Assembly: GCA_023819035.1 (NCBI GenBank) | Contig: JAMWCL010000008.1 | Span: forward strand, 1 to 37,786 | Direction: 5' to 3' | DNA length: 37,786 nucleotides | Source of the DNA: Candidatus Omnitrophota bacterium | GTDB taxonomy: Bacteria > Omnitrophota > Gorgyraeia > Gygaellales > Profunditerraquicolaceae | Shown here: positions 1 to 37,786 of the stretch, piece after piece | Position numbering within the stretch: the stretch's first letter is position 1 | Layout of the letters: every line of letters begins with the position of its first letter | Notes under the pieces: model-generated | The model's database searches: none | What the model was told of the DNA's origin: nothing | Seen by the model: only the letters and a program-made list of their open reading frames with translations | Translations under genes and position numbers: made by a program

Positions 1-252
1 CAGGATGAGTTTTACCATACGCTTAACTACTATGATTTTCCTAAAGAAGTGCGCTCTGCCATATCAACTACGAATCACCCGAAACGTTTCCTTGAGGAGA
101 TACGCCGGCATATTAAGATACAAGGCTACTTTAAAAACGAAAGGAGCCTTAATCTTTGGATTTTTGGGCTCATTAAATATATAAACCTAAACCCAATTCA
201 ACAACCTAACAGCTATGCTTTAAAGCAAAAGTGCGAAATATTGCTTGCTTAA
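1..252 (+). mobile_element. IS256/Mutator-family transposase, 3' end only
   Basis: The frame is open from the first base of the window to the TAA at 250-252, giving 83 residues of a protein whose start lies to the left. The segment around FPKEVRSAISTTN, followed by a basic helix with EIRRHIKIQGYF and NERSLNLWIFGLI, matches the conserved C-terminal part of IS256/Mutator transposases (family pattern: (F/Y)PxEVRxxIxTTNxIE, then xxxRxxxKxxGxFPNxxS). The usual Asn-Ala/Pro-Ile-Glu after TTN reads N-H-P-K here, so the copy may be divergent. Whether the element is intact cannot be judged, because its left part is outside the window. No terminal inverted repeat could be fixed. Confidence 0.8.
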
Positions 253-256
253 CTGG

Positions 257-293
257 TAACATCTTTTTATTTTAATTTTTATCAGAGATGTTA
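257..293. repeat. 8-bp perfect inverted repeat in a T-rich spacer
   Basis: TAACATCT at 257-264 is the exact reverse complement of AGATGTTA at 286-293, with a 21-base T-rich loop between. It lies between the transposase stop and the -10 box of the tRNA promoter. It could be an operator-like palindrome, a weak hairpin after the transposase or part of the element's end. No T-run follows the second arm, so it is not a typical intrinsic terminator. Confidence 0.35.
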
Positions 294-299
294 TATAAT
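294..299 (+). promoter_or_regulatory. -10 box, probable tRNA-Thr promoter
   Basis: A perfect TATAAT at 294-299 sits 15 bases before the tRNA, a normal distance for a short tRNA leader. No good -35 hexamer is seen 16-18 bases upstream; the stretch there is only T-rich. Confidence 0.5.
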
Positions 300-314
300 A
301 TGGTAAATATTATT

Positions 315-386
315 GCCGATGTAGCTCAATGGTAGAGCAAGTGTTTCGTAAACACTAGGTTGAGGGTTCAAATCCCTCCGTCGGCT
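315..386 (+). tRNA. tRNA-Thr (anticodon CGU)
   Basis: A full cloverleaf can be drawn. The acceptor stem is 315-321 with 379-385 (one T-G pair) and the discriminator T is at 386. The D arm contains AGCTCAATGGTAGAGC. The anticodon stem is AGTGT/ACACT (340-344 with 352-356) around the loop TTCGTAA, which puts the anticodon CGT at 347-349 and reads the codon ACG. The T arm is GAGGG/CCCTC around TTCAAAT. No CCA is encoded. The gene lies directly upstream of the MFS gene and next to a transposase fragment, a common location for integration. Confidence 0.95.
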
Positions 387-397
387 TAATAATTTAT

Positions 398-1651
398 ATG
401 GCTAAATTTAGTAAGATTCTTAAAAATCCTAATTTCTTTTTTCTCTGGTTTGGTCAGATTGTTTCCCAAATCGGAGATAGGCTTGGTCAGATGGCTTTGA
501 TTGCCTTTGTTTATGAGCGTAGCCCGGGGTCGGCCTTAGAGATTGCCAAGATCCTCTCTTTTACAATAATCCCTGTGTTTTTGATTGGTCCGATTGCGGG
601 TGTCTATGTAGATCGGTGGGATAGGAGGCGGACGATGTATATTTGCGATTTTTTAAGGATGATTTTAATGCTTATCATTCCGCTTTTTCTATTTTATCTT
701 AAGACGATGATATGGACTTACATAATTGTTTTTTTTATTTACTGTATTGGAAGGTTTTTTGTTCCGGCAAAATTATCCATAATTCCTGAGTTGGTTAAAA
801 AGGATGAGATATTAATTGCTAATTCCTTAGTGCATACCACCGGGATGATCGCGGCTATCTTGGGTTTTGGCCTGAGCGGTTTAATTGTGGAGTGGCTTGG
901 GGCAAGAAGCGGTTTTTATCTGGATGCCTTAAGTTTTTTTGTCTCTGCCTTCCTGATTTTTCTTATTGCAAAAAAATCCGCCTTACACTTAGATATGAAA
1001 ACCTTAGGTAAAGATCTGATAAAGGTAATTAGAAAGTCTATATTTCAGGAGATAAAGGAAGGGGTTTTATATTTAACAAGGAAGAAGGATATTCGATTTA
1101 TATTGGATATTATCTTTATTCTTTGGTCAGCTTTGGGAGCAGTCTATGTGGTCTTTATTAGCTTTGTCCAGAAGACCTTAGGCTCAGCAACCAAGGATTT
1201 AGGAATTTTGATTATGTTTTTAGGTTTAGGTTTATTTTTAGGCTCATTAGTATATGGTCGTTTTGGCCAGAGGTTTTCTCCTTATAAGATAATCTTTGCC
1301 TCTTTATTTTTAAGTGGTATAATGTTGATTGTTTTTGCCTTAGGGATTTATTGGTATCCATATCTTTATTTTGCTTCTTTTCTTTCTTTCTTTTTAGGAT
1401 TGATTATTTCACCGATTATGATTGCCTCTAATACCATTGTGCACCATGTGGCAGAAGGTGATATGCTTGGAAGGGTTTTTAGTTCTTTGGAGATAGTGAT
1501 GCATCTTGGTTTTTTGATATTTATGTTTATAAGTAGTCTACTGGCAGAAAAGTTTTCTTGCCTTTTTATTCTAATTGCAGTGGGTTTCATCTTTACCCTC
1601 TTAGGATTAATAAACTTGATTTCTCAGCGTAAGATTCAATGGTTAGATTAG
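398..1651 (+). CDS. MFS transporter, exporter-like (MFS_3/EntS type)
   Basis: A 417-residue integral membrane protein with about 12 hydrophobic segments. It carries the MFS motif A in the loop between helices 2 and 3 (residues 65-78, GPIAGVYVDRWDRR), the hallmark of the major facilitator superfamily. The opening (F-x-x-L-W-x-G-Q-x-V-S-x-x-G-D) is typical of the MFS_3 group, which includes enterobactin and macrolide exporters. The substrate is unknown. The start lies only 11 bases after the tRNA and has no visible Shine-Dalgarno sequence, so the message is probably read through from the tRNA promoter. Its 3' end overlaps rnfC by 13 bases, which suggests co-transcription with the Rnf genes. Family assignment is firm; function is not. 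Confidence 0.85.
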   Translation: MAKFSKILKNPNFFFLWFGQIVSQIGDRLGQMALIAFVYERSPGSALEIAKILSFTIIPVFLIGPIAGVYVDRWDRRRTMYICDFLRMILMLIIPLFLFYLKTMIWTYIIVFFIYCIGRFFVPAKLSIIPELVKKDEILIANSLVHTTGMIAAILGFGLSGLIVEWLGARSGFYLDALSFFVSAFLIFLIAKKSALHLDMKTLGKDLIKVIRKSIFQEIKEGVLYLTRKKDIRFILDIIFILWSALGAVYVVFISFVQKTLGSATKDLGILIMFLGLGLFLGSLVYGRFGQRFSPYKIIFASLFLSGIMLIVFALGIYWYPYLYFASFLSFFLGLIISPIMIASNTIVHHVAEGDMLGRVFSSLEIVMHLGFLIFMFISSLLAEKFSCLFILIAVGFIFTLLGLINLISQRKIQWLD

Positions 1652-2910
1652 ATAAGAATAAATCTTTTACTGAAGATAAATCTATCGAAAGTTTACCTTT
1701 ACCTGAAAAGGTTTTCATTCCTTTAATTCAACATATAGGTAGACCCGCCACTCCCCAAGTAAGGATAGGTGATTTGGTATACTTAGGCCAGAAGCTTGCC
1801 AGCAGTTCTTCTACTATTTCTACTTCGGTTCATACTTCTGTCTCGGGCAGGATTGTTTCCCTTCAGGATTGGCCACATCCGGTTTTAGGAAAGGCTAGGA
1901 CAATAGTAATTGAGAATGATAAAAAAGATACCTCTCTTTTTACCCCACGCAGTCATGAACAGATAGACCGATTAACTCCCGAGGAGATACGCGGTATTGT
2001 TTTTGAGGCGGGGATTGTGGGGATGGGAGGGGCAGGATTCCCTACCCATATAAAGCTTAACCCTCCTAAATCTATAGATACCTTAATTATTAACGGTGCG
2101 GAGTGCGAACCCTATTTAACCGGTGATTATCGTTTAATGGTGGAAAAAACTAAAGAGATCCTTAAAGGCATAGAATTAATCTCAAGATGTTTAAGAGCAA
2201 AGGATGTATTTATTGCTATAGAGGATGATAAACCTGAAGCAATAAAGGCATTTAATCATGGATTATGTAATACGGGCTACGGGCTACGCATATTAAGATC
2301 GTATTACCCTCAAGGAGGAGAAAAGCAATTAATTAAGAATATCTTAGGCAAGGAGGTTCCCACAGGTAAACTTCCCTTTGATGTGGGGGTAGTGGTACAT
2401 AATGTAGCCACTGCGTTTGCTATCTACGAGGCAGTTTACTTTAATAAGCCTTTATATGAGCGCGTAGTCACAGTCACCGGCAATTGCCTTAACAATCCCA
2501 AGAATCTTTTAGTGCGTATAGGTACCCCTATCAGAGAATTGATAGATTTTTGTGGACCATTACAGAAACAGCCATTTAAGATTATCATTGGTGGCCCGAT
2601 GATGGGAATCGCCCAATATACGGATGATGTACCGGTAATAAAGACAACTACCGCAGTTATTCTTTTAGATAGGGAAGAAGCAGCTTTAAATGAGGAAAAA
2701 CCCTGTATCCGCTGCGGTGCCTGTGTAAAGGAATGCCCTATGGGACTTATGCCATGTTTGATAAATCTTGTTTCTCAAAAAGGCCTTTGGTTTAAAGCAG
2801 AGGAATTGGGTGCAATGGATTGTATTGAGTGCGGTCTATGTAGCTATGTCTGTCCGGCAAAGAGAAGGTTAGTTCAATCTATAAAGAGAGCAAAATTAGA
2901 AATAAGATGA
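1639..2910 (+). CDS. rnfC: Rnf complex subunit C (electron transport complex, NADH-side subunit)
   Basis: 423 residues. RnfC is the peripheral NADH/FMN-binding subunit of the membrane Rnf complex, which couples ferredoxin:NAD+ electron transfer to ion translocation. Visible features are the N-terminal barrel-sandwich/lipoyl-like region (HIGRPATPQVRIGDLVYLGQ), the flavin/NADH-binding glycine motif (VGMGGAGFPTHIK) followed by INGAECEPYLTGDYR, and two [4Fe-4S] ligand sets near the C-terminus (CIRCGACVKECP from residue 356 and CIECGLCSYVCP from residue 395). It is shorter than proteobacterial RnfC, lacking the long Ala-rich tail, as in clostridial versions. It is the first gene of a tight operon; the stop overlaps the start of rnfG by 4 bases. 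Confidence 0.95.
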   Translation: MVRLDKNKSFTEDKSIESLPLPEKVFIPLIQHIGRPATPQVRIGDLVYLGQKLASSSSTISTSVHTSVSGRIVSLQDWPHPVLGKARTIVIENDKKDTSLFTPRSHEQIDRLTPEEIRGIVFEAGIVGMGGAGFPTHIKLNPPKSIDTLIINGAECEPYLTGDYRLMVEKTKEILKGIELISRCLRAKDVFIAIEDDKPEAIKAFNHGLCNTGYGLRILRSYYPQGGEKQLIKNILGKEVPTGKLPFDVGVVVHNVATAFAIYEAVYFNKPLYERVVTVTGNCLNNPKNLLVRIGTPIRELIDFCGPLQKQPFKIIIGGPMMGIAQYTDDVPVIKTTTAVILLDREEAALNEEKPCIRCGACVKECPMGLMPCLINLVSQKGLWFKAEELGAMDCIECGLCSYVCPAKRRLVQSIKRAKLEIR

Positions 2911-3428
2911 AACAGGTCTTGCCTTATGGTCTGATTTTGGCGTTTATCTGTACGGTTAGTGCATTAGCTTTAGCAGGGGTAAATTATCTGACTAGACCGA
3001 AAATCATTGCCCAGATGGAAAAAGAAGAAAGGCAGAGTTTAAAAGAACTTCTTCCGGAGGCAAAAGAATTTGCACTGGCAAAACTTAAAGAAGACAGTCT
3101 TTATAAGGCTTATAACCGAAAAGGAGATTTTTTTGCGGTAGTCTTTAAAACAAAAGCTAAAGGCTATTCCAGTAATATTGAGATATTAGTAGCGATGACA
3201 AAGGAGGGTAAGATCTTAGCCGTTAAGATATTAAGTCAGAATGAAACACCTGGTTTGGGCACATTGATAATTGAGCCAGAATTTAGGAATCAGTTTATAA
3301 ATAAGTGGAGTTTTGAATTAGATAAAATCGAGGCAATTACAGGAGCAACTATATCTTCGAAGGCAGTAATTGATTCTGTAAGAGAAAAATCTGTTTCCAT
3401 AGCTTCCCTAATTAAAGATGAAAAATAG
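2907..3428 (+). CDS. rnfG: Rnf complex subunit G (flavinylated)
   Basis: 173 residues with an N-terminal membrane anchor (about residues 6-27) and a periplasmic FMN-binding domain. The covalent-FMN motif is TGATISS at residues 145-151; by analogy with the NqrC/RnfG motif (S/T)GA(T/S)x(S/T), the acceptor would be Ser150, modified by ApbE, whose gene is not in this window. The motif ETPGLGT at about residues 112-118 is also typical. RnfG sits between rnfC and rnfD here, whereas the best known anaerobe order is C-D-G-E-A-B. The 3' end overlaps rnfD by 11 bases. Confidence 0.93.
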   Translation: MKQVLPYGLILAFICTVSALALAGVNYLTRPKIIAQMEKEERQSLKELLPEAKEFALAKLKEDSLYKAYNRKGDFFAVVFKTKAKGYSSNIEILVAMTKEGKILAVKILSQNETPGLGTLIIEPEFRNQFINKWSFELDKIEAITGATISSKAVIDSVREKSVSIASLIKDEK

Positions 3429-4356
3429 ACTTATTGTTAGTCCATCTCCCCACATATATAAAGATGAATCAGTAGAAAGGATCATGTGGATGGTTATCTT
3501 AAGCTTGGTACCAGCAGGTATAGCAGGGATAATTATCTTTGGGATAAAGGCATTCAAGGTAATCTTTTTAGGGATTGTTTCAGCAGTAAGTAGTGAATGG
3601 CTTTTACAGAGATTAACTAAAAAAAAGATTACTATTTCCGATGGAAGCGCCTTTCTTACAGGGTTATTACTTTCCTATACTTTACCTTCTGATATTCCCT
3701 TCTGGATACCTATTTTGGGTTCTTTTTTTGCGATTAGTATAGGTAAACAAATCTTTGGTGGTTTGGGACAGAATATCTTTAACCCTGCCTTGGTAGGAAG
3801 GATATTCTTGGTTGCTTCCTGGCCAAGATATATTACACACTTCATTCCTCCTTTAGGTTACGATGCAGTGACCTCTGCTACCCCCTTAGCTTTACTTAAA
3901 AGACAGGAAATCTTTGAGCAGTTTTCTTATATAGATCTCTTTTTAGGTAAGAAACCCGGCTGTATTGGTGAGGTTTGTGTTTTAGCTCTACTTTTGGGAG
4001 CCATATTTTTACTTATGCGGGGTTATATCAGTTGGCATATACCTATAACTTATATCACCACTGTAGCTTTATTTACCTATGTATTTGGTGCAAAAGGATT
4101 ATTTAGGGGGGATTGGTTATTTAATATTTTATCTGGCGGGCTTATCTTGGGTGCGTTCTTTATGGCTACAGATTATGTTACCTCTCCATTAACCCATAAA
4201 GGACAGATTATCTTTGGGATAGGCTGTGGTTTAATTACCGCGGTAATTAGGCTCTGGGGAGGTAACCCCGAAGGGGTTAATTATTCAATTCTGATAATGA
4301 ATGCCTTTACTCCCATAATTGACCGTTATACCAAAAATAGAATCTATGGAAGATGA
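3418..4356 (+). CDS. rnfD: Rnf complex subunit D (flavinylated membrane subunit)
   Basis: 312 residues with about nine hydrophobic segments. RnfD is an integral membrane subunit carrying covalent FMN on a periplasm-facing loop. The motif VTSATPLA (residues 151-158) places the probable flavinylated threonine at Thr155. The N-terminal SPSPH element, the GLGQNIFNPALVGR segment and the C-terminal GGNPEGVNYSILIMNAFTPIID stretch are classic RnfD/NqrB features. It overlaps rnfE by 4 bases. Confidence 0.94.
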   Translation: MKNRLIVSPSPHIYKDESVERIMWMVILSLVPAGIAGIIIFGIKAFKVIFLGIVSAVSSEWLLQRLTKKKITISDGSAFLTGLLLSYTLPSDIPFWIPILGSFFAISIGKQIFGGLGQNIFNPALVGRIFLVASWPRYITHFIPPLGYDAVTSATPLALLKRQEIFEQFSYIDLFLGKKPGCIGEVCVLALLLGAIFLLMRGYISWHIPITYITTVALFTYVFGAKGLFRGDWLFNILSGGLILGAFFMATDYVTSPLTHKGQIIFGIGCGLITAVIRLWGGNPEGVNYSILIMNAFTPIIDRYTKNRIYGR

Positions 4357-4946
4357 AAAAATTTTTTAAAGAATTTTCAAAAGGAATCTTTAAAGAAAAT
4401 CCTACCTTTGTTTTAGCTTTAGGTTTATGCCCTACCTTAGCAGTCTCGGTATCTTTACTGAATGGTTTAGGTATGGGTATTGCAGCTACCTTTGTGCTTT
4501 TGGGTTCCAATATTATTATTTCTTTAATAAGAAATTTTATTCCTGAAAAAATACGCATTCCTTGTTTTATCGTCGTGATCGCTACTTTTGTTACGGTGGT
4601 AGAAATGTTGATGAAGGCATATAGTCCTGGCCTGGATCGCGCCTTAGGGATATATATTCCTTTAATTGTTGTTAATTGCATTGTCTTAGGAAGGGCAGAA
4701 GCCTATGCCTCAAAAAATAATGTTTTTAATTCTTTATCTGATGCCTTAGGGATGGGGATAGGATTTATCTGGGCACTTCTTTTAATCTCAGGTATAAGGG
4801 AATTCTTAGGAAGCGGTAAACTTTATGGATATAAACTTATAAAAGGATTTAAACCACCAGCTATATTTATCTTGCCTGCGGGTGCGCTTTTGGTGATCGG
4901 GCTTCTCTTGGGGTTCTTTAGCCTCTTAAAGGAGAAAAGAAAATGA
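4353..4946 (+). CDS. rnfE: Rnf complex subunit E
   Basis: 197 residues with six predicted transmembrane helices. The N-terminus (FSKGIFKENPTFVLALGLCP) and the segment AYSPGLDRALGIYIPLIVVN followed by C-I-V-L-G-R-A-E are diagnostic of RnfE/NqrD. RnfE pairs with RnfA in the membrane; conserved Cys residues in both (here in GLCP and VNCI) ligate a shared iron-sulfur centre within the membrane in solved Rnf/Nqr structures. It overlaps rnfA by 4 bases (ATGA). Confidence 0.94.
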   Translation: MKKFFKEFSKGIFKENPTFVLALGLCPTLAVSVSLLNGLGMGIAATFVLLGSNIIISLIRNFIPEKIRIPCFIVVIATFVTVVEMLMKAYSPGLDRALGIYIPLIVVNCIVLGRAEAYASKNNVFNSLSDALGMGIGFIWALLLISGIREFLGSGKLYGYKLIKGFKPPAIFILPAGALLVIGLLLGFFSLLKEKRK

Positions 4947-5551
4947 ATATTGCTCAGATTCTTTCTATATTTATTTCTTCTGTATTTCTTTATAATGTGA
5001 TTCTTTCGCGCTTCTTAGGGCTTTGTTCATTTTTTGCTATCTCCAAAGAGACAAAGCCTGCTTTGGCGATGAGTTTAGCGGTGATGTTTGTAATTACCAC
5101 TTCTTCAATAATTACCTGGCTTCTTTATCGTTTTTTATTAGTTCCTTTTAATCTAACCTATTTACGTACCATTTCTTTTATTCTGGTAATTGCTAGTTTT
5201 GTGCAGTTTGTGGAGATGGCGGTACGCAAGATAAGCCCCTCTATGTATAGGGTCTTTGGGATTTATCTTCCTCTTATCACTGTAAACTGTGCGGTTTTAG
5301 GGGTAGCGGTATTAAATGTGGATATGTTTTTTGTGGATGGCAAAGCTATACCCGGAAGCCTCTTTTATTCATTATTCCAAGGTATATGTGTGGGCTTAGG
5401 TTATACCTTAGCCATGCTTTTGATGTCAGGAATTAGAGAAAGATTGGAGTTAGTCCAGATTCCTCGATCAGTAAAGGACCTTCCCATCGCATTTATTATT
5501 GCTAGCATTATGGGTTTAAGTTTTATGGGATTTAGTGGATTTAAATTCTAA
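4943..5551 (+). CDS. rnfA: Rnf complex subunit A
   Basis: 202 residues, six predicted transmembrane helices, a paralogue of RnfE. Recognisable blocks are VLSRFLGLCSFFAISK equivalent (NVILSRFLGLCSFFAIS at residues 19-35) and MYRVFGIYLPLITVNCAVLG, containing the two Cys that pair with those of RnfE. Length and helix pattern match the family. The TAA stop shares one base with the ATG of rnfB, so the two are translationally coupled. Confidence 0.94.
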   Translation: MNIAQILSIFISSVFLYNVILSRFLGLCSFFAISKETKPALAMSLAVMFVITTSSIITWLLYRFLLVPFNLTYLRTISFILVIASFVQFVEMAVRKISPSMYRVFGIYLPLITVNCAVLGVAVLNVDMFFVDGKAIPGSLFYSLFQGICVGLGYTLAMLLMSGIRERLELVQIPRSVKDLPIAFIIASIMGLSFMGFSGFKF

Positions 5552-6339
5552 TGGAGATTTTAATTCCGGTTTTAGTTTTAGGCAGTTTGGGTTTGATATT
5601 TGGAATTAGTTTAGCATTTGCTTCCCAGCGTCTTGCGGTAAAGTCAGATCCACGGTTAGAAAGAATCCAGACGCTTCTTCCCGGAGCAAATTGCGGAGCT
5701 TGTGGAAGTGCAGGATGCCTGGGTTTTGCGGAAAGGTTATTGGGTGGGCAGGTAGGTCTTGATGCTTGCCGGGTAACTGAGGAGAAGGCAAAGGCAGAGA
5801 TCGCTAAAATCTTGGGTAAAAAGATAGAAAGAAAGAGTAAAACAGTGGCTTTCCTACATTGCAATGGCGGAAGGAGGGTAAAGGATAGATTTATCTATTA
5901 TGGAATAGAGGATTGTGTGGCAGTAAATTTAATCTTAGCAGGACAGAAGGAATGCGGTTGGGGTTGTTTGGGATTTGGAACTTGTGTTGAGGTTTGTCCT
6001 TTTGGGGCAATTAGCATGGGAAAGGAAGTTTTACCAGTAGTAGATTTTGAAAAATGTAAGGGTTGCGGTAAATGTGTCCAGGTTTGTCCTAAGAAATTAT
6101 TTACCCTTATTCCCATCACCTCTAATGTATATGTTGCCTGTAGTAGTCATGATTTGGGTAAGGATACAAGAGAGGTCTGTACGGTAGGTTGTGTTGGTTG
6201 TAAAAGATGTCAAGAGGTTTGTCCGGTAGATGCGATAATAGTGATTGATAATCTGGCAACCATTGATTATAATAAATGCAATAATTGTGGTGAATGCGTT
6301 AGGGTTTGTCCAACAAAGGCAATATTGATAAGAAGATGA
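5551..6339 (+). CDS. rnfB: Rnf complex subunit B (polyferredoxin, ferredoxin-side subunit)
   Basis: 262 residues. One N-terminal membrane helix (about residues 3-22) is followed by the [4Fe-4S] domain with NCGACGSAGCLGFAE and a fourth Cys in ACRV. Four ferredoxin-type Cys clusters follow: ECGWGC...CVEVCP, CKGCGKCVQVCP, CVGCKRCQEVCP and CNNCGECVRVCP. RnfB is the probable entry point for electrons from reduced ferredoxin. The high cluster count matches RnfB of strict anaerobes rather than the shorter proteobacterial form. It closes the Rnf set, so all six subunits are present; its TGA overlaps the start of purN. Confidence 0.94.
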   Translation: MEILIPVLVLGSLGLIFGISLAFASQRLAVKSDPRLERIQTLLPGANCGACGSAGCLGFAERLLGGQVGLDACRVTEEKAKAEIAKILGKKIERKSKTVAFLHCNGGRRVKDRFIYYGIEDCVAVNLILAGQKECGWGCLGFGTCVEVCPFGAISMGKEVLPVVDFEKCKGCGKCVQVCPKKLFTLIPITSNVYVACSSHDLGKDTREVCTVGCVGCKRCQEVCPVDAIIVIDNLATIDYNKCNNCGECVRVCPTKAILIRR

Positions 6340-6935
6340 ATATCGCCATCTTTGCTTCAGGAAGGGGTACAAATTTTAGTGCCATCGCCCGCGCAATTAA
6401 GAAAGGAAAAATTAAGGCTAATCTATCTTTATTAATCTGTGATAATCCTAAAGCAAAGGTGATTGGGAAGGCAAAGAGACTAGGGATAAAGGTAGTTTTA
6501 GTAAATAGGGAGGATTTTAGCACAAAGAAAGACTTCGAGACAAAGATTATTGAATATTTAGAAAAAGAAAAGATAGATTTAATTGTTTTGGCAGGTTTTA
6601 TGCGCCTACTTTCTAAAGATTTTGTAGAAAGATTTAAAGACCACATTCTTAATATTCATCCTGCCCTCCTTCCTTCTTTTAAGGGAACCGAAGGAATAAA
6701 GGATGCTTTCGAATATGGTGTAAAGGTTACAGGAGTAACTGTGCATTTTGTAGACGAAAAGATGGATCAAGGTCCGATAATTTTACAGAGGGTAGTAAAA
6801 GTAAAAGAGGATGACACCTTAGAATCTTTAGAAAAGAAGATCCATAAGGTTGAACATAAGATTTATCCTGAAGCGATCCGTTTATTTATAGAAGGGAGAT
6901 TAAAGATAGAAGGAAGAAAGGTTAAGATTCTTTAA
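6336..6935 (+). CDS. purN: Phosphoribosylglycinamide formyltransferase
   Basis: 199 residues from the ATG at 6336, which overlaps the rnfB stop (ATGA); a start further upstream would add a non-homologous tail inside rnfB. The enzyme formylates GAR with 10-formyl-THF in purine synthesis. Visible motifs are the N-terminal phosphate-binding ASGRGTNFSAI, the active-site block ILNIHPALLPSFKG (Asn and His) and the catalytic Asp in GVTVHFVDEKMDQGPII. Its place at the end of the Rnf operon is odd for a purine gene and is likely just operon packing. It converges on the lipoprotein gene: the two stop codons share the palindrome TTAA at 6932-6935. Confidence 0.93.
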   Translation: MNIAIFASGRGTNFSAIARAIKKGKIKANLSLLICDNPKAKVIGKAKRLGIKVVLVNREDFSTKKDFETKIIEYLEKEKIDLIVLAGFMRLLSKDFVERFKDHILNIHPALLPSFKGTEGIKDAFEYGVKVTGVTVHFVDEKMDQGPIILQRVVKVKEDDTLESLEKKIHKVEHKIYPEAIRLFIEGRLKIEGRKVKIL

Positions 6936-7798
6936 GGCATCGGTCTTGCCCATATCGCGGCATTACTGAGGATTATTTTACTTTCCGTAGTTAGGTCGAT
7001 TAATTCTACTGCTGAGAAATCCTTAAATTCATAAGTCTTTATACAATAAGTAATAATATCAAGGATCTTTTCTTTAATATCGATTGGTTGGGGGGGAGGT
7101 AGGATTTGCTTTATAGAATATTCAAATATAAATCTCTCATTAATAAATAACCCTTTAGACCTATCGACCTTAAAATATCTTTTCATCCCTTCGTCTTGAA
7201 ACCAGATACTTATCCTTTGAGCTATCTGTTCAGCAAGAAAATCGGGTAGATTAATATCATATAGTTCAAGGTGCCTTCCGTTTAAGTCTCCAATTGCCTC
7301 AGGTGCTAATTCTAATCGAATTACATATCTTCGATTTGCTTCTGTCCAGGGAATGTACTCCGCATAACTCTTTTTTATATCTAAGACATTACCGATAATC
7401 GTATAATCTAAACCTAGGTTTATATCCGAAGCTAAAAGGGCAAAGAATTCCGGTGCGTTATCTGAACTAATAATGATTCTGCCTACGGTAGTTAAGATAT
7501 TCCTTAATTTATTGAGAATCTCCTCATCAAAGATTTTATCTTGTTTTTCATAATCTTTATGTAATATTTTAAGCAAGGGAACATATACCCAGAGGGTATT
7601 ATTTAGTCTTTGTGTAATCACCTCAAGCCCGTATTCATTTTTACAGATTTCCTTTACTAAACGCGGTATATCTTCTTCTTTATAGGTAGGCTCAATTTGA
7701 TTTAAACATCCAGATAAAGATATAAAAAAGAGAAGAAAAAAAAGGCTAAAGGCAAGGACGACATTTACCAAATTCCTTAAAGATTGCTTCAATCTCAT
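6932..7798 (-). CDS. Putative lipoprotein of unknown function
   Basis: 288 residues. The N-terminus has basic residues, a strongly hydrophobic stretch (VVLAFSLFFLLFFI) and a lipobox-like LSGC ending at Cys31, so it is probably a lipid-anchored envelope protein. The rest is a soluble alpha/beta-looking domain with no recognised motif. A segment near residues 120-200 alternates like a beta-rich penicillin-binding-activator (LpoB-like) fold, but this is weak. The start overlaps the 3' end of the ftsH-like gene by 53 bases and has no good ribosome-binding site; a TTG nine codons later is possible. It is co-transcribed with the protease and may be its partner or substrate, which is inference only. 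Confidence 0.6.
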   Translation of the reverse strand: MRLKQSLRNLVNVVLAFSLFFLLFFISLSGCLNQIEPTYKEEDIPRLVKEICKNEYGLEVITQRLNNTLWVYVPLLKILHKDYEKQDKIFDEEILNKLRNILTTVGRIIISSDNAPEFFALLASDINLGLDYTIIGNVLDIKKSYAEYIPWTEANRRYVIRLELAPEAIGDLNGRHLELYDINLPDFLAEQIAQRISIWFQDEGMKRYFKVDRSKGLFINERFIFEYSIKQILPPPQPIDIKEKILDIITYCIKTYEFKDFSAVELIDLTTESKIILSNAAIWARPMP

Positions 7799-9440
7799 CG
7801 TATTCGAGTTCTTCTTTTATAAGAAGCTCTTGGGCAAATCTATCTAAGAGTGCAGACTCTTTCTTTAAAAGTTCCTCTACCTCTTTCAGACATTCTTGAA
7901 GAATTTGTTGGGTTTCATTATTTAATTGTTCCTTTATCTTTTCTGAGAGAAAAGATACCCTCTCTCCACGAAACCTTCCGTATTCAGAATACATCGTTTC
8001 TAAGAGGCTAAAGTCACCTACCATACCAGATTTTCCCATTCCATATTTCCAGACCATCTGATGGGCATACCACATTGCCTGGCGAAAGTCTTCTGATACC
8101 CCGGTAGTAGTAGTGCCAAATTTTAGTTTCTCGGCGACATATGAACCAAGGTAGGACTTTATATTTCCTAAAAGTTCTTCTTTAGTATGGACATGGAGTT
8201 CTTCGCGGGGATGAGGAACAACTATACCCAAGGCCTCACCCCGCGAGGCGATACTGATCTTAAAGACATCCTTAAATGGTTGTAAGAAATATGTAGCAAT
8301 TGCATGTCCTGCTTCATGATAGGCGATCTTTCTTCTTTCCTCTTCGTTGAAGACCCGTTTATGCTTTATACCCATCTCCACCCTGTCCATTGCCTCACTG
8401 ATCTCCTTTAGGGTGATCTTATCCTTCTTATTCCGCACAGCAATAAGCGCTGCCTCTCTAATTAGATTGGCGATATCTGCAGGGGTTTTGTAGACTGCCA
8501 TACGGGCAAGGCGCGAGACATCTAAAGAAGGATCATATTTTACCTCTTTAAGATAATATTGAAAGAGCTTTTCTCTTTCTTCTAAGTTTGGCAGATCTAC
8601 ATAGATCTTACGATCAAATCTTCCTGGTCTTAGTAAGGCAGGGTCAAGAAAGGTTTCAGGAGCATTGGTAGCACCAATTACGACAATGTTATAATCCTTT
8701 TCTTTTAATCCATCCATCTCAACCAGAAGTTGATTTAAGGTAGTGTTAAATTCGGTCTGACCTCCGAAACCACGGTCTACCGCGCGTTGGGCGCCTACTG
8801 CATCCAACTCATCAATAAAGATTATACACCCACCTTCAGTATAAGCTAATTGCCTTGCCTGTTTAAAAAGTTTTCTAATTCTACTTGCTCCTACCCCCAC
8901 AAACATCTCTACAAACTCTGAACCCGACATAGATAAAAACGGAAGGTTTGCCTCGGTAGCGATGGCTTTAGCAAGATAGGTTTTGCCACAGCCCGGCGGT
9001 CCAATCATCAGGATACCCCTTAAGATTTTACCACCAATCCGTTGTAACTGGGCACGGTCCTTAACCAATCTTACTACCTCCATGGCTTCTTGTTTTGCCT
9101 CTTCCATCCCGATTACATCTTCCCAGTGCACGGAGATATCCTCTCCACTAATTGCCTTCTTCTGTAAAGCAGTAATCCGCATATGACCTCCCCGCATCAT
9201 CCATATCCAGAGTGCACCGGATAAAGGAAGGCTGATTAGATGAAGGACTAAGAGAATATAAAAAAATACTCCGTACTGGGCAAGGGCAGATTTTTTAAAG
9301 TAAGATTCTGAGGTCATCCAGGCAACAAAGGCGTTGCGAAGAAAGATAATCAGGGATATCCCTATAATTATGCTAAGCATGGTTATAAGCACAGCAATCC
9401 AATGAAATCTTAAGAGAAGCTTAATCCTACGTAAATTCAT
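7746..9440 (-). CDS. ftsH: FtsH-like membrane AAA+ zinc metalloprotease
   Basis: 564 residues, shorter than the usual 600-650. Two membrane helices (about 13-35 and 58-82) flank a periplasmic loop of only about 25 residues, where classical FtsH has about 70. The AAA domain has Walker A GPPGCGKT (147-154), the pore-loop MFVGVGA (179-185), Walker B IIFIDELD (206-213) and an arginine-finger region LLRPGRFDRK. The protease domain has HEAGH (375-379) and a probable third zinc ligand at Asp451 (TGVSEDFRQA). It degrades membrane and short-lived cytosolic proteins. It may be a divergent FtsH paralogue rather than the only copy; that cannot be told here. The promoter leaves almost no 5' leader. Confidence 0.88.
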   Translation of the reverse strand: MNLRRIKLLLRFHWIAVLITMLSIIIGISLIIFLRNAFVAWMTSESYFKKSALAQYGVFFYILLVLHLISLPLSGALWIWMMRGGHMRITALQKKAISGEDISVHWEDVIGMEEAKQEAMEVVRLVKDRAQLQRIGGKILRGILMIGPPGCGKTYLAKAIATEANLPFLSMSGSEFVEMFVGVGASRIRKLFKQARQLAYTEGGCIIFIDELDAVGAQRAVDRGFGGQTEFNTTLNQLLVEMDGLKEKDYNIVVIGATNAPETFLDPALLRPGRFDRKIYVDLPNLEEREKLFQYYLKEVKYDPSLDVSRLARMAVYKTPADIANLIREAALIAVRNKKDKITLKEISEAMDRVEMGIKHKRVFNEEERRKIAYHEAGHAIATYFLQPFKDVFKISIASRGEALGIVVPHPREELHVHTKEELLGNIKSYLGSYVAEKLKFGTTTTGVSEDFRQAMWYAHQMVWKYGMGKSGMVGDFSLLETMYSEYGRFRGERVSFLSEKIKEQLNNETQQILQECLKEVEELLKKESALLDRFAQELLIKEELEYDEIEAIFKEFGKCRPCL

Positions 9441-9449
9441 AGCTTTTTT

Positions 9450-9478
9450 AAAATATCATAATTTTAATAGTCTGTCAA
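9450..9478 (-). promoter_or_regulatory. sigma70-type promoter for the ftsH-like gene
   Basis: Read on the minus strand: TTGACA (9478-9473), a 17-base spacer, then TATTTT (9455-9450). Only nine bases separate the -10 box from the ATG at 9440, and no Shine-Dalgarno sequence is present, so the transcript should start within a few bases of the start codon. Confidence 0.6.
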
Positions 9479-9504
9479 TTATTCTTTCTCTTTTTATATT
9501 TTCC

Positions 9505-9533
9505 TTGACCTAATCTTTTAGAGAGAATATAAT
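9505..9533 (+). promoter_or_regulatory. sigma70-type promoter of the haem/cytochrome operon
   Basis: TTGACC (9505-9510), a 17-base spacer and a perfect TATAAT (9528-9533). The sirC ATG is at 9555, giving a leader of about 15 bases without a clear Shine-Dalgarno sequence. No other promoter of similar quality was seen up to 21699, so this one may drive about 12 kb. Confidence 0.75.
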
Positions 9534-9554
9534 ACTTCAAAAAAAGATATCTAT

Positions 9555-10127
9555 ATGAGATACTATCCGGTATTTTTAGATTTAGTAGGAAGAAGATGTA
9601 TAGTTGTAGGAGGAGGTAAGGTTGCCGAGAGAAAGGTAAGAACCCTCATTAAAGCAGGTGCTTGTGTTTTAGTGATCAGTCCTGATTTAACCAAAGGTTT
9701 AATTAAGCTTAAAAGAGAAAAAAGAATCTCCTACAGGAAAGATTTCTATCAAAAGAAACTTATAAAAAAAGCATTTTTGGTAATTGCTGCTACAGATAAT
9801 AAAAAGATTAACTCTAGGATATCTTATGATTGTAATAGCTTAAGAATACCGGTGAATGTTGTGGATTCACCAGAATTAAGTAGTTTCATTTGTCCTGCTG
9901 TTCTGAGTAAAGGAGATTTAACCTTTGCGATATCCTCCAGTGGATTTGCCCCTTCTTTAAGTAAAAAGATAAAAATAGATTTAAGAAGATCAATTATTCC
10001 TAAATACAGTAAATTCCTCAGTAAAATAAAGTATTTCCGTAAAGATCTAAAGTTAAATTGTCCAGATAATAAACTTAGAAGAAGACTGCTGAGATATTTT
10101 GTCAATTCCAATATCTCAAAAATATAA
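9555..10127 (+). CDS. sirC: Precorrin-2 dehydrogenase (siroheme synthase, SirC/Met8p-like)
   Basis: 190 residues. It oxidises precorrin-2 to sirohydrochlorin with NAD+. The N-terminal Rossmann motif (CIVVGGGKVAERK, residues 15-27), the PVFLDLVGR opening and the VNVVDSPELSSFICPA block define the CysG-N/Met8p family. Asp104 in that block corresponds to the Asp needed in Met8p for dehydrogenase and chelatase activity. SirC-type proteins lack chelatase activity and rely on a separate SirB/CbiX; none is encoded in this operon. This protein may therefore be bifunctional, or the chelatase is elsewhere. First gene of the haem operon, preceded by a strong promoter. Confidence 0.9.
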   Translation: MRYYPVFLDLVGRRCIVVGGGKVAERKVRTLIKAGACVLVISPDLTKGLIKLKREKRISYRKDFYQKKLIKKAFLVIAATDNKKINSRISYDCNSLRIPVNVVDSPELSSFICPAVLSKGDLTFAISSSGFAPSLSKKIKIDLRRSIIPKYSKFLSKIKYFRKDLKLNCPDNKLRRRLLRYFVNSNISKI

Positions 10128-10131
10128 GTCT

Positions 10132-10953
10132 ATGCTTATGTATAATTTTTTCTTTAATTTAACATCTTTTTTTTACCTTTTAAGCTTCCTTTTCTACATT
10201 GTCTCTTTTATTAAACAGAAGGATAAAATTAGAATTTTAGGATTCTTTATAAATTTGATAGGTTTTTTTACCCATAGTTTTAACTTAATTTTAAGAACTA
10301 TAATCTTAGAGATCCTTCCCATTTCTAATCTTTATGAGTCCTTGATCCTCTTTTCTTGGTTGATCATGTTGATAAAAATTTTAATCTTAGACAGAAAAAA
10401 ATTCCAATTTTCAGGGTTTTTTGTTTTTCCTGTAGTTTTATTCTTAATCTTTTTTGCCTCTAATTTGGACAGTGATATTAAACCACCCTTACCCATGTTA
10501 AAGAGTCATTGGTTGGGAATTCACGGTTTATTATGTTTTTTAAGTTACAGCCTTTTTACAATTTCATTTATCTTTGCTATCCTGTATCTCTTACAAGAAA
10601 GAGAATTGAAGTATAAGAGGATAGGCATTTTCTTTTTTCAACTACCTTCTTTAGAGCTATTAGATAGAATATCCTATAAAACGATTCTTTTTGGTTTTTT
10701 ATTTCTTACCTTGGGGATATTTTCGGGTTCAATATGGGCAAAGGAGGTTTGGGGAAATTACTGGAGACAGGATCCAAAGTTAATTCTTTCTTTAATTATG
10801 TGGCTTTTCTATCTATTCTATCTGTGTACAAGATTATTTCTTGGTTGGCAGGCGGAAGAGAGGGCATATCTATCTTTAGGCGGATTTCTGATTACGCTTT
10901 TTACGTACTTAGGAACAGATTACTTTTTAAAGGGCTTGCATTCATATCTTTAA
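10132..10953 (+). CDS. HemX-like membrane protein (CcsA family with degenerate WWD motif)
   Basis: 273 residues from the ATG at 10132, with about eight membrane helices. It is clearly related to the CcsA encoded at 20929: both share NLYE/NMYE, a conserved His after the LKSHWLGIH / LRSNWLAIH block, and a C-terminal GLHSY. The haem-binding Trp-rich WWD motif is not intact: the region reads WGNYWRQDPKLILSLIMW, where the bona fide paralogue has WGSYWSWDPKETWALITW. Loss of the motif and the position directly before hemA fit HemX, a membrane protein that affects GluTR level in Bacillus. The exact role is inferred. Two bases separate it... the hemA start follows at 10955. Confidence 0.75.
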   Translation: MLMYNFFFNLTSFFYLLSFLFYIVSFIKQKDKIRILGFFINLIGFFTHSFNLILRTIILEILPISNLYESLILFSWLIMLIKILILDRKKFQFSGFFVFPVVLFLIFFASNLDSDIKPPLPMLKSHWLGIHGLLCFLSYSLFTISFIFAILYLLQERELKYKRIGIFFFQLPSLELLDRISYKTILFGFLFLTLGIFSGSIWAKEVWGNYWRQDPKLILSLIMWLFYLFYLCTRLFLGWQAEERAYLSLGGFLITLFTYLGTDYFLKGLHSYL

Positions 10954-10954
10954 G

Positions 10955-11986
10955 ATGGTTCTTCAACTCTTAGGAATTAACCATAAGACAGCCCCGGTTC
11001 AGATAAGGGAGAAGGTTTCGTTTTCCGATAATATACTTTCTGAAGCACTTCTTGCTTTAAAGACTTACGATTCTATTGAAGAAAATTTGATCCTTTCTAC
11101 ATGCAATCGCACAGAGATTTATGCTGTCGTAAAAGAAGCCTCTAAAGGTCTTAGGTCTCTTAAGATTTTTATCTCTGATTTCCATAAAATTCTCCAAGAC
11201 GAAATCCATAGATACTTCTATTTTTTCTCAGGGATAGAAGTAGCCAGGCATCTCTTTAGAGTAATCTCCTCCTTAGATTCTCAAATATTAGGCGAAACAC
11301 AGATCTTTGGACAAGTAAAACAGGCTTATTTTAAAGCTAAGGAATGCAAAACGATAGGTAAGAATCTGATTTGTCTTTTTGAGGAGGCTATTAAAGTAGG
11401 TAAAAGAGTTCGTAAAGAAACCAATATAGGTGAAGGTGCGGTTTCGATAAGTTCTGTAGCTGTTGAATTAACAAAGAAAATATTTGAAGACCTAAAGGAG
11501 AAGAACGCTTTAATTATTGGGGCAGGGAAGGTCGGGGAGATTACTGTTAAAAATTTCTATTCCCGGGGAATAAATTCCGTATTCGTGGCAAATAGAACAT
11601 ATGAAAAAGCAGAAACTATTGCCTCTAAGTTTGGCGGGAAAGCCATTAAATTTGAGCATATTTTTGAGGCACTTTCTGAAATGGATATTGTGATAAGTTC
11701 TGTAAGTTCTCCGCATTTTATCTTAAGCAAAGACCAAATAGAGTTGATTATGGAGAAAAGAAAATTTAAACCTTTATTTTTTATTGACTTAGGCGTTCCC
11801 CGAAACATTGATCCTAAGATAAATGAGATTAGAAATGTATATTTATATGATATTGATGATTTAAATTTGGTGCGTGATAAAAATATCAAAAAAAGAAAAA
11901 TAGAGGCAAAGAAAGCAGATAAGATTTTAGAGGAATGCGTTTTAAGATATGCAAAGAAGAATAATTGTTGGTGCCAGGGGAAGTAG
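10955..11986 (+). CDS. hemA: Glutamyl-tRNA reductase lacking the C-terminal dimerisation domain
   Basis: 343 residues, against about 420-450 usual. It reduces glutamyl-tRNA to glutamate-1-semialdehyde, the first step of tetrapyrrole synthesis. The catalytic Cys50 is in LILSTCNRTE, followed by the GETQIFGQVKQAY block and the NADPH-binding ALIIGAGKVGEITVKN. The protein ends inside the long spinal helix (after KIEAKKADKILEECVLRY), so the helical dimerisation domain of about 80-100 residues is missing. No broken remnant follows, because hemC starts within the last 38 bases in another frame. The truncation is therefore probably genuine, unless the sequence holds an error. Confidence 0.9.
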   Translation: MVLQLLGINHKTAPVQIREKVSFSDNILSEALLALKTYDSIEENLILSTCNRTEIYAVVKEASKGLRSLKIFISDFHKILQDEIHRYFYFFSGIEVARHLFRVISSLDSQILGETQIFGQVKQAYFKAKECKTIGKNLICLFEEAIKVGKRVRKETNIGEGAVSISSVAVELTKKIFEDLKEKNALIIGAGKVGEITVKNFYSRGINSVFVANRTYEKAETIASKFGGKAIKFEHIFEALSEMDIVISSVSSPHFILSKDQIELIMEKRKFKPLFFIDLGVPRNIDPKINEIRNVYLYDIDDLNLVRDKNIKKRKIEAKKADKILEECVLRYAKKNNCWCQGK

Positions 11987-12854
11987 ACTTTCAGTCTATC
12001 AGGCAAAAGAGGTAATTGGATTATTAAAAAAGAAGTTTCCAAAATATCGATTTATTTTAAAGAAAATAACTACGAAGGGCGATAGGATAAAAAATTGGGA
12101 TTATAAAGAAAAGGGCATATTTGTTAAAGAAATAGAAGATTACTTAATAAAGGGTAAAATTGATTTAGCTGTACATAGTATGAAGGATTTACCTATAGAT
12201 ATTCCAGAGGAATTAAAAATAGCAGCTATTACAAAGAGAGAATCAGCATATGATGTTCTGATTATAAATGAAAGAAAAAATTTAAAGAAAATTCAAATTA
12301 TAGGTACAAGTAGCTTACGCAGAAAAGCACAGATATTAAACTGGAGACCGGATTTAAGGGTAGAAGATTTAAGAGGAAATTTGGATACAAGGATAAAGAA
12401 ATTAAAAGAGGGGAAATTTGATGGGATTATTGTAGCTGAAGCGGGGATAGAAAGATTAGGTCTTAAAGGATTATTCTTTAAGATTATTCCTAGAGAGATA
12501 ATGCTTCCTGCTGCGGGTCAAGGAGCATTAGGGATTGAGATTAGAAAAGAAGATAAATTTATAGAAGAGATGGTAAATTGTATAAATGATTTAGAGACTT
12601 CTATATGTATAAATTGTGAAAGGGCTTTTCTCAAGGAAATTGGTGGTGGTTGTCGACTTCCCTTAGGGGCATTAGCCGAGATCAAAAATAAGAGAATTCA
12701 TCTGGAAGTAAAGGTTATAAGCTTGGATGGTAAAAAAGTTTTTCATCTAAGAGGAAGCACTCAAATAAAAAAGGGAGAGGATTTAGCAAGAAGATTGGCA
12801 AGATTAATCTTAAAGAAAGGTGCAAAGGAAATTTTAGAAGATGCCAGAAGGTAA
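11949..12854 (+). CDS. hemC: Hydroxymethylbilane synthase (porphobilinogen deaminase)
   Basis: 301 residues. It polymerises four porphobilinogen units to hydroxymethylbilane. Recognisable blocks are the N-terminal VGARGSRLSVYQA, DLAVHSMKDLP, GTSSLRRKAQI and LPAAGQGALGIE. The dipyrromethane cofactor is carried by Cys235 in IGGGCRLPLGA. Length matches the family. The start lies inside hemA and the last 14 bases overlap cobA-hemD, so translation is probably coupled throughout. Confidence 0.95.
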   Translation: MQRRIIVGARGSRLSVYQAKEVIGLLKKKFPKYRFILKKITTKGDRIKNWDYKEKGIFVKEIEDYLIKGKIDLAVHSMKDLPIDIPEELKIAAITKRESAYDVLIINERKNLKKIQIIGTSSLRRKAQILNWRPDLRVEDLRGNLDTRIKKLKEGKFDGIIVAEAGIERLGLKGLFFKIIPREIMLPAAGQGALGIEIRKEDKFIEEMVNCINDLETSICINCERAFLKEIGGGCRLPLGALAEIKNKRIHLEVKVISLDGKKVFHLRGSTQIKKGEDLARRLARLILKKGAKEILEDARR

Positions 12855-14331
12855 GGTTTATTTGATTGGAGCCGGGCCAGGGGATGCTGAATTGTTGACT
12901 CTTAAGGGATTAAGATTTTTGAAAGAGGCGGAAGTGGTGATTTATGACCGATTAATTAATCCAGAGTTGCTAAGATATATTCCTGAAAAGGCAGAGGTTA
13001 TTTATGTGGGAAAATCCGCAGATAAACATACATTAGAGCAAAATAAGATCAATCGATTATTGGTTAAACTTGCCAAGCAGGGTAAAAAAGTTGTGCGTCT
13101 AAAAGGAGGAGACCCATTTTTATTTGGAAGGGGCGCAGAGGAGGCATTGTTTTTAGCAAAACATAGGATAGATTTTGAGGTTGTACCTGGGATATCCAGT
13201 GCCATTTCTGTTCCTGCTTACGCAGGGATTCCCCTTACCCATCGTAATTACTCATCTTCTGTAGGTATATTTACGGGTCAAGAGGCTTTTAAAAAAGAAA
13301 CCATAAATTGGGAAAAGGTCTCTACGGGTTTAGATACCTTGGTATTTCTTATGGGTGTTAGAAATTTAGAAAAAATAGTAAATAATCTCATTAAATTTGG
13401 TAGACCAAAAGACACACCTTGCTGTCTAATTCGGTGGGGAACTATACCTAAACAGAAAAGTATATATGCAGATCTAAAGACAATAATAAAAAAGGCAAAA
13501 GAAGAAAAAATAACTCCTCCGGCAGTATTTGTTGTTGGTAAAATATCTTCTTTAAGAAAAAAACTTAACTGGTATGAGAAGAAAAAATTATTCGGTAAAA
13601 AGATTTTAATTACCTCACCTTTAGAGAGTTTCCAAAAAATTTCAAATCTCTTAAGAAATTACGGAGCGTCTTGTTTAAGATTGCCAATCTTAGAGGTAAA
13701 GCCAATTAAAGACCCTAAATTCAATTCTTATATAAATAGAATCAAAGATTTCGATTGGATTATATTTACAAGCCAAAATGCAGTTAAATTCTTTAAAGAG
13801 GGATTGAATTATTTAAATAAAGATATGGATATTCTAAAAGAGAAAAGTTTATATGCCATTGGTCCAGAGACAAAAAGGGTTTTAGAGAATTTTGGTCTAA
13901 GAGCAGATATCCCCAAGAGATTCTGTCAGGAAGGCTTGATCGATGCATTTAGAGATATAAAATTAGAAAAAAAGAAAATTTTAATTGTCTGCTCTCAAAA
14001 ATCAAGAAAATTTCTATCAGAACAATTAAAGAAGTTAGGTGCAGAAGTTAAGGTTTTAGCTGTATATAGAATTGAAGAATCTCAAAAAGAAAAAAAATTT
14101 TCTGAAATTTCAAAGGATTTAGATTTAATTGTATTTACTAGCCCTTCTTGCGTAAGGGGTTATTTTAGAAACTTTAAGCAGAAAGGAAAAATACCCATTG
14201 CCTCAATAGGACCGGTAACTTCTCAGGAATTATTAAATTTTGGGTTTAGACCTGATATTCAAGCAAAAGAATATACATTTGAAGGGTTGGTAAAAGAGAT
14301 TTTGAATTACTTCCATGATAAATATCACTAA
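12841..14331 (+). CDS. cobA-hemD: Fused uroporphyrinogen-III C-methyltransferase / uroporphyrinogen-III synthase
   Basis: 496 residues in two domains. Residues 1 to about 245 form the SAM-dependent SUMT (CobA/SirA) domain: GAGPGDAELLTLKG, LKGGDPFLFGRGAEE and VVPGISSAISVPAYAGIPLT. Residues from about 250 onward form uroporphyrinogen-III synthase (HemD): KKILITSPLES, DWIIFTSQNAVKFF and LDLIVFTSPSCVRGYF. The fusion makes uroporphyrinogen III from hydroxymethylbilane and methylates it to precorrin-2, directing flux to siroheme. Such fusions are common in Firmicutes and Geobacter-like bacteria. It overlaps ahbC by 17 bases. Confidence 0.94.
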   Translation: MPEGKVYLIGAGPGDAELLTLKGLRFLKEAEVVIYDRLINPELLRYIPEKAEVIYVGKSADKHTLEQNKINRLLVKLAKQGKKVVRLKGGDPFLFGRGAEEALFLAKHRIDFEVVPGISSAISVPAYAGIPLTHRNYSSSVGIFTGQEAFKKETINWEKVSTGLDTLVFLMGVRNLEKIVNNLIKFGRPKDTPCCLIRWGTIPKQKSIYADLKTIIKKAKEEKITPPAVFVVGKISSLRKKLNWYEKKKLFGKKILITSPLESFQKISNLLRNYGASCLRLPILEVKPIKDPKFNSYINRIKDFDWIIFTSQNAVKFFKEGLNYLNKDMDILKEKSLYAIGPETKRVLENFGLRADIPKRFCQEGLIDAFRDIKLEKKKILIVCSQKSRKFLSEQLKKLGAEVKVLAVYRIEESQKEKKFSEISKDLDLIVFTSPSCVRGYFRNFKQKGKIPIASIGPVTSQELLNFGFRPDIQAKEYTFEGLVKEILNYFHDKYH

Positions 14332-15454
14332 ACTTCTATATGGAATAAGTTCCTTTGGTGATAGATTAAGATATAAAAAGAAAAAAAATCTTAGGCCAGT
14401 TGTAGTTTGGAATATTACACGCAGATGCAATTTAAATTGTGTTCATTGTTATTCAGACTCTTTTAATAAGAAATATCCAGGAGAATTAAAAACTAAAGAA
14501 GCAGAAAATTTAATAAAAGATTTGGCTGATTTTGGTGTTCCGGTAATTCTATTTTCTGGAGGCGAGCCAATTTTAAGAAAAGATATATTTAAATTAGCAT
14601 CCTTGGCTAAAAAATTTGGTATTTATACTGTTCTCTCTACAAATGGTACCTTGATTGATAAAGAAATGGCTAAAGATATAAAAGAAAATTTTGATTATGT
14701 AGGAATTAGTTTAGATGGGATAGGTGAAAATAATGATAGATTTAGAGGTAAAAAAGGCGCATACAACTTGGCTTTACTGGGGATAAGGAATTTAAAAAGA
14801 CTAGGTCAAAAAATAGGCCTAAGGTTTACAATTACAAAGAGAAATTATCTGGAATTACCTAAGATCTTTGATTTAGTTGAAAGAGAAGATATAAATAGAG
14901 TCTGTTTTTATCACTTAGTTTATTCTGGGAGAGGAAGTAATATGTTTAAAGATGATTTAACACACATCCAGATGCGAGAATGTATCGATAATATCTTTGA
15001 TTGGGTGAACTCTCTTTATAGAAGAAAAATAAAAAAAGAAGTTTTGACTGTAGATAATCATGCGGATGGGGTTTATCTCTATTTAAAATTAAAAAGGAAA
15101 GATCCTAAAAAAGCAGAGAGGGTTCTAAAACTTTTGCGCTATAATGGAGGGAATAATTCAGGAATAGGAATTGCCTGTATTGACAACTTAGGATTTGTCT
15201 ATGCAGATCAATTCTTAAAGAATTATTCCTTTGGAAATGTGCTTAAAAGGAGATTTGAGGATATCTGGTTAGATAAGGGTAATCCTTTTCTAAAAAGATT
15301 AAGAGAGAGAAAGATTTATCTTAAAGGAAGATGTAAGATATGTAAATTTTTGGATATCTGTAATGGAAATTTTCGTGCGAGGGCATTAGCTGTCTATAAG
15401 GATATCTGGGAAGAAGACCCAGCCTGTTATTTATGTACTAGAGAGATTACTTAA
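14315..15454 (+). CDS. ahbC: 12,18-didecarboxysiroheme deacetylase, radical SAM (AhbC)
   Basis: 379 residues. AhbC removes the two acetate side chains of didecarboxysiroheme to give Fe-coproporphyrin III. The radical SAM CxxxCxxC is Cys38, Cys42 and Cys45, in NITRRCNLNCVHCYS, followed by FSGGEPILR. Family-specific marks shared with NirJ/AhbC are TVDNHADGVYLYLKL, the GGNNSGIGIACID region and a C-terminal Cys-rich SPASM-like part with GRCKICKFLDICNGNFRARA and DPACYLC. Neighbouring ahbA, ahbB and ahbD support AhbC rather than the haem d1 enzyme NirJ. A 22-base gap with a good ribosome-binding site separates it from hemB. Confidence 0.9.
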   Translation: MINITKLLYGISSFGDRLRYKKKKNLRPVVVWNITRRCNLNCVHCYSDSFNKKYPGELKTKEAENLIKDLADFGVPVILFSGGEPILRKDIFKLASLAKKFGIYTVLSTNGTLIDKEMAKDIKENFDYVGISLDGIGENNDRFRGKKGAYNLALLGIRNLKRLGQKIGLRFTITKRNYLELPKIFDLVEREDINRVCFYHLVYSGRGSNMFKDDLTHIQMRECIDNIFDWVNSLYRRKIKKEVLTVDNHADGVYLYLKLKRKDPKKAERVLKLLRYNGGNNSGIGIACIDNLGFVYADQFLKNYSFGNVLKRRFEDIWLDKGNPFLKRLRERKIYLKGRCKICKFLDICNGNFRARALAVYKDIWEEDPACYLCTREIT

Positions 15455-15465
15455 AAAATATTTCT

Positions 15466-15471
15466 GGAGGT
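15466..15471 (+). promoter_or_regulatory. Strong Shine-Dalgarno site of hemB
   Basis: GGAGGT lies five bases before the ATG at 15477 and is one of the few full-strength sites within the haem operon, where most genes are coupled by overlap instead. It fixes the hemB start. Confidence 0.7.
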
Positions 15472-15476
15472 GAATA

Positions 15477-16475
15477 ATGGGATATCCTGAATATAGACCA
15501 AGAAGATTGAGACAGAATGAGAATTTTCGCAAGTTAATCTGTCAGAAGAAATTAAGTATTGAGAATTTTGTTATGCCCTTTTTTGTAAAAGAGGGAAAGG
15601 ATATAAGATTACCAATTTCTTCGATGCCCGGAATTTTTCAATTATCTTTAGATAACCTTATAAAAGAAATAAAGGAAATAAAGGATTTAGGTATCTTAGC
15701 TATTCTTTTGTTTGGAATTCCAAAAAGGAAAGATGAGTTTGGTAGTCAGGCTTATGCTAAAGATGGAATAATTCAAAAGACAGTTTCTAAAATAAAAGAA
15801 AAATTCCCGGATATCTTAGTGATCACAGATATCTGTTTATGTGAGTATACAAGTTATGGGCATTGTGGAGTTGTAAGAAAAAAAGCCAAATTCTTTGAGA
15901 TAGACAATGATGCGACCTTAGATTTATTGGCTAAGATTGCAATTTCACATGTAGAAAAGGGTGCAGATATGGTTGCACCTTCAGCGATGATGGACGGTCA
16001 GGTAAAAGCAATAAGAAAAGCTTTAGATAGATCTGGTTTTATAAATACTCCTATTATGGCTTACAGTGCAAAATTTTCCTCCTGTTTTTATGGACCTTTT
16101 AGAGAAGCTGCGGAATCAAAACCTAAATTTGGAGATAGAAAATCTTATCAGATGGATATCCATAATTCCGAGGAGGCATTAAGGGAAATTGAGCTAGATA
16201 TTCAAGAAGGAGCGGATATTGTGATGGTAAAGCCTGCACTTTCCTATTTGGATATAATCTATAAAGCAAAAGAAAGATTTGGTATTCCTTTGGCTGCCTA
16301 TAATGTCAGTGGGGAATTCTCTATGGTAAAGGCTTCTGCCAGGTTTGGCTGGCTAGATGAAGAAAAGACAATCTTAGAGATTCTAACCAGTATTAAGCGT
16401 GCAGGCGCAGACATAATAATCAGTTACCATACAAAAGAATTAGCCCAATGGTTAAAAAAAGGTGGTGAAGGATGA
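15477..16475 (+). CDS. hemB: Delta-aminolevulinic acid dehydratase (porphobilinogen synthase)
   Basis: 332 residues. It condenses two ALA molecules to porphobilinogen. The zinc-type metal site is present (ITDICLCEYTSYGHCG, three Cys), as are the Schiff-base lysines in PIMAYSAKFSSCFYGPFREA and DIVMVKPALSYLD. The N-terminus (YRPRRLRQNENFRKL) is typical. It is placed out of pathway order between two radical SAM genes. The stop overlaps the start of the small cytochrome gene by 4 bases. Confidence 0.96.
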   Translation: MGYPEYRPRRLRQNENFRKLICQKKLSIENFVMPFFVKEGKDIRLPISSMPGIFQLSLDNLIKEIKEIKDLGILAILLFGIPKRKDEFGSQAYAKDGIIQKTVSKIKEKFPDILVITDICLCEYTSYGHCGVVRKKAKFFEIDNDATLDLLAKIAISHVEKGADMVAPSAMMDGQVKAIRKALDRSGFINTPIMAYSAKFSSCFYGPFREAAESKPKFGDRKSYQMDIHNSEEALREIELDIQEGADIVMVKPALSYLDIIYKAKERFGIPLAAYNVSGEFSMVKASARFGWLDEEKTILEILTSIKRAGADIIISYHTKELAQWLKKGGEG

Positions 16476-16783
16476 GGAAGTATTTTATTCTTTTAGGTTT
16501 GGTAATTTTGCTTTGCTATCTTAGTAATTTTATCCATGCTCAGGAGGAAAAGATAATCCTGGAGAATAAATTTGGTAATGTTACATTTTCTCACAAGTTA
16601 CATACAGAATCTATTTCTTGCCAGATTTGCCATCATAAAGGCTTAGATTCACCAAAATGTAGCGATTGCCATACGAAAGACACAGAAGTAAATTACATGA
16701 GTGCTTTTCACAGGAAATGCATAGATTGTCATAAGGAAAAAGCAAAAGGTCCGGTTTCCTGTAATGATTGTCACAAAAAATAA
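16472..16783 (+). CDS. Small tetrahaem c-type cytochrome (class III, c3-like)
   Basis: 103 residues with a signal peptide (about 1-23, cut after IHAQ or nearby) and an 80-residue mature domain. Four CxxCH haem sites are at residues 50-54, 63-67, 83-87 and 97-101. Outside these motifs exactly four other His remain in the mature part (41, 44, 55, 80), enough for bis-His ligation of all four haems. The N-terminal FSHKLH resembles the FxHxxH of cytochromes c3/c7. It is a periplasmic electron carrier. Its place between hemB and ahbD ties it to haem supply, and it is a plausible partner for the anchorless hydrogenase at 26427; both links are inference. Confidence 0.87.
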   Translation: MRKYFILLGLVILLCYLSNFIHAQEEKIILENKFGNVTFSHKLHTESISCQICHHKGLDSPKCSDCHTKDTEVNYMSAFHRKCIDCHKEKAKGPVSCNDCHKK

Positions 16784-17764
16784 ATGATTGTCTCCTGGAA
16801 TGTAACTAAGGCATGTAATTTAAATTGTAAGCATTGCTATCGAGATGCAGGTAAAAAAGACCCTAGCGAATTAAATACAAAAGAAGCAAAAGAACTAATT
16901 AAAGAAATTTCAAAATCTAAATTTAAAATTGTTGTCTTTTCGGGAGGGGAGCCTTTATTAAGAGAAGATATTTATGAATTAATCAGTTTTTCTTCTAAAT
17001 GTGGCTTAAGGCCTGTTTTAGGAACAAATGGTACTTTAATCAATAAAGATGTAGCTAAAAGATTAAAGAAAGCAGGTTTGGGTTGCGCAGGGATTAGTTT
17101 AGATAGTTTAAATCCCGAGATTCATGATGAATTTAGGCAAAAAGAAGGAACGTGGAATAAGGTTTTGGAGGCAATGAAGAATTGTAAAGACGAAGGCCTT
17201 CGATTTCAAGTTCATACAACTGTCCTTAAGATAAATTTTAAAGAGATAACCGAGATTACAGATTTTGCATCCGAATTGGGGGCATCTTCCCACCATATCT
17301 TCTTTTTGGTTCCTACGGGAAGAGGCAGAGAAATTTGTGATTCTTCTCTTAGTCTAACAGAATATAAGATGCTATTAAAAAAAATCTTGGAGAAACAAAA
17401 AGAAACGAATATAGAACTAAAACCTGTATGTGCACCACAATTTCTTCCTCTTTCTAAAAGATTAGGAATAAATATGTCTTTTGAACGTGGATGTATTTGT
17501 GGGATCAGTTATTGCTGCATTCTGCCAAATGGAGATATTTATCCCTGTCCATATTTACCCGTAAAAATAGGAAATATAAGAGAAGATAAATTTAGTCTTA
17601 TATGGCAGAAAGGCGAAATCTTAAATAGATTACGCAGTCTAAATTATAAAGGTAGATGTTCTATTTGTGAATATAGGATTTCTTGTGGTGGATGTCGTGC
17701 ACGGGCTTTCTATTATTCTGGTGATTATATGGCTGAAGATCCGAATTGTATCTTTAAATGTTAA
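16784..17764 (+). CDS. ahbD: Fe-coproporphyrin III decarboxylase / haem synthase, radical SAM (AhbD)
   Basis: 326 residues. AhbD oxidatively decarboxylates the two propionates of Fe-coproporphyrin III to vinyls, making haem b. The radical SAM motif is Cys11, Cys15 and Cys18 (TKACNLNCKHCYRDAG), very close to the N-terminus, then FSGGEPLLRED. The auxiliary-cluster region is characteristic: GCICGISYCCILPNGDIYPC and CSICEYRISCGGCRARA. The start codon directly follows the stop of the cytochrome gene. Distinguished from AhbC by the VPTGRGRE block and the absence of the NHADG motif. Confidence 0.9.
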   Translation: MIVSWNVTKACNLNCKHCYRDAGKKDPSELNTKEAKELIKEISKSKFKIVVFSGGEPLLREDIYELISFSSKCGLRPVLGTNGTLINKDVAKRLKKAGLGCAGISLDSLNPEIHDEFRQKEGTWNKVLEAMKNCKDEGLRFQVHTTVLKINFKEITEITDFASELGASSHHIFFLVPTGRGREICDSSLSLTEYKMLLKKILEKQKETNIELKPVCAPQFLPLSKRLGINMSFERGCICGISYCCILPNGDIYPCPYLPVKIGNIREDKFSLIWQKGEILNRLRSLNYKGRCSICEYRISCGGCRARAFYYSGDYMAEDPNCIFKC

Positions 17765-18210
17765 ATAAAAAAGAAAAGATTCTATTGGAAGAATTACAGA
17801 ATAATTTTCCTTTAAGAAGTAGGCCCTTCTTAGATTTAGCCAAGAGATTAAATTTAAAAGAAAAAGATTTGATTAAAAAAATCAGGGTTTTGAAAAACAG
17901 AGGAATCATAAGATATATAGGTGCGGTCTTTGATCTTAAAAAGATAGGCTTAAAATCAAGCTTGATTGCTTTAAGTGTAAAGAAAAAAGGGTTAAATAGG
18001 GTGGTTAAAATAATTAATAGTTATCCAGAAATTACCCACAATTATCTACGCAGTGATAAATTTAATCTTTGGGCTACGATTTCAGCAAATTCTAATCAAA
18101 AAATTTTAGAGATTATAAGGGATATTAAAAAAAAGACAAAGATAAAGAATATTTTAAATCTAAAGACGATCAAGGTCTTTAAAATCGATGCAAGATTTAA
18201 AATCCCTTAA
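17758..18210 (+). CDS. ahbA: Siroheme decarboxylase subunit A (Lrp/AsnC-like)
   Basis: 150 residues with an N-terminal winged helix (about 1-60) and a C-terminal AsnC-like alpha/beta domain. In the AhbA/AhbB heterodimer this fold is an enzyme that removes the two C12/C18 acetate carboxylates of siroheme, not a DNA-binding regulator. The THNYLRSDKFNLWATI block is the AhbA-type counterpart of the active-site HCYxRxxxxxWPYNxxTMIH of AhbB. It overlaps ahbB by 23 bases. Context (ahbC, ahbD, ahbB) makes the assignment firm over a true Lrp regulator. Confidence 0.87.
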   Translation: MLNKKEKILLEELQNNFPLRSRPFLDLAKRLNLKEKDLIKKIRVLKNRGIIRYIGAVFDLKKIGLKSSLIALSVKKKGLNRVVKIINSYPEITHNYLRSDKFNLWATISANSNQKILEIIRDIKKKTKIKNILNLKTIKVFKIDARFKIP

Positions 18211-18697
18211 AATAATTTCTATTTTAAGCCAATCCTTACCCATTACTGAAAAGCCATTCAGATTAATGGCAGAAAATATGGGTATAGATGAAAAAAGGCT
18301 TTTATTTAATTTAAAAGAATATAAGAGAAAGAAAATTATACGTAGATTTGGAGCAGTCTTAAACCATAGAAGGATAGGTCTAAAAGCAAATGCCTTAGTT
18401 TGTTGGAAGACAAAAGATGTAGATAAAATAGGTAAAATTTTAGCAAGCTATTCTGAAATTTCCCATTGTTATTTAAGAAGAACATATCCTTTCTGGCCAT
18501 ATAATCTTTATACAATGATTCATGCAGAAAATAAATCTAATCTTCTTAAGATCATAAAATCAATATCTAAAAAAATAAGAATATATGATTATAGGATACT
18601 TTATACTTTAAAGGAATTTAAAAAGAAGAGGCAAAATTTAGGTAAGATAAAAAGAGTCAAAAGAAATGAGATTTACCGAATCAAAGAGGTCATATAA
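18188..18697 (+). CDS. ahbB: Siroheme decarboxylase subunit B (Lrp/AsnC-like)
   Basis: 169 residues, a paralogue of AhbA. The diagnostic stretch SHCYLRRTYPFWPYNLYTMI holds the His, Tyr and Arg residues implicated in siroheme binding and decarboxylation. The winged-helix part carries RRFGAVLNHRRIGLKANALV, typical of AhbB and NirD/G/H/L proteins. It forms the heterodimer with AhbA for conversion of siroheme to 12,18-didecarboxysiroheme. The 3' end overlaps hemL by 32 bases. Confidence 0.88.
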   Translation: MQDLKSLKIISILSQSLPITEKPFRLMAENMGIDEKRLLFNLKEYKRKKIIRRFGAVLNHRRIGLKANALVCWKTKDVDKIGKILASYSEISHCYLRRTYPFWPYNLYTMIHAENKSNLLKIIKSISKKIRIYDYRILYTLKEFKKKRQNLGKIKRVKRNEIYRIKEVI

Positions 18698-19937
18698 AAA
18701 AGCAAAAAAATATTTAGTGGGTGGAGTAAATTCACCTGTAAGGGCATTTAAGGCCGTAGGGGGAAACCCCCTGTTTATTAAAAAGGCTAAAGGTTCAAAG
18801 ATTTATGATGTGGATAATAATGAATATATTGATTATGTGATGAGTTGGGGAGCAATTATCTTAGGACATAGTCATCCTCAGGTAATAAAGGAGATTAAGA
18901 AAACCATAGACTTAGGTACAAGTTTCGGTGCTCCTATTGAGAAGGAAACGGAATTGGCAAAGATTATAATTTCTGCCTTTCCTTCTATTGAGAAAATAAG
19001 ATTGGTAAATTCAGGAACTGAAGCTGTAATGAGTGCAATCAGGTTAGCCAGGGGATTTACAAAAAAGAACAAAATTATAAAATTTGAAGGTTGTTATCAC
19101 GGTCATTTTGATTCCTTATTAGTAAAAGCAGGTTCAGGGATTTTAACATTTGGTATTCCGCAATGTGCCGGGATAACTAAGGGTATAAGTAAGGATACAT
19201 ATGTTCTTCCCTTTAATGATATTGATAAAGTGGCAGAATTAATTAAAAGAAAAAATAAGGAAATTTCCTGTGTTATTGTTGAACCTATCTGTGGAAATAT
19301 GGGGTTAGTCTCACCAAAAGAAAATTTTTTATTTCATTTAAGGGAATTAACTAAAAGATATAATATTCTCTTAATATTTGATGAGGTAATTACAGGTTTT
19401 CGCCTTTGTTTTGGGGGTGCTCAGAATATTTATAAAATATCTCCCGATATAACCTGTCTGGGAAAGATAATTGGTGGAGGCTTTCCCCTGGCAGCCCTCG
19501 GAGGTAAAAAAGAAATTATGAAAGATTTAGCACCTGAAGGCAATGTCTATCAAGCAGGTACATTAGCAGGAAATCCTATAGCTGTAAGCGCAGGCCTTAC
19601 AACCTTAAAGATACTGTCTAAGATGGATTATAATGAATTAGAAAAAAAGACAGAAAAACTTTGTAGGGGTATTTCCCATATTTTAAAGAAGAAGAATATT
19701 GATTTTTGTTTAAATCATATAGGCTCAATGTTTTGTCTTTTCTTTACAAAAAAGAGGGTATTTGATCTTAACACAGCCATGACATCAGACACTAAAAAAT
19801 ATGCTTTTTATTTCTGGAAAATGATAAAAAATGGTATATACATTGCCCCTTCACAATTTGAGACAAATTTTCTATCCTTTTCACATTTAGAAGAAGATTT
19901 AGATTTTACATTAAGAGCATTTAAATGCGTCTTTTAA
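18666..19937 (+). CDS. hemL: Glutamate-1-semialdehyde 2,1-aminomutase
   Basis: 423 residues. PLP enzyme converting glutamate-1-semialdehyde to 5-aminolevulinate. The PLP lysine is Lys267 in CLGKIIGGGFPLAALGG; other marks are GGVNSPVRAFKAVGG, VNSGTEAVMSAIRLARG, EGCYHGHFD and the cofactor Asp in LIFDEVITGFR. Together with hemA it supplies ALA by the C5 route. The 3' end overlaps resB by 13 bases. Confidence 0.96.
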   Translation: MRFTESKRSYKKAKKYLVGGVNSPVRAFKAVGGNPLFIKKAKGSKIYDVDNNEYIDYVMSWGAIILGHSHPQVIKEIKKTIDLGTSFGAPIEKETELAKIIISAFPSIEKIRLVNSGTEAVMSAIRLARGFTKKNKIIKFEGCYHGHFDSLLVKAGSGILTFGIPQCAGITKGISKDTYVLPFNDIDKVAELIKRKNKEISCVIVEPICGNMGLVSPKENFLFHLRELTKRYNILLIFDEVITGFRLCFGGAQNIYKISPDITCLGKIIGGGFPLAALGGKKEIMKDLAPEGNVYQAGTLAGNPIAVSAGLTTLKILSKMDYNELEKKTEKLCRGISHILKKKNIDFCLNHIGSMFCLFFTKKRVFDLNTAMTSDTKKYAFYFWKMIKNGIYIAPSQFETNFLSFSHLEEDLDFTLRAFKCVF

Positions 19938-20932
19938 GATTATTATCCTCACCAAGATTAACTTTAATTCTTTTAGCAATTATTATTCTGGTATTAATTT
20001 TGGGGACATTAATTCCCCAGGGCTTATCCTCTCAAGAATATATCAAAAAATATGGCATAAATCTTTTTAGAATATTTAATTTCTTTAAGCTCACAAATCT
20101 TTATCATAGTTTTTGTTTCTTTTTTCTTCTGTTTCTTTTTGCATTTAATCTCTTTTTATGCACCTTAAGGAATCTTAAATCCAGAAAGAATACAGGTCTA
20201 ATTATTACCCATATAAGTATAATTGTAATATTATCTGGCTCATTAATTACTGCAATCTTTAGAAAAAAGGGTTTTCTGGGTATATATGAAGGCCAAATAA
20301 AAGAAGATTTTTTAATTGGAGAAAAATCTTTTCCCTTGAATTTTAAGATAATTTTGGAAGATTTTACTGTAGAATATTATGAACCTGATATTCACCAGCT
20401 CTATGTTTATTTAAAGGATAAAGATAAAAAATTCTTTTTCAAGGCAAAGAATTTAGAGAATTATAAAATTCCGGGCACAGATTATTCTTTTAGAATTCTA
20501 AAATATATCTGTGATTTTTTTATAGATGAATCTGGAAAGATAATAAATAAGTCTTTTCAACCAAAAAATCCCGCTGTTTTATTAGAGATAAAAACACCGC
20601 AGACAAAAGAAGAAAGATGGATATTCGCAAAAGAAAGGCCAAGGCATAAAGATTCAAATATAGAATTTTTTTATGATTTCAGAGAATTAATTAAAGATTA
20701 TAAAAGTAAAGTAAAGATAATTGAGGGAGAAAAAGTTTTAACCAAGACCATAAGGGTAAATGAACCCTTAAAGTATAAGGGCTATATTTTCTATCAAGCA
20801 AGTTACAATCCTGAAGAACCCGATTGGACAGGTTTACAGGTTTCAAAAGATCCTGGATATCCAGTTGTCTTTTTAGGTTTTATACTTTTAGTTATAGGTT
20901 TATTCGGTAATTTTTATAAAAAGAAAATATGA
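19925..20932 (+). CDS. resB: Cytochrome c biogenesis protein ResB (Ccs1)
   Basis: 335 residues. System II cytochrome c assembly factor that works with CcsA to deliver and attach haem to apocytochromes in the periplasm. Three N-terminal membrane helices (about 12-33, 58-80, 90-112), a large periplasmic domain and one C-terminal helix (about 310-330) match the Ccs1/ResB layout. Typical segments are SSPRLTLILLAIIILVLILG and LKYKGYIFYQASY. Shorter than many ResB proteins but with all parts. It overlaps ccsA by 4 bases. Confidence 0.88.
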   Translation: MRLLRLLSSPRLTLILLAIIILVLILGTLIPQGLSSQEYIKKYGINLFRIFNFFKLTNLYHSFCFFFLLFLFAFNLFLCTLRNLKSRKNTGLIITHISIIVILSGSLITAIFRKKGFLGIYEGQIKEDFLIGEKSFPLNFKIILEDFTVEYYEPDIHQLYVYLKDKDKKFFFKAKNLENYKIPGTDYSFRILKYICDFFIDESGKIINKSFQPKNPAVLLEIKTPQTKEERWIFAKERPRHKDSNIEFFYDFRELIKDYKSKVKIIEGEKVLTKTIRVNEPLKYKGYIFYQASYNPEEPDWTGLQVSKDPGYPVVFLGFILLVIGLFGNFYKKKI

Positions 20933-21699
20933 GATTTTCCTTATTTGAACTTACATTAATTTTTTACTTTTTATCAATTATATTTTATCTTTTGGATATT
21001 TTTAAAAATAAAAAAATTGGGGATAAAATTTTAATCCTGGGTTTTATATTTAACAGCCTTCTTATCTTTGAACGTTGGAGATTAGCACAGAGGCCACCCC
21101 TGGCTAATATGTATGAGGCGATAGTATTCTTCAGCTGGTCAGTGGCTTTAGCCTATTTAATCTTTGATCTTAAATTCAAATTAAGATTCTTAGGTTTATT
21201 TGTTGGAATTTTACTTAGCTTGAATTTTGTCTTTGCTTCTTTTTTAGATTCAGAAATTTATTCTTTAGTTCCTGCTTTAAGAAGCAACTGGTTGGCTATA
21301 CATGTAATCAGTTATTTTTTGGGATACGGTCTTTTAACCATTTCTTTTATTTTGAGTTTATTTTATCTTTTTTCTTTTAATAAATTATCTTTGGATATCT
21401 TAAAAAAATTTGATTTCTGGAGTTACCAGTTGGTTTCTTTTGGTTTTCTCTTTTTAACCATAGGCCTTCTTACAGGAGCGGTCTGGGCAAATGTTTGTTG
21501 GGGAAGTTATTGGAGCTGGGATCCAAAAGAAACCTGGGCTTTAATTACTTGGCTGATCTATTTATTCTATCTTCATTCTCGATATTTAGAAGGCGGGAAA
21601 GGGAAGAGATCTTTATATTTGAATCTCCTGGGATTCTTTTCTCTTCTCTTTACTTTTTTTGGTGTAAATTTTCTTCTCTCAGGGTTACACAGTTATTAG
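20929..21699 (+). CDS. ccsA: Cytochrome c assembly protein CcsA (CcsB/ResC-type) with intact WWD motif
   Basis: 256 residues, about eight membrane helices. The haem-handling WWD motif is complete (WGSYWSWDPKETWALITW), and the flanking His residues are present (in LRSNWLAIH and GLHSY). It forms the haem exporter/ligase of System II with ResB. Last gene of the haem operon. Its TAG stop (21697-21699) overlaps the stop of the convergent hypE by three bases plus one, so no terminator fits between the two operons. Confidence 0.93.
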   Translation: MRFSLFELTLIFYFLSIIFYLLDIFKNKKIGDKILILGFIFNSLLIFERWRLAQRPPLANMYEAIVFFSWSVALAYLIFDLKFKLRFLGLFVGILLSLNFVFASFLDSEIYSLVPALRSNWLAIHVISYFLGYGLLTISFILSLFYLFSFNKLSLDILKKFDFWSYQLVSFGFLFLTIGLLTGAVWANVCWGSYWSWDPKETWALITWLIYLFYLHSRYLEGGKGKRSLYLNLLGFFSLLFTFFGVNFLLSGLHSY

Positions 21700-22709
21700 C
21701 AGATACGGGGAAGCTGTTCTCCCGAAAGCATATCTAAGATGCGGAGAGAACCGATCCGTGTACGAATCAATACCTTGGGATGTTTAGATTTTTTAGTTAC
21801 CCTTCCAATAATAGAAGCATTTCTTCCCAAAGGGTGTCTTTGCATTACTCTTAATATTTTTTCTGATTCCTTGGGTGGTGCAAATATTATTACCTTTCCT
21901 TCATTAGCCATATATAGAGGGTCAACCCCTAAGATCTCGCAGAAACCCTTTACCTCTTCTCTAATAGGAAGCCTATCTTCATAGATTTCAATTTCTACAT
22001 TTGAGGAAATGGCAATCTCATTTAATGTAGTAGCCACTCCACCCCGCGTGGGATCCCGCATAACATGGATATTTTTACAGACCTTTAAGATTTTTTGAAT
22101 CATTTCATTTAAAGGTGCACAATCACTTCTTATAGGGGTCTTTAATTTATAATCTCCACGAGCAGACATCACTGCTGTTGCGTGGTCACCGATAAAACCA
22201 TTTATGATTATTTTATCTTCTCCTTTTGCATTTGAGGAGGTTATCTCTACTTCTGATTCTATTACTCCTATCCCATTTGTATTTATAAAGATTTGATCTG
22301 CGCTATTTTTTTCTACTACCTTTAGATCACCGCAGGCGATTCTTACCTGGCTAATTTCGGCAGCTCTTTTCATCGATCTAATAATTTTCTCCAAGATCTT
22401 AATCTCCAGTCCTTCCTCGATAATAAAACCCACGGAGAGATAAACCGGCTTTGCACCCATTACTGCTAAGTCATTGACTGTTCCAAAAACAGCCAATCTT
22501 CCAATGTCGCCTCCCCGGAAAAATAAGGGTTTGACCACAAAAGAATCGCAGGTAAAAGCTAATCTTCCTTTAAGATTAAATACCGCACTATCGTCTAATC
22601 TATTAAGGATTGGATTTGAAAAATTAGGAATAATTAATTCTCTGATTAGCTGATGGGCTAATTTACCACCACCACCGTGGCTCAAGAGTATTCTGGCTTC
22701 TTTTTTCAT
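21696..22709 (-). CDS. hypE: Hydrogenase maturation protein HypE
   Basis: 337 residues, PurM/AIR-synthase-like. HypE dehydrates an S-carbamoyl group on its C-terminal cysteine to thiocyanate, providing CN- for the NiFe site. The C-terminal PRIC ends in the required Cys337. The ATP-binding HGGGGKLAHQLI, DSAVFNLKGRLAFTCDSFVV and MRDPTRGGVATTLNEIA are typical. Last gene of the hypF-C-D-E operon. Start overlaps hypD by 4 bases. Confidence 0.95.
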   Translation of the reverse strand: MKKEARILLSHGGGGKLAHQLIRELIIPNFSNPILNRLDDSAVFNLKGRLAFTCDSFVVKPLFFRGGDIGRLAVFGTVNDLAVMGAKPVYLSVGFIIEEGLEIKILEKIIRSMKRAAEISQVRIACGDLKVVEKNSADQIFINTNGIGVIESEVEITSSNAKGEDKIIINGFIGDHATAVMSARGDYKLKTPIRSDCAPLNEMIQKILKVCKNIHVMRDPTRGGVATTLNEIAISSNVEIEIYEDRLPIREEVKGFCEILGVDPLYMANEGKVIIFAPPKESEKILRVMQRHPLGRNASIIGRVTKKSKHPKVLIRTRIGSLRILDMLSGEQLPRIC

Positions 22710-23788
22710 TGGTTATACTTATACCAGGCAGAGCAGGTTCCTTCCGATGAAACCATGCAAGGTCCGTAAGGATTTTCCGGAGTGCACTTTTTTCCGAATA
22801 ATTTGCATTGGTTAGGATTCCTTGTTCCCCTGAGAACTTGACCGCACAGACAACCTTTGGCTTCCTCTGATTTCTTTTCTTTTATTTTAAATTTATATTT
22901 GGCATCAAATTCTTGGTATTTTTTGTTTAATCGATATCCACTTTTTTTGATTATACCTAATCCTCGCCAATCCGCATCATCTATCTCAAAGACTCTTTTT
23001 AATATCCTCTGGGCTAATTTATTCCCCTCAGGTTTTACCGCACGTCTATACTGAATCTGTACTTCTGCTTTCTTTTGAGATATCTGTCTTAAGAGCATCA
23101 GGATAGATTCTAAGATATCGGTTGGTTCAAAGCCACTTATTACACAGGGTATTCTATAATCTCTGGCAATAAATTCATAGGCTCTACTTCCAATAATTGT
23201 AGATACATGACCGGGACAGATGAAACCATTCAGATTTAGCTCTTTTGCTTCCAAAATTGCTTTCATAGCAGGAGGGATGAGTTTATGATTACAGTAAATA
23301 GAAAAATTATCTATTTTTTCTTTCTTTGCATCCTCAATTACTGAGGCAACTGAAGGAGAGGTTGTCTCAAATCCAACCGCAAGAAAGATTATTTTTTTAT
23401 CCTTTTTGAGCTTAGCAATCTCTAAGGCATCGGATGCACTATAAACAATCCTTATATTAGAACCCTTTGCATGCTCTTTTTCTAAGGAACTTGTTGTCCC
23501 CGGTACTTTTACCATATCTCCAAAGGTAGCAATGATTACATTTTTGTTTCTAACTAAGCTGATCATCTGATCAATGTCTGATTGGCTGGTTACGCATACC
23601 GGACAGCCCGGGCCGGAAATGAGGTTGATATTTTTAGGAAACAGGTTTCTTATTCCTGATTTAAAGATCGCTACCGTATGGGTTCCGCAGACCTCCATAA
23701 GATTTACCCTCTCAATCTTTATTTTTTTTATTTCATTTAAGATCTTCTCTGCTATTCTTTTGTTTCTAAATTCATCTATGTATTTCAT
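22706..23788 (-). CDS. hypD: Hydrogenase maturation protein HypD
   Basis: 360 residues. HypD is the iron-sulfur scaffold on which Fe(CN)2CO is built with HypC. Recognised blocks are MEVCGTHTVAIFKSGI, LISGPGCPVCVTSQSDID, TFGDMVKVPGT, GFETTSPSVA and PCVISGFEPTDIL, and the C-terminal Cys set that binds the [4Fe-4S] cluster (GCLCGQVLRG...C...C...C). The N-terminus overlaps hypC by 4 bases. Confidence 0.96.
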   Translation of the reverse strand: MKYIDEFRNKRIAEKILNEIKKIKIERVNLMEVCGTHTVAIFKSGIRNLFPKNINLISGPGCPVCVTSQSDIDQMISLVRNKNVIIATFGDMVKVPGTTSSLEKEHAKGSNIRIVYSASDALEIAKLKKDKKIIFLAVGFETTSPSVASVIEDAKKEKIDNFSIYCNHKLIPPAMKAILEAKELNLNGFICPGHVSTIIGSRAYEFIARDYRIPCVISGFEPTDILESILMLLRQISQKKAEVQIQYRRAVKPEGNKLAQRILKRVFEIDDADWRGLGIIKKSGYRLNKKYQEFDAKYKFKIKEKKSEEAKGCLCGQVLRGTRNPNQCKLFGKKCTPENPYGPCMVSSEGTCSAWYKYNQ

Positions 23789-23991
23789 ATTCCTTCTAAG
23801 ATTTTCAATGTTTCTTTTGCCTCTCTTTTATTTATCTTCTCAATCCCGAATCCAGCATGAACAAGGATATAATCTCCGATTTTTAAATCTTCTAATAAAC
23901 GAACATCTACCTTACGCAAAACGCCGGCGATATCTACTTTTGCCAAATTCTTTTCAATACTTATAACCTTTGCCGGAATGGCTAAGCACAT
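23785..23991 (-). CDS. hypC: Hydrogenase maturation chaperone HypC
   Basis: 68 residues. Begins MCLAIPAKV, whose Cys2 binds the iron intermediate and HypD or the large-subunit precursor. The OB-fold core with ILVHAGFGIEKINKREA is typical. It shuttles the Fe(CN)2CO unit. It overlaps hypF by 10 bases and hypD by 4. Confidence 0.95.
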   Translation of the reverse strand: MCLAIPAKVISIEKNLAKVDIAGVLRKVDVRLLEDLKIGDYILVHAGFGIEKINKREAKETLKILEGI

Positions 23992-26258
23992 CTTGTGTTT
24001 GCGATTACTACCTGTCCTAAGGAGATAGCTCCATCATTTGTAGGTAGCAACTCATTAAAATAAACTTTAAATTTTGATCTTCTAAGAGAATTTACTAGGC
24101 TTTCAAGCAATAATTTATTTTGAAAGACTCCCCCTGAGAGGGCAATAGTATTTATATTTTTCTCTTTACGCAATAAAGAGCATACCCTTTGAATAATCTT
24201 TGTTAATCCATTATGAAATTTTCTTGCTATCTCTTCAATAGCTACTCTTTTCTCTAAATCTTCTACGATTTGCTTTATGACTCTTCTTGAATCGATGATA
24301 ATAACCTGCTTCTCTTTAAGTTCAAATTCGTATTGCCTGTTAGTCTTAGAACTTTCTGCTTTCATCTGTAACTCTATAGCTGCCTGCGCTTCATAGGTTA
24401 TTATATCACAAATTCCCAGTAACGAGCTAGTCGCATCAAAAAGTCTGCCGGCACTGGAGGTAAACGGAGAGTCATTCATAACCTTGACTATATTGTATAT
24501 TTTAGAGTGGTGCCTCTTTATAAAATCTATCCTTAATCTATATAGGTCTTCGCCGAAAGTCATATATAGATAACTTATTGCCATGCGATACGGTTCTTTT
24601 GTAGCCATATCTCCTCCCGGCATAGGCACATATTCTAAATGTGCGACTCTTTTTAAATCCTTTAAATCACCGCAGAAAAATTCTCCGCCCCAGATCTTTC
24701 CATCCAAACCTAAGCCAATTCCGTCAAAGGAGACCCCGATTACCTTTTCTTTTATTCTGTGTTCAGCAATGACACTTGCAATATGGGCTTTGTGATGTTG
24801 AATCCCGATTAATTTAACACCTTTAATTCTCTGGGCATAAGAAGTGGAGAGATAATCTGGGTGTAGATCAAAGGCAATAACCTCAGGCTTAATTGCAAAT
24901 AGATGCTTAAAACGCAATATCGTCTCTTTATAGAAATTAAAGGTAGAATAGGTTTTTAGATCTCCGATATATTGACTTAAAAAGGCAAATCTATTTTTTG
25001 TCAAACAGAAGGTATTCTTTAATTCCGCTCCACAACCAAGGATAGATCTCATCTTTCTATCTAACGGAAAAGGTAAGGGTGAATAACCCCTTGCTCTACG
25101 GAGAACAATGGGTTTATTATCTATTACTTGGACAATAGAATCATCACATCGATTATAGATATCACGATTGTGGATTAAGAAATAATCACAGATATCTCTT
25201 AAGTTATTTATTACCTTAAGATTTTCTATCTCTATAGGTTCATCCTGAATATTTCCACTGGTCATAACTAAACTCTTTATTCCTTTTAAAAATAGAAGAT
25301 AATGTAAGGGTGTATAAGGTAGCATTATCCCTAAGTAATTGTTATTAGGCGCTAAAGCTTCCGTAATTCTATTCCTTCTCTTTTTTTTAAGTAAAACGAT
25401 CGGTCTCTCTGGGCTATTTAAAATATCCTGTTCCAGTTTAGATACATAACAAATCTTCTTTATCTGGCTCATATCCTTTAGCATTATAGCAAAGGGTTTA
25501 AAAGGTCTTTTTTTCTTCTTGCGCAATCTTTTAATTACAGAGATATTTTCAGCATCACAGGCGATATGGAACCCCCCAATCCCTTTAATGGCGACAATCC
25601 CGCCCTTTTTTAATAAACTAATCACCTCCTCTATTGCCTGGAAGCCTTTAATCCTTTTTCTATCCCAGGGGCGGAATGAGTTTATCCTGATCAATTCTAC
25701 ATCTGGCCCACATAAAGAACAGGCATTTGGCTGGGCATGGTATCGGCGATCATTTATATCTTTGTATTCAGCCTCACAATCCCTGCACATTTTAAATTTC
25801 TTCATGGTTGTAAATTGCCGGTCATAGGGTAGGTCTTTAATAATTGAGAATCTTGGTCCACAGTTTGTGCAGTTGATAAAGGGATATAAATATCTTCTAT
25901 CAGAAGGGTTAAGTAATTCCTTCAGACAATCATTACAGATACTTACATCAGGTGAAATTAAGGCGGTATGGGCGGATGTCCTTTTACTCTCTTTAATCAC
26001 AAAATCTTTATACCCCTTTGGTTTTAGATACCTTATATGGCTATCGGTGATCCGGGCAAGGGGAGGTGTTTTGTTTTTTAGAGTTTGATAAAAATACAGG
26101 ATCTTTTTCCTTTCCCCTTCAACCTCTATCTCTACACCATTGGAGGTATTAGCTACAAATCCGAATAAGCCAAACCTTTCTCTTAAACGATGGATGAAGG
26201 GTCGGAAGCCCACTCCCTGAACAATACCTTCTAAATTTATTATTGCCCTGGTAGACAC
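23982..26258 (-). CDS. hypF: Carbamoyltransferase HypF
   Basis: 758 residues, full length. Domains in order: acylphosphatase-like (1 to about 90, EGIVQGVGFRPFIHRL), two zinc-finger motifs (CNDC...CTNC and CRDC...CSLC, about 108-185), YrdC-like (about 200-385, KGIGGFHIACDA, RPIVLLKK, MTSGN) and a Kae1-like domain (HHKAHIASV, SFDGIGLGLDG, SGGVFQN). It makes carbamoyl-AMP from carbamoyl phosphate and passes the group to HypE. The start is GTG at 26258, needed to keep the acylphosphatase strand. The -10 box ends only six bases before it, so the mRNA should be leaderless. Confidence 0.95.
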   Translation of the reverse strand: MSTRAIINLEGIVQGVGFRPFIHRLRERFGLFGFVANTSNGVEIEVEGERKKILYFYQTLKNKTPPLARITDSHIRYLKPKGYKDFVIKESKRTSAHTALISPDVSICNDCLKELLNPSDRRYLYPFINCTNCGPRFSIIKDLPYDRQFTTMKKFKMCRDCEAEYKDINDRRYHAQPNACSLCGPDVELIRINSFRPWDRKRIKGFQAIEEVISLLKKGGIVAIKGIGGFHIACDAENISVIKRLRKKKKRPFKPFAIMLKDMSQIKKICYVSKLEQDILNSPERPIVLLKKKRRNRITEALAPNNNYLGIMLPYTPLHYLLFLKGIKSLVMTSGNIQDEPIEIENLKVINNLRDICDYFLIHNRDIYNRCDDSIVQVIDNKPIVLRRARGYSPLPFPLDRKMRSILGCGAELKNTFCLTKNRFAFLSQYIGDLKTYSTFNFYKETILRFKHLFAIKPEVIAFDLHPDYLSTSYAQRIKGVKLIGIQHHKAHIASVIAEHRIKEKVIGVSFDGIGLGLDGKIWGGEFFCGDLKDLKRVAHLEYVPMPGGDMATKEPYRMAISYLYMTFGEDLYRLRIDFIKRHHSKIYNIVKVMNDSPFTSSAGRLFDATSSLLGICDIITYEAQAAIELQMKAESSKTNRQYEFELKEKQVIIIDSRRVIKQIVEDLEKRVAIEEIARKFHNGLTKIIQRVCSLLRKEKNINTIALSGGVFQNKLLLESLVNSLRRSKFKVYFNELLPTNDGAISLGQVVIANTRCA

Positions 26259-26264
26259 AAAAAT

Positions 26265-26292
26265 ATTTTAACACAAGAAAATCTTTTGACAA
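26265..26292 (-). promoter_or_regulatory. Promoter of the hypFCDE operon
   Basis: On the minus strand: TTGTCA (26292-26287), a 16-base spacer and TAAAAT (26270-26265). Six bases separate the -10 from the hypF GTG. The -35 box overlaps that of the divergent hydrogenase promoter almost completely. Confidence 0.6.
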
Positions 26293-26314
26293 ATTCAATT
26301 TTATAGGATAAAAT
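26286..26314 (+). promoter_or_regulatory. Promoter of the hydrogenase structural operon
   Basis: TTGACA (26286-26291), a 17-base spacer and TAAAAT (26309-26314), a near-consensus sigma70 promoter. The start site should be near 26321, giving a leader of about 105 bases that ends in a strong AAGGAGG before the ATG at 26427. The leader holds the palindrome TAAGCTTA near 26406 but no recognised riboswitch. Confidence 0.7.
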
Positions 26315-26426
26315 TTTATAATAATAGAAGTAAGAAGTAAATAGTTATAAAAAGTCAGAATTAAATTTTAATCTTAGGCTGAGAGAGGTTACCTTTTACT
26401 TTTATAAGCTTAAAAAGGAGGCAGGA

Positions 26427-27371
26427 ATGAGATTAACAAGACGTGAATTTTTGAAGTTATGTAGTGCCTCGGCTATTGGGATGGGGATCTCTCAGTTATT
26501 CATCCCTGAGGTGGTAGAGGCATTGGAAGAAGCAGCAAGAGGAAAACCACCGGTTATCTGGATTCAAGGTGCCGGTGATAGTGGTTGCTCAGTTTCTCTA
26601 CTTAATACCTGTCATCCCTCAATTGCGGAAGTCTTACTTAAGATCATCTCTCTCCATTATCACCCTACCCTTATGGCCTCTGCAGGAGATCTAGCAGTCT
26701 TATATTTAGATGTAATCTCTAAGAAAGCAAAAAGAAATTTCTTCTTGGTAGTTGAAGGCGCAATCCCTACGGGTGCAGAAGGTAGGTTTTGTACTATCGG
26801 TGCAAGAAATGGAAGACACATTACTCTCTTAGAGGCAGTAAGGGATCTGGGTGCAAAATCTAAGGCAGTGATTGCTTTAGGTACCTGTGCTACCCATGGC
26901 GGGATCCCTTCCGCTAAACCCAATCCCACAGAAGCAAGGTCAGTAAAAGAGGTCATAGAGGGGATTCCAATTATAAATATTCCTGGTTGTCCTAGCCATC
27001 CGGATTGGTTCGTGGGCACCTTGGTTCATGTCCTTCTTTTTGGAATCCCGGATTTGGACAATGAATTAAGGCCAAAAATCTTCTTTTCAGACACAGTCCA
27101 TCAGAATTGCTCCAATTACTCTTACTTTAATAATGGAGAATTTGCCAAGAAATTTGGTGATAAAGGATGCTTGATCCAGTTGGGTTGTAAAGGAGCGATC
27201 ACGAATTCAGATTGTCCATTAAGGAGGTGGAATTCGAGAGTGAGCTGGTGTGTAGAATCTGGAGCTCCCTGTATTGGTTGTTGTTCACCTGGCTTTCCGG
27301 ATTTAGTCTCACCGCTGTATACAGCCATACCTGAAAAACTCTGGCCAGAAAGAGAATCGGCATTAGTTTAA
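26427..27371 (+). CDS. [NiFe] hydrogenase small subunit, Tat-exported, group 1-like
   Basis: 314 residues. The Tat signal (LTRREFLKL, hydrophobic part to about residue 32) sends the folded heterodimer to the periplasm. Iron-sulfur ligands by position: proximal cluster Asp51 (where Cys is usual, in GAGDSGCSVSLLN), Cys54, Cys154 and Cys188; distal cluster His225, Cys228, Cys248 and Cys254; medial cluster Cys263, Cys275, Cys282 and Cys285. Cys275 (in SWCVES) occupies the place of the Pro that normally leaves a [3Fe-4S] medial cluster. There is no C-terminal membrane helix and no cytochrome b gene nearby, so electrons probably go to a soluble cytochrome c. A strong Shine-Dalgarno precedes the start. 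Confidence 0.93.
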   Translation: MRLTRREFLKLCSASAIGMGISQLFIPEVVEALEEAARGKPPVIWIQGAGDSGCSVSLLNTCHPSIAEVLLKIISLHYHPTLMASAGDLAVLYLDVISKKAKRNFFLVVEGAIPTGAEGRFCTIGARNGRHITLLEAVRDLGAKSKAVIALGTCATHGGIPSAKPNPTEARSVKEVIEGIPIINIPGCPSHPDWFVGTLVHVLLFGIPDLDNELRPKIFFSDTVHQNCSNYSYFNNGEFAKKFGDKGCLIQLGCKGAITNSDCPLRRWNSRVSWCVESGAPCIGCCSPGFPDLVSPLYTAIPEKLWPERESALV

Positions 27372-27381
27372 ATGGAGGTAG

Positions 27382-28794
27382 ATGATGGCAAAGAAGATTA
27401 TAATCGATCCAATTAGCCGGATTGAAGGACACCTAGGAATAGAGGTAGAGGTAGAAAAAGGTAAGGTTGTAGATGCTAAAGCCTTAGCTACTCTATTTAG
27501 AGGATTTGAGATAATCTTAAAAGGTAGGGATCCTCGAGATGCTCTCCATTTAACCCAACGCATCTGTGGAGTATGCTCTGCTTCCCATGCGCGAGCAGCA
27601 GTGGAGAATTTAGATAGTGCCTTTGGTGTAACCCCTCCGGATAACGCAAGAATCATCAGGAATTTGGTTCAAGGGGCAAACTATCTACATTCTCATATCT
27701 TACATTTCTACCATTTAGCTGCTTTAGATTATGTAATTGGTCCAGAAGCACCCCCATTTATTCCGCGTGTAAAAGGAGATTATCGTCTACCCAAAGAGAT
27801 AAATGATAAATGTGTCTCCCATTATTTAGAAGCACTAAAAATAAGGATGCTTTGCCATGAGATGCGCGCCCTATTTGCTGGAAAGGCACCCCACCATGTT
27901 GGTTTTGTTCCCGGTGGGGTTACCTGTCAGCCCACTGTAGATAGGATTGCGGGTTATCTCTGGCGCTTACGTAAGGTTAAGGATTTTATCGACAGTGTCT
28001 ATTTGCCCGATGTCCTGGCAATTGCTGATGTGTATAAGGATTATAAAAAGATCGGTTCTGGATATAAGAACCTCTTATCCTATGGTGTCTTTGATTTGGA
28101 TGCAAGTGGTAAGAATAAATTATTAAAGCGGGCAAGATATACAAATGGAAGGCTTTTAGAGGTTGATCCGGCAAAGATCACTGAGGAGGTAAAGTATTCT
28201 TGGTATAATGATGAGACCTCAGGGAAAAATCCTGCATTTGGTGAGACTTTACCCCAGCCGGATAAACTCGAAGGCTATTCTTGGGCAAAGGCACCAAGAT
28301 ATGATGGCTTGCCTCATGAAGTAGGGGCATTAGCAAGGATGTGGGTAAATGGTGATTATAGAGAAGGGATCTCTGTAATTGACCGGCATGTTGCTAGGGC
28401 TTTAGAGGCACAGAAGATCGCTGATGCCTTGGAAGGATGGCTTTTACAATTAAAGCCAGGTTCACCTATTTATAATGATTGCGATGTTCCTGAATCTGCA
28501 ATTGGTATGGGTTTAACTGAAGCACCCCGTGGTGCTTTAGGACATTGGATTAGGATTAAAGATAGGAAGATTGAGAATTATCAATGTGTTGTTCCTACCA
28601 CCTGGAATGTCTCGCCTCGGGATGATAAAGGAGTGAGAGGTCCTGTTGAGGAGGCGTTGGTTGGTGTTCCGGTTAAAGATCCAGATAATCCTATTGAAGT
28701 CTTAAGAGTGGTGCGTTCATTTGATCCCTGTATTGCCTGCACAGTCCATCTTATTAAACCTAATGGCGAGATGAAGAAGTTCCACGTTATGTAA
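27382..28794 (+). CDS. [NiFe] hydrogenase large subunit, group 1-like
   Basis: 470 residues. The NiFe site ligands are Cys62 and Cys65 (RICGVCSASH) and Cys450 and Cys453 (DPCIACTVH). After His456 a 14-residue tail (LIKPNGEMKKFHVM) should be removed by the protease encoded next. Other group 1 marks are IDPISRIEGHLGIEVEV and FEIILKGRDPRDALHLTQR. It oxidises H2 in the periplasm and travels with the small subunit through Tat. Two ATGs (27382 and 27385) follow a GGAGG; the second has better spacing. The short length matches soluble uptake hydrogenases. Confidence 0.95.
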   Translation: MMAKKIIIDPISRIEGHLGIEVEVEKGKVVDAKALATLFRGFEIILKGRDPRDALHLTQRICGVCSASHARAAVENLDSAFGVTPPDNARIIRNLVQGANYLHSHILHFYHLAALDYVIGPEAPPFIPRVKGDYRLPKEINDKCVSHYLEALKIRMLCHEMRALFAGKAPHHVGFVPGGVTCQPTVDRIAGYLWRLRKVKDFIDSVYLPDVLAIADVYKDYKKIGSGYKNLLSYGVFDLDASGKNKLLKRARYTNGRLLEVDPAKITEEVKYSWYNDETSGKNPAFGETLPQPDKLEGYSWAKAPRYDGLPHEVGALARMWVNGDYREGISVIDRHVARALEAQKIADALEGWLLQLKPGSPIYNDCDVPESAIGMGLTEAPRGALGHWIRIKDRKIENYQCVVPTTWNVSPRDDKGVRGPVEEALVGVPVKDPDNPIEVLRVVRSFDPCIACTVHLIKPNGEMKKFHVM

Positions 28795-28807
28795 TAAGGC
28801 TTATTAA

Positions 28808-29251
28808 ATGAGGCTTATCATTGGCTGTGGGAATCTCCTTCTAAAGGATGAGGGAGTGGGTGTTCATCTTATTGAATACTTAAAAGATAAAGAACTCCCC
28901 GAAGATGTAGAATTAATCGATGGTGGAACTGCGGGGTTTGACTTAATTGATTTTATCTTAGGAAAAGAAAAGGTAGTAATTATAGATAGTGTAAAAGCCG
29001 GAGGAAATCCCGGAGATATTTATTGTTTTTCTCCTTCTGATTTTGAGACGGATAATCCCCCAAAGACCTCCCTCCATGATATCACTTTAAAAGATATATT
29101 CTCAATTGTTCAAAGACAAGATAATCTTGTTGAAATAAAAATCATTGGAATTGAACCAAAAGATATAAGTTATGGAACAGAATTATCACCGGAATTAAAA
29201 AATTTATTACCCAAAATTGCTGAAATTGTCTTAAAAGAGGTCAATGCATGA
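28808..29251 (+). CDS. Hydrogenase maturation endopeptidase (HyaD/HybD family)
   Basis: 147 residues. Clips the C-terminal tail of the nickel-loaded large subunit. Probable nickel-sensing residues are Glu15 (KDEGVGVHL), the Asp in VVIIDSVKAGG and the His in TSLHDITLKD, matching the Glu/Asp/His triad of HybD. The N-terminal IIGCGNLLLKDEGVG is diagnostic. The ATG of the hypA-like gene lies inside its last codons. Confidence 0.93.
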   Translation: MRLIIGCGNLLLKDEGVGVHLIEYLKDKELPEDVELIDGGTAGFDLIDFILGKEKVVIIDSVKAGGNPGDIYCFSPSDFETDNPPKTSLHDITLKDIFSIVQRQDNLVEIKIIGIEPKDISYGTELSPELKNLLPKIAEIVLKEVNA

Positions 29252-29480
29252 GTTAGCTTTAGCCCAAGAGATCTTAAATCTTGCCTTGAAAGAGTCAGAG
29301 GGTAAAAAAATTATCTCAATTACTATTTCTCTAGCGGAAAATGGTCATATTACAGCTCAATCCTTAAGAGAGGCCTTCTATCTGGTTTCTCAAGGGACAT
29401 TAGCTGAAAGCGCAAAGCTTAAGATCAAAAAAACAAATGACTTAGAAATTCAAGTCAAAGAATTAGAGGTTGAAAATTGA
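29244..29480 (+). CDS. HypA-like nickel chaperone lacking the zinc domain
   Basis: 78 residues, against about 113-118 for HypA. The N-terminus MHELALAQEIL has the nickel-binding MHE (His2, Glu3). The helix-strand core with ITISLAENGHITAQSLREAF and LVSQGTLAESAKLKIKK follows HypA closely. The zinc ribbon that normally carries CxxC...CxxC is absent: the text runs directly from KLKIKKTND to LEIQVKELEVEN, which matches the last strand of HypA. The gap looks like an in-frame excision of the zinc loop, not a truncation. No cysteine remains at all. HypB is not encoded in this window. Confidence 0.8.
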   Translation: MHELALAQEILNLALKESEGKKIISITISLAENGHITAQSLREAFYLVSQGTLAESAKLKIKKTNDLEIQVKELEVEN

Positions 29481-29541
29481 TCCTGTCTAATCTAAAACTT
29501 AAAGAAACAATTTTAAAATGGTAAGCTCTTATAAAAAATAA

Positions 29542-29778
29542 ATAATCAAAAAGGAGTTAGATGTTTAATATTGGAATGCCAGAATTAATTTTGATCTTTG
29601 TTGTTGCCTTAATTATCTTTGGTCCAAAGAAACTTCCGGAGATTGGTAGGCAGATTGGAAAGGCCCTGTCTATGTTTAAGAAAGCAAGTTTAGATATAAA
29701 AGATGCATTAGAAGAAGAGCCACCCGAAGAGATAAAAGAGGAGGTTAAAGCTAAGATTGAAGAAAAAAATAAAGAAGA
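29542..29778 (+). repeat. 237-bp exact direct repeat, copy 1 (tatA with its ribosome-binding site)
   Basis: Compared base by base, this stretch is identical to 31657-31893 (offset 2115). It begins 19 bases before the tatA ATG, includes the AAGGAG site and ends four bases before the stop codon of this copy. The flanks on both sides are unrelated between copies. Confidence 0.9.
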
Positions 29779-29782
29779 GTAA
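29561..29782 (+). CDS. tatA: TatA, copy 1
   Basis: 73 residues: one N-terminal transmembrane helix (about 7-20), the hinge motif [14 protein letters not shown] and an amphipathic helix ([17 protein letters not shown]) followed by an acidic, lysine-rich tail. TatA polymerises to form the twin-arginine translocation passage. The protein is identical to copy 2 over all 73 residues. Good AAGGAG site six bases upstream. Lies 80 bases after the hypA-like gene, probably in the hydrogenase operon, whose small subunit needs Tat. Confidence 0.92.
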
Positions 29783-29844
29783 ATTTATTATGATATAAAA
29801 CATAAAAGGGAGTCAAAAATTATTAGACCGAACAGAAGGTGGGA

Positions 29845-31227
29845 ATGAAGAGATACTTAATGGGAATATTGATTCTACTGCTTCTGGGGTATATTTCTTC
29901 TTATGCTGGTGAGGTAAAGATTCAAGATAGGAGCATTAAAGGTGGCGTAATCCTGCGTATCCGGCATGAGTATTGGAAGAATTTGTTTGATATGAACAAC
30001 GCTAGCTTAGATAACCGTAACTTCTTTAGGTTTAGGCCGAGTCTTTGGGCACAAACAGATTTTAACAAGAATATGAGTTTATATTTGCGTTTAACCAATG
30101 AGTTTCGCGCGCATATCTATTTTGGAGGTAGATCAGGAACCTTTCCTGATAAGAATGCCAATAAAAAGGGTTATCACTTTGATATTAACGAGGTATTCTT
30201 TGACAACCTGTATTTAGATTTAAAGAATGTGTTAGGTCTACCTTTAGATTTATGCATTGGAAGGCAGGATCTTTTAGGATATGGCGAAGGGTTTATCCTT
30301 ATGGATGGTACCCCGGGTGATGGTGGAAGAAGTTTATATTTTAATGCTGCTAAAGCTACCTGGTGGATTGACGAGAATAATACCTTAGATTTGATTTATA
30401 TCAATAACCCGCGCGATGAAGAGTTCTTACCTTTGATTAATAAATTCAAATTTAGAGACTACCGTTATCCCACAAGGGATCCTTTATTACAAAATCTTTC
30501 CACTACTGATGAACAGGGTGGAGTAATCTATCTAAAAAATAAGGCAATTAAGAACCTTAATTTAGAAGCCTACTATGTTTATAAATATGAAGCAGAAGAA
30601 GGAGGGGTGGGTGCACAAGCAGAAAAATGCAAGCTTAACACCATTGGCTCCTTTGTTAAATATAGCCTTGCTCCTTGGGCAATTAGAGCTCAGATAGCGG
30701 GTCAGTTTGGAGATTATGGTAATGAGGATAGAACTGGTTTAGGTGCTTATGCTTATTTAGATAGGGAATTTAAAGAGGCGATCTATTCACCCAGTGCTAC
30801 CATTGGTTATATCTTCTTATCCGGTGATAAGACTACGACAAGTAAAAACGAAGGCTGGGATCCCATCTTCTCCCGTTGGGGATGGCTCTCTGAGCTCTAT
30901 GTATACAGTATGGCTATTGATACCTCTATATCCTATTATTGGACTAACCTTTCTGTCCTGCGCGCATTATTGGCCTTAAAGCCAACCGAGGCTTCTAAGC
31001 TTACTTTGGTTTACAATCATCTTTGGGCAGATGAGAAGACCACCGCAAGTGCGGTGCGTTCAGGAACCAGCAAGGATAGGGGTCATCTTCTTCAACTAAG
31101 ATTTGATTATCCCTTCAATAAAAATATCAACGGTTATATCCTGGTAGAATATTTTAAGCCAGGAGACTTTTATGTTGAGAAAGATAGTGCCTTGTTCTTA
31201 AGAACCGAAGCTAACTTTAAATTCTAA
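29845..31227 (+). CDS. Outer-membrane beta-barrel, alginate-export/porin-like
   Basis: 460 residues from the ATG at 29845 (a GTG six bases earlier is possible). Signal peptide about 1-21 (KRYLMGILILLLLGYISSYAG), followed by alternating polar/aromatic strands and a C-terminal ANFKF ending in Phe, the usual outer-membrane sorting signal. Segments such as FRFRPSLWAQTDFNKNMSLY, ELYVYSMAIDTS and LLQLRFDYPFNKNINGYILV resemble the alginate_exp barrel family seen in many non-model diderms. Substrate unknown. It sits between two identical tatA copies, so it may have been inserted by a duplication event. Confidence 0.72.
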   Translation: MKRYLMGILILLLLGYISSYAGEVKIQDRSIKGGVILRIRHEYWKNLFDMNNASLDNRNFFRFRPSLWAQTDFNKNMSLYLRLTNEFRAHIYFGGRSGTFPDKNANKKGYHFDINEVFFDNLYLDLKNVLGLPLDLCIGRQDLLGYGEGFILMDGTPGDGGRSLYFNAAKATWWIDENNTLDLIYINNPRDEEFLPLINKFKFRDYRYPTRDPLLQNLSTTDEQGGVIYLKNKAIKNLNLEAYYVYKYEAEEGGVGAQAEKCKLNTIGSFVKYSLAPWAIRAQIAGQFGDYGNEDRTGLGAYAYLDREFKEAIYSPSATIGYIFLSGDKTTTSKNEGWDPIFSRWGWLSELYVYSMAIDTSISYYWTNLSVLRALLALKPTEASKLTLVYNHLWADEKTTASAVRSGTSKDRGHLLQLRFDYPFNKNINGYILVEYFKPGDFYVEKDSALFLRTEANFKF

Positions 31228-31376
31228 TAAAGCAAAAGGTGGATAATCTCCTGCATCTTTAACCACCTAAATAAAACTACTGGAGCGCCCTTTAAAGAAA
31301 TTCAATCAGTTTAACACTAACAACAAAAATGTAATTACACACTTTTTATTTGGGATTACCCAATAGAACAATGGAA

Positions 31377-31405
31377 TTGACATATAGATTAACCTATGAT
31401 ATAAA
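31377..31405 (+). promoter_or_regulatory. sigma70-type promoter for tatA2-tatC-tatE-like
   Basis: TTGACA (31377-31382), a 17-base spacer and TATAAA (31400-31405). Transcription would start near 31412 and run into tatA copy 2 at 31676. The long leader contains no start codon with a good ribosome-binding site. Confidence 0.65.
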
Positions 31406-31572
31406 AAATTTAAATCAGAATAATTTTAAAAGGTAAGATATATCTTTAAAGGAGAGATTGATAAAATAGATCCCAAATTTCTAGCTTTCTTTAGCTTGAA
31501 TGACAAAAAAGACTATAGATTAATTCTTAATTCTATAAATGATCACTAATGATTACAAGGATTATAAAAACA

Positions 31573-31627
31573 GATTACACAGAGGGAAGGTTTTCAGATT
31601 AAGGTTTATACTCTAATCTGTGTAATC
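31573..31627. repeat. Nested inverted repeats in the tatA2 leader
   Basis: GATTACACAG (31573-31582) pairs perfectly with CTGTGTAATC (31618-31627). Inside and overlapping, CAGATTA (31595-31601) pairs with TAATCTG (31614-31620), so two hairpins exclude each other. GATTACA-type words also recur just upstream (31550s). This resembles AT-rich interspersed repeats found between genes in many bacteria; a leader regulatory structure is the other option. Confidence 0.5.
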
Positions 31628-31656
31628 AGGCATAATCTAAATTATACCTGAAGATT

Positions 31657-31893
31657 ATAATCAAAAAGGAGTTAGATGTTTAATATTGGAATGCCAGAAT
31701 TAATTTTGATCTTTGTTGTTGCCTTAATTATCTTTGGTCCAAAGAAACTTCCGGAGATTGGTAGGCAGATTGGAAAGGCCCTGTCTATGTTTAAGAAAGC
31801 AAGTTTAGATATAAAAGATGCATTAGAAGAAGAGCCACCCGAAGAGATAAAAGAGGAGGTTAAAGCTAAGATTGAAGAAAAAAATAAAGAAGA
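31657..31893 (+). repeat. 237-bp exact direct repeat, copy 2
   Basis: Identical to 29542-29778. Here the repeat runs into tatC: it contains the AGGAGGT (31854-31860) and TTG (31872) that appear to start tatC, so this copy is probably the ancestral location. Confidence 0.9.
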
Positions 31894-31903
31894 ATTCCAT
31901 TGA
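31676..31903 (+). CDS. tatA: TatA, copy 2
   Basis: 75 residues, the same 73 residues as copy 1 plus Phe-His at the end because the repeat stops just before the stop codon. Layout as for copy 1: N-terminal helix, FGPKK hinge, amphipathic helix, charged tail. It overlaps tatC by 32 bases, a typical coupled tatA-tatC arrangement. Confidence 0.92.
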
Positions 31904-32618
31904 TGAGCCAGTTCCTCTGTTAGTGCACCTCTCAGAACTGAGAAAGAGGATAATCCATTCTTTAATAGCTATTATTTTATGCAGTATAATTATGTGGCCA
32001 TTTATGAATAAGGTATTAGAATCACTTGCCCGGCCTTTAGGTAAGCTTGTTTTTATCTCCCCTTTTGAAGCCTTCTGGATAAGGATAAAATTATCCTTCT
32101 TTTTAGGCTTAATTTTGAGTTTACCCTTTGTCTTATTTCAAATCTGGAATTTTATTCAGAAAGGACTGTTACCTAGAGAGAAGAGATTCATTCTACCTTT
32201 AACAATTTCTTCTCTTTTTCTTTTTTATCTGGGAGGTCTTTTTGCTTACTTTTTAATTCTACCTGTGGGTATGAAGTTTTTACTTTCTTATGGCTCAGAG
32301 ACATTGGTTCCCATGATTTCTGTATCCAGATATCTCTCTTTTTTACTTTGTCTTGTTTTTTCCTTTGGATTGATCTTTGAATTACCTTTGGTAGTAGGGT
32401 TCTTGACTTCGTTTGGGATATTAAAATCTGATGGTCTTAAAAGAAATAGAAAGGTCGCCATCTTAGGTATATTTATCGCTGCTGCCGCTTTAACTCCTGG
32501 TCCAGATATCTTTTCTCAATTACTTTTGGCAGTTCCCCTTTTAATTTTATATGAGATCGGAATCTTAGTCTCAAAATTTATAGAAAGGAGGAGATGTGGG
32601 AAGAATCGGTCTACCTGA
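31872..32618 (+). CDS. tatC: Sec-independent translocase TatC
   Basis: 248 residues from a TTG at 31872, six membrane helices. The cytosolic signal-binding motif [14 protein letters not shown] near the N-terminus and the [23 protein letters not shown] segment are diagnostic; TatC is the twin-arginine receptor. The start is uncertain: no ATG in frame precedes the conserved motif, and the TTG lies inside tatA with AGGAGGT 11 bases upstream. Serves export of the hydrogenase encoded nearby. Confidence 0.9.
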
Positions 32619-32751
32619 ACTTTTGGTAATTTTAGTAATTATTCTTTTACTCTTTGGAGCAAACCGAATACCCCAGATTGCTAGGTCTATTGCAGAAGGA
32701 ATAAAGGAGTTTAAGAAGGCAATCACAGGTAAAGAGAAGAAAGAAAAGTAG
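32596..32751 (+). CDS. Short TatA/TatE-like protein
   Basis: 51 residues from GTG at 32596, preceded by AGGAGG (32586-32591). It has the family layout in miniature: a helix ([16 protein letters not shown]), the hinge motif FGANRIPQIARSIAEG and a short amphipathic helix (IKEFKKAI) with a lysine-rich tail. It overlaps tatC by 23 bases. An ATG at 32594 is in another frame and gives only 11 codons. It could serve as TatE or in the TatB role, since no longer TatB is seen here. Confidence 0.82.
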   Translation: MGRIGLPELLVILVIILLLFGANRIPQIARSIAEGIKEFKKAITGKEKKEK

Positions 32752-32767
32752 ATCCTACAAAAAATCC

Positions 32768-32797
32768 TTGACAAATATTTACTCTGTATTGTAAAAT
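32768..32797 (+). promoter_or_regulatory. sigma70-type promoter of the cheW operon
   Basis: TTGACA (32768-32773), an 18-base spacer and TAAAAT (32792-32797). Only six bases lie between the -10 box and the cheW ATG at 32804, and no Shine-Dalgarno is present, predicting a leaderless mRNA. Confidence 0.65.
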
Positions 32798-32803
32798 ATT
32801 ACT

Positions 32804-33295
32804 ATGCTTGAAGAAAAGAGAGGAGAATATCAGTTAGTAATTTTTAAAATTGGAAAAGAGGAATTTGGTGTAGATATATCTCAGGTAAGAGAGATTGTGA
32901 GATTATTAGATATCACTTACATGCCTAAAGCACCTTCCTTTATCGAAGGTGTGGTTAATTTAAGAGGTCAAATTGTAGCTATTATTGATTTAGCAAAGCG
33001 ATTGGGTATTCCTTCAAATCCCCGTGGAGATTCTACAAGAATCATTGTTATTGAGATTGAAAAGAATACGGTGGGTATGATCGTGGATTCGGTATCAGAG
33101 GTATTGAGAATTCCTTCAGAAAATATTGAGGAGATACCAGCAATTATTCAAACAGAGGTGCCTGAACATTATATCCGGGGTGTGGGAAAACTAAAGGATA
33201 GGCTTTTGGTCTTATTAGATTTAAACCGTGTGCTTAGTGCTGAAGAGGTAACCCGGATTGAGCGGATAAGGAAAGAAGAGGTAGAGGAGGCATAA
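32804..33295 (+). CDS. cheW: Chemotaxis coupling protein CheW
   Basis: 163 residues, one CheW domain over the whole length. Typical blocks are FKIGKEEFGVDISQVREIV, FIEGVVNLRGQIVAIIDLAKRLG and the C-terminal LLVLLDLNRVLS. CheW links receptors to the CheA kinase. It begins a four-gene unit with two periplasmic cytochromes and a haem-containing receptor; no cheA is in the window. The stop overlaps the next start by one base. Confidence 0.94.
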   Translation: MLEEKRGEYQLVIFKIGKEEFGVDISQVREIVRLLDITYMPKAPSFIEGVVNLRGQIVAIIDLAKRLGIPSNPRGDSTRIIVIEIEKNTVGMIVDSVSEVLRIPSENIEEIPAIIQTEVPEHYIRGVGKLKDRLLVLLDLNRVLSAEEVTRIERIRKEEVEEA

Positions 33296-33729
33296 TGAGA
33301 AGAAAAACAGGATTTTTGGTTTTATTTTTGATTCTTTCTACCTTAATATTTGCTCAAGAACAGTCTACTTATGTAGGAGTAGATAAATGTATGCTCTGCC
33401 ATCCCCAAGAATCTCAAGATTATAAGGCAAGAAAGTTTGCCAAGTCCTGGCAAGTCCTACAGATGCGCGAAAAGACAAAAGACCCTGAATGCTTGAAATG
33501 CCATACGACCGGATTTGGAGAACCTTCAGGTTTTGTCTCTGAGGAGCAAACTCCCCATTTAAAATATAAGCAATGCGAGGCCTGTCATGGTCCGGGAAGC
33601 CTGCATGCAAATAATCCTGGAGATCTTAAGTTAAGAGAAGAAATAAAGAAATATGCAGAAAGGCCAGATACTTGTACTAAATGTCATAAGGGTGTTATTG
33701 CCCATCGTGTAGGAGTAAAAGGATTTTAA
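33295..33729 (+). CDS. Tetrahaem c-type cytochrome, c554-like, copy 1
   Basis: 144 residues. Signal peptide about 1-20 (ends IFAQ), then CxxCH sites at residues 32-36, 66-70, 94-98 and 127-131. The YVGxDKCxxCHP start and the [15 protein letters not shown] and [12 protein letters not shown] blocks resemble cytochrome c554/perC-like multihaem proteins with family tendency to electron transfer. It shares an exact 167-bp core with the next gene. Strong AGGAGG upstream (overlapping cheW). It is probably periplasmic and haem-loaded by ResB/CcsA; partner unknown. Confidence 0.87.
   Translation: MRRKTGFLVLFLILSTLIFAQEQSTYVGVDKCMLCHPQESQDYKARKFAKSWQVLQMREKTKDPECLKCHTTGFGEPSGFVSEEQTPHLKYKQCEACHGPGSLHANNPGDLKLREEIKKYAERPDTCTKCHKGVIAHRVGVKGF
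33455..33621 (+). repeat. 167-bp exact repeat in cytochrome copy 1
   Basis: Identical to 33900-34066 (offset 445). It covers codons about 54-109 of the cytochrome, including haem sites 2 and 3. One mismatch occurs at its left edge (33454), after which a further 14 bases agree again; other flanks differ markedly. Confidence 0.88.
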
Positions 33730-33742
33730 GGAGGAAAGATAG

Positions 33743-34165
33743 ATGAAGAAGATTATTTTGTTGGGATTATTTATTTTTATAATCTTAAATAATGGCTTTA
33801 CCCAAGAACGTAAATATGTGGGAATGGATAAATGTAAGGCCTGTCATCCAAAGAATTATGAGGCTTATTCAGAGAGAAAATTTTCCAAGTCCTGGCAAAT
33901 CCTACAGATGCGCGAAAAGACAAAAGACCCTGAATGCTTGAAATGCCATACGACCGGATTTGGAGAACCTTCAGGTTTTGTCTCTGAGGAGCAAACTCCC
34001 CATTTAAAATATAAGCAATGCGAGGCCTGTCATGGTCCGGGAAGCCTGCATGCAAATAATCCTGGAAACCCTGAATATAGAAAGCAGATGGCCCCATATA
34101 AATATGGAGAGGAGAATCCCTGTCTAAAATGCCATGTCTGTATGCGCACACATAGAACAGAATAA
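33743..34165 (+). CDS. Tetrahaem c-type cytochrome, c554-like, copy 2
   Basis: 140 residues. Signal peptide about 1-21 (ends FTQ), CxxCH sites at residues 31-35, 65-69, 93-97 and 127-131. The core from about residue 53 to 108 is identical to copy 1 at DNA level, while the N- and C-terminal parts are clearly diverged but homologous. The C-terminus has an extra Cys (HVCMRTH) not in a CxxCH. Preceded by AAGGAGG. Followed 17 bases later by the receptor gene. Confidence 0.86.
33900..34066 (+). repeat. 167-bp exact repeat in cytochrome copy 2
   Basis: Second copy of 33455-33621. Synonymous sites are identical across the whole stretch, unlike the flanking parts of the two genes, which fits recent gene conversion. 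Confidence 0.88.
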
Positions 34166-34182
34166 TTCTAAACAGAGGAAAT

Positions 34183-35874
34183 ATGTTTAGATTTATTGGA
34201 AGGTCATTGGGAATAAAGATATCTTTATGGTTGAGTTTAGTTTTGATCTTTATTTTAACGGTTATTACAATAATGAATGTCTTTTATCAGAATAAGTCTT
34301 TAGTTGAGAGGGAAAGAGATTCTACAAAAAAATTAGTCGATACAATTTTAACGGGAATAAGGTATCCGATGATGACGGGTGACCAGGATGTAATCCAGCT
34401 TCAGTTTGATATGTATAAGAAGTTAAAAGGAATTGAGGTAATCCATCTCTTAGATGACAGAGGGATTGTTAGAAGAAGTACAGATAGAAGTCTTTTGGAG
34501 CAGAAATCTTACGCAGAAGATTTAGAAGCAGCTTTAAAAGAAGGGAAGGAATTTTCGGGAGTTGAGTTTAGAAAGAGGACCCAAACTTGGGTTTTTTCTG
34601 ATACAAGAGCAATCTTAAATGAACAAAAATGCTATTCTTGTCATGGTTCAGAGAAGAAGATTTTAGGGGTTTTGAGATTAGCCATAGATTGGGATCCAGT
34701 TTTAGCTACTCAAAGGGCAACAAGAAATAGGAATATTATCCTTTCATTTTTTAGTTTAGTGCTTATTATGATTTCGATATTCATACTCTTAAGGATTATG
34801 CTTACAAAACCCATAGGTTTGTTTATGGATATAACTAATGAGATTATAAAGACAGCAGACCTTACAAAGAAGGTCCCTATTTATACAAATGACGAGATCG
34901 GAACTTTAGCTGATACCTTTAATAATTTATTATCCTCTCTTCAGAATATAGTTTCTGAGGTCCGTAATTCTGCAGATAAGGTTGCTGCCTCCTCCCAGCA
35001 GATGTCCTCTTCTGCTCAAGAGGTAAATGCCTCTTCCCAGCAGATTTCTTCATCAATCAGTCAAGTTGCAAAAGGTGTAGCTACTCAGGCAGAAAGGGCC
35101 GAAAAAACCTTTGAAGTTATGGAGGAGTCATCGGTCGCCTTAAAACAAGTAATCTCTAATGCCCAGATAGCCAGTAAATCTGTAGAAGAGACATCAAAAC
35201 AATCTGAAGAAGGAAGCCAGCAGGCTAAAGAGGCAATGGAGAAAATAAACAAACTTGTAAGTACAGTATCTGAGACTGTAAAGGTAATTCAAGATCTGGG
35301 TGAGATGTCTCAGAGGATTGGGGAAATTACAGAAACCATAACCTCAATTGCTGATCAAACAAACCTCTTAGCTTTAAATGCAGCCATTGAGGCAGCTAGG
35401 GCAGGTGAAGCTGGCCGCGGTTTTGCAGTAGTTGCAGAAGAAGTAAGAAAATTAGCTGAAGGTTCAGCAGAAGCAGTAAGAAAGATAGGTTCATTAATTA
35501 GATCTATACAGACAGAAACAAACAAAGCAGTTTCTTCGATTGAGGTTTCATCTAAAGAAGTTACAGAAGGCAAGACCCAGGTAGCCAAGATCTTTGAGAT
35601 CTTAGGAAGAATAAATAAAGTAGCTAAAGAATCGTTTTCCCTTACCCAAGAGATAGTTACTACAGGTCAAGAAAGGGTTTCTGAAATCGAAAAGGTAGTA
35701 AGATTCATAAGTGAGATCGCCACAATTGCCAAAGAGGCCGCTTCAGCTATCCAGGAAGTAAATTCGAGCACACAACAACAGGCAGCTTCCATGGAAGAGA
35801 TGTCCTCCTCTGCTCAGGAACTTGCCAGGTTATCTATGGATTTAAAAGAGTTAGTAAGTAAATTTAAATTATAG
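34183..35874 (+). CDS. Methyl-accepting chemotaxis protein with periplasmic haem-c motif
   Basis: 563 residues. Helix 1 (about 12-33), a periplasmic sensor domain of about 150 residues, helix 2 (about 185-206), a HAMP domain (about 207-260) and a cytoplasmic signalling coiled coil. The sensor carries CYSCH at residues 150-154, a c-type haem site, so it is probably a haem PAS-like redox or gas sensor as in Geobacter receptors. The signalling tip ([20 protein letters not shown], then [18 protein letters not shown]) is canonical. No C-terminal CheR-binding pentapeptide is seen. It is the last gene of the cheW-cytochrome unit. Confidence 0.93.
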
Positions 35875-35912
35875 ATACCCTCCTCTTTTTCCTACCAAAA
35901 TGATTTTTTAAA

Positions 35913-35941
35913 TTGAATAAATTGTAATTTAATAGTAAAAT
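35913..35941 (+). promoter_or_regulatory. Promoter of the HEAT-like gene
   Basis: TTGAAT (35913-35918), a 17-base spacer and TAAAAT (35936-35941). Ten bases separate it from the ATG at 35952 and there is no Shine-Dalgarno sequence, so the leader would be only three or four bases. Confidence 0.5.
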
Positions 35942-35951
35942 ATTTAAAAAT

Positions 35952-37786
35952 ATGAATAAAGATGAAGTTTTAATTGATTTTTTGAAAGGTTTACGGGTTG
36001 CTATAAATAACGCTACGGTTTATTTTAAAGAGCACCCTTATTATATAAACTCAGTTAAGGCATTAAAACAAAAGATAGATGCGTTGCATCACTTTATGAG
36101 TCCTATTCAGATAAACGTCACCCCCCAGTCACTTTTTGTCGATGGAAGGTATTGGGAAAAATCAAGTTGGTTTGTTGAGCTTGCCCAGATATTCCATTAC
36201 CGTAAGATTAAAAGCATCTGCATAAATAAGGAAGTCAGTGTAGAGGAGTTAATAGAGTTTTTAACTAAAGTAGCCCTGCCGGCAAGAGAGATTTTAAGAC
36301 AGGGTGGTATTAATAGGCTCTTAAATCAATATCCTCATCCTCATATATTAATTGATGAGCTCGATTATTCTCAACTCTTAACAAGCGAAGGCGAAGAGGT
36401 TAAGGACATCTGGGTATATTTATTTAAAGAGGTGGCAGAAAAAGGGATTGACCATCAAATAAAGGAGTTGGTTGATAATTTTAGAGAGATTATTACAAAG
36501 TTTAAGATTAAGGATTTAATAGAGGATGAGGGGGTAAGAAAGAATCTATATAATTTCCTTTCCTATCTTAATGAAAAGAAAAAGGAAGATTTTATCAGAT
36601 GTATTCAAATACTATTTAGGTATATAGGAAGACATAAGGATTTAACAGATAAAGAGATTAATAAAATGGGATTATTTTTTAAAGATCTAAATGAGAAAGA
36701 GTTTGCCAATTTATTATGGCAGGAGATATTAGATAATGAGGATTTTGATATTCTTACTTTAAATCTATTTATAAAGCTTGCAGGCGAAGAAAAGAATAAA
36801 GAAATCAGCTCTTCCTTAACCCAAGAATTAAGTCAGAAGCAGGGTCTAAGTAAAAATTATGAAACAGGGAAAAGGATCCGGGATCTATTATCTGAACCAA
36901 GGATTAAATTTATTTCCGAAACCTATCAACACGCCCTTCGCTTGATTCTTAAGCATATCTCCTTTGAGGAGAAGATATTCTTCGATCGGGATCTTATAAA
37001 GGCTAACTACCGGCTAATCTTACTCAATCTGTTAAATTTAGAAAAGGATAAGCAAAGAATCGATCTTATATTAGAGAGATTATTAAATGAGTGGACTGAA
37101 ATAAGCAAAGAGAGGGATCTTAGGTATTTAAAAAATCTCTGGGGGGTTCTTAAGAAGATAAAAAATGAAGGATTTGTGGATAGTACTCGCTTCAAGGATT
37201 TAGATAAACGATTCTGTGAATTTATTGAAAATACTGTTTGGGAAGAAAATCTTACACCCGAGTTTATCTATTTTGTAGATTCCTTAGATAAAATATCCTT
37301 TGATATGGATTTTTATCTTGATAAGATATTTGTAAAGAAGATATTAACCCCTTATGGATTAAGGCTATTTTTAAGATTTTTTTCTCAAGATCTAACACGT
37401 TTTTATCAACACTTAGCCCAGAGAAGATATGAGATAGAATTCCTTGGCAGGATAATTGAGACCCTTAAGATGAATGACCTGCCGGTTTCCCTTGAGGTTC
37501 TTAAGTATATATTCTCTATTTCTGATAAGCTTATAAAGGTAGAGGTATTAAAGGCGATGCAGGAGTTAACCCAGATAGATAAAGAGTTCCTCCTTTCCAT
37601 CTTGGATACAAAAGATATCTTTTTAAAAAAGGAAGCCCTGGCTATCTTAATTAAAATTGATCAGATTAAAGATGAAATTATAAAAAGATTTATTAATATT
37701 GCTAGCCCTTTAGGTATAAGAAACAAGATTATCCTCCAAAATTTAGAGATCATTGAGGAATTAAGATTAATCGAGGCAATTGATTA
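35952..37786 (+). CDS. Large HEAT-like alpha-helical protein, partial (right edge)
   Basis: The frame is open from the ATG at 35952 to the last base, giving 611 residues with no stop; the 3' end is outside the window. It lacks a signal peptide and is mostly alpha-helical with many Leu/Ile/Lys/Glu. The N-terminal part (FLKGLRVAINNATVYFKEHP, then a beta segment ending LFVDGRYWE) resembles the N-terminal domain of HEAT-repeat and signalling proteins in Geobacter-like and candidate-phylum bacteria, with the pattern ...NAxxYxxxHP...LxVDG. Helical repeats of about 30-40 residues appear towards the end (EVLKAMQELTQIDKEFLLSI). Function not recognised; it follows a chemoreceptor operon but has its own promoter. 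Confidence 0.65.
   Translation, partial: MNKDEVLIDFLKGLRVAINNATVYFKEHPYYINSVKALKQKIDALHHFMSPIQINVTPQSLFVDGRYWEKSSWFVELAQIFHYRKIKSICINKEVSVEELIEFLTKVALPAREILRQGGINRLLNQYPHPHILIDELDYSQLLTSEGEEVKDIWVYLFKEVAEKGIDHQIKELVDNFREIITKFKIKDLIEDEGVRKNLYNFLSYLNEKKKEDFIRCIQILFRYIGRHKDLTDKEINKMGLFFKDLNEKEFANLLWQEILDNEDFDILTLNLFIKLAGEEKNKEISSSLTQELSQKQGLSKNYETGKRIRDLLSEPRIKFISETYQHALRLILKHISFEEKIFFDRDLIKANYRLILLNLLNLEKDKQRIDLILERLLNEWTEISKERDLRYLKNLWGVLKKIKNEGFVDSTRFKDLDKRFCEFIENTVWEENLTPEFIYFVDSLDKISFDMDFYLDKIFVKKILTPYGLRLFLRFFSQDLTRFYQHLAQRRYEIEFLGRIIETLKMNDLPVSLEVLKYIFSISDKLIKVEVLKAMQELTQIDKEFLLSILDTKDIFLKKEALAILIKIDQIKDEIIKRFINIASPLGIRNKIILQNLEIIEELRLIEAID

Follow-up and report, generated by a model that had tools for sequence, protein, structure and literature searches.

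A short, zinc-less HypA in a [NiFe]-hydrogenase operon of Candidatus Omnitrophota as a candidate nickel-insertion factor

A stretch of 37,786 nt from a Candidatus Omnitrophota bacterium (the window; contig JAMWCL010000008.1 of assembly GCA_023819035.1, a 1.25-Mb draft genome of 92.6% completeness) encodes a HypA protein that lacks the zinc ribbon. We consider it probable, at roughly 0.75, that this protein (mini-HypA) is a working nickel-insertion factor dedicated to the adjacent exported hydrogenase HupSL, and that it acts without a zinc domain and without HypB.

The mini-hypA gene comprises 78 codons, opens with ATG CAT GAG and translates to MHELALAQEILNLALKESEGKKIISITISLAENGHITAQSLREAFYLVSQGTLAESAKLKIKKTNDLEIQVKELEVEN. 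The N-terminal Met-His-Glu nickel motif of canonical HypA is present at residues 1-3, the CxxC zinc site is missing, and the protein contains no cysteine. The Pfam profile for HypA (PF01155) matched residues 1-64 with 40.4 bits (curated cut-off 28.9), and only positions 1-67 of the 112 profile positions were covered. The NCBIfam equivalog model TIGR00100 (hypA) gave 35.8 bits, which is far below its cut-off of 88.1, and standard annotation could therefore miss the gene. Since the zinc site is missing and the equivalog score lies below the cut-off, we filed the protein as a zinc-less HypA and not as a canonical HypA. Alignment with full-length relatives revealed a single gap, about 35 columns wide, that coincides exactly with the CxxC...CxxC ribbon; the last strand (LEIQVKELEVEN) is retained and aligns behind it. 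The same alignment showed a second deletion of 3-4 residues in the loop between helix 1 and strand 1. All three forward frames at positions 29381-29600 around the joint were free of CxxC, so no frameshift hides the zinc loop. The original prediction had described a cysteine-free protein of 78 residues that begins with MHE, keeps the HypA core and its last strand and skips the zinc loop in frame; profile and alignment confirmed this and revealed a clean excision of the ribbon. As judged from these matches mini-HypA is homologous to HypA, and it probably works like the nickel-binding half of that protein.

The original prediction had also proposed a structural comparison with HypA, and the protein was modelled with high confidence in the HypA fold. 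The AlphaFold2 model, built from an alignment of 36 rows, reached a pLDDT of 90.6 and a pTM of 0.78 and comprised a helix (residues 2-18), a strand (23-31), a second helix (38-49) and two further strands (58-64 and 70-76). In this model the sheet is predicted to close without the ribbon. The best matches in the PDB were all HypA proteins, which share the alpha/beta core fold: the query TM score was 0.87 for 3A43_B and for chains of the HyhL-HypA complex, and 0.72 for the HypAB-Ni complex. Known HypA structures include those from T. kodakarensis (3A43, 5AUN, 5YXY) and H. pylori (6G81).

The positions of all features are listed in Table 1. The genes hupS, hupL, the protease gene and mini-hypA follow each other on one strand, hypF, hypC, hypD and hypE are divergent, and the genes for TatA and TatC lie downstream. 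Mini-hypA is thus accompanied by hydrogenase structural and maturation genes, as is canonical hypA. HupL retains the motifs RICGVC and DPCIAC, and its C-terminal tail (LIKPNGEMKKFHVM) after DPCIACTVH would be available for removal by the protease. The putative Shine-Dalgarno sequence of mini-hypA is located inside the protease gene, 2 nt ahead of the start codon. Among the relatives, 46 short hypA genes were found directly downstream of a hydrogenase protease gene; 37 of these overlapped, and the commonest overlap was exactly the 8 nt seen in the window. The statement that all neighbouring maturation genes are intact was true for hypC, hypD, hypE and hypF; hypB was absent from the window, and the maturation set is therefore incomplete.

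Some other genes of the window were recorded. An outer-membrane protein of the Alginate_exp type is encoded between tatA and tatC, which is unusual in a hydrogenase operon. Two adjoining small multihaem cytochromes are encoded on the downstream side of the Tat and CheW genes; genes for siroheme decarboxylase/haem and for cytochrome assembly are present at positions 9555-21699. The hydrogenase of the window may feed a cytochrome chain.

Table 1. Positions of the features in the window and of the related loci discussed in the text.
Feature	Sequence	Positions	Strand	Remark
Siroheme-decarboxylase/haem and cytochrome-assembly genes	Window	9555-21699		
HypE (AIR-synthase type)	Window	21696-22709	-	From Pfam domains and position
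HypD	Window	22706-23788	-	
HypC	Window	23785-23991	-	68 aa
HypF	Window	23982-26258	-	Cyanide-ligand synthesis
HupS	Window	26427-27371	+	[NiFe]-hydrogenase small subunit; twin-arginine signal RREFLK
HupL	Window	27382-28794	+	[NiFe]-hydrogenase large subunit; 470 aa
Hydrogenase maturation protease	Window	28808-29251	+	HycI/HupD family; 147 aa
Shine-Dalgarno-like AGAGGT	Window	29236-29241	+	Putative, read from the sequence
Overlap ATGCATGA	Window	29244-29251	+	8 nt; protease stop falls within the first three mini-hypA codons (M-H-E)
Zinc-less HypA (mini-HypA)	Window	29244-29480	+	78 aa; MHE nickel motif, zinc ribbon excised
TatA/B/E-type protein	Window	29561-29782	+	Export of folded hydrogenase
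Alginate_exp-type outer-membrane protein	Window	29839-31227	+	
TatC	Window	31872-32618	+	
Two multihaem cytochromes (Cytochrome_C554 family)	Window	33295-34165		
FeoA-FeoB-NikR-mini-HypA, then CbiM/CbiQ-type Ni/Co ECF transporter genes	L060 (G036)	1251-8999		
Second HypA-like gene	L058	6516-6767	+	His2 lost
Second HypA-like gene	L059	1586-1837	-	His2 lost
HypC-HydE-HydG triple fusion	L066 (G040)	11651-14395	+	915 aa; directly after mini-hypA
Setting 1: protease - mini-hypA - hypF - hypC - hypD - hypE	e.g., L131, L146, L162			After membrane-hydrogenase/antiporter-like subunits
Setting 2: mini-hypA at the head of a group 3b-like operon	e.g., L067, L081, L085			
Setting 3: large subunit - protease - mini-hypA - hypC-hydE	L061-L065, L125			
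HypC-HydE loci, part 1	L061-L065, L066, L070, L072, L076-L078, L080, L081, L083, L088, L089			
HypC-HydE loci, part 2	L125, L128-L130, L133, L136-L138, L143, L148, L150, L152, L160, L174			

We suggest the following order of events for the maturation of HupSL. HypF, HypE, HypC and HypD would build the Fe(CN)2CO group on apo-HupL. Mini-HypA would be translated from the overlapping start right after the protease, and its translation would thereby be coupled to that of the next-acting enzyme. It would carry Ni(II) at its N-terminal M1-H2-E3, dock on the open large subunit and release the nickel into the HupL site without a HypB nucleotide cycle or a zinc site. The protease, which recognises the nickel-loaded large subunit, would then cut off the HupL tail, and the Tat system would export the mature hydrogenase. 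Nickel binding and hydrogenase activity depend on His2 of HypA, and in E. coli HypA can bind its large subunit when HypB is absent (PMC7055735). Mutants of H. pylori HypA in the zinc-site cysteines lose part or most of the hydrogenase activity (PMC7055735), and the loss of the zinc domain would therefore need some compensation. Both nickel/iron cysteine motifs and the final His were kept in 41 large subunits of the fetched loci, including that of the window. An association of short HypA with cofactor-less large subunits was rejected, since the cysteine motifs were intact.

The fetched loci contained about 90 HypA proteins without CxxC, which originated from 87 Omnitrophota genomes. They were 77-98 aa in length with a mode of 80, plus one protein of 113 aa. 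About 31-35 residues were missing between the same two strands, with a few more residues retained in G146. Most of 90 short proteins started with MHE (80), some with MHD (7) and one with MHN, and M1-H2 was kept in 88. The two exceptions (MEE and MQD) were second copies in G063 and G064. These two HypA-like genes lie two genes from hydG-hydF, with one gene on the opposite strand in between, and perhaps represent a HypA fold turned to another use. An alignment of 36 diverse short HypA proteins had M1 and H2 as the only invariant columns, and E3 was conserved to at least 90%. Among 128 genomes of the window's order, about 33 had a match confined to profile positions 1-72 and about 22 had a full HypA match (both counted by eye), and the two classes rarely occurred together. 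Both classes recurred across the phylum (384 genomes). Other short HypA proteins, for which the original prediction had proposed a search, were thus found in numbers. They were not confined to the hydrogenase type of the window: phylum-wide, several [NiFe] types have a zinc-less HypA beside them, and this one is therefore no special case. We also scanned 84,980 named genomes with a clade A pattern (clade A, the closest relatives of the window gene, is described below). The carriers of the short gene were MAGs of Candidatus Omnitrophota that came from several studies independent of each other; the scan reaches only clade A-like sequences, and within this range no short HypA was found outside Omnitrophota. 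Matches in Thermus, Acidobacteria, Clostridia, Proteobacteria and others were of full length with CxxC pairs. A search of open-licence papers yielded no report of a short or zinc-less HypA, and the papers on Omnitrophota genomes did not mention hypA.

The conservation of the N-terminus bears on the possibility that mini-HypA is a docking scaffold, which would have kept the surface for the large subunit but would carry no nickel, the metal arriving by diffusion or through another protein. The lack of a zinc domain, and hence of a high-affinity site of the HypAB type, would fit such a role. His98 of HypA takes part in the nickel site of the HypAB complex from Thermococcus (PMC7055735). This residue is located between the CxxC pairs (73-76 and 110-113), in the part that is missing from mini-HypA, and the known structure implies that a HypB-dependent nickel site of this type could not form in the short protein. 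The second copies in G063 and G064 have lost His2, so members of the family may at times give up nickel binding. Nevertheless, M1-H2-E3 is the only near-invariant part of the 36 short sequences, and a pure scaffold would have no need of exactly the nickel site. In one genome (G036), mini-hypA is located in a nikR/Ni-Co-transporter locus (Table 1), and this context supports a nickel function across the family as inferred from gene content. HypD, HypF and HydG were not found in the G036 genome. Since the window copy keeps His2, a scaffold, which the original prediction had considered as an alternative, is less likely there, and we regard it as improbable. The proposal of a minimal nickel chaperone fared better: its pairing with the HupSL operon, the MHE motif, the low dN/dS values and the failure to find a second full HypA or a HypB in the genome speak for it, although it is not exclusive to this type of hydrogenase.

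Nickel insertion by mini-HypA would have to proceed without the usual partner. We searched for HypB, the GTPase/ATPase partner of canonical HypA, with the CobW/HypB family profiles PF02492 and TIGR00073. The search of the genome, which the original prediction had proposed, revealed no HypB in the window or elsewhere in the host, of which 92.6% is covered by the draft, and a HypB gene could lie in the missing part. All 128 genomes of the order, among them the host, stayed below the TIGR00073 cut-off. Among 80 chosen genomes, HypB was above the cut-off in 3 of 38 with only short HypA versus 13 of 38 with only full HypA (Fisher p 0.01, uncorrected for kinship). In two of the three HypB-bearing genomes with short HypA, hypB was located immediately behind the short hypA. 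In L155 (G240) and L157 (G168), a zinc-less HypA is encoded directly upstream of a full-length HypB that scored above the cut-off. By sequence, the ribbon was lost independently in these two genomes and HypB was kept, and the loss of the zinc domain therefore does not strictly follow from that of HypB. In the order of the window, HypB is also often missing from genomes with a full HypA. A strict co-loss of zinc domain and HypB was rejected because of both observations. We conclude that loss of the ribbon accompanies loss of HypB without requiring it. Open-licence papers contained no report of maturation without HypB.

A missing partner could also be replaced by a separate one, if mini-HypA paired with a zinc-ribbon protein encoded on its own or with an NTPase that escaped recognition, e.g., one of the MinD/Mrp type. 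Archaeal HypB-type NTPases of the MinD/Mrp type, outside the CobW/HypB family, do exist. ATP-hydrolysing archaeal HypB homologues, which speak for such an arrangement, have been mentioned (PMC12134894), and divergent G3E-type matches with 38-54 bits were detected in six genomes of the order. These weak matches were found in genomes other than those of clade A, and no such gene recurred beside mini-hypA in the fetched loci, where the neighbours were the protease, HypF/C/D/E, HypC-HydE and hydrogenase subunits. The only match to the zinc part of PF01155 in the host was the zinc lid of an adenylate kinase, which was also dismissed as a second HypA. We consider a split arrangement slightly less probable than a scaffold and retain mini-HypA as a nickel-insertion factor that probably acts on its own.

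Conservation of the gene was analysed in its closest relatives. Clade A comprises the window and the genomes G014, G077, G002, G063 and G064, and had an SH-aLRT support of 99. The five other orthologues are 77-78 aa in length with 44-53% identity to the window protein, and the short gene of this clade is also present in other genera of the window's family. Clade A is tied to the HupSL operon, with mini-hypA directly after the protease gene in five of the six genomes, i.e., wherever this junction was assembled. L056/L057, the most similar pair in clade A, showed a dN of 0.125 and a dS of 0.97 (ratio 0.13), and the ratios of short HypA, from 113 usable pairs, had a median of 0.13 and a maximum of 0.29. 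Short HypA is under purifying selection. No second HypA was found in the host by the PF01155 search of the 92.6%-complete draft, and the full-length copy that the original prediction had named as refuting evidence was thus not detected. The view that decay is unlikely was borne out by low dN/dS, by the conserved MHE and by independent assemblies. It is hardly credible that the gene is an artefact of faulty assembly or a dispensable hypA that was recently shortened by an in-frame deletion: the genomes are mostly drafts or MAGs and the G146 lineage has its deletion inside an otherwise full-length group, but the same length and the same joint recur in independent public assemblies and among about 90 sequences, purifying selection is strong, old clades have their own conserved signatures, and the start codon of mini-hypA is coupled to the protease gene.

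A tree of 134 HypA proteins, based on 80 columns only, required six changes between short and full forms. Its well-supported branches force at least three changes, while the deeper order is poorly supported with 80 columns. A single origin of short HypA was therefore rejected, and the tree indicates at least three losses of the zinc module. Two independent losses can be read by eye, one in G146 in comparison to its full-length congener G292, and one in G240/G168 in comparison to the full-length G389 of the same family. The G146 locus (L151) encodes an 88-aa HypA with the CxxC ribbon deleted and other members of the genus have the full-length protein, which marks G146, as read from these sequences, as a recent independent loss.

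Across the family, short hypA genes recurred in three main settings (Table 1). HypC was fused N-terminally to HydE in 30 fetched loci, as identified by motif and with the families verified on a sample. The fusion gene was usually followed by Rex and/or HydG, and its neighbours were a [NiFe] large subunit or membrane-hydrogenase genes, the protease and, except in L089, zinc-less HypA. In G040 (2 contigs, 96% complete), the triple fusion was above the cut-off for both HydE (304 bits) and HydG (515 bits). Genomes with HypC-HydE mostly lacked HypD and HypF and often HydF. Most genomes of settings 2 and 3 without a hypFCDE operon lacked HypD and HypF, and their large subunits keep all four cysteines. 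HydG was above the cut-off in 20 of 21 genomes with setting 3 versus none of 12 with short HypA in a hypFCDE operon. HydF is needed for [FeFe] enzymes. It was above the cut-off in only 5 of the 20 HydG genomes with setting 3 and in 4 of 15 group 3b-like HydG genomes. This distribution suggests that these [NiFe] enzymes receive their Fe(CN)2CO from [FeFe]-type maturases. HydG was not found in the genome of the window, which has HypCDEF instead, and this reading does not apply there. No report of HypC-HydE fusions or of HydG in [NiFe] maturation was found in open-licence papers. We consider it an even bet that Omnitrophota rebuilt [NiFe] maturation: a zinc-less HypA would insert the nickel, in most cases with no HypB, and in the many lineages that lack HypDEF the Fe(CN)2CO unit would be made from CO and cyanide derived from HydG and passed via HydE to the fused HypC. 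The organism of the window would then combine the change in HypA with classical HypCDEF.

Apparently, a helper much simpler than the textbook version is enough to insert nickel into hydrogenases. The zinc-less HypA proteins of Omnitrophota, mostly without HypB, represent a natural experiment that parts the two halves of the protein and tells which half suffices for nickel insertion. What the zinc module and the HypB cycle contribute becomes directly testable with a protein of 80 residues, which also offers a compact component for producing [NiFe] hydrogenases in heterologous hosts. The HypC-HydE(-HydG) fusions, if true to their context, would link two hydrogenase cofactor pathways that were hitherto treated as separate.

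Mini-HypA shares with HypA (PF01155) the N-terminal MHE, two helices, a three-stranded sheet including the C-terminal strand and the location in a hydrogenase operon, and homology is indicated by the Pfam profile and by a profile search of the PDB. It differs from HypA by the lack of the CxxC pairs, the zinc ribbon and the segment with His98, and no HypB was found in its genome. The [FeFe]-hydrogenase maturases HydE and HydG are in many relatives encoded beside zinc-less HypA, with fusion to HypC, unlike in the genome of the window with HypCDEF and no detected HydG. Nickel supply by SlyD/HypB concerns the same maturation step, but HypB was not found in the host. HybF of E. coli, the HypA paralogue for hydrogenases 1 and 2 (PMC7055735), is likewise devoted to particular hydrogenases and encoded together with their operon; in contrast to mini-HypA, it is a full-length protein with a zinc site and works with HypB.
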